Assembly (NCBI RefSeq): GCF_019059575.1
Contig: NW_024881669.1
Location: 806,001-870,000, forward strand
Source: Amphibalanus amphitrite
Lineage: Eukaryota; Arthropoda; Thecostraca; Balanomorpha; Balanidae
Length of the DNA stretch: 64,000 nt
Direction: 5' to 3'
In this document: positions 1 through 64,000 of the stretch, in pieces
How the letters are laid out: the number at the start of each line of letters is the position of its first letter
Position numbering within the stretch: position 1 is the first letter of the stretch
Translations under genes and position numbers: made by a program
Notes under the pieces: model-generated
What the model saw: only the letters and a program-made list of their open reading frames with translations
What the model was told of the DNA's origin: nothing
Database searches by the model: none

Positions 1-544
1 GCAGCAGGCCTTAGGGATCATTGCCATGTATAATTTTTGTCATTTGTATGAAATGAACGCACGCTAGCGGCGTTTGAAGTTGCGAGTATCTGACAGTCAT
101 TTTACGACATAGAAAATGTCACGACTTCTGACAAACATACACGAGGCCGGTTTTGACAAAAATATGAAAACTATGTGAATTCAGATGCGCCAAACATTTC
201 TTTGGTTAGCCATATAGCGATTTACTCGGTTTGGTAAACTTGACTTTTTGGTATTTATGGCCACTCGTGAACCCCATTTGCATCACTGTGATGATGAGGC
301 TTCCCGGGACCGAGCGGCTCCTGAACAAAATAGCTTACTTTCGTAGACAAAGACATGCGTTGTATTTGCCCCAAAGCGATAAATACATTTAAAATCCGCC
401 CTACCATCCTTCCCCGCCCCGCCCCGCATCGCTCTGCAAAGACGTTGGCAAAATGTTAAACAATAAAAAGTTTACAGTATAGGTACTAATAGAAACGTAA
501 ACATTTCCATGGACGTTAGGGATGTAAAATTTTTAAACGTTTAA

Positions 545-1011
545 AGGGACCCTCCCACCTTCAAAAAAGTTAATGAATTGGCATGAAAGTGATGTCGCTC
601 GGTTCAGAAAGAGCAAAAATGAATATCTACCAAATTTCATCGAAAAATATTCACCGGTTTTCAAGATATTAGACTTTTACTTTTGTTTACTTTTTGGGAT
701 CTCCGCTGTTCCTAGCGACTTTATTTGAAAGTGCGGCATTTGTTGCGCGCAAAGCAGCATATACCACCGCGTGCTGCCAAACGTTTTAGTAAAAGATTTA
801 AAAATAGTTAGATCTCCGCTGACGTCACAAATTCTAAGGGGGCATACCAATGCATTAGCCCCTTAGAATCCGAAAACTGCAAGTTTGAAATTCTATATCT
901 CCGAATTCAAGCATTTTTCGATGTTGTGAATGCCCAAACCGGTATTTTCAGGCCATGGCCACCAATTTGGCTATCTCAACTCAAAACTAATGTATAGGTG
1001 GGAGGGTCCCT
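545..1011. mobile_element. TTAA-flanked MITE, copy 1
   Basis: Terminal inverted repeats AGGGACCCTCCCACCT (start) and AGGTGGGAGGGTCCCT (end) are flanked on both sides by TTAA (541-544 and 1012-1015), as expected of a TTAA target-site duplication. There is no coding capacity. The right-hand subterminal sequence (GGCTATCTCAACTCAAA near 968-985) is the reverse complement of the left subterminal part of the element at 34209-34705, so both belong to one family. The TTAA target suggests mobilisation by a piggyBac-type transposase, which is an inference. Confidence 0.75.
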
Positions 1012-1605
1012 TTAAGTTGATAGTCGTTTGTCATCTTTATGCACGGCAATCGGTAACTTTCGCCCATGGCCCGTGGATATTAGCCGGTATAAACAGCATG
1101 GGTCTTCAGTGGGAAAAAAAACGCGACAAAAGCGCATAAACCAATGCTGCACGCATTTCATTCATTATTGTTTATCTAAGGGCTCCGAAGAGGCTTTGTA
1201 GTTAGTTGCTACAGAGCGTGCCCCGCTCTGTGCTGTTTTATCGGGCATTATACAATATACATATATGCTGGGCATGATGCCCATGACTCCATCATAGCAT
1301 ATTCATCAGATCCGCGACCCAATTACAATACCCGACTAATAGCGTGCATTTACGCCTCGGGGCGTATCGGTACTCCCCAGAAAGCGATTTACACCGGATA
1401 ATCCTCACCCAGTACACAGGGAGGAATGTTACTGTATGTGCTCAATTAATGGGGTCTTTACGATCACGCATGGAAGACGGAATCGGTAATTCGATCCTTT
1501 CCCAGCCACTCGTCAAACATAGGCGACCAGTAGCTGATGATTGCCGGAAAAGGAAACTGCCGGGGGCTGACATCCAATTCTAATTAAGGCAGCACTAGAA
1601 CAACA

Positions 1606-1695
1606 CCAACGTTTATTTAGGTATGCATGGAAAAACATGACCTTTTGTGACCAACGTTTATTTAGGTATGCATGGAAAAACATGACCTTTTGTGA
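1606..1695. repeat. 45-bp perfect tandem duplication
   Basis: The 45-bp stretch 1606-1650 is repeated directly at 1651-1695. The two copies look identical, so the duplication is recent. No gene is recognised around it. Confidence 0.9.
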
Positions 1696-3401
1696 CAGTC
1701 GCATTTCCGCAGCCTCCTTTTCTTCAAGTGCTTTGAGATGCTGTGCAGGAGGGGGCATACCTACTCCCCCCAAAAGTAAGGTAACCAATTTACTAAAAAC
1801 AACTCATCGGATTGGGCTTCCAATATGTATGCTTTGCGTATACAGATATAAACGCCACAAATGGTGGCAGAGCCGCGAATATGGCATCATCATGCTCGTG
1901 GTGGCCAGGCGCGTCGAATGGTATGCTTTTTGCTTGGGTCCGCTCACTTTAGGATGTTGACCTCAGGTCAAGGTCAGGTCAAAGCAACGCGAGTCACAAA
2001 GCCGCTTGGATGACGCCATGTTGCCTATCATTCGATGTGGCAGTGCCTTCTGAGTGAATTGATGGCTCAACAGACTCGCTAGCTCACTTTGATCGGGAGT
2101 TATTACCGAAAAACTTCTACTGCACCAAACAACGTTAGGTACCTACTGGCGACTTATCAACGGAGCTTTTTGAAATTCTAAACCGTTCTCAAATGATTCA
2201 GAGCCACTGGCACTAAACTTACGGTTTACGAAGATGACTAACTTTATAGTGCTAAAACTTTGTTCACAATCCGTTGAAAGAAACATCAAAAGGTTAACAA
2301 TGTGAATTCCCTGCTCGGAGAGCTACATACAGCACAAAGTTCTGCAGCGACCATTGCCAAATGCCGAGGCATGCCGTGTCAGCCGCTAAGATTTGGTGAA
2401 ATATTGAAGCTTCTACGATAGCAATCGTAGCGAGCACTAATGACAGTTATGGTGCAGTTGCTGTAAAATATTCGGATCTGACATCAGTTAAAGCGGTAAA
2501 TAACTTCAAAACGAGCGATTCCGTCACAACTTCACTATGAGCATTGTCACATGCACATTGCACAAGTCTCGTATCAGGCAGGCACGTTTTGTTGTTTTTC
2601 GCCCGGATATTGGCAGGCGGAGGCGGTTCTGGGTACTCAGTCTCAAAAGGTGATTCACGGGAGATTGGAGGATTCAAAGCTACTCTTTTATTTTTGTCAA
2701 AATCAAATCTGTTATCTTTATTTGCGAAGAAGGATGAATGCGCCCCGGTTGAGCCGACTGGCGCGATGCGGGTTTGGAGGCCCTCCGGCACAGTATGCAT
2801 TCAGGCGCTCACTACTAACGCCATCTAGGAATAGTAATACAAGTAGACGGCCAACGGTGCCTGCCGTTGGGGAAGAAATGCAAAAGCAATGGAACGTAAA
2901 ATGCCGACTATCTCGATAAGCAATGATGAATGTTGAGGTGACCTTACAAAAATATGAGCGGGAGAAAGCCGGATGGACTGAGACTGTTATTGCTCGAGTT
3001 GATTGACCGGGAGCATCTTTTAGACGAGTCAAACGATTGGCTCGTCCGGTTAATAACAACGCATACCTATAAACAGTCGTTGACACCAAAATGCGAAAAC
3101 TATGCACTTTCACATCCATTCACGTTTATGGAAATAATGGAATCTGATGTAAGTAAGATAACGCTGGTAATTAGGCATAAAAGGAGCGCCAAGTTAGGAA
3201 CGCCAACATAGATGAACTGTACAAAATATAATCTATGCAAAGCTGCAGATATCTTGCTGGCAGCACTGTAAGTGCACGTCATGCTGCATTGCTCAACTTC
3301 CAACGTCCAGTTCCACCCACAGAAAGTGAAATTCTGAGTTTCAGCGCGTCATTCATGAACTTTGTCGGCGGCACAGTCGTCGTTCCGTCACCGTCTGCTC
3401 C
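1696..3401. other. intergenic, nothing recognised
   Basis: Only short open frames on both strands, without recognisable domains or codon pattern. I see no RNA gene or transposon ends here. Confidence 0.5.
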
Positions 3402-3500
3402 TGGCGACGTCATAAAGCCACTGTGTGACGCCACAAAACCACTGTGTGACATCACAAAACACTGGGCGACGTCACAAAGTCACTGTGTGACGTCACACAG
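3402..3500. repeat. ~21-bp tandem array of CRE-like TGACGTCA motifs
   Basis: About five units of the form TGTGACGTCACAAAGCCACTG, each centred on a full or one-off TGACGTCA palindrome (CREB/ATF-type site). The last unit runs into CACAG|GTAAGT at 3501, a good 5' splice-site consensus. No gene model is supported around it, so either a regulatory cluster or a repeated exon edge is possible. Confidence 0.6.
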
Positions 3501-3505
3501 GTAAG

Positions 3506-5819
3506 TGGATTGCCGTTGCGTGCGGCGCACAGTGCCGGCGGCCCCGGTGTGTGACATGACGGGTGGCCGCGATGGACATGCGACCGGGTTGACCGCCCGA
3601 GGGACACACACTGTGAGTGAGGTTTCATATTGCCGTGAGAGCAGCAGCCGGTGTCGGGCACCCCAGTTCAGAAAGAGCGGAACATGCTGATAGGGCCGGA
3701 GTAGCGTACCTATGTCTGTGTGATGTGTCTTTGAGTTCCGTAATCTGTTCAATCTGTGTAATCAGTTCTGTGCATCCTGTGTCTGATCGTGAACGGCTTC
3801 TGTGCTCTAAGTTGCCCGGTGTGCACCCCTGAGCGCCCATTCCCACTGACCTCGTGCCGTTTTTCGTCTGTGCGAGGTGCGCGGCGCCGCGGAGCTGGAG
3901 CCGCGCGCCGAGCCGGTGGCCGGACTGGTGTCTCGAGAGCCGCGGCTGGAGCGTTCGTCGCGCAGTGAGGACGGCATGGCGGCCGGGCCGGCCGGGCCGG
4001 GGCCGGCGGACGGCCGCCGCCGCCCCTCCGGAGAACAGGGCAGGCTGCCGTCGGGGAGCTGACCAGGTCACCTCGCCCTCAGCCGGAGAGCAGAGCAGTC
4101 CGCTTGTCCCTGCTCCCAGCAGAACAGGCCGCCTCTCTCTCTCCGCCGACAGCTGCAGTTAGAATGAGGCTTTCAGAGGACTTCTTGACATTGATAGCCG
4201 AAGGTTGTATAGGAGCATGGCGCCTGGGGCAAAGCATAGTAGCCTAGGCACCTACCTATTCTGCTGAATTCCTTGGCATGCATTATAAACAGTGCAAATA
4301 GTTAGGTATGCATTGTGCAATGTGCATGTAAACGCTGTTAACTCGCAAATATCAAGTGTTACATTGGCGATGAACGTTGCAAAATGTGGCAGGTCGAGCG
4401 GTGCAATAACTGTCTAACTTTAGAGACAGTCCACTGTCCAATGGCAGTACCAGCGCTCTCTACTGCCGCTTTCCCAGCGTCACCAGGACAGTTGTGATCG
4501 GGTTCGCTGGTCGATATCGCCATCGGCGGCCGGTGTTACATTCTCAGAGCCCAAAAGGTCAGCAGGGATTAGTCGGCCAGAGATACTGTGCGCCGGCCTG
4601 CCGCCGAGCGGTACCGGGCACGTCGCCGGCCCGGCCAGCAATGGGGCGCTCTCAAACGGCAGCCGCGAGACAGTCAGAAGACGGAAACAGCGCAAAGTCG
4701 GCACTGGCACAGCTCGTAGCGCAGTCATCGCAAATGCAGACTGCAGACGGGCAGACAGCATATTGACCTAAACAGCGACGGGCGACAATAAGGCACTTAA
4801 TTATGCAAAGGATCTTTCAATAACGACTGCCAGACGTCGAACATTTCCTCCGAACTTCCTTCGTCTTCTTTTTCCGTCCCGCGCGTCTGTCCAATTTCGT
4901 GTCACCGCCCGTCACCGCTCAGCTGAGCCTACAGGGTCCCCGCGGCACATTATCACCTGCTCATAATTTATAAGTTTGCTGCTCTCGGCTGCTGTAGCTG
5001 GTCGGCCGATCGATGGCTGGCTTTCCGGTCCGACCCAGTGCTACAATGCATTCCGGCGGGCCGTTCGCGGCCGGATGGGGCCATCATCGACCGGCGTCGC
5101 ACCTCGCCACCTGCGCTGACACCGCTCGTAACGCGGGGACTTCAGCGAATTCGCCCGTCCCGCAGCAGGACCAGGAGTCGGCGATGTAGGAGGGTGTATG
5201 AAGTCGGCGATGAAGTGCGGGCACTTCACAGTGTGTGCACTGCGCACCTACCCAGTCGGGTGTATATTCATGTAAACTGTTAGCGGCCCCGCTCTCGCCC
5301 GCCCCCCGTAAGTGTCTGGCCGTCCCAGCCGCCGGCAGATTGGTAACATGATACCCGGGCCCGGTCCCCGGCCGATAAGGCGCCGCACCTAATTGACTCC
5401 AGCTGCTGGCGGCGGTCGCTGCCGGCCGGCTCCGGGGTTATGTGCAGTTACTAGTTAATTAGATAAGACGCTCCCCCGCTGCGCTAATTGTTCGTCTGGG
5501 AGCGTCCCGGCCGCCCGGTCCCGCCCATTCTGTATCGTAAACGTCCCGGTCCGCCCCTCCTGTATCGTAAACTGCGGCCGCCGCTGAGAGGGGGCGGCCG
5601 AGGGGGCGGGTGGTCGTAAACACGGACCGACTACCCCTCCATTCAGAGCCGTGTACCGAACGGTGGGTCGCCGGGAATGATGGACTCGCACTCTATTCAG
5701 AACTAGTGCAACGAGTGACAGGTCACCATAAAAGCTAACCAGCTGGCCACCCCATTCAGGGTACCTGCCTATCACACGGCTGGTTACCAAAACAATGACA
5801 TGTTTCACCACTAACTGAC
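3506..5819. other. intergenic, nothing recognised
   Basis: GC-rich stretches give short overlapping open frames on both strands, none with a recognisable family signature. Confidence 0.4.
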
Positions 5820-6660
5820 CTGTGAGTTGACAGTTGTATTACAGACGTGACAAGTCCCACTGACCTGTGACAGGAATAGGTATCACTGGCATGTGACAGG
5901 TGTGTCACTGACTGACCTGTGACAGTTGTGTAACTGACCTGTGACAGGTGTGTGACTGACTTGTGACAGGTGTTGCGTCACTGACTGACCCGTGACAAAT
6001 GTTTCACTAGTCTGTGACAGCTGCCACTGACCTCTGACATGTGTGTCACTGACCTGTAACAGGTGTGTCACTGAATGACCTGTGACAGGTGTCACTGACT
6101 TTCACTGACCTGTGTCAGGTGTGTCACTGGTCTGTGTCAGGTGTGTTACCGACCTGTGACAGTTGTGTCACTGGTGTCACTGACCTGTGACAGGTGTGTC
6201 ACTGACTGACCTGTGTCAGGTGTCACTGGTGTCGCTGACCTGTGACAGGTGTGTCACTGACTGACCTGTGTCAGGTGTCACTGACTCACTGACCTGTGAC
6301 GGCCGTGTTATCACTGACCTGTGAAAGGTGTGTCACTGACCTATGACGGGCGTATCACTGACCTGCAACAGGTGTGTCACTGACCTATGACGGGCGTGTC
6401 ACTGACCTGTGACAGATTTGCCACTGACCTGTGACAGATTTGCCACTGACCTGTGACAGGTCACAGGTGTGTCACTGACCTATGACGGGCGTATCACTGA
6501 CCTGTGACAGGTGTGTCACTGACTGACCTGTGTCAGGTGTCACTGACTCACTGACCTGTAACAGGTGTGTCACTGACCTATGTCGGGCATGTCACTGACC
6601 TGTGACAGGTGTGTCACTGACCTATGACGGGCAGCGTGTCACTGACCTGTGACAGGTGTG
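5820..6660. repeat. ~20-22-bp minisatellite (TGACCTGTGACAGGTGTGTC)
   Basis: More than 30 degenerate units of CTGACCTGTGACAGGTGTGTCA fill the interval. Units contain the short palindrome-like pair TGAC/GTCA, and there are some internal larger duplications with TATGACGGGCGT variants. No conserved open frame runs through it. Confidence 0.9.
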
Positions 6661-7314
6661 TCGGCCGGCGGTCAGCAGGTCGCGGTGCCGTCCCGTCGGC
6701 GGCTGGCGGGCCACTCGGCCGTCCAGCCACAGTCGGCCGCCTTATAGTCTGCACAGGCTCAGCGATCAATACGGGCACACACGGACGGCGGTACACGGCG
6801 CGCCGCCGGAGGTGCACCGCCCCCCCCCCCAACCCCCTCTGCCGGCACACCGGCGACAGGTGGACGGAGGGGGGGGGGGGGTCAGAGTCATCCGGCGGTC
6901 AGGGCAGCGGAATGACCCTCGCACCGCCGGGGACTGTTTTTAAAATGAGCGACACCGCGCGGTCTTGCAATAGCGTAAAAACAGCACCGCTGCGCACATT
7001 GTTTACTCACTTCACTTTATCATGTCTTCTTTCAAGATATGTGAAACTATTAGTTTTAGACCACCTTTTTCAGGTGAGCATCAAGGTCAGCCACAGCACG
7101 ATGTCAGTTCACCAGGCCAGGTCTTATCGCCGACCATTAAAAAATCAACATAGGCTTTACCACACAGGCTGCGTAAACAAGCAAATATCTGATAACTATC
7201 GTAATCTGCGTGCGAAATCGTCTGTCGCTGCGTGTCTCCTCGTTTTACCTTCATTCAGCTTGAGGACCAGCGTGACTGATCAGTCTGTTCCATATCCCGC
7301 CTTCAGTCAGTGGC

Positions 7315-8939
<1,625 letters not shown>

Positions 8940-9542
8940 CGGTCACAGCTGCGATCTCCCAGTGTCGGACCGGGCCGCTCCCACTGCCGGTCGTTGGAGG
9001 AACGGTCCCAGCGGAGCACTGACTGGCCAGAGCGTGCCGCGGAGCAGCAGTGACCGGTCACATCGGGTCACTGACCGATCACAAAGCGTCACTGACCGGT
9101 CACATCGGGTCAGTGACCACCGATCGACCACAGTGGGTTACTGACCGTTAACTGCGGGTAACTGACAGACCAATCACAGCGGGTCATTGACCGGTCACAG
9201 CGTGTCAGAGGTCAATTTTTACCTCAGCGGCACACTGACCGGTCAGAGCGAATAAATGGCCGGTCACACCACCCCAATGAGCACCGAGCGGTCACAGCAC
9301 CTTACCAATCGGTCGCATAGGGCCATTGACCACCTGGCACCGGCCGATCTCAGCAGGTCACTGCACGCTGGACACTGGCCGATTACAGCGGGCTACTGAC
9401 CGATCACTGACCGTTTGTCACATCAGGTCACTGACCGGTCACAGCACCTCACTAACCGTCCCTCTCCTATCACAGCGCGTCTGGGTCGGGCCGGTAGCAG
9501 GCGGCCAGGTCACTGACCGGTCACAGCTGGGTCACTGACCGG
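8940..9542 (-). repeat. ~20-22-bp minisatellite directly after the MSTO1 stop codon
   Basis: Read on the minus strand, units resemble CTGTGACCGGTCAGTGACC. The MSTO1 stop codon lies in such a unit (CTG TGA CCGGTCAGTGACC at 9548-9530), so the array starts inside the terminal codons and fills the presumed 3' UTR. A block around 9484-9522 (GGCCGGTAGCAGGCGGCCAG, plus strand) repeats part of the terminal exon (9558-9590), so coding sequence was copied along with it. Confidence 0.8.
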
Positions 9543-12500
9543 TCACAGCGCGTCCGTGTCCGGCCGGTAGCAGGCGGCCAGGTCACTGAGACGCTCGCGG
9601 ACCTCACTGAAGTCGTCCGCCTCCAGGCCGCCGGCGGCGAACCGGTGGAACTTGGACACGTTGTAGCGGCCGACGATAGCGCCCAGGGAGGCCAGGCACT
9701 CGCCGGTCGAGCGGGACGAGACCAGAGAGCCGGCCGCCGGGGCCGACGACACCGCTGTGGCACCGGAGAGGGGCAGGGGAGTTACACAGGGCGACTGACG
9801 ACGGTCGGAAGACAGACCCGGGCACAGTGGGGTGGGGTTTTGTACATCGGAGGACAGTCAGTAAGGGTGACAAATGGCAAAAGAAGCAGACAGTGCATGA
9901 AATCATACATGCTCAAAATGTACGCAATGCTATCATGAACATTGAACGATGTCGATAAAAAGCTCACAACACTAGCATGCCAAAATACACAAAATAGACA
10001 TGCACTACCTACGCTGTGATTGTATTTGTGTAAGTGTGTGTGCGTGTGTGCGCAATACGCTGCAGTAGGTTACCTGAAATAAGGACGTTCTACCTAAGAC
10101 CTGTATTACTCTGATCTACCTAAGAAGTAAGCTGATCAAAAACAGACATCGAAAGCACGCTCGAGCATTTCTAGGTAACTGGGAAGTTAGTAATTCCCCG
10201 CGTCTATCCGATTTCCCTGAGGCATCGCCCTGTCAGGAGGGCCTGATCAAAGAAATCCCATTGGCAGTACTGAGAACGGTAAACGGCAATAAACGCTGCC
10301 TGAACGTCAGAATGGATATTTTAAAATTCATACATAGATGGGCGAGCGACAAAACTTTTCATCTACCCTGTGTTTTTGTCAAATTGCCTTCGTTGTTATC
10401 GCCGGCAAGCATGTTCGATTGGAAAAGAGCCCGAAACAATGTTCGCTTTGAAATGATAGGTATTGCTACAGTATGACTGTTAATTCTGAAAACCGACTAT
10501 AAAAACTGGACGCGGTAGTTACTGAAATGCTTTTACGCAGCATACTCTACTTCCAAGCACTACCTACCCATACCAAAACATGACATATGAAACACGGCGG
10601 TTATAGCGCCGCAAATCCATCAGTTCATCGTCCGCTGTCAATGCCTCAGCGTCTGGAACCTCGCCACCACTTACGTTACATCACCACCCGTGACCTCCCA
10701 CCAGCCGCCACGCTCCTCACCCGTGGCGTTGACCTGTCGGGGTCGGACCAGCCCGTCCGGGCCGACGTCGGCCGTGAACAGGAACGGGAACGGCGCGGCC
10801 GTCCTCAGCGGCTCCCGCAGCCGGCAGGCCAGCTGGCGGCCCGGCCACTGCGCCACCGCCTCCTGCCACGGGTCACTGTCGGATCTGTGGGTAGAGGGCA
10901 CGGGCCACGGGTCACTGTCGGACCTGTGGGCAGAGCGTGTGGGTCACGGGTCACTGTTGGATCTGTGGGCAGAGGTCAAAGTGGGTTCTTGGAGCACAGG
11001 TCATAGGTCAGGGGTTATTGTCGGCCGTAGGCACAAGGCACCGGTCACAAGACACTGCTAGTCGTGCAGTCACTCGTCATGGGTCAGCTGCCGGTACTAA
11101 GGTCACAGGTCACGGGACAAGTGCCAGTTCTGCAGTCACCGGCTAGGTGCCGGGTCTCAAGTTGCCGGTCACGAGTCTGTGGCACTGGGGTCACAGATCA
11201 TGGAGCGTGTGTCACCGTTCACCTGGAGCCACCAGCCGGCTCTCACAGGTCGCTGAACTTCTGTCACTGCTCAGGCGATTCCCGGAACTGGTGCCACGGG
11301 TCTCAGGTGAGCTGTAGCGGCCGGCGAGTTCCGCCCGGATGTGCCGCGCGCCGGCCGCCGGTGCGGACTCCGCCCCGCTCACCGACCGAGTACCGGAGGC
11401 GGCTCAAATGGCACCAGCCCGTCTCGGTATGAAAAGGGAGCCGCTCGGCGGCAATACTCCCCAGTGTACACCGCGGAGACTTCCCGAGGTTTCGCACACG
11501 GCTCCAAAGGTCAGAACCTTTTCAGTGGCGAGCTGAGAAGGCGGATTTCCCGACGGCGCGGGAAATCGGGTGTGGCAACCGTCACACCTAATATTCACAC
11601 GGGCCCGGGCAGCCATCCGTCACCACCCACTTTGGTTGCTTCACCAGTGACATCGCCTATCAAGTTAGTCCATCCCGAAAGGAAAATATTCGAAACAATG
11701 TAAATAAAGAGCGTAACTACGATCAAATGATGCTGTTAAAATAAGATGCAGATTAGGTATACAAATGCTCCAAAATGCATCAAACTATTCTCTGTGCACT
11801 GGTGAGACGTGGCGAGATAATTTTTTGTTTTGTTTAATTGGGTTAGGACCTTTCGGTCCGACAAGACCAGTTCAGAGCCGGAAGGATGATAGGATTTAGG
11901 GGGAGACATTGGTCTGGGCAAGCATCCTAGTGAGTCACCGCGGCTGAGCCCGTCCGAATGAACAGGCCGACCAGCCCCCCAAGTACACACTGCACCAGAC
12001 TACGGGTGTGCTCCCTCGGGAGCAGCGGAGCCGCTCCAAGAGAGCAGCCCGCATGAGATGAGAATTGCCTGTCCAGAGTTGCCTGTCAAGAGTTGCCGCA
12101 TGAGAGTTGCCTGTTCAGCCCGGACCGAGGGTTGCGGCGTGGAGGAGAAGGATTTGATTGTCCCTACGATGGAAACGACGGATGGGTTGGTGGAGAGATA
12201 AAATCGACGCTGGGATGCATCGTATGCGGCAAAGTCTTCTCGGACAGTTTCCAGTCTTGAGCCGTCGAAAACCTAGGCTGCACTCGAATGGAGCTAAGTA
12301 TTTTTGCATACGTAATCCATTGATGATGACCAGTACCTACCACTTGCCAAGTAGTCAATACAAGATCCACTACAAGTCAAGAGGGATAAACAACGTACAA
12401 TTTTCAAAGAGTTAAAATTGTTTTAACCCTCGCCCGCACATGGGGGGGGGGGGGTGGTTGCCACCCCCCCCCAGGCAGTCTTTCTGCTCTGCACTCAACA

Positions 12501-15500
12501 TTTTTAGAGCTAGAAGGCTGATTTTTCGTATAGCTGCTCGTCTATCCTTTCTTGATGTCCACTGAAAATTTCAAGTTTCTGTGATTTTTGGTTTCGGAGA
12601 TATGACCTTGTTTTTCAGGTCATGTCATGACCCAAATGGCCAATTCTCAACATCTTCCGTTTGCCATGGGTCTTGTGAGCTTTTGTCACCCTGATTTCGG
12701 CCTTTTTTGCCAGTCTTACCTCCCACCTATCATGGAACATGTTGTTCGACGATGTACAGGGGTCAAGGTCAGGGTCAAGGTCAACCTAGGTCATCTAAGA
12801 TAATTGCGTTTTAGGCAAGCTGAATTTACAATTTTTGTGAAGTTTTTTGACTGCATTTTTGGTAAAAGCTTCTCAGATCATGATTTCATGTGATATGGAC
12901 CCAAAAACAATCGGTGCACACATCAGTATACACACAGACACACACAGACATACAAACACATATAATTGACCTTGACCTAACTTGACCTGAAATGACCTCA
13001 GCAGCAAAATTCTGGTCGGATAGTGTGACAAAGAGGTTCTAGCTGGCTTGGCACCAGAAAACAGCATCGTCATCGGTATTTGATAAGCAGCGCACTTGAT
13101 ATCCAACGGTGACCCAAAACAGCAACATTTTTTAGTTTGACCTGACCTGGAAGGTCAATGACTGACCTGAGAAGGTAAAACTGGGTATCATTGGATTCGT
13201 CTCTTCCCAAAGAATGTTTTTGGTCTTTACTGCTAAGCTCTATCTCCAACAGGAACGAAATGGCGCGGGGGGGGGGGTGGCAACCCCCCCCCCCCCATGT
13301 GCGTTCTAGGATGGGAAAATGGCATGTGCGGGCGAGGGTTAAAGTTGGTGGGTGATTCTGCTTTTCGTAGGAAGTTCAGCGATACCTTTTGATTTACTCA
13401 ATATAAATACGGCACATCTTTTCAGCTTTGACGTCCTGTGTACCAAACAGAGCTTTTCCGTCACTCACCTGGTCTGTTGTTCGGGCACGCCGCGCAGCAC
13501 GGCGCAGCCGCTCCACACGTCCGGTCCGGTCCCGGTGGCGGCGGGCGCGGCCACCCCGGGCGTCAGACTCTGCAGCCGCAGACTCCCGGCGTCCAGCCAG
13601 TCTGCCAGCCGGTCCCCGGGGCCGGTCCCCAGCGGCAGGGCCAGCCCGGCGGCGGCCACCGTCCGGCCGCGGCCCGTCAGTGCCGCGGTCACCTCGTACA
13701 GCGGCACCGGGCCCTGTTTGCGCCGCCACGGCGCGGTGACCGTGTCGAGCGCGGCGGCCAGCAGCGCACTGCCCTCGTACGGCGCCGCGCCGTACTCGAG
13801 GTGCTCGAACTGTCTCAGAGAGGGCGGGACGAGCGGCGCCGACCATCGCTCCTGTACGGAGAGCGGCGCGGACAGGGCAGCCAGCCGTCCGCCGGCGTCC
13901 AGCGTCAGCGCGGCGTTCACCGTACGGTGGACGATCTGCGGCAGCGTCAGCCGCGCCGGCGCCGGCGGCTGCAGCGGTACCAGCAGCGCCGGCCGCCGCG
14001 GGAACTCGTCACTGAGGTGGGCGAGCGCGCCGGCCGCCACGCCGCCGAACCCGTCACACCCGTCCGACACCACGTGGAACCCCTGCGGCACAGCGGGGAG
14101 GAGGTTATACACTGTCACACCCGTCCGACAGCACGTGGAACCCCTGCGGCACGGCGGGGAGGGAGGAGAGGTTATACAATGTCACACCCGTCCGACAGCA
14201 CGTGGAATCCCTGCGGCACAGCGGGGGGGGGGGGGCAGTTCCTTCAGTGAAACAGAAACAGACCAAGGAATCTTCACTGACCTGATGGTAACTGAAGAAT
14301 GTCTAACGACGATTATGGGTCCGTCACATGTAAAGAACGGCGGACAAGCTGTTGTACGCATATAATGACGTTGATTTATGTAAAACGTACGAACTGAAAA
14401 CGTGCTTAATTCACGCCTCTAAGATGTGAATACGAACGGCGAGACTGAAGAGGTATGGAAGATACGTGTCCAGGGCGTGCAGTTGAACTTACTGCTAGGT
14501 GATCGCACTCCTCGGCGTAAGCTCTCAGGCGATCTTCAAAGCCGTCACGAAAATCCTCTCGTGAATACTGGGCTTCACCGTAGCTGTAAACAATCGTTCA
14601 GTGATCAATGCCTGTCCACTCAGTCGTCTTTTGCCAAATCATCACACAACAGTTCAATAGCTGTCATTCATAGAGTCTTGTTAAACTTTTCCACCAGCGC
14701 CCCTGACCACTCACCCGAACACGTCGAACGGGTCGCTGGCGTTGTCGTGCAGGTGCTCAGTGAGTATGTGCACGCTCCAGGGGTGTAGGTGGGTGCCCAG
14801 GAAGTCGGACCACACCTTCACCGCGACGTCTGGGCCGGCGGGGTCGTCAGGCTCTGCCTTGTCGTCGTCCGGCTCTGCTCTGATCTCAGGCGTCTCCGCC
14901 GGCTGACCGTCTGCTGGTCGGTGAAAAACATCAAAGTGATCTGTCAGGACACCAGAAAGCGAACAAGCAATGCATTGGCCAACAATATTTACAGTCAACA
15001 GAGTATGGTGACGATGAATATAGATGTTCAGGCGCCCGACCTGCAAAAGTGCTGGGGAAATCAAACAATTCCAAAGAGAGACACCCAGACCTTCCCCGCC
15101 GGACACGGCTCGCTCTGGCGACTGACCGTGGGTCTGGCAGACGTCCTTCTCGCCGGCCGGGTCACCGGTACCGTCCAGCCGCTGCAGCAGGCCCGGCCGG
15201 CCGGGCTCCTCCTTGTGGCGCACCGTGTCGCCGTGCCAGAGCCGCTCGGTGGCGGCGGCCGCCGGCGGCGCCTCCTCTCCGTACAGACGGCCGCGCCGGC
15301 GCAGGCCGCCCAGGCTGCCGCGCAGGTCCACCGCCAGCAGCCGCGGCGTGAACGTGCTCTCCCGCTGCTCGGCACGGCGCCCGGTCAGAAGACCCGAAAC
15401 GGAGCCACAGGTACATTGAGGGGGTGGAAAGTGGAAACAGAAAGGTAGCAGAAAAACTATAAGAACGTCAAGCACGATAATATTCACCTTGAAAACCAAC

Positions 15501-15814
15501 TTCAAAAACACAATTCTTTACATCTAGGTACCCTAAGCTGTCTTCAATGTTATGGTCAGCGCTGATCTTTAAATGTTCTTTTCATGAGCTAGCAATATTC
15601 CCAAACAAGAATAACTGCAGTGAGTAGGGATTGAAAAGGGGAGAAATACCTGAAATGTTTCTCCTTCACGAAATAAGACGCCATGGTCAATTTCTACTTT
15701 AGCAGTTGGATCATAAACAAATGACGCCTCTTGAATGTTCCACCAATGAGTGCCAACAAAGTTGGCATAATGACCTGTCTGCAGCGTTATGATCTCTGGA
15801 GTGTGAGAACCCAT
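9543..15814 (-). CDS. MSTO1: Misato homologue (MSTO1), tubulin-like mitochondrial distribution protein
   Basis: Misato proteins combine a tubulin/FtsZ-like fold with a family-specific segment and control mitochondrial distribution and fusion. Exons I can place (minus strand): 15814-15650 (start; TLQTGHYANFVGTHWWN, the misato N-terminus), 15364 to about 15127 (FTPRLLAVDLRGSLG), 14910-14715 (VWSDFLGTHLHP), 14583-14493 (EDRLRAYAEECDHL), 14082-13469 (GFHVVSDGCDGFGGVA and SALLAAALDTVTAPWR), 10862-10721 (PLRTAAPFPFLF) and 9754-9543 (DFSEVRERLSDLAACY, stop TGA). Phases join cleanly through exon 5 and again between the last two exons. An exon of length 1 modulo 3 is required between 13468 and 10863, and I could not place it. 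The 3' end of exon 2 is the weakest boundary. The gene diverges from TRAPPC10. The exon 5 and exon 10862 acceptors are followed upstream by tandem copies of themselves. Confidence 0.9.
9790..10700. other. MSTO1 last intron, nothing further recognised
   Basis: Lies between the last two placed MSTO1 exons. Contains a short TG-rich run near 10025-10055 and no other recognisable feature. Confidence 0.5.
10863..11250 (-). repeat. tandem copies of the MSTO1 exon acceptor region, then degenerate GTCAC-rich repeats
   Basis: The acceptor-side sequence of the exon starting at 10862 (minus strand ATCCGACAGTGACCCGTGG) is repeated two further times within 10863-10980, about 43-44 bp apart. Beyond 10990 the array decays into irregular repeats of GGTCAC and its complement. 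Confidence 0.7.
12427..13338. mobile_element. piggyBac-like non-autonomous element inside an MSTO1 intron
   Basis: Inverted ends CCCTCGCCCGCACATG are flanked by TTAA on both sides (12423-12426 and 13339-13342). TTAA targets with CCCT-type ends are the hallmark of piggyBac elements. Just inside each end sits a run of 10-13 G or C that can pair with a neighbouring run (12441-12475 and 13268-13300), forming a G/C hairpin near each terminus. The interior is non-coding, with repeated GGTCAAGGTCA-like words and a CACACAGACA tract. Confidence 0.8.
14083..14235 (-). repeat. echo array at MSTO1 exon 5 acceptor (3 copies including exon)
   Basis: The first ~35 bases of exon 5 plus its acceptor are repeated twice upstream of the true 3' splice site (exon-like starts at 14082, 14143 and 14210; periods 61 and 67 bp). 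Each copy preserves CCGCAG|GG followed by the exon sequence for CACGTGG and CGGACGGGTGTGAC. Only the copy at 14082 connects to the rest of the exon. Confidence 0.9.
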
Positions 15815-16260
15815 TCTGGAAGCAAATCAGTTGCTGACAGATAAATCTCCCTGCAACAAAAAAAAAAAGAGTCAACATTTGGATACTTATTGGCCTTTCA
15901 CTTCATCTTGGTCAGTGTCCAGATGACAGTGGAAATGTTGCATAAACACTGAAACTGAAAAACCTTAATATCTACCCAACTAGTAGTGTGGTAGACTGCA
16001 GAACATATGCATTAGTATGTGTGAGCCTGGGGGACTCAGGTTTTTTTTTTTTGCCCTAGAAATTTGACATTCTGAGACAAAAAGTGTAATGTATCCCCTC
16101 ATGACATCACAAACCTTTCTAGACTTGCAAGGCTAATTTTGCATGCTATTCAAACAGCTACTGAAAACAGCAGTTTGGAAACATGTTACATGGTTGTGCA
16201 GCATAGCAGACTTTGAATTGAGATAGGGGGAAGCTTAAAGTTTTGGTGACCTGGGGTCAG
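15815..16260. other. upstream region of MSTO1, no gene
   Basis: AT-leaning non-coding sequence with poly-A and poly-T runs; no transcription start can be assigned. Confidence 0.4.
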
Positions 16261-16748
16261 GTCAGTTACATCTATTTATTTATTGAGCCGGAGCGTCACT
16301 ATCCCAATCCGAAATGGGATTCCCTTTCACTCCCGTCCATCTACCTGTTCAATTCATATAGGTGAAGCAGGAAACCTACCTGGTGAGTTGACCAGGTGAG
16401 TTATGTTTTTGTTATTGTTATCCTTACTTTCTACTGTAGCATTTACTATAAGAAACTTGAAAAATTAACATCGGATATCAACAATAACACGGTCCATCTT
16501 ACCATTCGCGATGTTACTATGTAGCCTTTAGTTAATCCAGTCCATCCAGTCATAACTGTAACTGCAAGTAGGTAAGTCCTTGATTGCGATGCTTATCACT
16601 AATTGTTTGTTATGGTGTGTAGCCTAGTACTGCTCCAAATTCCAATAAAGTCGTTACTTCATATTGAGCCAGCAGTTCCAGCTCTATATAAAACTCACAC
16701 AGATACCAACAAGTGGGATTATATTAAAATTCCAAACCCAAGGCTCTG

Positions 16749-17186
16749 TCACATGCACTGCAACTCTTTCCACTTTGGTTTTGGGCGGGCACTGTTATCA
16801 GGCATTTGAGCTAGCAATTGGTCCATAGCATGTCGTGTGACTAGAGGAGAGTTAGGTGGTAGGTAGAGAGAAGCAATTAGGATGTCGCGATTGAAAAGTG
16901 ACACAGTAGCCGCAACGATGTTGAGTGGTGTAGTCAAGTTTGTTTGCCGTTGTGGAACTGCGTTAGCTATGTATAGGGCCACACCTCCTTGTCGATTAGT
17001 ATGATTTATGTCGTGTCTATAAAGGGTGTAGCCAGAAACATTATAATTGTACTTATCAGAATCCCGAAAGTGCGTTTCTTGAATGGCTGCTACGAGAGGG
17101 GATTCTTTCCGCAAATATTGTTTAAATTCAGATAGGTGCGTTAGCAGCCCTCCTACGTTCCACTGGAGTAGCATGTCCCTAGCCAT
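16749..17186 (-). pseudogene. LINE ORF2 fragment: N-terminus of AP-type endonuclease
   Basis: The start MARDMLLQWNVGGL and the motif VAAIQETHF match the endonuclease/exonuclease/phosphatase domain that opens ORF2 of Jockey-clade non-LTR retrotransposons; QWN and the Glu of QETH are conserved metal-site elements. Further matches are YTLYRHD and GGVALYI. Similarity ends at about residue 130, after LLAQMP, and the last 16 residues before the stop are unrelated. No reverse transcriptase follows, so the product could not support retrotransposition. Confidence 0.8.
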
Positions 17187-17212
17187 AGCTAACTTTCTTC
17201 CTCTTTAGCCTT

Positions 17213-18817
17213 CTACGCGCTTTCTTCTGGAACGAAAGCCCGCTTAGTCACGGGTTGAGATCGGATGCCCATGTTTTTCCGCTCCCTTGATGACCGAGCT
17301 CGGAGGCGGGTGTTCGGTCGCAGATCGGGAAGGGTGGAAGTGTCAGATTCGCTGTCAGAGGTGGCTGACGGTAGTCGTGACATTGGGGTCATGGCGAGTA
17401 GCTTCGGGGTTTCCTCGTTGTCACTACTAGTGTTGGCGGAGTCGAAAGTGTCGTCATCGGAGCCAAAAAGTGGGCCTTGTGACGCTTTCGGGGCCTGGGT
17501 GTGATGAGAGACGGGGAACGGGGTCGCTTGTACGGGCACAGTGGGGGCCTCCGCTTTGTTTCTTTCAGGGCTGAACTGCGTCAGCGACTCGTCCCCAGTG
17601 TCGTTCTCGCTATACGTCTCCGTTCGGGCGTTTTCAGTGTTCGATGGTTGTTGTTTGGCGGGGGACGCGGCTGCGTTCGGAAGCATCGCTGTGCGCTGCT
17701 CTCTGATGATCGAGGTGGAGAAGTGTCCTTCCTCGCGCGGTGTTGGCGGACTCTGTCCCTCGGTGGGTGACGGAGGAGAGCTTGGCTCCTCGGTGGGTAA
17801 TGGGAGTGAGCGATTTTCTTCGATGGCCCTACCGGGTGGGCGCAGCTGCACGGTGGGCGGTGCGTGCGAGTGCTGGACTCCGGCGGACACTGCGGGAGGA
17901 CGAGTCTCCTCTGGGGCCGGCAGGGGGGCATGAGGAGGGGACGCTTGGTTCGCGCTCGGCTGGGCTGGATCCGTTTGGGTGCCAGTGGTGACCGTGGATG
18001 GCCGATCCTTGCCTGTAGGGGCTCGAGGGGTCGGGAGGCTCGGCCACACGTCCGGACTCCTGGTGGTGGGATTCTGAGTCTCAGCACGGAGGGCGGCAGC
18101 CATTTCCATCCAGACAGGACATTTTTTATCCGTCACAGGGTGTGGTCCCTGACATGCTGCACAGCGGGGCGGGGCGGTGCATCCTTCGGACGAGTGGTCC
18201 TCAGAGCAGCGTGCGCATCGAGTGCGGCTCCGACAGGTGTTTTTGCCATGTCCATACCTCAGGCACTGCCCACACCTGCGTGGTAGGGGGATACAAGGTC
18301 GTACCTCGTATCGTAGGAAGGCAGCGTAGAAGTGGGAGGGGAGGAGCATGGCAGCGAACCTGATTTTCAGCAGGGGACTCGGACGGTGGGTTTTTGATGG
18401 TAGTCGTGTAACCATGGTCACCCCTTGCAAGACGCTTTCATCCAGGATAGCCTGAACTGACTCCTCCACAAGCTCAGGTGCATACACTAGCCCCTCCCGG
18501 TGGTTTAGCTTATCAGCTAGGATGACCTGGATTTTCTTTCCCTCAATGGAAGACCAATTCAGAAGTGTCTCTGTCTGGGTGCGGTCCCTCGTTTGGATCA
18601 AGAGAGCGCCACTGCGGGTCGGGGTAACCTTCTCCGGCCGTTTAGACAGGATGAGTTTTAGAGAGTCCCTGATTTTGTAGGGGCTGGTGCTTTTGAAGCT
18701 GAGGGTTTTGTCTTCGTACCGCACCAGCAGAAATGCTGAACCCTCTGGCACAGTGGTCTGACTAGCTGAAGCTGTACTTCCAGCAGATCTGTTTGGATTG
18801 CCTGTTTTTGGTGGCAT
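17213..18817 (-). CDS. LINE ORF1 protein with three zinc knuckles (534 aa)
   Basis: ORF1 proteins of Jockey/I-type LINEs bind the element's RNA. This open frame is uninterrupted. It has an N-terminal globular part (about residues 25-175, including a region like the RRM-type fold of such proteins), then a cysteine cluster at about residues 180-235 with three knuckles (CGQCLRYGHGKNTC, CARCSEDHSSEGC, CAACQGPHPVTDKKC), and a long Pro/Ser/Thr-rich tail of low complexity. Start chosen at the first ATG of the frame (18817), which gives a plausible MPPK start. ORF2 begins 26 bp downstream. Intact ORF1 beside a truncated ORF2 suggests a fairly recent loss. Confidence 0.8.
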   Translation of the reverse strand: MPPKTGNPNRSAGSTASASQTTVPEGSAFLLVRYEDKTLSFKSTSPYKIRDSLKLILSKRPEKVTPTRSGALLIQTRDRTQTETLLNWSSIEGKKIQVILADKLNHREGLVYAPELVEESVQAILDESVLQGVTMVTRLPSKTHRPSPLLKIRFAAMLLPSHFYAAFLRYEVRPCIPLPRRCGQCLRYGHGKNTCRSRTRCARCSEDHSSEGCTAPPRCAACQGPHPVTDKKCPVWMEMAAALRAETQNPTTRSPDVWPSLPTPRAPTGKDRPSTVTTGTQTDPAQPSANQASPPHAPLPAPEETRPPAVSAGVQHSHAPPTVQLRPPGRAIEENRSLPLPTEEPSSPPSPTEGQSPPTPREEGHFSTSIIREQRTAMLPNAAASPAKQQPSNTENARTETYSENDTGDESLTQFSPERNKAEAPTVPVQATPFPVSHHTQAPKASQGPLFGSDDDTFDSANTSSDNEETPKLLAMTPMSRLPSATSDSESDTSTLPDLRPNTRLRARSSRERKNMGIRSQPVTKRAFVPEESA

Positions 18818-21016
18818 GTTTCCTCACTATGGGGTTTAAGCCAGGAGATGGAGCAATGTGATGGTGTGAGAAACGAGATGAGATGAGATGTGGAACAGAG
18901 CTGTGAGCACAAGTACAAAATCAATGGAGCGAAGAGGAAGGACAAAGATGAACCAGTTTGAAAAATTGACCAGCAGACTGAACCTAAGAGCAGGAGTAAG
19001 AAGAGCAAGAGCAAAGAGATGATAAATTAACTGACCAAGAAAATGGTGCCAAAAACCACGAGGCAAGGAACTGGAACAGCCACAAACAGGCTGTTATCCT
19101 AAACCTGAGTCCGAGATGGAGTTGAAAACTCAGATGCAGTGGAAAAGTTAGGGAAAATGCCTTGAAGGTCCAGAAGTGAGAGATATGAAAAACGCTCTTT
19201 TTCCAAACGTGAGCGTTATCTTACCGTTGCTAGCCGAAAGGAATTTTCTAGAAGCCGAAACGCCGAGGGAAAGATCAGTGCTTTTTAAATACGGGGCCAG
19301 TCCTGGAACGCTGACAAACGCGCGGGCAGCCCTCTTTTTATCGCAGGAGCGATAAAAGGCAAGAGCAGAATGCAAAATGCAAAATGCAAAGGAAAACTAT
19401 CTAATCGCAAAAAGACCACACGACGCTACCAGCGATGGCGCGAGACGACGTTGACTCCCTAGCAATGCAAGTCACCGTAAACAGCGGTTTGCTCTGAGAG
19501 CCGTTTTTAATATTTGCGAATAGCTGTGAAAACGCAAGCTTCGCTTACCATTGGTTAATAGCTGCTTAAAAACGCCGGTGACTCGAAAAAATAGGACTTA
19601 GAACAAAATTAAACGTTACAACTGCGCAGTTTTTGATTGAAAAAGAGCTACCATATAATTTGCTTCCATATTTCCTGTCCATGGCGATGTGCGCATACAA
19701 CGGGGAATAACGGTTAGGATGTGATTGTTTTGAGATTATCTCAGTTTGTGTGGTTTATGCTAATTTTCAGATCAGTCATTTTTCGCTGTTAATTGGTTAT
19801 CTATATTGCAATTTACCCGCGCCGTTTCCCTTTTGAAACGGTCGATAGTCTGAACGTTGGCAAGGCTTTCACTTCCCATGAAAAATTCCTCAAGAAATCC
19901 ACAAAAATTCTTCTAGTGTAATCACGGGAATGCAGCTAATGGTGACATTGGGCCACAAAAAGGAACCCACCCAACACCCGTTAATAAACTGTGGTAGTCG
20001 TAAACCAGGTGTCACACTCGTTTTTTGCAACCTAGGAGGAGTGCTATACCCATAGATGCTTGACTTATTGCAGACAGCAGCCAACATTAGCATTGTTTTG
20101 TACAAGATTACTTCTCTGATATCCCCTCAGTTTTTTCACAACTTGAATTGGGTGAATTAGTTAAGCTAATTTTGGCAGCATCTGTGTGTTTTCCTACATG
20201 TTTCTCTTAGCTACCTACTGGCTTGCTTGAGGTAAAAGCAAATCTGGATCTATCAGTCTGGATCAGTCTGGTTTGCACAATGCATAATGTCAAGTGATTT
20301 CAGTCTTATCCAAGTAACTCAAACTTCAGCTTGCATTTTCCTCTTTCACATTTTTGATAGGTACCTACCTGCCCTATATTTTATTTGATGAGCTGCATTG
20401 CTCATGACATGAAATTTTATTTTACCTTCAGTGGCTTCAGTCCTTCTTTTGTTTTTAATAACATTTTTTTATATTTACTGTGTATTGAATGTTGAATATT
20501 TTGCTAAATTCCAGGCCCAAGTTAAGATGATGACAAAATGAAAATTGTTTAAAAAATACCAGTACCTACCTATGATGGTATTCTATTATCTTTTTTTTTG
20601 TGTTCACTTTTTGTTAGAACCATTATGTAATATATGTTCTTTTGGTCTAATTCAGTACCTAACTTTTACATTGCTTATTATTTTGTTGATTTACTAGGTC
20701 AAGACTCAAGTTACCATATACAAACTAGCAATGAAAATGGTTTAATGCATTATGCATACCTATTGCTTGAAACATATTACATATACCTACCTAATCCCTG
20801 AAGGCCAAGCACTAAATAGAATGAGTTGGTGGTAGCCTAACAAGAAATATTTAGCTCATCAGTCATCAAATGGTACATACCTTAACCTATATCTGACTAG
20901 CTCATGTGTTTATTTCAGATTCTTTACTCTGATGTTTGTTGATCTGGTCCTGCTGAGGAGTTGTAGATGCAATAAAAATAGACAGGAAAGTTCCCTGTTG
21001 TCTATCCCCAACTGAA
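18818..21016. other. LINE 5' flank and TRAPPC10 upstream region
   Basis: No supported gene. The first few hundred bases may be LINE 5' UTR. The AT-rich remainder up to 21016 should contain the TRAPPC10 promoter and 5' UTR, but no clear core promoter element stands out. Confidence 0.4.
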
Positions 21017-24000
21017 ATGGAAACAGAAAGAAAACCAGTCATAACATGTAAGTATGATCCCTACACGATCAAGAGCCCATCCTGGCAATAACATATCAGC
21101 ATTTCTACTGCCAAAACAAAAAATGAAGCATGTTCTCATATCAAATTGATGAGAGAATTGTCATGTTCTAGGTAGATATCAATCTGAATGGTCTTTGTGT
21201 GCACTCAGCCAGGAATTGATTTTAAATAATTGAATGCCCTAGAGGTGCAGTACATCCTCGTTTCCTGACTCCCTCCTGTCTGCCGCAGACGCCGGCAAGC
21301 TGGGAGTGTTCCAGCTGCAGCAGTGTCCCCTGACGCCTTCCCTGTCTCCCCCGCAGACGCCGGGGAGCCGGCGGTGTTCCAGCAGTTGCAGAACGGCCCC
21401 TGACGCCTCCCCTGTCCCCCGCAGACGCCGGGGAGCCGGCGGTGTTCCAGCAGCTGCAGAACGGCCCCTGACGCCCCCCCCCCCCTGTCCCCCGCAGACG
21501 CCGGGGAAACGGCGGTGTTCCAGCAGCTTCAGAACGGCCTGGTGCACGGCCTGCCACAGGAGTCGGTCGAGTGGCGCCGCAGCTACGGCCGTGCGCCGCG
21601 TCACGTCACGCTGGAGGCCAGCTTCGAGCCGTTCTCGGAGGCCACGCTGATGGACGACATGAGCACGCTGGTGCGACGGCCGTGCCTGCACACATTCTGG
21701 ACCGACTGTCCGGTAAGCGGGGACTGAACGTTCGGTGAGAGCGGGCACTGACTGATCTGTGAGCAGGGGTCGATTTTACGGTGAACGGTAGTATCCGTTT
21801 TACGGTGAGCCGTTGTGACTCGTGAATGTCCTGCGAGCGAGTATCGGCTGTCCGTTGAGAGGGGACTGAATGTTCTGTGAGAGATACGGTGGGTCGTTCG
21901 ATAGTCGATTAGAGGGGAGAAACTGTACGGTGAGAGGGGAGAAACTGTACGGTGAGAGGGACATACTGTCTGGTGAGTATGGAACGAACTTCCGGTGAGC
22001 TGAGACCGGATGTCCGGTGAACGGGGTCTGACTGTCTGATAAGCAGTTCTGACTGCCCCTCAAAAGGGATCATCGCACGGTGAGTTATGGCTGATGGACT
22101 GCGGCAGTCAACATTTGGGAACCGATGATAAACGTCATCCGGGTTGTCATTGTGCTGGGACGTCGATCGCAGACAGGAAAATGTGTCGCTTTTCGTTTCC
22201 CTGACACTCTCCCACGCTCGAGTCAGCTAGTTTTCCTCTGAATATTTTGCGGCTATCAAATACACTTTTTGTTGCATCTTACCTCACTTGTTGTTACTTG
22301 ATTTTTGCATTCTTCCATTCTGCTTTTATTCATTAATTTATAGTTCATTAATCGTTTCCTTTTGTATTTCATATCATGCTCAGTGGCCAATTTTTAACTT
22401 TTGTACCCGATGCTCGTTCATCGTACATAACACGTCAACTGTCTTTCCGCCCTCGTCAGGACATTGAGACGTACAAGTCTAGCACGCGCGAGTCGCTCCA
22501 GTCGTGGCTGGCCCAGCTGCGACAGCACAACGTGGTCGACTGGCTGGTGGTGGTGGTCGAGTCGGCCGAGGCGCGCAGCAAGACCAACAAGCTGCTTGCC
22601 GCGCTCCTCGGTCCTCGACAAGGTCAAGGCCGACATCAACAGCAAACACGGAGACCGGTTAGTAGCGTACAGCCGCGGAATCGGTTAACACTCAGTCAGA
22701 TAATTGAAGCCTGCTTAAAATGGAATCGGTTTATATGCGGGTTGACTGATTGTGGATACCTAGATATCATCGAGAAACCAATGGATAAGGACCAGTTTTA
22801 ACATTACATCTCCATATCCGGCGCTCACCGTCGTCTCCCCGTCCCTCCGGATTAAACTCGTGTAACTCCTCCCCCGAGTTGCCGGTCCCCGGTGTCTTTC
22901 GCTTCTCATCTCTGTCCGTTGTTCTGCAGGTGTATCACGCTGCTGGACCCCTCCAAGTCGGACTCCCTCTCTCCCCGCCCCCAGTGTCCGATGTAACCCC
23001 TCCCCTGACCGTTGTTTGGTTGTTCTGCAGGTGTATCACGCTGCTGGACCCCTCCAAGTCGGACTCTCGCTCGGCCGGCTCCCTGCATAGCCTGCTCACC
23101 AAGCTGCGGCACTTCCTGCTGATCGGCTTTAACCGGGTGTTGGTGCGGTTTGAGGACGCCATGCGCAGTCAGCGTGAGTAGCCGGCGAGCGGTGGTGGCG
23201 GGGGACCGTGGCTGCTCTATAACTGCCAGATGTTTAGATTTTATCAGCCAGCAGCTTATCAGTTATACAATTACTGACTCGTGCAAAACAGTTGAAACCT
23301 ACAGCAAATCGTCTGCCTGAAATTTCGTTTCAGTTTTTGACTGTCTTAGATTTTCTGTATACGATTCCCTTTTTTAGCGCCTACGAACTTGCCTCCAGCC
23401 GTCGTTTTTATTCACCCGCATTTCCCTCTCCGCAGGCGAGAAGCGCACTTCGAGCGACTGGAGTTTCTGCCGGTACTTTCCGCTGCAGGAGGAGCTGGCG
23501 TTGTGTTCGGACAGCTGGGCCTCTGTGACGAGGCGCTCGTGCAGTACGACGAGCTGGACGCCCTCTTCACACAGTTTATACTCAACTCGTGCGCTGGAGG
23601 TCAGTTGAACACTCACTGGTTTGCCAGAACACCCGGCATCCGTGGTGCTGTTCACGTTTTGCAGTAGGTAATCTGATTCGAGTTAGCTTATTGTAATTGG
23701 GTTTTGTTTGTGGCGAGGATAAGGAGGAACTTCATATTGGGCACTATTTGGTCCGTGATTATTGGCCAGCCAATGCATCCACAAGTTGTAAATTCATGAA
23801 TCGAATATGAATATTATTTCCTACTACATCCTTCTCGAAACGTTCCTTCTCTAACCGACAGCTGCAGAACTCACGATCCTATGTGTCTCCCAGTCTGTGT
23901 ATAACAGACACACCGCGCTGGCTGGAGACGTTCTCGCAGCCGGTTCAGGGCTGGCAGGGACTGGCCGTAGTGGTACTCTCTGACCAATGTCTCCCCTCTG

Positions 24001-27000
24001 TGTATAACAGACACACCGCGCTGGCTGGAGACGTTCTCGCAGCCGGTTCAGGGCTGGCAGGGACTGGCGGTAGTGGTACCCACAGTGACCAATGTCTCCC
24101 CCTCTGTGTATAACAGACACACCGCGCTGGCTGGAGACGTTCTCGCAGCCGGTCCAGGGCTGGCAGGGACTGGCCGTAGTTATACCCACAGTGACCAATG
24201 TCTCCCCTCTGTGTATAACAGACACACCGCGCTGGCTGGAGACGTTCTCGCAGCCGGTCCAGGGCTGGCAGGGACTGGCCGTAGTGTTACCCTCTGACCA
24301 ATGTCTCCCCCTCTATATGTGACAGACACTCCGCGCTGGCTGGAGACGTTCTCGCAGCCGGTCCAGGGCTGGCAGGGACTGGCCGTGCCCGCCAGCTGCT
24401 CGGAAGAGATGCGGAACGCCCTCTGCAATCGAGAGATGTCGCTGCACGCCTTCAGGTACGGTGCGCCGCGCATCTGAATAGACTCGTAAGTGACTACATC
24501 ATACACGGCGGCGGCGGCAGCGGATTATTTAGGATTTATGTTGATGTTGGATTTATGATTTATGTTTAGGATTATTTAGAATTACTCGTAAGGGAGGCTG
24601 ATCAGTATAATGGTGCGTGGGTGGAAGGTGGAAAATGCGGGACAGCAATGGTGAACAGCTGATTGATCTCGGGAGCGCTTGGACTATTCTATTTGGAACA
24701 TCATAGGAGGTAATTGATGGCTGTTTTTATCTACATGCATTGCGACTGCCGTGTGTAAAGTGCGTCGTTTTAGCCTGCTAACCCCAGAATCCGTTCTCTG
24801 TGGCAGGAACTACCTGTACGCGCGTCAGTGTGTTTTGCTGAAGAAGCTGGACCGTACTCCGGAGATCGCGCAGCGCACCATCACCTTCCTCTTCAACACC
24901 ATCAACGAGCTCGGCCTCATGGGGCTCGAGATCCAGCAAGGTAACGTATTATTAACATCCACGGAGAATATAACAGCATGTGAATATGGAGCCTTGTTAA
25001 CCTCTAAATAACGAGAGTTGGAAGTGCTTTATATTTTCGCTTTCTTGGAAACGAGTTCATTTACATAGGACTCGATTATAATGCTTAGATGGCAGCGCCG
25101 TCCTGGTTCGTCGGGACCGGCGCTAACCCGCTCTGTCACCCTCCCGTTCGTCAGCTGATCTTTGCGCTGACAGGCGGCATGACCTGCTGGACGTCCGTCG
25201 GCCGATCTCTGCCCGGCTCCCACCAGTGTTCTAAAATTGGATATTGGTTGGGTGTGCCGATGAAGAAAAAAATCATAGGATGAGAAAAAGAAAGAAAATA
25301 ACTGCAGTATTTTTGTAAAATAGTGTAATAACTAATAATGCCAATTTTTATGCTAACTGATAAACCAGGATTTCATGTCAGGATCTTGACAGGGTGTGGA
25401 ACAAAAGGATGTGGGTGCATCAACTGTCAAGTGACAAGTGAACTGGCTGTTGGGAATACATGAAACTCTGTTCAGAGATGAAGTCAAGTCGGTCATTCAT
25501 ATTTAGGGATGAAAATATTTTCCCCATTAGGTGTGATTTGCCATCAAAAAGGCTGAAAAATGAAACACTGGCTCCCACTCAATACCCCGTGTCCCACAGG
25601 CGGCGTGGCCTGCTGGGCGTTCGTCACCTGTATCAACGTGCTGGACATGTGTGCGGAGATTCCGGCAGACACGGCGGCCCAGCAGGGCATCGGCGTGCAC
25701 ACGGCTAGTCTGTACGACCAGGCGCGACTCAAGGTTGGTCAGGCGGGGACGCCGTGGGGAGGAGGGGAGGGGGACGCACGGGGGCAAGAGTAGTAGGGTA
25801 GGTGGTCGGGGGATGCGGGTCTCCTAGAATCCAGCTAGGACTGACCGCGCGTTATTATGCGCCGGTCTGGGACACATTTCAGTTACACAATTGACTGCCC
25901 ACGACTGTAAAACATGAGGGGTGGAGACTTCCATTTCGCGTCTAGCTAGACGCGTCTAAGTCTTAGACGCGTCTAACTGGACGGCGTCTGCGTCTAGCTG
26001 GCGACTGCTAACTTAAGACGCGTCTAGCTTGGAATTCTCCGTCCATGCCAAGCTAGACGCCAACTTGGACGTCTGCTCAGTTAGACGCCAGTTGGACGCC
26101 AGTGGAAGTCTCCACCCGAGGTGTTTTATGGTGTGCTAGCCGGCCCCTTCGGACGCAGGAATATGATGGGTGTCATATAATTAGGGTATGTCACACCAAA
26201 TGAGCTGTTTGTCTGGGGTAAGTGCGCTCGGTAACTGACTTATCTGTATTTACTCTCGGGTCATTGGTTTTATTGTCTATTGGTTTTATTGCCTAAATCA
26301 CACCCTAGCCTCCCTACTGGATGAGCTGTCTAACAGACTTGGTTTATTGTGTCGATAGTTCTGCCAGGCCCGTCTCTAAACTGCCAGCTGCTAAGTGCTA
26401 TGCATTTTTTAGAGCTGTGCTGGCTGCTGTGTGTCCTGGTTCCCGCTCACGGTTCGTCTCCATCCGTCCCTGTTCCGCCGACAGCTGTACAGTCTCGGAG
26501 ACCTGTGCTGTAGTCTGCTGTGTGTCCTCGGTAACCGTCCCCTGTTCCGCCGGCAGCTGTACAGTCCCGGGGGACTCTGCCCTCTGCTGTGTGCCATTAT
26601 CTGGTCTGCCGGCAGCTTTACAGTCCCGGGGGGCTCTGCTCTCTCAGCTGTGTGTCCTCGGTAACTGTCCCCTGTTTCTCTTGCAGCTGTACAGTCTCGG
26701 AGAACTGTGCGGGCTGCTGCCGGGTGACGAGCCCACCTCCTCCCAGCTACACCTGATGGTCACCCTGTCGGCCGGCATGGGAGACAACTCGCCGGCCGTC
26801 GAGAAACTCAAGGACGCCCTGGCCGGACACGACGCCTTCCAAAAGTGCTACCTGGTGAGCCAGACGAGCTAGCCAATGGTGTTGGAGTTTTGTGTCGTCT
26901 GCTCGGCTATTCATGGGTGCGCACTGCGCATGTGAAATATTCTGATTCATCACGAATTGGTTCGTCACGAATTCATTCTAATTGCGCGTCAATAAAACGT

Positions 27001-30000
27001 CTCTTTCGGTCAATGGCGTTAAGCGAACAGTAGACACATCAATGGTCCGCTGGTCGCCTGTGGTATAGTACCGGCGTCGCTGACCTGCCGCTGCCGTCCT
27101 CCCCGCCCCCCTAGGAACTCTCCGAGCTGGCGATGGGCACCTACAAGCACATGGGTCGTCTGCGGTTGGCGCGGCTGGTCGGCCGTCAGCTGGCCTCGTT
27201 CCACCTGCGGCTTGGCCAGGCCGCGCACGCCGCCTCGCTGCTGACGGACGCGCTGAAAACCTACCAGGAGGAGGGCTGGGGCCGGCTGGCCGCCCAGCTG
27301 CTGCTCCAGCTGGCCCACTGCTACCAGCTGATGGGCGACCGGCAGCGCTACACGCAGACCTGCGCCCTGGTGGCCGCCAGCGAGCACGTGCCGCACCAGA
27401 CGCGGCTCGAGTTCACCGAGCGGCTGCGCGCGCCGGCGGCCGGCGCTGAGCCGCGGCTCACGCTGGCCGCCGAGGAGGTGGTGTCGGTGCGCGAGACGCG
27501 GCTGGCGGCGCCCGACTCGGAGCCCTACCCGGGCGCGCGGCTCGAGGTGCGGGTGACGGTGGAGAGCCGCCTGCCGGCGCCGGTGGCGCTGAGCCGCGCG
27601 CGCGCTGACCTGCAGCCGGCGCCGGCCACCGAACAGGTGAGCCGCAGCACCAGCTCGGCCAGCACCTCGAGCGCCGGCTCGGTGCGGCGCGGCGGCGTGG
27701 CGCGCCGGCCCAGCTCGCCGGCAGCCGCGGACGGGCCGGTGGCCGGCGGCGGCGAGCTCTGCCTCGAGCCGGCGCTCGAGTACAAACAGGACCGCAGTCT
27801 GAGCGCCGCCACACTCGTCTGCCGTAACATGTTCAAGGTGCTGCGGCGCAAGGACAGCGGTCAGCCGGCGGCGCTGGCGCGGCCCAGCCACCTGCCGGCC
27901 GCCGCCTTCCAGCAGAGTCTGGAGGCGGTGGATGTGACGCTGCAGCCGGGCGCCACCGAGCTGGTGCTGTCTGCGCGCGTCCAGCAGCCGGGCACGTATG
28001 TGGCGCGCCACCTGCAGCTCAGCTGCCCGGCGCTCGACCTGACGCTCGACCTGGCCCGGCCGCTGCGCTTCGCCGTCAAGTCGTCTCCGCACCAAGTGTC
28101 GCTGAACAAGTCAGCCGGCGACCTGCTGGCCGGCACCGTGCAGCCGATGACGCTGCAGATCGTGTGCGGCAGCGAGCCGCTGCCGGGCCCCTCGGCCGTC
28201 CGTCTGCAGTGCTCGCGTGGCCTGTCGGTGCGCGCCGCCGACGGTGACCCGGCGGCGCCCTGGAGCGACGAGCTGCAGCTGCACGTGCCGCCGCTGGAGG
28301 CGTTCCAGAGCGCCCGGCTGCCCGTCTCGGTGCTGTCGCAGCTGGCGCACGTCAAGGACGGCGTCAGCGTGGTGCACAAGGTGGGTTAGATGGGACCGGG
28401 GCCGCTGATTGAGAGGGGTGTGCTTTTGTCGCTCCGGTAGCACTCTTAGGTGACAGCAGAAATCCATGATTATTCGTATCTTGTGAAAAATAATTTTGAT
28501 TCAATCATTTTAAGGCGAGGAGCACTAGGCCTTTTTCCATTTTGATGGAAGCTGCACTGTGGCGTTGTGATATACTTATTATGCATTTTTATCACAGTTT
28601 TATGAAGCTCTGGTATTACACTTGTCGGTGTTCCAATATGCTGGGCTCTTTGGCTGATACAGGGCCACTCGGCTTGTTTTCAGGTGGACATTATCTGTCC
28701 GTGGAGCGCTGTTCCTGTCGAGGCCGAGCTGCACTTTCTCTTGCCGTTCTCTGCCGCCTTCAAGGTGCACACGTCCAACGTCAGGAAGTTTCTACAGGTA
28801 AGGTCTGCCGGTGATCACCGGCTGTTGTGGGACACGTGTCTTATCCAAACATACGATGACGAATTTCGAGTATAACACAAAATTATTATTTCACTGTTAT
28901 TGAAACGTTGAGTCAGCGGAGGTGCCCCCATAATTTTGCGATTTTAGTTTCACATGGCGAAAATATAGCTGAATAAACGCAAATCCAGCTCTGCTGGTGA
29001 GTGGCGCCACAGAAACCTTTTTAGGCGCAATTTCAAAAAGTTAAAGGCCAAATTCAAAAAGTGTACGTTCAAAATGCACGTGACCGTTTTGAATTTGGTC
29101 TTTGACTTTTTGAAATCGCGCCTAAAATGCTGTAGTGCTGACTGCTGACTTCCCTGGCTCGCGAATGTCGTTCTCCTGACTGTGTTCATCTGTCTGTCTG
29201 TCATCGGCAGGTGGTGATGCACGGTCTAAACACAGCCGAGTTCGAGCTGACCCGGCCGGCGCTCACCGTCGTAAACGACGCGCCCGTTGAGCTGACGCCG
29301 CTCAACGAGACGGCAGAGACACTGGTGAGTTGGAGCTCTTGTTGAGCCAAGGCTGACGGGCGGATACAATGAAGAAACATGACGCATGGCTATAAAAGGC
29401 AATGTCGTGACCAACGGAAAGACATGTTGATGAGATTCATGGCCCACGAGGATACACGTAAGAGGTATGGCTGTGAGGGAGAGACATTGGCGAGGTATGA
29501 CGAATTGTGTGCTCTTCGAACGTATGTTTAATGCCGGTTGATATAATCAGCTGGTTTGTGGGACACGTGATTCAGGCTAACTCGGCCAAAATGACAGATG
29601 CCATGGAATGAGACCATCGCTACTTTGAGAGCCGACGCCACCACGGCCCACAGGTGGTTTCAAGTGAGACGGGCGTGTCGTACATGTGTTAGCCGACGTG
29701 ACCCTGCTCCCCACGACAGGTGGTGTCCACTGTCCAGTGAGACGAGCGTGTCGTACATGTGGGAGATGGTGCTGTTGATCTGACCTCGACCCCACGACAG
29801 GTGGTGTCCAGTGAGACGAGCGTCTCGTACATGTGGGAGATGGTGCTGCTGATCTGACCTCGACCCCACGACAGGTGGTGTCCAGTGAGACGAGCGTGTC
29901 GTACATGTGGGAGATGGTGCTGTCCAAGGAGACGCCGCCGGTCCGCAGTCAGTTCAGCGTCGAGTACCGCGCCGTCGACGCCGAGACCAGGCAGCGCTTC

Positions 30001-33000
30001 AAATTCGACTTCACCGTCTCCGACTACCGGGTGAGTGCCGGGCTACTGGGACAAACATTGTAGACACTTTGCGGCGCCTGAGTTCTGGATCAGATTTGAC
30101 GGTGTGACTAACATTGTTTGGCTCGCTAAATATAGCGTTTTGTTCTGAGTTGATATTTGTAGTTTTTATGTGAGCTGCTGCTAGCCTCATGCGGTCGCGT
30201 CATTTTTTCGCACCTATGACCGTACTATCTACCTTTACTATCTACTATCTATCTACCCTACTATCTACCCTTCGTAGTTCATTACAGTACATACGTGTTT
30301 ATCTCCCTCTCCACAGACTCTGCTGAGTGTGACGTGTCGGATGGAGCCGCTGAAGGGCGCCGAGTTCTGCCGCTCTGGCTCCATCTGCCAGCTGCACGTG
30401 ACGGTGGCGCAGGAGGACGGCACCGCCGAGCTGCGAGCCGTCATGTACGAGGTGCTGGCCGACCAGAACATGTGGGCCATCTGCGGACGGAGCTCAGGTC
30501 AGTCAGGATGGGGTAACGGGGTAACATATGGGCCATCTGCGGACGCAGCTCAGGTCAGTAGGTGATAGGGGTAACGGGGTAACATGTGGGCCGTCTGCGG
30601 ACGGAGCTCAGGTCAGTGGATGGTGGGGTAACGGGGTAACATGTGGGCCGTCTGCGGACGCAGCTCAGGTCAGTGGATGGTGGGGTAACGGGGGTAATGA
30701 GAGGGGAACCGTCTGAGCCAGCCGCTAGCAGAGTGTATAATATAGAGGGGTAACTGGGGTAACGGAGAGGAAAGTGTGTTTCTCTTTCTCTTCAGAGGCA
30801 GAAACATACTTTTCGAGGAGCGCTGTGGCCCGAAGGTTTGGACTTTGAATTGTGAAAAACGCCCGCCCGCCGCAAAACGCAAACACCGCAAAACGCGCAA
30901 AACGCGCAAAACGCACGCCCGAAACGCCAACGCAAACGTCGCAAAAAAATAAACAAACGCCCGCCCGCCGCAAACCGCAAATAAAAAAACGCAAAAAACG
31001 CCACAAAACAATAAAACCGCCCGCATCGCACGCCCGCTAACCGCCAACCGAAAACGCCTTAAAATCGCCCGCCCGCCGCCAAAAGCAAACACCGCAAAAA
31101 AACGAAAAAGCGGTCGCCAACCGCAAACAAATTTAACACCGCAAACGACGCAAAAAAAAAAGAAAACCACCCGCATCAACCGCCCGCCCGCCCGCCGCCA
31201 AAGACAAACACCGCAAAAAAAAACACAAAACGCCCACCCGCCGCAAAACGTAAATACCGCAAAACGTGCAAAACGCACGCCCGAAACGCCAACGCAAACG
31301 GCGAAAAAAAAATCGCCCGACCGCCGCAAACCACAAAAAAAACGCCGAAACGCCGAAAAAAAATAAAACCGCCCGCACCGCACCGACGCTAACCGCTAAC
31401 CGAAAACGACTAAAAGTCGCCCGCCAGCCGCCAAACGCAAACACCGCAAATAAGCGCCCAGCCGCAGCAAGATAATAATTTGTCAACGACTGGCACAGGG
31501 GTGTCGATTTTTCAAAATGGTTGGGGGTGCTCAACCCCTGCACCGGGTGAAAGATTGCAGCTTTGTAATGGGGCACAACCGTACAAGGCAGGGTTGGTTA
31601 TCCCCATAAGGTACTGATAATGCCGGGATTTCCACTAACATTTCCCAAGGGCAGAACGTTCTTGAAAATCATTCGGCTCGTGCTAGTACTTGGCTACCTT
31701 ATTACATAAACATCTTTCCGAAAAAAGTCGTATATTTGCCGGCAGCATGGCAGCAGCCCCGACACCTCTGTAATAAGGTGAAGAGAAACCAATGACGGCG
31801 ATTAGCACCGGTGCAGCAGCCGCTGCGGTCCGCCGCGCAGGGGCGGACATTGCGCGGAGGCAACGGTAGCTACGAGGCTCTGGCGGTAATCAGACGATCC
31901 CAATAATGATCGCTGAAAAATGACAGGTGACCGCATTTGGATATTTACGGGAATTTACGATTGTCCTCAGTGGCGTAGCCAGGTGGGCCCGTGAGGCACG
32001 TGCCCCCCCCCCATCAGGTTCGGGCCTCAGGGTCCCCTCGGGTTATTCGGGCCTGAGGGGCCCTGAGGCGCCAATTGGCCGCTAAGGGTCAATGTTGGCC
32101 ATATTTGGACTAAGAAGGGATCCACGGGGCTCGTAAAAACCCCTCATGGGCCCACAAGTATTAACACTAAGATCTCCATAAGGGCCCCAAGCCAGTCTCT
32201 GATGGCCCCTTACCGGCTTCGGAGGGCCACATGTCGGACTCTGGGGGTCTTAACCGGCCTATTCCCAGCCAGCAAATTTGGTCTTGGTCGTAGCTGGTTT
32301 TACTCTGGCTAGCTCCGGCATTTGCTCCGGCTAAAGTACGGGCAAGGCAAGGCCTGGGGCTCTACTGGAGCTGACACACGATACCGGAGCTCGCCCGCAT
32401 CACAGCCGGACTTATGCCGCATCAGCTGTGCCGTACCTCCACCGTACTTCAGCCACAGTAAGCCAGAGCAGCTATGAGGTGCAGCCGGACCTGGTCGTAG
32501 GGAGCCGGACTAGAGCCATGGCAGGGAGCCTGATTTGAGCCAGACTTGGCGGTCCGGAACCATACCAACCCGGGAGCGCTACGGAAATACTGGCTAGCCG
32601 GAATAGAGCCGTATCGACCCAAACCCCGGATCTGACGGCGTTCCGTTTATACTGGCCCAAGTCTGGCATGTCGGAGCTGCCGGGGCAAAACGGACTTGCG
32701 CCGAACCAAATTGCTGGCTGGGTAAGGGGGCCAGCTCTAGGAGCTCTGCACTCGCGTGTAATGGCCCCATACCCATTTCTCTCAGGGCCCCTATAACGGC
32801 GACTGTGAGGGCCCTCTCCGACGCCCCTGAGCGCCACACCGGCGTCTCTGAGGGCACCACACCCCTAACTCTGAGGCCCTACACCAATGCCTTTAAAACC
32901 CCTACATGGGCGGTTCTGAGGGCCCTCGGCAGTTACCAGCGACCCTAACGGTCCCACACAGGTGACTCGGAGGGTCCCAGCTGCGTCTGAGAGCACCATG

Positions 33001-36000
33001 CCGGTCTCTGAGAACCCCACAAGGCTCCTGAAGGCACCGGTGACCTCTTGATATCTTCTTGTCGGCCTATGAAGGGTCCGTTCCGTAACAGCAGTTCTGA
33101 GGGCCACACGCGCGCCTGTGATGGCCCTAAATCAGTGTCTCTGAGAGCCCCCACAACGGCGCCTGTGAGGCCCATCACCGGCAACTGTGAAGCCCCTACA
33201 CCGGCGCCTCCGAGGGCCATACATTGCCATATCTGAGGGCCCCGCACTATTGCCTCTTAAGGCCCTATATCGGCGGCTCTGAGGGCCCAACACCGTCGCT
33301 TCTGAAGCCTGAAGGCCCCACAAGCATGCACCTATGACGGCCACCCACCGGTGACATTTGAAGGCCCCCACACCGGCGACTCTGAGGGCCCCATCGGCGT
33401 CTGAGTCCGTGCCGGTCTCTAAAGACGACCCCACAGGGTTTCTGAAGGTACCACCGGCCTCTGATGGCCCTTTGCCGGCCTCTGAGGGCCCGTCGCCGGT
33501 CTCTGGAGCCCCCTGCCGACTTGTAAAAAGGGTACGCGTTATCATATCAGCTCTAAGGGTCAGACACTCGTGTACGACGGACCCACACCAGTGTCTTTGC
33601 AACTTAACGTCTTTTTTTTGCCCTTCTTCTTAAGGCTAACTTTTCTTTTCTTTACATCTTTATTTCATGCATTGTAAATTGCGTAATTATTTTATTTTTA
33701 GTAGTGAAAGACTGCTGAACCAACTATTTTCCTCAGGCAGAGTTAGTGGGAGTTATAAAGGGACAAAATAATTGGGGGTGCTAACTGGAACATTTGGGGG
33801 TGCCCGGAAAACCATTGGGGGTGCTAACTGGAACATTTGGGGGTGCCCGGAAAACCATTGGGGGTGCTCATTTGAGCATTGGGGGTGCTGCAGCACCCCC
33901 AAAAGTATACAAATCGACACCCATGGACTGGCATACCGTTAGGTTGGTCATTTTCGCGAATCAAAAATATATCTGCAAAAATCTCCTAGATGAAAGCGCC
34001 CGAGTAAAAAACGGATGGCACGTGCGTGTTCCTCGCCCCCAACTTCCTTCAGGTCAATCGTCCTTTGGGTCACCTAACGCATTGACGACCGGCTGGGTGG
34101 AATGAACATTGCGCCAAGAAACGTAAGCATATTGTCAAAAAGAATCCCCAGAATGGTGGATCCCAAAAGTTTGAAACTACCACTTTGACCCACTGGACGA
34201 CACCTTAAAGGGACTATCCCACCTTTAACATGGGGTTTGAGTTGAGATAGCCAAGTTTGCGGCGAGGTTCAGAAACCACTATCTATCTAGTTTGCAACCC
34301 TCGCGGCCTCTAGGTGTTGAAGAAATTCGTTCCCTTCATTTGAAAATGGGCTTTGTACAAGGCCCTATCTTCAACATGGAGCGACCGTTAGTGTGACGTC
34401 ACCTCGTTTAGTCATTCTGATTTAAATGGGTTTGTTCGTTGAAAAATCGCTTAAAACTTGGTCTGAACTTTGTTGTGGTGCCTACAGAGTAAAAAGAATC
34501 AGCTTTATGACAGTAATGTGGCCTGGGGAAGGAGGTAATTTTGGGCTGTGACGTCACATATTTGAAAGTTTGTGTTTGGAATATGGGAAGCCTAAGATGT
34601 TTAATGAAAAATAAATGCCAGAACCGTGTTCCTGGCCATCCAATCTATAAAGTCGGGCACAATTTAACTAGTTTTAACAACATTTTAGAAGGTGGGATAG
34701 TCCCTTTAAACAGTTGCCGACCGGATGACACCCATTGTTTGGTCACCCACGCCATAGTATGCATCATGGGTGCGCCGAAATGACCAAAAGTCCCTATTTC
34801 CGGTGTGCAGGGTCATTTTCAACGGCACGTGGCACGTGGTTCTGGACTTTTCCGGCCACTTTGCGACATACCCATGGGTAGTGCACCGAATGGTGGTTGA
34901 TCCGCATGGAAGAAAATGGGGGGTCATTTGGATCGTTTTCGAGCAATCTGCCGTGGAACGCATTTTTTCATTTTGCCCATTGGCTTAACACGGGAATTTT
35001 CAAAGTCACGTGGCACGTGCACCAGATGGTCCGTGGAGGGGAGACCCATACCAGAACGTAGATCACCTGGCCCACTAGAAATCCTGAAAAAATCAAAATT
35101 TTTGGAACAGCCGTTTTCTAGAGCATCAAGTTGTACTGATCTCAGGCAGCTTTTGCCAAATTGTCAGGGAACTCAGATTTGTTTTTCAATAGAAAAACAC
35201 AATTCTAAAGAATAGTGTTTTAACTATTGACAACAAACCTTCGGTTATGTTAGTGGTGATGATAATGGTAGGTAGACTAGGTACCGTGTCATTAGCACTG
35301 GAAAGTTTCTTGCAGGTTGCTGAAGTGAATTACTTTCTTGGCATTTTCCGCTGATAACTTAATGACGTTTAACGTTTGAGTAGGTGTCCGACTTTCCGGC
35401 GTGCCCTGTGTACTCACCGGCGCGTTGCGGTGTACCCTGTATCGGCAGGCGTGCTGGACATGGGTCCGGACACGCGTCACGTGCTGCAGCTGGAGGTGAT
35501 GCCTCTGACGGGCGGATTCCTGCCGCTGCCCACCGTCCGACTCAGCCGCTACATCCCGGCCAACAAAGGTAAGAGACTAAGGGGCATGGACCAGTCACTG
35601 TCCGACTCAGTCGCTACATCCCCACCAACAAGGGTAAGGGACTAAGGGGCATGGACCAGTCAGTGTCCGACTCAGTCGCTACATCCCGGCCAACAAGGGT
35701 AAGGGACTAAGGGACATGGACCAGTCAGTGTCCGACTCAGTCGCTACATCCCGGCCAACAAGGGTAAGGCGCGTGATATGGACTGACCATGGTCCTACAT
35801 CCCGATCAACAGGGGTGAAGGGCGTGATATAGACCACCCACGGTCCTACATCCCGGCCAACATGAGTGAGGCCTAAGTCAGGCGCGATATGGAACTGGAG
35901 GTGCTCGATTACTGCTCGAGGACCGCGCTGACCCAGCTGACCCTCTCCCTCCCTCAGAATGTGTGGAGGGCCGTGCGCCCACACTCTCCCTTCCTCTTCA

Positions 36001-36247
36001 GTTTGTCGATGGCCGCTCACCCCTCCCTCCCCCATGCAGAGTGTGTGGAGGGCCGCGCGATGACCCTCCCCCCCCCTCCTCAGAGAGCACCGAGGGCCGC
36101 GCGCTGGTCACGGGCTCCAGCCTGCCGCGCCTGGAGCCGTTCGCCGCCGGCCAGGTGTACAGCGCCTCGCGGGGACAGCAGGTGCACGTGCTGGCCACCA
36201 GCGCGCCCGGACTGGCCGACCGATCCGCCGACGTGTCGCTCTCGTAA
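21017..36247 (+). CDS. TRAPPC10: TRAPP complex subunit 10 (TRAPPC10), 16 coding exons, ~1143 aa
   Basis: TRAPPC10 is a TRAPPII subunit that helps activate Rab GTPases in Golgi trafficking. Exons: 21017-21047, 21498-21712, 22460-22657, 23031-23173, 23436-23599, 24326-24455, 24807-24940, 25600-25733, 26687-26854, 27115-28380, 28684-28797, 29211-29324, 29875-30030, 30317-30497, 35449-35568, 36084-36247 (TAA). All boundaries are GT-AG and phases agree. Family signatures: VEWRRSYGRAPR (exon 2), VDWLVVVVES (exon 3), DEALVQYDELDALF (exon 5), RNYLYARQCVLL (exon 7), the 422-codon exon 10 with TLVCRNMFKVLRR, SYMWEMVLSKE (exon 13), VMPLTGGFLPLPTVRLSRY (exon 15) and LPRLEPFAAGQVY near the C-terminus. Length is near that of vertebrate TRAPPC10 (about 1260). 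Two 1-nt frame breaks occur, an extra base near 22595 and a missing one near 23504. At least nine junctions carry tandem echo copies. Confidence 0.95.
21265..21535 (+). repeat. echo array at TRAPPC10 exon 2 acceptor (4 copies)
   Basis: Units beginning CTGAC at 21265, 21330, 21400 and 21468 (periods 65-70 bp) each contain a polypyrimidine tract, CCGCAG and the first ~45 bases of exon 2 (GCGGTGTTCCAGCAG). The last copy is the real exon. In copies 2 and 3 the exon-like frame runs into an in-frame TGA right after AACGGCCCC, so use of those decoy acceptors would truncate the protein. Confidence 0.95.
21700..22090 (+). repeat. 22-bp array of 5' splice-site-like units after TRAPPC10 exon 2
   Basis: About 14 degenerate units with consensus ACTGTCCGGTGAGAGGGG follow the exon 2 donor (CCG|GTAAGC at 21713). 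Most units keep CG|GTGAG or a one-base variant. The end of exon 2 itself (GACTGTCCG) is unit 1, so the array is an older, more diverged copy series of the exon's 3' edge. Confidence 0.8.
22915..23066 (+). repeat. echo at TRAPPC10 exon 4 acceptor (2 copies)
   Basis: TTCTGCAG plus the first 36 bases of exon 4 (GTGTATCACGCTGCTGGACC) occur at 22930 and again at the real exon start 23031, 101 bp apart. Confidence 0.95.
23880..24400 (+). repeat. echo array at TRAPPC10 exon 6 acceptor (5 copies, ~104 bp)
   Basis: Exon-like starts after AACAG or GACAG at 23908, 24011, 24117, 24222 and the real one at 24326. Each unit holds TGACCAATGTCTCCC, the acceptor and the first ~72 bases of exon 6 (GCGCTGGCTGGAGACGTTC). 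Copies are about 95% identical. After the copied exon part each unit passes into GTAGTGGTACCC or a similar sequence instead of the true exon continuation. Confidence 0.97.
25169..25205 (+). repeat. diverged, separated copy of TRAPPC10 exon 8 start
   Basis: GACAGGCGGCATGACCTGCT and following bases match the real exon 8 acceptor and start at 25597 (ACAGGCGGCGTGGCCTGCTG) with several substitutions, about 430 bp upstream. It looks like an old echo. Confidence 0.6.
25910..26126. mobile_element. 217-bp TIR element rich in TAGACGCGTCTA palindromes
   Basis: Ends AAACATGAGGGGTGGAGACT and, as reverse complement, AAACACCTCGGGTGGAGACT form a 24-bp imperfect inverted repeat (4 mismatches), flanked by TA on both sides (25908-25909 and 26127-26128). 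The interior consists of overlapping palindromes TAGACGCGTCTA and variants such as GCGTCTAGCTAGACGC. The TA flanks fit a Tc1/mariner-type MITE; it lies in TRAPPC10 intron 8. Confidence 0.65.
26460..26715 (+). repeat. echo array at TRAPPC10 exon 9 acceptor (4 copies)
   Basis: Acceptor plus exon start (CAG|CTGTACAGTCTCGGAG) at 26485, 26557, 26616 and the real exon at 26687. Units of 59-72 bp include TGTGTCCTCGGTAAC and CCTGTTCCGCC between copies. Copies 2 and 3 are more diverged (CTGTACAGTCCCGGGGG). Confidence 0.93.
29640..29935 (+). repeat. echo array at TRAPPC10 exon 13 acceptor (4 copies)
   Basis: CACGACAG followed by the first ~50 bases of exon 13 (GTGGTGTCCAGTGAGACG, GTCGTACATGTGGGAGATGG) at 29654, 29720, 29801 and the real exon at 29875. 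Periods are 66-81 bp; the first copy is the most diverged. Confidence 0.95.
30466..30700 (+). repeat. echo array at TRAPPC10 exon 14 donor (4 copies, ~57 bp)
   Basis: The last ~32 bases of exon 14 with the donor (TGCGGACGGAGCTCAG|GTCAGT) recur with donors at 30498 (real), 30554, 30612 and 30669. All four donors are intact and near identical. Confidence 0.96.
30845..31480. repeat. T-poor low-complexity tract (CCGCAAAACGC-like)
   Basis: The plus strand is almost free of T for about 600 bp and built of irregular CCGCAAAACGC and CGCCCGCCGCAAA words of roughly 10 bp. The strand asymmetry opens long Phe/Arg-rich frames on the minus strand that I regard as artefacts. It abuts the hAT-like element that starts at 31496. 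Confidence 0.85.
31496..33925. mobile_element. hAT-like non-autonomous transposon in TRAPPC10 intron 14
   Basis: The left end CAGGGGTGTCGATTTTT pairs with the right end (reverse complement CATGGGTGTCGATTTGT). An exact 8-bp direct repeat GACTGGCA flanks it at 31488-31495 and 33926-33933. An 8-bp target duplication with CA-G-type ends is typical of the hAT superfamily. GGGGGTGCT-type subterminal repeats occur near both ends (31524-31532; five or more between 33770 and 33900). No transposase remains. Confidence 0.85.
32000..33600. repeat. degenerate ~24-bp minisatellite inside the hAT-like element
   Basis: Loose repeats around CTCTGAGGGCCCCACACCGG fill most of the transposon interior, especially 32780-33520, before which the sequence is irregular. 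Confidence 0.7.
34209..34705. mobile_element. TTAA-flanked MITE, copy 2
   Basis: Ends AGGGACTATCCCACCT and AGGTGGGATAGTCCCT, flanked by TTAA at 34205-34208 and 34706-34709. The left subterminal segment (TTTGAGTTGAGATAGCCAA) matches the right subterminal segment of the element at 545-1011, so it is the same family in opposite orientation. No coding capacity. Confidence 0.8.
35549..35870 (+). repeat. echo array at TRAPPC10 exon 15 donor (6 copies)
   Basis: The exon 15 end (CCGACTCAGCCGCTACATCC, then CGGCCAACAAAG|GTAAG) recurs with donors at 35569 (real), 35634, 35699, 35764, 35815 and 35866. The first four are spaced 65 bp and the last two 51 bp, with the GGACCAGTC spacer changing to GTGATATGGAC, so two unit types were amplified in turn. 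Confidence 0.95.
35950..36105 (+). repeat. echo array at TRAPPC10 exon 16 acceptor (4 copies)
   Basis: Acceptors CAG at 35955-35957, 35999-36001, 36037-36039 and the real 36081-36083, each followed by a version of GAGGGCCGCGCG. Periods are 38-44 bp. The second copy (TTTGTCGATGGCCGC) is the most diverged. Confidence 0.88.
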
Positions 36248-39200
36248 GGCGATACCCCACCGCCGACCACGCGACCGACAGGCCGGGCTCGGCTGGTGTG
36301 AGTGGACCCGCGCCGGTGGAGGGTAAGACTGGATCAAAGAGGCTCCGGTGACGATAATTACAGTGGGCTTCCACCCGTAAATTGTGCGAGGAATGTCCTG
36401 AGTAAATACTTTGAGGGAATCTATCATCAAATATGCATATTTTCCGTTATAGACGGAATGGCTATATTCTGAGTATGGTTGTATCGTGGTAAGATACTCG
36501 TATTGTGCTGTATGCTCTATTTCCGTACAAACACTTTTGACTGCTGTTGTGTTGCTTTTATTAGCTTAAAGCTATTGCTATATTTATTTCTCGTGCTCGC
36601 TGGGAGCGTGCGGACGTATGGTGCGTCTCGTTATTATCTGTCTGGTCCACATAATGAATGTGTGAACGATCTGTGGAGATTATAAGACAGATCTGTACTA
36701 GACGGGACTCATGAGCTACACAGTCCGCGGTTGTTTCCAGATTAGTTGTTACGGTGCTTGCCGACCTATAATATATTCTTGTTATGTTTCTGTACCGCAT
36801 CCCCTTATGTTTCCGTTGGACTGGGCAAGGCCTCATGTATGGGTCGTTCATGAGTTCCGCCAATGACAGTCTGGCCTTATATGCCGGGATGGTGGGACAG
36901 CTCCGGCCACCGAGGCCATCCGTCCGGCACTCTAGGTGATCGGATGGACCTTGGGACTGTGCGGAAAACAAGCGAGCATGTACAGGAATAGTTATTACTA
37001 TTTTTATAATGTTATTATGTTGGTGGAAGCACATTTATCATGACAAAATAAACGAATGTTTGTCCGCCGTCCGGATCTTTGGACTTGAGGCTTTGATTTG
37101 TGTCGGAGATCTACTTTACTTTTCACCGTTGCTTTGTTCTTTTTGTGACATTGGCCCCGCTGGTATTAAACACACAAAATGTGTGTGGATTTTTTTTTCA
37201 AATATATCAATTTATTGTGAATCGTAAACTCGTAGGATTCTGATCGTAACGTAGGTGGGATGTCGCAATTATAATGGTTGGGAAGTTTCCCTGTTTTTGA
37301 CGAATATCCTACTGCTTCGCGGGTTTGACGTCCAATCGCATGGTAAAATCATGGAATAATATCTACTCACGTGAAATATAGATAACCGTCACTAGTTAGA
37401 TGGTCTTGACCACGATATTGGCGCCGTAAGGAGCGTAAGGAGTAGGAACATGGACGCGTGTTGCAGGCAAACATAAATTAGCAGTGGTCTCCTAGAGCAA
37501 ATCTTTGAGACGAAGAAGGCGCGCTAGAGACAATATTGGCTATATGGTTTTCGCTGGTGAACTTTATTTTTTCGTCGGTCTTTTGGTGGGTGTTATGGAC
37601 GTTTTATGAGTAATTTATGCGTGAATTTAGTCAAATAGAGTGGATTACAAATGTTTATTTTCATTTATTCAGGAAAATTCTTGAAGCATGTCACTTAAAC
37701 TCCTCAGAAAGTGCTATGCTGAATCACTATTCCTGCTGAATTTTACTTGTAGGGGCCTTCTAAGATCAAATTTTTCACGATAATTAGTACCTACTTCATC
37801 AAAAGGAGCATTACTCCATAAACATTGAATATTCTTCCTAATTTTACTAATTTATAAGCCTCTGTAAATGGTATAGGCTTTCATTGTTCTGAGTTCCGTG
37901 CTGGATCTTGCAGGTTGAAGTGCATTGGTTTCTTGGTTACATAACATTTGTAATGTTTATGTATTCTGTCATGGCAATATATTTGTAGTTGAAAGTCAAG
38001 CATTTTGTGAAATATCTGCAAATAGTAGGGTGTATTTTAGTTTTCACTATTGCAATATTCATGCAACATCAAAAATGTTATTTCTGTACCCTGAAGTCTA
38101 TATCTATGTTATGTCTATGTCTACCATTTATAAAACTGATCGTCATTTCGCTGAATTGATTTGATTTATGTTGAGGTAATGCAGGCAGGCATGTCTAACA
38201 TTCTGAGGAGTGTTTTTTAGGCACTTTGTTGAGTTCTATTAGGAGGTATCTGAACTGAGCAGTATGACCATGGCGGTGTTTCACGGGACGCTGCTACCAC
38301 GCTACTATCAAATTGCGCGAGCTGACGTCACACTTGTGGTAGTGTTGGAGCAATGGGCCTGTTGATGTTTCCATGGAAACCCAATTTGACACGTGTAAAA
38401 GCAGCGTGCTGCTATCACCGGTGAAACAGGGCCCATAACATCAATAGAGTGCATTGTTTTACTTTGACAATTAGGTATGTTTGAAATATAGCAAAATAGG
38501 TAGCAATACCCACTCCATTCCATTTTTATTATTGCCAACCAAGCATATTATGTAATGTTTTAGTCCTTCAGATTTTAGTGAGAGCCAATTATAGCTGTAA
38601 GTGATGATGCAAAGTGTATGAAGAACACGAGGGCACTGAAGTCAAAGGTGTCTGTTTTTTGTGTGTGTGAAAAATTGTTATGTGTTTCAGGACCTCTAAA
38701 AACCAGCAGCAGAAACAAAACCTGTAGCAGAGCTTCTGCAGTATAACCATGGCCTTGTCAGGTGAGCAGCATTTTTTATTGTTTATAAAGAATATGAAAG
38801 AAATACTTGCAATGCTGTTTTTGCTTTGATTCAATGTGATTTTGGATCTTTTTATTAGTTTTAATAGAAAGATGCATTGTTGACATAATTGCAGCCTACT
38901 TTACCCATTTTCAGCTTTTCAGCCATTTCATTTTGCCGCCAGCTTTGCTGATCATGTCACCTTTGCTATCACTTTCCCCTCTCCATGTGACAAGCTGCCT
39001 TCCAAAACATACATGTATGCTTAGTTGTCCCATTGGTCTGTTTTCTTGATTCATTAGGTGAATCAACTCATGCAACCATTTCATTTCACATTGTTGTCTT
39101 TATTTGAGTACATATTACATAATTCTGCAGATAGTTGCCTAGGTTGGGTTAGGCTAAGATGTATTCCAGTTGCTTAAAATCATTCAGAGAATACAGACAG

Positions 39201-39355
39201 ACATTTTCTGAATATCAGTGAAAGAGCAATAAAGGCACAACATAAAGGGAACAGTCAAGTTTAAGAGTATGCCATCAGTGCTCAACCCCCATTGCTGTCC
39301 TGGTACCACCTTCAGTCCTTTGGTGACATTGGCTCGCACCTCCGAGGTCCAATCT
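36248..39355. other. TRAPPC10 3' region and intergenic, nothing further recognised
   Basis: AT-rich, no supported gene. An AATAAA at 37047-37052 could serve as the TRAPPC10 polyadenylation signal about 800 bp after the stop, but this is only a word match. Confidence 0.4.
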
Positions 39356-40654
39356 TTACGGTAGCGCGGCGGTGGTGGCGCTGACGCTCCCGGCGGCGGC
39401 GGCGTCTCGACCGCCGCCGCCGGCCTCACTAAACTGTACCATGATGATGACGTAGGTCAGGATGGTGGAGGAGACGCTGACGATGGTGGAGCGCCGCAGT
39501 CGGAACAGGCCCAGGTCGCCGAGCGTGTCCAGGTCCTGGGCGGCCGCCTCCCGCAGCAGGGCCGCCTGACTGGCCAGCTCGGGACGGCGGCCCTCCAGCT
39601 GCAGCAGCAGCCGGCGGCTGTCGGCCGACAGCTGCAGCGCCCGCTGACCCGCCTCGCACGGGCCGGACAGCGTCAGACCGGTGGACATCAGGTACACTGC
39701 GAAGCCGGCCACGTCCTGCGCGGTGAAGGCGGACCGCAGCGTTTCCAGCACGCTCATGAAGAGGGTGACCTGCAGCAGCATCCCGTTGGCCATGGCCAGC
39801 ACCAGCTCTGCGGCGCTATCTCCGGTCAGTCGGACGAACGAGTCGGTCAGCCGGGCGCGCAGCCGCGCCAGCCGCCGCAGCTGCCAGGCGCCGGCTGGCC
39901 GCTCGCCATCCACCATCGCCCTCAGCTCGGCGTTCACGGTCTCCAGGCCGTCCGAGATGAGCAGGCCGACCAGCAGGAACTTCACCGGAACCAGCTGGAA
40001 GGAGACCACCAGCCCGACGTAGCCGACCCGCCGCGTCCACGCCAGGAGGCACTTTGACCAGTGCTGCGAGCGGCAGATCTCTGGAGAGATGAAGCCCTCG
40101 GTGGTCCAGCCGATACCGACTGTCAGCGCCAGCATCACGGCCAGCAGGGCGGCGGCGATGCGGGCGGTGCGGCGGCGCGGCCCGGCCCAGCCCGGCAGGT
40201 CGGAGAGCTGGTCCAGGCAGGCGCGCACCCTGTCCAGCTCGGCGGAGAAGTGTCGCCGGCCGCGGAGCAGGACGGCGCTCAGGGTCAGCCACCGCAGTAC
40301 GAACGCCACCCCGAAGAAGGCGGTGTCGGCCACGACGCGCACGGCCGGCACGCCGGCGGCCAACTTCTGCAGGCCGTAGCGCAGTGACCAGGCGGTGGTC
40401 TGGTAGGTGGCTGCCGTCTGCAGCGCGTGCAGCAGACAGGCGTACAGGAGGCGGCGCCAGCCGGGCGGGCCGGCCGCGCCCGTCAGCTCCAGCAGGCGCA
40501 GCAGGGCGCCAACCGACCGGGGCAGCGGGCGGGCCGGCGCCGGCTCGACCGCTGGCTTCTCTCCGTCCGGCAGAGTGCCTGGGGTGTCTCCATCCGGGAG
40601 AGTGCCTGGGGTGTTGGCGTTTACAGGGGAACTCGGATGACCCGTCCACGACAT
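39356..40654 (-). CDS. gustatory-receptor-family chemoreceptor (432 aa, single exon)
   Basis: Arthropod gustatory receptors are seven-transmembrane ligand-gated channels in sensory neurons. The C-terminus carries TYVIIMVQF, an exact match to the family's TM7 signature TYxxxxxQF, preceded by LGLFRLRRSTIVSVSSTIL, which fits the usual G-F-F/L-F and TM7 region. Several hydrophobic helices are visible upstream (around TARIAAALLAVMLALTVGIGW, FQLVPVKFLLVGLLIS, LVLAMANGMLLQVTLFMSVL). Start taken at the first in-frame ATG (40654, MSWTGH); an upstream GTG also lies in frame. The coding region has no recognisable intron, but a GTAAAG at the stop (39358) could act as a donor. A tail of about 22 residues follows the motif, longer than usual. 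Ligand unknown. It is divergent from NDUFS7. Confidence 0.85.
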   Translation of the reverse strand: MSWTGHPSSPVNANTPGTLPDGDTPGTLPDGEKPAVEPAPARPLPRSVGALLRLLELTGAAGPPGWRRLLYACLLHALQTAATYQTTAWSLRYGLQKLAAGVPAVRVVADTAFFGVAFVLRWLTLSAVLLRGRRHFSAELDRVRACLDQLSDLPGWAGPRRRTARIAAALLAVMLALTVGIGWTTEGFISPEICRSQHWSKCLLAWTRRVGYVGLVVSFQLVPVKFLLVGLLISDGLETVNAELRAMVDGERPAGAWQLRRLARLRARLTDSFVRLTGDSAAELVLAMANGMLLQVTLFMSVLETLRSAFTAQDVAGFAVYLMSTGLTLSGPCEAGQRALQLSADSRRLLLQLEGRRPELASQAALLREAAAQDLDTLGDLGLFRLRRSTIVSVSSTILTYVIIMVQFSEAGGGGRDAAAAGSVSATTAALP

Positions 40655-41519
40655 ATCCGTCGTCAGCGGCAGCGACAGGTGCGAGTGCAGAGGTGAGGGG
40701 ACGTCGGAGACCGTCACCGGCTACACTGTCCGCCACAGAGTGGACAGCCACGGCCGCTGAGTGACTATTCTATACGGACACCCCCGCGGTGGCCGTATTC
40801 GCCCTCACTGATGGCGCTGCCGCGGGCTGTCGCTCGGGCTGACCTCTCCTCGGTCGGCTCGCCTTCAATAGACGGGACAAGACCGGTGTTTGCCTCCCGT
40901 TCAGCAGTGTGTTCTGTTTGACCCGCACCGTCAACGAGTGGCGACCTGTGTGTGCCCACCTGCGCGTGCCCTGTTGAACCAGCGCACTGGGCCGCGACGG
41001 CAGCGACCAGCGACGACGGTGACTTGTTTGTTCAGCGTTCGGGCAGCGATCGTTAATGTAGGGCGCCATTGTGGACCGGCAATGTGCTCCAGTCGTTAGA
41101 GATATTGCCGAAAGCGACGAGTTATTTGAGCGGACCACGTCCGATACCTATTATAGTCTCAAAAGCAAAAGCAGGTTGGCAGTTTTTGGGATCGACAAAT
41201 CTAGGTAGCTGTACGCGCTTTAATATGTGTAATGGATGCATTAGGTAGTTCAGTTTTAGGGACAGTATGTATGTCTGCGGATATTCAACATATCCATCCA
41301 ATGGATCCAGTACATCAATTTCCGTTTTACGGCTACAGGCGGCATATGATTGGTACTCATATTTCGACAAGTTACAAGACAAGCTACCGTCAACAGTTTA
41401 TCGTCAACGTCCTTTATCACCACTGCAATGCACTTACCAGACTGGATTGTGTTTTCGTTCGTCAGTCCGCCTTGGCTTCTAAATCATCCCGTGCGTGCTC
41501 CAACTGTTCTGTATTATCC
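40655..41519. other. spacer between divergent Gr gene and NDUFS7
   Basis: No open frame of interest. It should carry promoter sequences for both genes and perhaps an NDUFS7 5' exon; none can be assigned. Confidence 0.4.
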
Positions 41520-41770
41520 GTCTGTTGCCCATGCCCATGATCTGTCTGCTCCGTTCCGTGTCGACAGTTCTGTCTGACTCGTCTTTCGTCTGTGTTGACA
41601 GCTACTCTATCTCAACCGTCCTCCGCCCGTGCTGACAGTTCCGCCTGACCCGTGTCCTGTCCGACTGCTCTGTCCTACCGCTCATTGTCCGTGCCTACAG
41701 TACTGTCTAAGCCGCCTGTTTCCGTGTCGACAGCACTGTCTAACCCGCCTGTTGCCAATGCCCACAGTTC
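41520..41770 (+). repeat. ~34-bp echo array at the NDUFS7 5' coding edge
   Basis: Units like CGCCTGTTTCCGTGTCGACAG end in CAG at 41567, 41601, 41638, 41700, 41733 and 41767 (about 34 bp apart, one gap of 62). The last unit contains the putative NDUFS7 start codon (CCAATGCCCACAG). Each unit resembles a polypyrimidine tract plus acceptor, so the coding exon may really begin after the last CAG with the initiator on an upstream exon. Confidence 0.8.
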
Positions 41771-43771
41771 TGCGCGGCCTGGCGGTGTCCCGGGCGGCCC
41801 CTGCCATCGCCAGGCCCCTGGCTGCTGTTACCTCTCCCTCCGTCCAGCCGACGGCCCTGCAGCAGCGGCGAGAGGCCACCTCAGAAGCCGGTCAGTAGCC
41901 GACGGACGGACGGGCGAGGCGCGCAGGGATACGGGAGGGTCAAATGCGGGACGTGATATTATGTTGGAATGATCAGGGGGTGAATTATTGTGTGGGGAAC
42001 TTAATTAAATAATACTTTTTTGAGGGGAGAGGTCTGAACATGGAGCCGTATGTGCTACTTTTAACTAATTTATCAGACTGATGCGATACTGGTGGGCGGT
42101 GGCTCATTGTCACTGCTTTATGAGACTTGGATTCCTTGTATTATACTGAGCAACAGCCCAGTGGCCTCACTAACAGTACACACGCCTGGCGTTAATGTGG
42201 CACTATGTCCTGACACCGTTCTGTGCCGCCCGACAGTGGTGCCGCAGAAGCACAAGCCCTACTCGCCGTTCCAGAACCTCAACAATAAGGCCGAGTACGC
42301 GGTGGCTCGGCTGGACGACCTGCTCAACTGGGGCAGAAAGGTGGGCACGGCGCGGCAAACTACAGGGGGGGGGGGGGGGGATGATGGACCTTGTCTCTAG
42401 GCTCTCGCATTAGAGCTCACTAGGTGTTGACGCTTCAATTATTTCACTTGTGCTGCTGTTATCATTCGCTGAATTCATTCTATCGATGCCAGTGTTTCCA
42501 AAATCCAAGCTGACTTCGTCACCTTCTGGGCTCTGTAATGGATTTATAAACTAAGCAGCATCATGTTCCCAATAATCCTGTTCCAATAGTTCCCAACCAA
42601 GCTGTGTGCTCAATTATTCCCTGTCCTCTCCCACCCCGCGCCCCGTTCTGAAGCCTGCGCCGCTGTGTGTTGCAGGGCTCGCTGTGGCCGCTGACGTTCG
42701 GCCTGGCTTGCTGCGCCGTGGAGATGATGCACATCGCGGCGCCGCGCTACGACATGGATCGGTACGGCGTGGTATTCCGCGCCTCCCCCCGCCAGGCCGA
42801 CGTCATCATCGTCTCGGGCACGCTCACCAACAAAATGGCGCCCGCCTTCCGCAAAATCTACGATCAGGTGAGCGAGTCATTGCTTCTGCTGGGTAAGCAA
42901 ATATTTGAAAAGCTGATTACTGTGTCAGTGCTGCTACATGCCTTCGTAATGATGCACGCTTCCCCGAGCCTCCAGAAAATGTCAGTTACGTTCCACATTG
43001 CACCCCGTGCTGTCCGCCTTTCGGAAGCTAGGTAGCTGCCTGTCTTCAATAGCGATGGAGCCGTTGTAAAAAGACAACACTAACCATTGAGAATCCGGCC
43101 TGTGGCATCATACTTTCCCCCGCTGTTCCAGCACCACCCTCCCGGTCCGACTGCCGGGATCCTGTTGTCCTATCCAGTTTGTCTAGCCGGTCTGGTGACG
43201 CCTCGCCCGCCCTCAGATGCCGGAGCCGCGCTGGGTGATCTCGATGGGCAGCTGCGCCAACGGCGGCGGCTACTACCACTACTCGTACGCGGTGGTGCGC
43301 GGCTGTGACCGCATCGTACCCGTCGACATCTACGTGCCAGGTAGGCACGACGGTGCTGCTCGGCGGGGCTGGCCGCGACGGGGTGGGCTGGATGGCTCTT
43401 GTTGAATGTGGGTGTGCGATTGTGTATACGTACTTCTTGATTTAAACTGCACGATGTTTTTTTTGTCGTCGAACCTAACGCCTGCGTTCGTGTGGTAGAG
43501 GGTAGGTTTTCAGACCGTTTCTGACCATGCAACAACGCTTTGTCATTGTGTGGTGTGCGCGATTCCATCAGCCCTTTCTCCACTACCTTGTCGCACATTT
43601 TCTACCTTTCTTTCAAGGTCAGTGTGAACAAGGTTCGCTATTTTCGGTCTCTCACGGTTTTCTGCTCCGCCAGGCTGTCCGCCGACCGCCGAGGCGCTGA
43701 TGTACGGCATCCTCCAGCTGCAGAAGAAGGTGAAGCGGATGAAGACGGTGCAGATGTGGTACAGGAAGTAG
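41758..43771 (+). CDS. NDUFS7: NADH dehydrogenase iron-sulfur protein 7 (complex I PSST subunit), 216 aa
   Basis: NDUFS7 holds iron-sulfur cluster N2, which passes electrons to ubiquinone in mitochondrial complex I. Exons 41758-41890, 42237-42340, 42676-42867, 43217-43340 and 43674-43771 (TAG) join in frame with GT-AG borders. An Arg/Ala-rich N-terminus (about residues 1-45) fits a mitochondrial presequence. Cluster ligands are visible: the Cys pair in [26 protein letters not shown], and the Cys of [17 protein letters not shown]. Length is close to the human protein (213). The start ATG at 41758 sits inside a tandem repeat, so an upstream first exon is possible; the mature protein is unaffected. 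It converges with WARS1 on the other strand. Confidence 0.97.
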
Positions 43772-44515
43772 GCGCGCCTTGCTACAGGGCGGTGTGAATC
43801 ACTAGAACATGTTGTAAATACAGGGCGATGTCGGGTGCTGCCGTTTTCGGGCGCCGGTGTCGCGTGTCACGGCGGAGTGTTGTGACGCTGTACGAACTGG
43901 ATACTGGGTATGTGTACCGGGCGTAGTGCGGGGAGCGTCTCGACGAGAACGCGGCGACCTCCTCAGCAGAATACATGGCCCGTCCAACAGACGTGTGTGA
44001 CTGATGGGAAGAATATTCGGGAGTAACATTGGGGCTCGGAGACGGGATAGATGAGGGTACGAAACTCATCAGAAGTAACGAACTAACCGTTGCGGGAAGA
44101 CGCGAGTAACATGGGACGCTGCAAAAGCGGCTGCACTGTAATATATTGAAGTTCGGAAAGAATCACGCGTTTAATTCCATCATAGGGTGAACAAAGGTAA
44201 AGCACATGGATCGGGTCCGAGCGAGCGTGTGCTGTATTTATGCTTGGAAAACGCCTCAACAAAGAAAACAAAAACAGTCAAAAAGCACAAACCGGTAAAA
44301 TCTGTCTGTGACTTTCCCCGCTATCCACCAGCGGGCCGCCACGATACCGTAACAAATTGACGGGCTCTGACGAGCAGAGGAAATTCACCTCCCACTCCCC
44401 GCTCACCTCTCCCCATCCCCACATCCCCGTAAAGCACAACCTCCGACCGCGGCGGCCGGTCCCAGCCAGTACAGTTCCCAGTCCGTGTAAAATTACCCTA
44501 TCGTCGACCCGGCCG
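43772..44515. other. convergent 3' ends of NDUFS7 and WARS1
   Basis: Short intergenic stretch holding the 3' UTRs of both genes. No further gene or repeat seen. Confidence 0.5.
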
Positions 44516-46902
44516 TCACGAGAGCATCGGCCGCGGCGTCATGAAGTGTTTGAGCACCTCGTCGGTGACGGCTTTGCGGCGCTCCTGCTGTTCGGCCATC
44601 AGCTTCTGGAGCAGCTCGATGAGCTCCTTCTTGAGGAAGCCGGTGAGCAGCTCCCCGGACGAGTAGTCGGCGCGGACCTTCTCCAGGCGCGCGTCGTCCT
44701 CCAGGAAGAAGGTCAGGTACTGGTAGCTGATGTCGACGCTGCAGTCGCCGCCCAGCCGCCGGTGCTCCTCCACCGTGTCCCGGCCGCCCGAGAAGGCGTG
44801 CTTGTTGATCTTGGTCTTGATCTGCTTGGCGGTGTCGGTGACGAAGATGGACGAGTTGGGGTCGCTGGCGGACATCTTGGTCATGGCGCCCTGTAGCGCC
44901 GGGAAGAAGGACGAGTGCAGCAGCGCCGGCTTCTGGTAGCCGAGCCGCGGCGCCACGTCGCGCGTCATACGGAAGTAGGGGTCCTGGTCGATGGCGCAGG
45001 GAATCAGACAGGGCAGGTCGGCGCGGCCGCCAAACAGCACCGGGAACGACGAGCTGAAACTGGGCGCCGCCTGCACCGCCGGAAAGGCGATCTTGCCGAT
45101 GTGGTCGCTGTCGCCGAAGCCGAAGATGCCCTTGATCTGGTTGTAGGTGACGCTCCGCTGGATGCGCATCATGTTGTGGTAGAACTGGGGACATTGCCTG
45201 AAACACAACGAATGCATAAAAAAAAAATGGTAGCACCGATAGACAATCTGATTATTAGAACAGCATTTATGCTGTTATGCTCATAGGCGGCGACAAAGTG
45301 TGATTCTTTTGTCTGATACCTCTCTTCTGGCTAAACGGTGACATTTTAAACAATGTTAAAAAAATCGGGAAACATTAACATGCCACGTACGGCCGTGACA
45401 CGTGCTTACCCGATGTAGTCAAGGTCCGAGAAGATGAACGTCTTGTCCGGGTTGAAGCCACATGCGATGATGTCCTTGGCGTTCTCGTGGGCCAGTCGGT
45501 TCGCCTCCTCCAGAGTGAGGTCCTTCCAGAGGAACTTTTCGTCGTCGGTGAGCTGGATCACCAGCGGCGCGTCGAACGTGTCCTGCAGCCACCTGGCGGG
45601 GACGGCACGAGGCTTAGACAGGACAGGAGCGTGACCCAAGGCGGCGAGGAAACAATACTGATCAGAGGTACGACACTCGACTAAAAGCAGTATGTGGATA
45701 CGCTTCAGGTCGGAGACAGATGCGGGTACCATAGTATGCTCACTTAAGCTTATGAGTACGACACACGACTCAGATGCCAGGGTACATACGACACTCGACA
45801 CAGTGGCAACTGTGGGCAGCCTAAGGCAACATACATGTACGGTATCAACGCTAACGTGATAGTCGCAACGAAAAAAGAAATGCAAAGCACTAACCGGATA
45901 ATAATCGACTGCTAATGAGAAAGCCTGTAACAACATCACGCACAGTAAGCGATATATCTCGGCGATGCTCCGCTGCGCGCCTCACTTGGTCATGATGAAG
46001 GGCACCAGGTGACCCAGGTGGAGCGCTTCCGAGGACGGTCCGCGGCCCGTGTACAAAAAGAACGGCTTCTTCTGCTCGTACAGCGACAGGATCGTGTGCA
46101 GGTCGCGGTGCGAGAAGAAGATGCCGCGCCGCAGGAAGTGGTGCACCGGCTTCCCGGTCACCTTCTCAATGCGCGCCAGCAGCGTCTCGTCGATCTTGGA
46201 CGAGCCGAACCGGCCTGGGGACGGCGCACAGACACGGCAGCGGTCAGATCAGCCGCGGAGTGGCGCCGGGGGCCGCACTGGGCTCCGCCGGGGCATCATG
46301 CCGCTGGTGTTGCTACTGTAACAGTCGGTACCCGCCCTCGTACTCGAGTGACGTCACCGCGGCTGAGCTGGCGCCGGTGACGTCACTCGGTCGTCCGAGG
46401 AGGGAGAGTGGATCCCAGGGCTTGTTGGGACATTCATGTCATGATGAAACCTGAATAAGGCGTGCCCCATATCTGGTTATTGATTAATGGTGATTGGAGT
46501 AAGAAACACCACTTTCTGAAGTTTTAACTACAAATTTATCTTATTGAGCTTGGTTCATGCCGACATTTATAATGTGTTTACATTATAAATGTGGAATCAA
46601 TGGAAGGTATACACCTCTACAAAGGCATCAAACATTTTTACAATTCTTAAGCCTTCAAAAGCCCAGCCAAATGTGCATTATCAATTATCATGATAAGATT
46701 TTCCACGACAAAAATGGTCAGCCAATCCAAACTGGTTTCTGCAAAACTTACTGATAAGTTTGTTATAGTCTATGCCAGTCTGTGACTGACTGGTCACATT
46801 CCATGGATCTACAAAATCCTCTGCTGCATCTGCTGCAGCAGGAGGCTTGTCTTCAATGGTAGTGTTTTCCATCTTCTCACTGACACAGTTACTATCAGTC
46901 AT
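44516..46902 (-). CDS. WARS1: cytoplasmic tryptophanyl-tRNA synthetase, 414 aa
   Basis: Charges tRNA-Trp with tryptophan in the cytosol. Exons (minus strand) 46902-46752, 46214-45986, 45592-45410 and 45197-44516 join in frame with GT-AG borders. The class I Rossmann signatures are present: HLGH within [14 protein letters not shown] (HIGH equivalent) and KMSAS in [12 protein letters not shown]. Other strong matches to the eukaryotic family are [55 protein letters not shown] and [13 protein letters not shown]. Start taken at MTDSNC (46902). The protein is shorter than vertebrate WARS1 (471 aa) because the N-terminal WHEP domain is absent, at least from this exon set. The Gypsy element lies upstream. 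Confidence 0.97.
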
Positions 46903-47428
46903 TGTTCCTAAAAGTGTCAAAACCTGTAAATGCATAGGTAGGTAGGTACAATCAGAATTGGCATATGTAACAATCAGAATAAGAAAACAACAAACAGAAT
47001 TTCTGTAAAACAGAAATAGTGACTAAGCTAACAAATCACAGCCTTTTTCCAAAGAAAGAAGGGTACAAACATAGATATATATTAACGAGCTATTGCACAT
47101 AAATTCTAGGTATTCATGGCAAACGTGATTTTCTTATGAGTACTTGTTCCCATGAAATTGCAGATACAACAATCAATACATGCCTTCATTTTAACTTTTA
47201 AGTCTATTGACAATAGTATTTGATTAAAACTTCATCTGGGCATCTTCAAACATCAAAGGGTTACAACCCAAAATTTTAAATCATAGTGGTAGCCCCATTT
47301 TACGCAACTTACCTACCAATAGGCTAGAAGTTAAATATTTATGAAACAACTTAACCCAAAGTCAGTGAGTAAGCTGCTAAAAGCATATTGCAGCAATGAA
47401 AGCAGCATGAGGAACCACGGTTACTGTA
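46903..47428. other. WARS1 upstream region
   Basis: AT-rich, no gene; presumed WARS1 5' UTR and promoter. Ends at the Gypsy target site. Confidence 0.4.
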
Positions 47429-47432
47429 GTAG

Positions 47433-48065
47433 TGTGGTGCCGTGGGGCAGTTCACCACATATCAGTGACTGGATTTTACGTTAATCAGAAATGGAGAATA
47501 TAAACCTGGTGCGTGTTCCAAAAATTCAATCAGTTCGATCCAAACGGCCCCAAGTAAAAGAATTAATTTAAGGAGCGGGTTGTTATATTTAAATTACCAA
47601 AACGAAGTCAAAAACCAAAACAGCGAATCAGACAATGGAGCGACGAAGAGACGAGAATGAAATCCAAGTTTGCCAAATATGCCCTGCCTAATCTAAGTTA
47701 TAAATCCCGGACAGAACGGGCCAAATCGCGGAGCCAGACGTGACGCGTCTGCTCGGGTCAAGAGCTCGGCCTAGAAGTCCCTGGGAGCGCGCGGCCCGAC
47801 GCAGCGGGCCGGGCCCAGACATGCGCAGAAGCACTCGGACACCACGTGGCTGCCGATCGGAGCGCGGATTGGTCACTGGCCGACGCACTGCGGCAGCGCA
47901 GGCCGCAGCCACGCGGTCGCATCGTGATGGGACAAAGTTCACGAACAGACACGTCCTGGGCCGCCCCCCCAGCGCCGGGGCGGGGTAGCGACGTCACAAG
48001 TCGGCGCGCGAATCGGTCTGCGCCGGGAACTCCCGTGCCGGCCGGCGACACACGTGGTTACCACA
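47433..48065 (-). repeat. 3' LTR of the Gypsy element
   Basis: 633 bp, ends TGTGGTGCC and GGTTACCACA on the plus strand, matching the LTR at 52818-53450 throughout my comparison. Confidence 0.95.
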
Positions 48066-48314
48066 GTACTCACCGCCTCAGCGCGGAGCGCATACACGAT
48101 AAGCCAAAACAATCACTTTTCACATCACTCGGTGCGCGACGCGATCGACACTTCACTGCGCGACGCAATAATCACTACACGGTACGGCGCAACGCAATTG
48201 TCACTGCACGGTCCTGCGCGACGCAAGAATCACTACACCGCGCGACGCAGTTATCACTTCACTGTCGGCGCCACGCGATCAGGATCGTCCTCGAACGCAC
48301 GTACGCGGGCGCAC

Positions 48315-51300
48315 TCAAAAGTATCGGAAGTCCGGTTGCGGCCGGAACTGCACGCGGCGGCCGCTGCGGGTGTGCACCGGCGCAGCCGCGGACGGCTTGT
48401 CGTCCTTGGCCGGCGATGCGGAAGACGTCACTCCAGGTTTTGAAGTCCTCTTGCTGGACGGTCTTGTAGTCGTTGGCGTCGGTGTTGGCTCGTCGGGCGC
48501 CCCAGTGGCGAGGGGCCCGAGCGAGGTCGACGGTGACGGCTGCTGCTCCGGAGCCGTAGGCTCGGTACTGCTCGGACCAAGCGTGTCCTCAGGTGGCGGC
48601 ATGTGTGCCGGTTTGAGTCTGTCGACGCTTACAGTGTCGTGGGCGCCAGTCGGCAGCTCCAACGTGAACACTTTAGGGCTGCGTCTGATGACTCGCATGG
48701 GGCCGCGGTACGGGGACTCCAGAGAGTGCCGCACGCGGTCAACGCGTACCCACACGTGTGTGCATGTCATGAGATCGGGTGGCACGTGCGTCGGTGGTGT
48801 GCGGGCGTGGTTCGAGCCCTGTGAGAGCGTGACGAAATCGATTTCTGACATACGTTTTGCCAGTTCTTGGACGTACTTTGTCCCGACGGGGACCTTCTCG
48901 ACGGCGCAGCGGGGAAACAGCACCTGTGCGCCTGTGACGGCAGTGAATGCCGAAAAACCCGACTCTGCTGGCATGGCTCTCAAACCTAGCAAAACGACGG
49001 GTAGCGCGCGCAGCCACTCTTGCTTGCGCGCCCGGATGGCAGCTTTGAGCGTTCGGTGGACTCTTTCCACCATCCCATTACATGTAGGATGATAAGCAGT
49101 GGTTCGGAGGCGATGGAAACCTATCATTGAAGACAAGTGTGAAAACAGTTCTGATTCGAATTGGGAACCGCGGTCTGTGCCAACATGCAGCGGAACTCCG
49201 AATCGGGACACCCAAGTGTCGAGGAAAGCAGAGGCTACACTTTCCGCGGTGATCGAGACCAACGGCACGGCCTCGACCCAACGCGTGGCGCGATCGATGC
49301 ATGTCAACAAATAACGAAATGGCGCGGTGAAGGGGTGCCCGTGGGGTACTGACGGGGGCAGCGGCCCGACTATGTCTATATGTACAGTTTCGAACCGCTG
49401 CGAGGGCACATCGAATCGACCGGGCGGAGAACGAGTGTGCCTGTGCACCTTGGCTTCCTGGCATGCTTCACACTCCTTCACCCATCGCGCAATGTCACGG
49501 CGCATATCATGCCAGAAATAGCGAGAGCTGATGAGACGGGTGGTGCCTTTCCTACCCGGGTGTGACAGGCCGTGGAAACGATCAAACACGGCGCGCCTGC
49601 ACGCCTCTGGTACGTACGGGCGTGGATGTGGTCCAGTGTTTTCACACAGGACTGTGATGTCGCCAGACAGTGTTACTGGTTCCAATCGGGATGTGTCCTG
49701 CGGCTTTGAGCGCGAACCTGGACCTGACTCGGAATCCTGGTGCTCTGAATCGGCACTGCCGGCGCCTCTCTCCTTTTCCTGTTTCTGAGCCGCTGCGATA
49801 AAATGGAGGTCACATGCATCGAGGGACACTGCATTTACCGGGCGACTGAGGCAGTCCGCCACCACGTTGTCACTGCCACGAATGTACGAGACCTCCGTGA
49901 TGTATTCCGTGATGACACACCAGTGGCGCTGTTGGCGGTCAGACTTAGCCGTGTGTGGGCTGTGAAAAGCGCGCACGAGTGGCTTGTGGTCCGTTCGCAG
50001 GGTAACGTGGCGGCCTTCGATCATGTCACGAAAGTGGAGTGTGGCCAGATAAGCCGCGAGTAGCTCTCTGTCATACGCGGCGTACTTCTGTTGGGCCTGA
50101 CTGAGCTTCCGTGAAAAGAAGCCAATGGGAACGGGTACTCCGTCCACAATCTGATGGAGCGCGGCACCCACCGCGACTTGTGATGCGTCAGTAACGAGCT
50201 CGTACTGCTCGCAGTGTGGCACTGGGTGTGGCAGAGTGCAGGCGCCAGCCAGCGCTGCTTTACTGTCACTGAACGCCTGAGTCTGTTCCTCTGTCCACGT
50301 CAGTTCTTTGCTTTTTGGGTTGAGTCGAATCAGTTCGGTCAGGTGGAACGTGACATCGGCGAATCGCGGAATCATACGCCGGTAGAAGCCGATGAGTCCC
50401 AGATAGCGACGCAGTGACTCTGAGTCATGCGGTAGAGGGAGGTCCAGAATCTCCTTCACTCTGGCCTTGGGAGGTGTGACACCTGTGCTGGTGACGTCAT
50501 GACCGAGGAAAATGAGTGACTTCTTCATGAACTCGCATTTCTCCAGTGAGATGCGGAGCTTGTGCTCAGCCAGCTTGCTGAACACGAGGCGCAAATCTTT
50601 CTCATGCTGCTCCTGGTTCTCGGAAAATACCAGAATATCGTCGAGATAGACGAATACGCACGGCACGTCTCGGAAGATGCCGTCCATGACCCTCTGGAAT
50701 GTGGCACCTGCGTTGCGAAGCCCCATTGGAATGAAGGTGTATTCGTACAAGCCGAAGGGCGTGGTGACGGCCGTCTTCTCTGAGTCAGCGGGGTTCATAG
50801 GCACCTGGTGATATGCACGGAGCAGATCGATTTTGCTGAACCACTGAGCGTTGTGGAGCTTGGTTGAGAGGCTCTGAATGTGCGGCAGTGGGTAGCGGTC
50901 CGGTTTGGTTACGGCGTTGAGCGCGCGGTAATCACCGGTGACACGCCACTCACCAGGGGTACTCTTCGGAACCATGTGGATGGGTGAGGCCCACGGGGAC
51001 CTAGACGGACGAATCACTCCTGTTTTGAGCAGCACATCGAGTGCTTGCTTTGCTGCGGTTAGTTTGTCGGGCGGCAGCTTGCGTGGGCTGGCGAACGTGG
51101 GTGGAGCGCTGCCGGTGTCGATGAAGTGAGTGGTTTTGATTGGCGAGTCTGTGTACTCCGGCTGGTTAGGGCTGAGAACAGCGGGGTGATCCTCTAGGAT
51201 GGGCCGCACTGCCTCAGGCACCTGAGCGAGATCATTTATCACCAAATGAACCGACTCCCCGGTCGTCGGTACACCGGGAGCAGAGAGCAGAGTGGTGGAG

Positions 51301-51659
51301 TCGCGGAGAACTTGGGAACCACAATCGACAACCAACGAGTTGTGAGCGAGAAAATCGTTACCGAGTAGTGGCTCTGTCACTTCAGCCACTACCAATGTCC
51401 ATGTGTAACTGCGTCGGAGTGTGGGGAGGACAATATCGAGAGTGGCCTCGCCATGCACGCGCAGTGGCTGCCCGCTGGCAGTCGTGATCGAAACAGCGGA
51501 CGGGTGAATTAGAGTTCCATTCACATAGGAGGGTGGAACCAGGGATACACCAGCGCCAGTATCCACGATGAATTTCAGGGGCTGATCATTCACCTTGGCT
51601 GTGACCCTAAGGAGCGGCAGGCCGAGGGCTGCGTTTACGGCCTGCTCCTCTCGTTTCCC
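48315..51659 (-). CDS. pol: Gypsy pol polyprotein (protease, RT, RNase H, integrase)
   Basis: Polyprotein that copies the element's RNA and inserts the DNA. Domains in order: aspartic protease (FIVDTGAGVSLV), reverse transcriptase (catalytic YLDDILVF), RNase H (ELVTDASQVAVGAAL, then LRTDHKPL), integrase zinc finger (HPGRKGTT with CEACQEAK) and the DDE core (HIDIVGPLP, VGTDRGSQFES, GMVERVHRTL). It ends in a Pro/Ser-rich tail. It has no start of its own: the frame continues upstream past 51593 into gag, consistent with expression by -1 frameshifting at 51653-51659, which I used as the 5' limit. No stop or frame break seen. Confidence 0.95.
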   Translation of the reverse strand, partial: GKREEQAVNAALGLPLLRVTAKVNDQPLKFIVDTGAGVSLVPPSYVNGTLIHPSAVSITTASGQPLRVHGEATLDIVLPTLRRSYTWTLVVAEVTEPLLGNDFLAHNSLVVDCGSQVLRDSTTLLSAPGVPTTGESVHLVINDLAQVPEAVRPILEDHPAVLSPNQPEYTDSPIKTTHFIDTGSAPPTFASPRKLPPDKLTAAKQALDVLLKTGVIRPSRSPWASPIHMVPKSTPGEWRVTGDYRALNAVTKPDRYPLPHIQSLSTKLHNAQWFSKIDLLRAYHQVPMNPADSEKTAVTTPFGLYEYTFIPMGLRNAGATFQRVMDGIFRDVPCVFVYLDDILVFSENQEQHEKDLRLVFSKLAEHKLRISLEKCEFMKKSLIFLGHDVTSTGVTPPKARVKEILDLPLPHDSESLRRYLGLIGFYRRMIPRFADVTFHLTELIRLNPKSKELTWTEEQTQAFSDSKAALAGACTLPHPVPHCEQYELVTDASQVAVGAALHQIVDGVPVPIGFFSRKLSQAQQKYAAYDRELLAAYLATLHFRDMIEGRHVTLRTDHKPLVRAFHSPHTAKSDRQQRHWCVITEYITEVSYIRGSDNVVADCLSRPVNAVSLDACDLHFIAAAQKQEKERGAGSADSEHQDSESGPGSRSKPQDTSRLEPVTLSGDITVLCENTGPHPRPYVPEACRRAVFDRFHGLSHPGRKGTTRLISSRYFWHDMRRDIARWVKECEACQEAKVHRHTRSPPGRFDVPSQRFETVHIDIVGPLPPSVPHGHPFTAPFRYLLTCIDRATRWVEAVPLVSITAESVASAFLDTWVSRFGVPLHVGTDRGSQFESELFSHLSSMIGFHRLRTTAYHPTCNGMVERVHRTLKAAIRARKQEWLRALPVVLLGLRAMPAESGFSAFTAVTGAQVLFPRCAVEKVPVGTKYVQELAKRMSEIDFVTLSQGSNHARTPPTHVPPDLMTCTHVWVRVDRVRHSLESPYRGPMRVIRRSPKVFTLELPTGAHDTVSVDRLKPAHMPPPEDTLGPSSTEPTAPEQQPSPSTSLGPLATGAPDEPTPTPTTTRPSSKRTSKPGVTSSASPAKDDKPSAAAPVHTRSGRRVQFRPQPDFRYF

Positions 51660-52510
51660 GACTCTGAGGCTGCACGGGAGGGAGATGCAGCTCGTGAGGA
51701 CGGCTGCATGGTCAGATCAGCAGCTTTGTCGGGCCAGTGACACCATGGCTTGCAAGTGCGTGCTCTGCTGCCGAAAAACAGGTGAGCACGGCATACTTTC
51801 GGCTTCTGGTCAGGGTGGAACGGCGTGAGACCGAGAGACGCTCTTGAATCACGAGCATCACGAGCAGGGGAGTGTGTGGCGGCTCGGCTCTGTGGCTGAG
51901 TGGCCCTGTGGTACCTTGGGTGCTGCTGAGCCACAAGGAACGCCTGTGAGTCAGACTGTGGGTCCTGATCCTGACAGTGAACCATGTTAGCAGCTGAGTT
52001 TTGCACAAGAGGTATCAGTTCGTCCGCGAGTTTGCCCAACTGCGACAGTGAGAGCTCGCGCTGAGAAGCCAGGGCCGTAGCAATGCCTGTGGGTAGCGAC
52101 TGGATAAATTTGTGCCGAACGAGATCGTCTCCGACACCAACCTTGTCGGCCACCTCTCTGAGTTCGCTTAGAAAGAGTGAGGGTCGGCCCGTCAGACGCG
52201 TTTTGCTGATCAGTTTCTCAAACATCTCTGGCTTTGTCTTTTCGTACATGTCAGTGACGGCTGTCTGTAGCTCAGAGAAATTTTTGTTGCTCAAGACAGC
52301 ACGCGGAATGTGCGAGATGGTTTCCGGAGGCAGGGCAGAGAGAACGTGGTAGAATTTGGTCTGCGAGTTGGTGATTTTGGCAATGTTAAATTGGGCGTCC
52401 ATAATGGCAAACCAGCCGTCAACCGCGGTGTCCATAAAAACCGGCGGCTTGATCGACACATGATGGACCGGCTCAGCACGAGCGGGTTCCATCGTGCCCT
52501 CGTTCGTCAT
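51635..52510 (-). CDS. gag: Gypsy Gag protein (291 aa)
   Basis: Structural protein of the element's particle. The start ATG at 52510 follows a leader of about 300 bp after the 5' LTR. The middle (about residues 30-190) resembles the capsid region of arthropod Gypsy gags. The C-terminal part has KVCRAHLFFGSRARTCKPWC, resembling the Cys/His segment (C-x2-H near the start, then C-x3-C) seen in place of a classical CCHC knuckle in many arthropod Gypsy gags. It ends in a Ser/Arg-rich tail and overlaps the pol frame by about 25 bases. Confidence 0.85.
   Translation of the reverse strand: MTNEGTMEPARAEPVHHVSIKPPVFMDTAVDGWFAIMDAQFNIAKITNSQTKFYHVLSALPPETISHIPRAVLSNKNFSELQTAVTDMYEKTKPEMFEKLISKTRLTGRPSLFLSELREVADKVGVGDDLVRHKFIQSLPTGIATALASQRELSLSQLGKLADELIPLVQNSAANMVHCQDQDPQSDSQAFLVAQQHPRYHRATQPQSRAATHSPARDARDSRASLGLTPFHPDQKPKVCRAHLFFGSRARTCKPWCHWPDKAADLTMQPSSRAASPSRAASESGNERSRP
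51653..51659 (-). promoter_or_regulatory. -1 ribosomal frameshift heptamer G GGA AAC
   Basis: On the minus strand the gag codons read TCG GGA AAC GAG. The heptamer G-GGA-AAC fits X-XXY-YYZ in the zero frame, six codons before the gag stop at 51637-51635. Slipping back one base gives GGG AAA CGA and enters the open pol frame. A downstream stimulatory structure is expected but was not folded. Confidence 0.85.
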
Positions 52511-52796
52511 GATCGTTAAAGTATAGCCGGTGTTTGCAATGCACTGAACAATTAAAATTATAACACCGAGTGCAAAATCCGAAAGAGCAAATGGAACGCC
52601 GAAATAAAATCACCGAGACGATAAATGCCTAACTAATCACACGGCGGAGAGATGGCACAGAAACCATCATGGAAGAGTGGCGCAGAAGCCACTGTGGAGC
52701 GACGGAATAGCAATCCATGTGGGGAATAATATAAAATAATTGATTCGGGAATGAGCGGAGGCGACAACCCGGAAGTATGGAAAAATCGAACAAGAA

Positions 52797-52814
52797 TCAC
52801 GTCGGCGGTCACCA
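52797..52814 (-). promoter_or_regulatory. candidate primer-binding site of the Gypsy element
   Basis: Three bases inside the 5' LTR the minus strand reads TGGTGACCGCCGACGTGA, starting with the TGG expected to pair with a tRNA CCA end. The tRNA species was not identified. Confidence 0.65.
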
Positions 52815-52817
52815 ATA

Positions 52818-53450
52818 TGTGGTGCCGTGGGGCAGTTCACCACATATCAGTGACTGGATTTTACGTTAATCAGAAATGGAGAATATAAACCTGGTGCGTG
52901 TTCCAAAAATTCAATCAGTTCGATCCAAACGGCCCCAAGTAAAAGAATTAATTTAAGGAGCGGGTTGTTATATTTAAATTACCAAAACGAAGTCAAAAAC
53001 CAAAACAGCGAATCAGACAATGGAGCGACGAAGAGACGAGAATGAAATCCAAGTTTGCCAAATATGCCCTGCCTAATCTAAGTTATAAATCCCGGACAGA
53101 ACGGGCCAAATCGCGGAGCCAGACGTGACGCGTCTGCTCGGGTCAAGAGCTCGGCCTAGAAGTCCCTGGGAGCGCGCGGCCCGACGCAGCGGGCCGGGCC
53201 CAGACATGCGCAGAAGCACTCGGACACCACGTGGCTGCCGATCGGAGCGCGGATTGGTCACTGGCCGACGCACTGCGGCAGCGCAGGCCGCAGCCACGCG
53301 GTCGCATCGTGATGGGACAAAGTTCACGAACAGACACGTCCTGGGCCGCCCCCCCAGCGCCGGGGCGGGGTAGCGACGTCACAAGTCGGCGCGCGAATCG
53401 GTCTGCGCCGGGAACTCCCGTGCCGGCCGGCGACACACGTGGTTACCACA
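52818..53450 (-). repeat. 5' LTR of the Gypsy element
   Basis: 633 bp, same sequence as 47433-48065. In element orientation this is the promoter-bearing upstream LTR. Confidence 0.95.
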
Positions 53451-53454
53451 GTAG

Positions 53455-54446
53455 CAGGCATCATGTACCTATGATTTAACTGTCCCTCAAATTTCATCAG
53501 CCAAAATAAAACGCATCATTTGTATGACCAGCTTGAGCCGTCAAAGGTGCAATTAGTCACGTTACTCAAAATTCAATCAAAACTTACGAATTCGCAGAAT
53601 AAACAGGATCTAGCAATCTAATTCACAAATATGGAAAATTGTGGATAAATAGACCACTACACACCATCCACTCTACATCCAATCCAATCTTCATCATCTC
53701 CCCTCACAGATCTTTTCCACATGCCCGGCCTTGTAACACTTATCACCTATTTGAAGGTGATTACCTACGTCATAGAATCAAAGCCAATCTGCGATACCAA
53801 TTGGTTTTCATTTCATTAATTACATCAAACTACAAAATGATTGGCTTATTGTATTGACGTCATCAAATAGATTTATTGATAATAAATGAGAAAATATGCG
53901 CAATAACTGCCTCCAAAACGAATTAAGAGATATGTTCAATAGCACAAATTTTATTATCGGCAGGCAGCCGTTCCCAGGCAACTGGAAAATTAAATCGCTA
54001 ATTGCTAGGCAACGAGCACTTCATCAGCCAACTCTCGCTCGATAGCGGAGAAGTCGAACAGAGCAAGGCTATATAAACCTAGGGCCCCACTGATCAAATA
54101 TTATGTGATTAAGTAGGCTTTTTGGTTCGATTGGTTCGAGATCAAGATATATAAGTGTGTAAAAGTCGGGCGGGAAATCAGGTTGAGATAGGAATCTTGG
54201 TTCTAAGAGTTTCCTAGCTTGTATCAGGTTGAGGTTGTAGGTACCTATGCAACTTTGACTTTCGACCAACTTTACTGTTACTGATAGTATGATACTGACG
54301 CCTTGCTTTGGGGGTGGGTTCTTGTTTTTACATTTTATTTCAATTTGCGTGCTCTGGTTTCGATTGAGTCTGTGAATGTACTCTGAATTGAACACCATTT
54401 AATGGTGTTACTAACACTAATGGTGACCATTAGTGTTCAAGCCACT
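53455..54446. other. AT-rich intergenic, nothing recognised
   Basis: No gene or clear repeat end. Near 54400 a short palindrome around ACACTAATGGTGACCATTAGTGT precedes the next element. Confidence 0.4.
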
Positions 54447-54450
54447 ACAT

Positions 54451-55982
54451 CAGTAGGCGGAACTTTGGTCAAGCGTACCCATTTTCGGGAACGCATTTTC
54501 GTTCCCATGTTTGGGAACGATTAACCCAAATATGGGAACGCCATGCAGGCATTATTTAAAACAAGAAAAATAACCGTTAAATGACGTCCAAAAAATATAA
54601 AACGATCGTGAACCGCCTGATATTTGTCTCAATATTGTTGGGAAAGAGTCTGATATTGTAAGGCTCATCGTAGTTTCAAATCGTTCCCCTATTTCTAAAG
54701 CAGTCCATCACCCGGGCCGCGAGCCCAAATTTGGGAACGCTCTCGTACACTGGCGCTGCAAGCGTTCCTTATTATGGGAACGGCGTACCCAAAATTGGGA
54801 ACGATTTCACCGACGCCTTTTTCGAGGCTCTTTTCATTAACAAGCATCACGACCAATGCCGCAAGTTATTGTTAACGCAACAATCATAAGATGATCTTTC
54901 CGGCAAGACCGCCGCATGTTTCGCCGGATCTTCTGCGCGATCTTATTCCCGTCGATCCCGCAGCGGGCACGCTGCGAATTACGTAATCTGCAGGATTACG
55001 CAATTCACAACGCTCAGCGACGTTCAACAAGGTCTTCCATACCTATATCCACCGTCCACGCCGAGGATGGAGGCATTTCAAGCACCTGTCTGTTTAACAC
55101 TGATAGTTGACAAGCACAAGTAAGCATCCAAAAATGGGAACGCTGAATATGTTTCACTCTCAAAACACCTAGTCCCAATACAAGTCTAGTTTCTTCCTTT
55201 CTTAATGAGTGTAAGTGGCAAAACGCCTGGCAGGATGGGCACGAGAAATGATCGAAATCAGCATAAAAATTATAAATAAGCAACACAGAGCGACCTATAT
55301 AAAAGAAATTCCCCCAAAACGATCATGCTTAGAAAAACCGAAGACAAAAACCACGCTCATGACGTTCCTTAAAAACAACGCTAAACAGCTAGCATCCAAA
55401 TAAAATATGTCTTTCGGGGCTGATAAAATACGGCTGAATAATTTTCGACCACTTAAACTGAGTTTACAACAGTAGTTCGGTAAAATCACGCACGTTCTAC
55501 GCGGTCGTCCGCCTCGACACCAAATGTCAACAATTTACCTCGGGACTGTCCGCGTGTTCGCTTGCATATGTCAGCATCTGGTGTCGCTAATATGAAACTT
55601 CATAACCAGGCGAAAATTATTATACTTGACCTCAAAATGTAAAAAACGATTCATTTTCCTTAAAATTGCATGTTAAATGTAGTATAACCCATGTTTTCAC
55701 CATTCCGTCATTTAAAAAAAATCATTAAAAATATCATTCCACGGTCAATTTCCTTGTTCAACGGTCAGATTAAAGATAATTTTATAGAGATTTAGTAGAT
55801 ACTTAAATTAGCATGCACTTTTTTGAGACGTGATGCACTAATGAGTTTTAGTGGGCGAACGGCCGAAAAATTACCTTCCGTTCTCATAAATGGGAACGCC
55901 CGTTCCCATAATTGGGAACTCCGTTCCCAAAAATGGGAACGTTCCTATATTTGGGTACTCATGACCATAGTTCCACCTACTG
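54451..55982. mobile_element. 1.5-kb unclassified TIR element with GGGAACG repeats
   Basis: The left end CAGTAGGCGGAACTTTGGTC and the right end (reverse complement CAGTAGGTGGAACTATGGTC) form inverted repeats, flanked by ACAT on both sides (54447-54450, 55983-55986). The word GGGAACG or CGTTCCC is repeated more than a dozen times, densest within 120 bp of each end and again at 54720-54810 and 55130. No transposase is recognised. The superfamily is uncertain: CAG ends recall hAT, but only 4 bp of target duplication is evident. Confidence 0.65.
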
Positions 55983-55986
55983 ACAT

Positions 55987-56879
55987 AGGTATCCTCTGAA
56001 CGTGAACCTTGACCTCTGATGGCGGACTCATGTTAAAAGCTGCCGATTGCCACAAAACTTTCAGTGCCCTCGCATTAATCAATTTTACACCTACCCTGAA
56101 AATTTCATGACCCTGACCCAATTTATGACCTTTGACCTTTGACCTAGGTACTTTTCGAGACCATGTTTGGCCGGCATCGCCATTTGGCGTATGTCAGCTC
56201 GCATTAGCTGCGCGTTTTCAGTCTTTTCGTGGTGTCAAGCATTCAAACATGTGTTATGATGCTGGTCCCATGCATAAGGGTTGGTGTCAAGGTCATTTGA
56301 AGCTCAGATCAAGTCATTGACCTTTGATGACCTCGGTTCACTTTTTCGAGTTTTACATGTTTCTAGGTTAGTTTTTTTTTTTAAAAGCTGAATTCGAATT
56401 TAGCAACCATTTAAACATTTACAAAGAAGTTTTGGCCCCTTCGTAACATGACATGAAGCTGTCAGAGGCGGTTGGCACGTACTACGAATATGCGACGTAC
56501 TAGGAATGCTCGATAGTTGACTTGACCTGACCTGACCTGGCCTAAATGCATGAAGACATCATCTGTGATAAAAACTAACATGATATTCGTTATCAGCACC
56601 CCGAAAACCCCTATAGCAGCCGCACTTAACGACGCTCTAACAGGTTCCGATTTTCCCGACTTTTGGCCGGGTCATTGACCTAACCTGGTCAACCAATGAC
56701 CTAGAACCTTAAAATTGGGTACCATCGGCTTCCATTCGTCACGGGCAACACGCTTTTTTCGCAAAGCTCTAGCTCGATCAAGGGCCAAACGGCGAGAGGG
56801 GTCCAACGGACGACGGACCCCCTCCCCCATACGTTCGAGGCTGGCAAAACACCAATGTGGGCCAAGGTTAAGCCAATTT
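55987..56879. repeat. repeat-like segment with many TGACCT/AGGTCA words
   Basis: The sequence repeatedly uses TGACCT and TTTGACC, and has a GGACCCCCTCCCCCAT run near 56813-56830, in a style similar to the interior of the piggyBac-like element at 12427-13338. I could not find its inverted ends, so relatedness is only suggested. Confidence 0.35.
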
Positions 56880-57660
56880 CTATGAATTGATGTGCCGCGC
56901 TAGGTCTGCATTTGCCACCTGGTGCAGAAGGTCCTCAGTGAGCGGAGCTGCGACCTTGGTTAGCATCTGCGCTTCCAGCGCCGTGCGGCAAGCCGCAACT
57001 GGTACAACGTCCGCCTCGGCCGTGACCCCATGGTGGGGGACCGATCCGATGCAGTTGGTGACGAACTGCGGCGCGCATCTCACGCCCCAACACCTCCATG
57101 TCAGTCCTGGCCGTCGCTGGCAGCCAGGCGGCCGTTGTGTGTTCGATGGCCTCTCTGACGTGGCCGATGGCGACAGCTCGGGGCTGCCGCTCCTCCGTGC
57201 CCAGCTGCGGCCAGTGATGTGTCGAAGTTGGGCGATGTGGGGGCGGACACGGCAGCGAAGGTTGCGGCAGTGCGGGCCGAGCCCCAGGGTCCTGTCCAGC
57301 ACCACGTACTTCACGCCGAGCAGTCTCTCAGCTCAGGGCCGCCTCCCTTCCGCCATCTTGCCCGCCACACGGTTATGGCAACCGATGGCGTCTCGGTGGC
57401 CTTGCGACAGGACTAGAAGCTTACTTTTCTGGCTGGCTACTTCCGTCTTGTCCCGGGCCCATCTGAACAGGGTGTCCGCCGCTCGCTACGCCCGCTCCCA
57501 TACAGCGTCGATCTTGTTGTCCGAGCAATGTCAGAGGGTGTCGTCCACGAACACGGGTGGCGTGGTTCCTGGCAGAGGGCTGACGCTAGCGGTGCCGACC
57601 ACAACAAAAACAATACTCGGGACAGAACACTGTCCGGAGGAGCAAAGCGCAAAACGCTTG
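56880..57660 (-). pseudogene. decayed LINE reverse transcriptase C-terminal region
   Basis: On the minus strand, KYVVLDRTLGLGPH, RRVRPHIAQLRHITGRSW-like sequence and a following Ala-rich helix resemble the part of Jockey-type LINE ORF2 after the reverse transcriptase core (the VKYLGV.LDRTL...LRRLTGRSW pattern). The frame changes more than once and stops interrupt the upstream part. No other part of the element is seen nearby. Confidence 0.6.
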
Positions 57661-57795
57661 TCGAAGGAATAGCCTCGTCGAGGAGAAAAGGATCGATTTT
57701 GAGAGGACAGAGTTTTGTGTAGGCTACCAGGACAGCTACAAAATCATGATCTAAGTTTCAAAGCCGGCTCCTATTCAGAGCAGACAACCTACCTA

Positions 57796-58825
57796 CAGGG
57801 TGATCCAAAAAATTTGGAACCCCTAAATCAAAATGTCTATAAGTCCAAAAGTATTCACTTTATTGAAAAATTGCAAACACCATTAGAAAGAGCATTAAAT
57901 CCTCTATAAAATCACGTCAAATTAGTGCATGTATGTTGTAAAGCACTGACACACTATAAGCTTTTGGGATGAGCGTCAGAAAACTGAGTGAAACGAAATC
58001 GCCAATTGTTAACAATGCACTGAATCCGTTAGCACTCCATCTGTTGTTTTTTGCGAATAACACCACATCCAATTTAAATTTTATTACATAAAAGTTTACA
58101 CAGAAGCACACAATAGAACAGATACACGCGTCCTAGTTCCGCTGTTCATCCCAGCATGTGCTCAAAGCGAGCTCCGTGGGCCGTCACGCAGGCCTGCAGT
58201 CGCTTCGGGACGGCTCCGACGGCGCAGGCCAGCAGTCAGTCTCTGGGACAACTGATCCTAGCAGGCCGTCAACCTTTCCTTCAACTCCTATATGGTGCTG
58301 ATCCTCTGACCTCTATGCATAATTCGCTCCAGTTCGCTCCACACGAAGAAGTCCAAAGGGTTGAGGTCAGGACTCTTCGGTGGCCAGGCATCTGGCTCGA
58401 TGATGGCCGGGCAGGCTTCCAGAAACTCGACCACTGAGTGGGCCGTGTGGCACGGGGCACCGAATGACTATATTTTTTTTTTTTTGCTCCTGTTGAAATT
58501 CATTTTTTTTACAAAAGCACGTGAATGAGCTATTTTTATTCATGAACATCCAACATGCGACATGGTCAGAACGTGGTCAGAACAGCAAACCGCAAATCAC
58601 TGATTTGCGCATAATGTTCAAAACCGTTTCAGTGAGTTTCGTGACACAAATTTTATAGGCATATAACTGGGGCAATATTTATAGTAATAATTAAGTTCAA
58701 TCAACTTGGTTTTATAGAGAATTGAACGCTCTTTCTAATGGTGCTTGCAATTTGTCAATACTGTGAAAACTGTCGGACTTCCGGACATTTTAATTTAGGG
58801 GTTCCAATTTTTTTGGATCACCCTG
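57796..58825 (-). mobile_element. mariner/Tc1-type element with long TIRs, internally deleted
   Basis: Both ends start CAGGGTGATCCAAAAAA and are flanked by TA (57794-57795, 58826-58827), the mariner-type target duplication. The similarity of the two ends extends well beyond 100 bp (for example GCACCATTAGAAAGAGC on both sides), so the inverted repeats are unusually long for the family. About 1 kb in total, shorter than an autonomous element. Confidence 0.85.
58150..58440 (-). pseudogene. mariner transposase C-terminal remnant
   Basis: Minus-strand sequence reads WPPKSPDLNPLDFFVWSELE, the conserved region around the last catalytic acidic residue of mariner-type transposases, followed by stops and frame damage. 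The N-terminal DNA-binding part and first catalytic residues are absent, so it is not functional. Confidence 0.75.
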
Positions 58826-58827
58826 TA

Positions 58828-59356
58828 TATAAATCTATTTTTAAGTCGTGCAATTTTAAACTCCATGAGTGACTCTTACCCCAGATTCTGATGCATGTTT
58901 CGGAGTCTGAACAGTCAGTTCCGTGACTGCTCAGTTATTTTCTAGAGTCAAGGCAGCTTGGACGGTCCCGACTCAGACTCTTGGGTTGTTGTTATAACTC
59001 CAAGTGACTTCGACTCCAAAGCTCTGATGCAAAGTAGATGTTGATGAATTATCAGCTTGTATTGCAAGCTTCATGGTTCAAGGTGGCTTGCAAGGTTGCC
59101 AGGTTACAAGCTTGAAGGTTTTGGTTTCATTTTTTCGAATGTATTGTGCTAACTGCTATCCCTTTTTTATTGCAATGTTTGACTATTTCCTCAGTAGTAC
59201 AGGTGGATAATCACTGACAAGTATCAGCACCTTTTTCAGGAGCTGGTAGGTGGCGCCGTTTCACTGTCAGAAGCTGATCTACCCTTGCTGTTCCCGACCG
59301 GCTGGCGTCTCTGCTCTCCCCCGCGCCTGTGACTTGGCCGGCAGCGCTGCGCCGCC
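58828..59356. other. MED21 upstream region
   Basis: No gene recognised. Presumed MED21 5' UTR and promoter; the last 100 bases before the start turn GC-rich. Confidence 0.4.
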
Positions 59357-60594
59357 ATGGCCGACCGGCTGACGCAGCTGCAGGACGCCGTCAACGAGCT
59401 GGCCGAGCTGTTCTGTAACAGTGTGGGCATCCTGCAACAGCAGGCGGCGCCCGGCCACTTCCCCGGCTTCGACCGCGCCGGCGGCCGCACGCCGCAGCAC
59501 GTGCAGCCGGCAGAGGACTACGCCCAGCTGTTCGCCACGCTTATCGGACGCAAGGCCAAGGACATTGACACGCTGATCGACTCGCTGCCCAGCGAGGACT
59601 CCTCCACCGAGCTGCAGGTGAGTGGATCCCCCCACACCGAGCTGCAGGTAAATGGACCCTCCCCCCCCACTCACACACGGAGCTGTAGGTGAGGACTCCT
59701 CCACTGAGCTGCAGGTGAGTGGATCCCCCCCCCACACACACACACCGAGCTGCAGGTAAACGGACCCCCCCCCCCCTCCACTGAACTGTAGGTGAATGGA
59801 CCCCTCCCACACCCACACCGAGCTGCAGGTAAATGGACCCCTCCCACACCGAGCTGCAGGTAAATGGACCCTCCCCCACACACACACACACCGAGCTGCA
59901 GGTAAATTACCCCCCCCCCCACACACACACCGAGCTGCAGGTAAATGGACTCCACTCACACCCACACCGAGCTGCAGATGAGGACTCCTCCACCGAACTG
60001 CAGGTAAATACCCCCCCCCCCCACCCCACCCCCACCCACACCGAGCTGCAGGTGAGGACTCCTCCAATGAACTGCAGGTAAATGCCCCCCCCCCCGCCCC
60101 CCCCCCACCGAGCTGCAGGTAAATCCCCCCCCCCCCCGCCCCCCCACACCGAGCTGCATGTAAGGACTCCTCCACCGAACTGCAGGTAAGTCACTCTGCT
60201 CTCAGAGCTATACAAAGTACGGGTGAATGGAAACTCCTCCACCAAAATGCAGAAGATAACTTCCTCACCGAACTGTGACGGAGATCCCACTATCACTGAC
60301 GACCCCGTGAGGACTCAGCACCTCTCATTAAGAAGTGGGAGCAACTGCTGCTGTATGGCACCTCGCTGGCACTGTATTCAACTCCGAGCCCACCGCTGAC
60401 CGGGCCACCTCTACCGGCAGCTGTCCGCCCTGGAGCTGCTCGAGCGGGAGAACGAGGCGGCCGGCCAGCGGCTGCGGGAGGTGGTGTCCCGCGGCGAGCA
60501 GCTGCTGCAGCGGATCCAGGAGGCGCTGCACGATATCGCGCAGAGCCAGCTGGACACACAGCTGCTGCTGGCCGGACACCGGCCCGAGCCGTGA
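59357..60594 (+). CDS. MED21: Mediator complex subunit 21 (MED21), 144 aa
   Basis: MED21 is a core subunit of the middle module of Mediator, bridging activators and RNA polymerase II; it pairs with MED7 through a coiled coil. Two exons, 59357-59617 and 60421-60594, join in phase 0. The first encodes [37 protein letters not shown] and TLIDSLPSE, the second [20 protein letters not shown] and [11 protein letters not shown], all matching the family. The length of 144 equals human MED21. The start ATG is the first of the conserved [10 protein letters not shown]. The single intron (59618-60420) is mostly made of repeated copies of the end of exon 1 with its donor site. Confidence 0.96.
59600..60190 (+). 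repeat. echo array of MED21 exon 1 donor (about 17 copies)
   Basis: CCGAGCTGCAG|GTAAATGGACC or GTGAGTGG units, 26-43 bp apart, separated by C-rich and CA-rich runs. Ends of intact AG|GT copies: 59617 (real), 59647, 59688, 59714, 59755, 59791, 59828, 59859, 59901, 59940, 60003, 60051, 60077, 60118 and 60185. Two more have altered donors (59977, 60159). Some units also copy GAGGACTCCTCCACC from the exon. Nearly three quarters of the intron is this array. Confidence 0.97.
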
Positions 60595-61715
60595 CCGGAG
60601 CGCGCGCCCGAGTGTACACCGGTGGGTTCGCGGCGAATGGACGCTAGTGGGTATGACGGGGAGAGGACGTCTTTTGACGGCACCCCTACCGCCTGGACAT
60701 GGTCAGTGAGGGGCGGCGCTCGCCGCTGGAAGGTGCAAAGAGCAGTGGACGAGGAACTTGCCGTGCGCTGAAGAGACGCGCTGTGTTGTGTTGAGAGACG
60801 ATGTTGGATGTGTGGGGGAATGGGGGTTGTCTAGCGCTCTTTTGTACGTTTGTCCCATACGTTTTCACAGGATGAGGTGAGGGAATGGCTCGGCGACATC
60901 TCACATTGAAGATGCACGTTCTTAAACGTATCGTAAACGCGAATGCTGTGTGGTGGCATTTGTGTAAACGTATTAGCACGAAAGGTACAGCGGTTTGAAT
61001 CTTGTCGCTATCCTTGAAAGGTCATTATCATTCGTTATCATTTTGTTTTGAACTTCTGTCTGGCCATTTATATTCGAGAGATTACGAACTTCTCTAATTT
61101 ATGCCGATTCATTCATTCTGAAATTGAAATTGAGTTTTTTTTTTACACAATTCGTGACGGCTTTGCTGAATCAGACACGTCACTGGGTGTAATCCGGATG
61201 CGTTGGGCTATATTTATTGTCTCGGTGAACATGAAATTGTTCAGTTGATAACATATTTTGCGAATACATTTGTTGAGACTGTACTATTTATCCCGTCCAA
61301 AGTATCGGACCGCTTTTTATCCACTGCTTCCGATAGCGGCTCATTACCAAAGTCAGCACGTTTTTGGGGTGTAAATCAACGACATGAATCGTCGACACGT
61401 TTTCAGTCTTAACGAGTCCTCCTTTTGTGGCCCTGTTGTTACACTTCCTGCGAATTTTACATCGACTAATGCACTGACGTCCTAAAGTTGTTACAAATTG
61501 CTGCCTGCACCGCAGTGTTTATATCGATAATGTGATTGCGATCATCTCTGGTTTCATCAAATTGTTTTCGTTGCGAAACTACGGATCCTCTGCTTGCCCA
61601 TTATGATGCTGTTCAAGGGCACTACGAGCCACAAGCCTGTCACCTCTATATGTTCCTTATACGTACTGGCGTAGACCTTCGTGGGTTTCTTTGATTTCGC
61701 ACCAAGAGAGCAGCG
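60595..61715. other. MED21 3' region and intergenic
   Basis: No gene recognised; AT-rich from about 60950 on. Confidence 0.4.
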
Positions 61716-64000
61716 ATGGGCAAGAAGAAAGGAAAGGGGAAGAAGAAGAAGGCTAAAGAGCCGAGTAAGGATCCGAAAATCACCATTGCCGAGTACCTGT
61801 GAGTATTGCTTCTGTTGCCCCCCCCCCCCCCCCCACGTACACACTCTAGTGTTGCTGATTGAGTTGAGCTGATTCAGGCCATATGTTTCAGATAGCGAGA
61901 TCCCTACGTCCACAGATAGTCCTTATTCAGCCATCAGCCATCTAAGGTTGCCTAATTTAGTGTCTGCCACAGTGTCACCCCTCCACGCCTCATATGACGT
62001 GATTTCATCTGGCAGGCTGGACTGCGGGACGCAGAAGAAGCTTCGTCTGATGGAGAACGCCAAGGAATGGGAGGACGAAAACCGAGAGCTTAAGACCCAG
62101 GTACCTAGGTAATAACCATCCTGCAGTGTCCCTGACATGGCATCCAAAATTAAGTTACATCAACCCATGACTCAATTTCGAACAGAATTGACATCAACCC
62201 ATGACTCCATCTTGCCCTGTTGACTGCTGCCTGGATGTGACCGATTCACCGCCCCAACGACCTTGTCTTGGAATACGGCCCACAGCCTCACACCCGCCCC
62301 TAATTATCTCGTACCGCGCCGTCCGTCAGGTGGGCGGCCAGCGGTCGGAGCTGGACGCCACCATCGCGTTCCTGCGCCGCCAGGAGGGCTCAGAGCGGCG
62401 CGCCTGTGACGAGGACGTGGCCGCGCGAGACGGCGAGATCGGAGAGGCGGAGGCGCAGCTGCGCGCCGAGCAGCGCCGCCACGAGCGCGCAGAGTTCGGT
62501 TAGACGCCGGCCGGCCGCGGGTGGGGCGGGGCAGAGAGGTCCGGGGGGAGGGACCGGGACACCGCGCTGGTCGTAGGACACCCCATGGAGTGCATGAACG
62601 AAAAAAATGTTTCCCTCCCAGGGATTAACGTAAATCGCTTATCCCTTAGAGTGCGGGAAAAAAGGACGGAGAGGGTGGATCCTTAAGAGGGCTAAACGGG
62701 TTGATAGGTGGAGAGGGTGAAGCCGTGCATGCCTCGTGCCTTGTATTTGGTGACATCGGCCTGTCCCGGCTACCCTAACACCGCGCCCATGCCCCTCAGA
62801 ACTCAGTTGGGACCCTAACACGTCCGCGCCTGTGCCCTCAGAACTGTCTGAGGAGGCCTGTTTCTAACATCGAACCTGTGCCCCTCAGATCTGTCGGAGG
62901 AGGCCTGTTCCTAACATCTCGTCTTTGCCTCTCAGTTCGGAGATTCGTCCCTAACACCGCACCTCTTCCCTCAGAGCTGTCGGAGGAGCTGCGAGAGGTG
63001 ATGATGGAGGCGACCGACAAACAGGAGCAGGTCGACTTCTGGAAGAACTACCCCTTCAACCAGAACCTGGAGAAACGAGAAAAGATAAAGTGCCTGAAAC
63101 TAGGAATTCAGCAGATCGATCAGCTTCATGACGCATTTGAAAGTGAGCGTCAACTTACACTCAGTTTGATTCATCCGAGTCATTCGAATCGATTTTTTTT
63201 TTACAAAATGCTTCGATAAACTCCGCTGCTGAATCTGATTTGTTCTAGTCGACAGTGGACATCCAACTCCGACTACCAGTTACGTTTCCATGATTGGTAC
63301 AACGCGCATTCACATTCGGTGAGTTCGCGCTGTGTCTTTCGGTAACCAAAACCCGTTCAACTCACACTAAGTCTGACCCGTGATTCCTCCAACCCTCGTC
63401 CGCCACTGACACTCACCTCCCACATCTCCGTTCGGCAGCCCAGCTGGACGGCAACTTCCGCTACATGCAGAACTACCTGGTGTCGGGCCACGTGCGCCGT
63501 CTGGAGCGCGCCAAACGGAGCGCGGCGGCGCGCGCGCTGCGTCACGTCTCGTTGAGCGACCACAGCGACCTGGTGGCGCAGGCGGCTCTCTGTCTGCAGA
63601 GCGTCATCAACCACCAGCACGGCGACACGCTGCGAGACCACATGGACTGGATCGGTGAGACATTAGATGCATTGGATCCGTGAGAGACATGGACTGGTTT
63701 AGTGAGAGTGGGCTGGATCGGTGAGAACTGATGGACTGGATCGATCCGAGATAGACTGGATCGGTGAGCGGGGTGGGGAGGAGAACCTGCCGGAGGAGGC
63801 GAGTGAGAGGCGGATCAGTGAGCCAACTCTGCCCCACAGCTGCCCATTTGATGGATGTGTGCCGGACGGCGAGCCCTGTGATGTAGGTGGGCTACTCTCA
63901 GTCCCCCTAAACTGGCTTCCCTGACGCTCTCCTCTGCTCCCACGCCGGCAGAGGGCCAGAACTCGTCTCTGAAGCACTCGCTGGCGCCGCTGCGGCGTCT
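61716..64000 (+). CDS. coiled-coil protein, possibly ciliary (CCDC83/BBOF1-like), partial at right edge
   Basis: Exons 61716-61798, 62016-62100, 62330-62498, 62975-63142, 63439-63654 and 63952 to beyond the window join in frame with GT-AG borders, giving 256 residues so far. The N-terminus is a lysine/glycine block (MGKKKGKGKKKKAKEPSK), followed by long charged helices (ENAKEWEDENRELKTQ, LSEELREVMMEATDKQEQ) with heptad-like spacing, then FWKNYPFNQNLEKREKIKCL. The Lys-rich start plus coiled coil resembles small ciliary basal-body proteins such as CCDC83 or BBOF1, but I cannot assign an orthologue. The acceptor at 62974 and donor at 63655 carry echo arrays. Confidence 0.75.
62780..62990 (+). 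repeat. echo array at coiled-coil gene exon 4 acceptor (5 copies)
   Basis: CCCTCAG followed by variants of AACTGTCTGAGGAGGCCTGT and then CTAACA, with exon-like starts at 62800, 62842, 62889, 62936 and the real 62975 (periods 39-47 bp). Copies 2 and 3 preserve the exon words CTGTCGGAGGAG almost fully. Confidence 0.92.
63640..63770 (+). repeat. echo array at coiled-coil gene exon 5 donor (about 4 copies)
   Basis: ATGGACTGGATCG|GTGAGA (real donor 63655) recurs as GGATCCGTGAGAGACATGG, GGCTGGATCG|GTGAGAAC (63721) and AGACTGGATCG|GTGAGC (63764), with partial copies between. Confidence 0.88.

What the first reader, a model, noticed from the sequence alone, without database searches (positions are those of the whole stretch)
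21264..36105. Exon-edge echo arrays: splice junctions tandemly copied into the neighbouring intron
In TRAPPC10 at least nine junctions (acceptors of exons 2, 4, 6, 9, 13, 16; donors of exons 2, 14, 15; plus an old copy for exon 8) carry 2-14 tandem copies of the splice site together with 10-75 bases of exon. Four other genes in the window show the same. Sequences differ from junction to junction, so this is not one repeat family. Periods range from 22 to 105 bp and divergence from near-identical to weak, implying a continuing process. Tandem duplications containing AGGT are a proposed route of intron gain; here they pile up beside existing introns instead, creating rows of decoy splice sites. 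I know of no description of this as a genome-wide habit.
Basis: partly seen in the sequence, partly recalled or inferred. Interest (0 to 1): 0.93.

Follow-up and report, generated by a model that had tools for sequence, protein, structure and literature searches.

The report
Splice-site echo arrays in barnacle genes
In a barnacle genome about a quarter of the sampled exon-intron borders have been copied in tandem into the next intron, often with intact splice signals and with copy numbers that differ between the animal's two chromosome copies; this kind of repeat was known from a few amphioxus genes ("mirages") and here looks like a common feature of the genes sampled.

Summary
The window comes from the barnacle Amphibalanus amphitrite. 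In 364 kb (13 genes, 113 junctions) 26 do: 15/56 acceptors, 11/57 donors; five genes have none. Arrays cover junctions about 2.7 times more often than uniform placement predicts if exon overlap is limited to one repeat unit (13 seen, 4.7 expected, P 4e-5). A cruder null gives 13 against 10.3, P 0.15. The assembly keeps a second haplotype; by match coordinates 8 of 11 arrays compared differ by about a unit or more, some being present on one haplotype only. So the process is current and an assembly artefact unlikely.

New here: the phylum, the frequency, and one surprise. The copies keep GT/AG (113/118) better than neighbouring exon-derived dinucleotides (682/809; 19 arrays higher, 2 lower), though the rest of the splice motif shows no such preservation.

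Likely mechanism: recurrent local tandem duplication, tolerated at junctions because the exon-adjacent copy stays intact.

The parts
21264..21539 (+). TRAPPC10 exon 2 acceptor array: 3 decoys + functional acceptor (exon starts 21498), unit ~68 bp
   Evidence: TRF; score 73; alignment
21691..22092 (+). TRAPPC10 exon 2 donor array (exon ends 21712), unit ~22 bp, 4 alignable and several degenerate copies
   Evidence: score 40; 11 motifs vs shuffle mean 1.4
22918..23052 (+). TRAPPC10 exon 4 acceptor, one decoy 101 bp upstream of the functional site (23031); by match coordinates absent on haplotype contig C121
23884..24386 (+). TRAPPC10 exon 6 acceptor array, 4 decoys + functional site (24326), unit ~105 bp; 103 bp longer on C121
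25170..25194 (+). old decoy of the exon 8 acceptor (functional 25600)
   Evidence: score 38
26468..26708 (+). TRAPPC10 exon 9 acceptor array, 3 decoys + functional site (26687); decoys apparently missing on C121 (202 bp shorter)
29640..29923 (+). TRAPPC10 exon 13 acceptor array, 3 decoys + functional site (29875), unit 74 bp
30467..30693 (+). TRAPPC10 exon 14 donor array (exon ends 30497), 3 decoys, unit 57 bp
35531..35877 (+). TRAPPC10 exon 15 donor array (exon ends 35568), 5 decoys, unit 65 bp; about 4 units longer on C121
35939..36105 (+). TRAPPC10 exon 16 acceptor array, 2 decoys + functional site (36084)
   Evidence: score 28
59605..60191 (+). MED21 exon 1 donor array (exon ends 59617), 15 aligned copies, unit ~37 bp; intron 421 bp on C121 against 803 here
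   Evidence: gene model 100% identical to A. amphitrite MED21
62777..62996 (+). coiled-coil gene acceptor array (functional 62975), 3 decoys; ~56 bp longer on C121
63633..63768 (+). coiled-coil gene donor array (exon ends 63654), 3 aligned decoys; ~158 bp longer on C121
14053..14229 (-). MSTO1 acceptor array (first exon base 14082), 2 decoys + functional site, unit ~67 bp
   Evidence: exon confirmed by public protein P0121
10865..10975 (-). MSTO1 acceptor array (first exon base 10884), unit 39 bp
8938..9565 (-). MSTO1 stop-codon/3'UTR edge with 11 partial copies downstream (stop 9543-9545), unit ~21 bp; the unit also holds a donor-like GGTCAGT

Best explanation
These are 'mirage'-type minisatellites. 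In this barnacle's genes short segments (about 20-105 bp) are often duplicated in tandem. The arrays then gain, lose and homogenise copies by slippage or unequal exchange. Copies deep in an exon are removed by selection because they damage the protein. A duplication that straddles an exon-intron border is tolerated, because the copy next to the exon body stays intact and the extra copies are spliced out with the intron. The array therefore grows into the intron as a row of decoy splice sites. Shown here: the arrays, their frequency in the sample, allelic differences (by match coordinates), the excess at junctions under one of two nulls, and intact GT/AG in most decoys. Inferred: slippage or unequal exchange as the engine, tolerance as the filter, and faithful use of the exon-adjacent site.
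For: 26 of 113 junctions in 13 genes carry a spanning echo, with a clear score gap: 1 junction scores 24-28 and 30 score 28 or more. Exon interiors are almost never duplicated (0-2% at 72-120 nt inside), while intron positions are 15-28% duplicated up to the junction (made before the MSTO1 model was corrected). Arrays spanning a junction: 13 of 46 against 4.7 expected (P 4e-5); outside the window 6 of 26 against 2.1 (P 0.009). The second haplotype differs at 8 of 11 arrays compared: exon-4 echo absent, exon-6 array 103 bp longer, exon-9 decoys apparently absent, a donor echo of exon 8 with three copies found only there, MED21 intron 421 vs 803 bp and both coiled-coil arrays longer, exon-15 array ~4 units longer. 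The public (predicted) MED21 and MSTO1 proteins use the exon-adjacent copy. Amphioxus reports describe the same anatomy, 6 versus 3 units in two haplotypes, and regular splicing (PMC3087553, passages).
Against: The junction excess is null-dependent: 13 against 10.25, P 0.15, when arrays may overlap exons freely. GT/AG in decoys is kept better than neutral tolerance predicts. Echoes are uneven: 0 of 24 junctions in NDUFS7, WARS1, RAS, SNX and FLOT. CTGCAG/CAGCTG lies at 6 of 26 echo junctions against 3 of 83 others (P 0.006; one motif chosen after looking; junction set before the MSTO1 correction), which hints at a mutational bias I did not establish. No RNA was examined.
Confidence: 0.78

Rival explanations
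1. No preference for junctions at all: tandem duplications hit introns uniformly, and those that happen to cover a junction are simply the ones a reader notices.
For: Duplicated fraction is flat from junction to deep intron: donors 0.19 at 0-12 nt, acceptors 0.27, deep intron 0.18. Whole-array null 13 vs 10.25, P 0.15; stronger arrays 13 vs 9.3, P 0.05. 60 other arrays in the sample are not enriched for acceptor motifs (KS 0.73) and only weakly for donor motifs (KS 0.04).
Against: Flat coverage up to the junction is more than uniform births predict if arrays may not extend far into the exon; with overlap limited to one unit 13 vs 4.7, P 4e-5, and 9 vs 3.2, P 6e-4, without TRAPPC10.
Confidence: 0.27
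2. The decoys are functional: spare splice sites kept by selection as redundancy or for alternative splicing.
For: Decoys keep both core bases in 113 of 118 copies vs 682 of 809 for exon-derived dinucleotides 2-9 nt away (19 arrays higher, 2 lower, 4 equal, P 0.0002); placebo at 80 intron positions shows nothing (36:35). Holds against codon-position 1-2 sites (15:2, 8 equal, P 0.004) and in agreement among decoys alone (14:0 of 16, P 0.001). 49 of 126 decoys score at least as high as their own functional site (junction set before the MSTO1 correction).
Against: Against matched AG/GT dinucleotides P is 0.011 in one design (10:1, 9 equal) and 0.11 in another (9:3, 7 equal). The rest of the motif is not better kept than random substitution (20 arrays, +0.55 bits, P 0.22). 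Some echoes are absent from one haplotype. An earlier masked profile put donor GT level with the exon side.
Confidence: 0.18
3. Assembly artefact: misassembled or expanded long reads.
For: TRAPPC10 exons 3 and 5 each change frame inside the exon, and haplotypes are uncollapsed.
Against: Copies are diverged and individually distinct; a separately assembled haplotype gives array matches at several of the same junctions with other lengths.
Confidence: 0.03
4. Footprints of intron birth by AGGT duplication (Rogers model) rather than echoes of existing introns.
For: Several units contain AGGT at the junction (MED21, TRAPPC10 acceptors 4 and 13, donors 14 and 15).
Against: In 47 introns the donor-junction and acceptor-junction sequences never resemble each other at score 24 or more, also not in the 4 introns with echoes at both ends (scores 10-19). 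Units of acceptors 2, 6, 9 and 16 lack AGGT at the junction.
Confidence: 0.04

Closest known systems
Amphioxus 'mirages' (Adh3, globins BflGb6/BflGb9, troponin C, PGBD5)
   Same: Minisatellite-like tandem copies of exon-intron boundaries, at both 5' and 3' sides, units 10-160 bp, many but not all copies with AG/GT, copy number differing between haplotypes (6 vs 3), regular splicing reported (PMC3087553 and PMC3902484, passages seen)
   Different: Here in an arthropod, at 26 of 113 sampled junctions rather than in single genes; splicing was not tested; allelic differences inferred from match coordinates
[quoted passage not shown] potato RdRp case, fission yeast 24-bp case)
   Same: Tandem duplication of sequence holding splice signals; the potato event copied an intron-exon structure (PMC4974935, passages seen)
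   Different: Here existing introns are lengthened; no new intron was identified
Ordinary intronic minisatellites
   Same: Tandem units of about 20-100 bp with variable copy number
   Different: The unit includes exon edge and splice site, with an excess at junctions under an exon-overlap-limited null

Membership tests
mirages | Tandem repeat unit spans an exon-intron boundary | tested here: met
mirages | Both donor and acceptor boundaries can be affected | tested here: met
   15 of 56 acceptors, 11 of 57 donors
mirages | Copies carry AG/GT splice signals | tested here: met
   113 of 118 copies
mirages | Length differs between haplotypes | tested here: met
   match coordinates on C121, 8 of 11 arrays compared; letters of C121 not seen
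mirages | Somatic instability | not testable with these tools
   no reads available
mirages | Regular splicing undisturbed | not testable with these tools
   no RNA; public MED21 and MSTO1 protein models agree with use of the exon-adjacent copy
Rogers-type intron gain | New intron bounded by two copies of one duplicated segment | tested here: not met
   0 of 47 introns have donor and acceptor junction sequences alike at score 24 or more; decayed likeness below that would be missed

The most novel reading that the evidence does not exclude
In this barnacle, exon-intron junctions are preferred birth sites of tandem duplications, and the resulting decoy GT/AG signals are kept by selection, so many introns carry a segregating reserve of spare splice sites.
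Probability: 0.2. Interest if true: 0.85.

Novelty: new member of a known kind. Interest (0 to 1): 0.6.

Why it matters
If about a quarter of junctions in a genome carry rows of similar splice sites that differ between alleles, that genome is a natural experiment on how the spliceosome picks one of many near-equal sites, on the tolerance of decoys, and on whether tandem duplication feeds intron growth and intron gain. It also warns that gene predictors and short-read assemblies may fail at such junctions: my own gene finder chose a decoy for TRAPPC10 exon 4 and for an MSTO1 exon.

Tried and rejected
Considered and set aside: one dispersed repeat family (units differ between junctions); assembly artefact (second haplotype); intron birth; all arrays in the sample being splice echoes (60 other arrays). 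Composition does not explain echoes: exon-edge GC 0.672 vs 0.641, P 0.12; intron GC P 0.31. Rfam at gathering thresholds found nothing in the window. A first pass on unverified gene-finder exons gave spanning echoes at 22 of 94 acceptors and 20 of 92 donors against 268 of 4549 non-exonic positions, but reversed sequence yielded 41 internal exons against 98 in the real one at that threshold, so I do not lean on it. The extents were faulty (query and target overlapped) and are not used. One search counted an MSTO1 'donor' that lies inside the last coding exon; one search is the corrected count. The control included positions inside arrays and is not used. The stop-codon array of MSTO1 looked like proof that splicing is not involved, but its unit contains a donor-like GGTCAGT, so a 3'UTR intron cannot be excluded.

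Full report
WHAT WAS CHECKED. The window is G000:C172:806001-870000 of an 807.55 Mb assembly in 2644 contigs. The MED21 model read from the window (59357-59617 joined to 60421-60594) is 100% identical over 144 aa to Amphibalanus amphitrite MED21. The public A. amphitrite MSTO1 protein lies on a contig of 891,079 bp, the length of C172. The organism is therefore the barnacle A. amphitrite.

THE OBSERVATION. At 29 curated TRAPPC10 junctions the best junction match in the adjacent intron is bimodal: ten score 28-96 and nineteen score 14-21. Copies aligned base by base contain the splice site, part of the exon edge and a stretch of intron; the functional site is the copy next to the exon body.

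BEYOND TRAPPC10. I fetched 300 kb more, built a simple gene finder from the window's exons and kept 13 genes. Evidence for them: MED21 and MSTO1 by public A. amphitrite proteins; TRAPPC10 by a 71% identical Pollicipes protein; a mitochondrial carrier, an NDUFS7-like gene (Oxidored_q6), ankyrin+Death, Lactamase_B (ETHE1-like), CoA-transferase III (AMACR-like), Ras, PX and a class I tRNA synthetase (WARS1-like) by Pfam; a coiled-coil gene (no Pfam hit) and a flotillin-like gene only by open frame and appearance. The '-like' names and the name coiled-coil are recalled. Exon ends were set by hand for TRAPPC10, MED21, the coiled-coil gene and one NDUFS7 exon, four more ends were corrected, and the MSTO1 model was replaced after the public protein was seen. 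Other ends are the gene finder's, and a few may not be true splice sites (for instance the last WARS1-like 'donor'), which would lower the echo rate. In the corrected count 26 of 113 junctions have a spanning echo: TRAPPC10 10/29, MED21 1/2, coiled-coil gene 2/9, MSTO1 2/12, carrier 1/9, ANK 4/12, ETHE1-like 3/6, AMACR-like 3/10, and 0 of 24 in NDUFS7, WARS1, RAS, SNX and FLOT together. Four further junctions reach the score without spanning. Genes outside the window give 11 of 47.

IS THE JUNCTION SPECIAL? The fraction of duplicated positions is about 0.15-0.28 throughout introns, stays flat up to the junction and falls to 0-2% at 72-120 nt inside exons; 886 random positions in the sample give 0.065 (before the MSTO1 correction). 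Introns of these genes are richer in arrays than the rest of the same contig (C172: 9.4% vs 4.1% of bases). With arrays placed uniformly and free to overlap exons, 13 junction-spanning arrays are seen against 10.25 expected (P 0.15; for stronger arrays 13 vs 9.3, P 0.05). That null lets whole arrays lie in exons. If overlap is limited to one repeat unit, 13 of 46 are seen against 4.7 expected (P 4e-5); without TRAPPC10 9 of 31 against 3.2 (P 6e-4); outside the window 6 of 26 against 2.1 (P 0.009). I take a 2-3 fold excess as likely but not proven.

TWO HAPLOTYPES. CCT-family hits fall largely on pairs of contigs, so the assembly seems to keep both haplotypes. The allele of the window lies on C121 (minus strand): identity is 87-92% in the seven matches longer than 600 bp and 72-97% in the shorter ones. 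I could not fetch its letters and compare match coordinates only. Exon 4: C121 is 101 bp shorter between the matches, the spacing of decoy and functional site, so the duplication is absent there. Exon 6: C121 is 103 bp longer, about one unit. Exon 9: C121 is 202 bp shorter, and the first decoy and the functional site map to the same place, so the decoys seem absent. The donor edge of exon 8, which has no echo in the window (score 18), matches three further places just downstream on C121 (651046-651221; E 2e-9 to 3e-4). MED21: intron 421 bp against 803; the array part is about 480 bp shorter, with about 100 bp added elsewhere. Coiled-coil gene: acceptor and donor stretches about 56 and 158 bp longer. 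Exon 15: the array recurs in register at steps of 131 and 127 bp, about four 65-bp units more. Little change: the stretch with donor 2 is 19 bp shorter, that with exon 13 is 43 bp shorter, that with exon 16 is 17 bp longer. So 8 of 11 compared differ by about a unit or more. Not compared: acceptor 2, the old exon 8 copy, donor 14 and MSTO1. This supports a current process and makes an assembly artefact unlikely.

WHAT THE DECOYS LOOK LIKE. A splice-site score trained on echo-free junctions puts 49 of 126 decoys at or above their own functional site (a GT or AG within 6 nt was accepted as the decoy site; junction set before the MSTO1 correction). To ask whether the core dinucleotide is kept, I detected copies with the core masked. 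Core bases are kept in 113 of 118 copies; exon-derived dinucleotides 2-9 nt away, tested the same way, in 682 of 809; per array 19 higher, 2 lower, 4 equal, P 0.0002. Dropping the spanning condition gives 21:2. Eighty placebo positions in duplicated intron give 36:35. Codon-position 1-2 controls: 412 of 471, 15:2, P 0.004; agreement among decoys alone: 14:0 of 16 arrays, P 0.001. Against these: matched AG/GT dinucleotides give P 0.011 and 0.11; an earlier two-base profile put donor GT (0.86 pooled) level with the exon side; and outside the core the motif is not better kept than random substitution (20 arrays, P 0.22). Copies within an array are not independent, so the P values are per array. 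I treat core retention as suggestive.

A CASE WITHOUT A KNOWN JUNCTION. At the end of MSTO1 the last codons, the stop and the start of the 3'UTR recur in 11 partial copies downstream, and the public protein ends at that stop. This would argue that any coding edge can be echoed. But the unit holds GGTCAGT, a donor-like sequence, so an intron in the 3'UTR is not excluded. Five other coding starts or ends tested show no spanning echo.

NOT INTRON BIRTH. In 47 introns the two ends never resemble each other at score 24 or more; 4 introns have echoes at both ends, 16 at one, 27 at none.

WHAT IS KNOWN. Repeats spanning exon-intron boundaries were named 'mirages' in amphioxus Adh3 and found in globins, with units of 10-160 bp, AG/GT in many copies, length instability, 6 and 3 units in two haplotypes, and regular splicing (PMC3087553, abstract and passages). 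The PGBD5 paper adds that Adh and troponin C mirages do not generate aberrant mRNAs (PMC3902484, passages). The original Adh3 paper (PMC117041) is not held. In my literature searches no listed title or start of abstract points to this in barnacles or other arthropods. In two barnacle genome papers the word 'tandem' does not occur in the main text (PMC8270832; PMC8917513; passages only). [quoted passage not shown]

VERDICT. Real, common in the sample and still changing, but a new member of a known kind. The most likely mechanism is recurrent local tandem duplication filtered by selection against exon damage. Whether junctions attract duplications, and whether decoys are kept by selection, are open and testable.

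Noticed in passing
22460-22657 and 23436-23599: TRAPPC10 exons 3 and 5 each seem to change reading frame within the exon; probably one-base assembly errors, otherwise a broken allele.
   Followed up: no
30498-35448: TRAPPC10 intron 14 is 4951 bp here, but window 30460 and 35300 lie only about 0.56 kb apart on haplotype contig C121; about 4.3 kb, which contains 20-25 bp minisatellites (33112-33505), is apparently missing there.
   Followed up: partly
25223-25574: A ~350 bp dispersed repeat in intron 7 with 93-95% identical copies on dozens of contigs (only the best candidates were scored).
   Followed up: no
40552-40614: 27-bp tandem duplication inside the first part of a gustatory-receptor-like open frame on the minus strand (identity recalled, not searched); 27 keeps the frame.
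   Followed up: no
5858-6662: Large decayed 22-bp array whose minus strand reads CACAG|GTCAGTG, a strong donor motif (for 6286-6662 the donor score is reached by 0.5% of background segments); possibly the echo of an unrecognised exon.
   Followed up: partly
22429-22433: On C121 about 213 extra bases lie about 30 bp upstream of the exon 3 acceptor; could be a haplotype-specific acceptor echo or an insertion.
   Followed up: no
49839-50105: Minus-strand open frame resembling a retroelement RNase H region; identity recalled, not searched.
   Followed up: no
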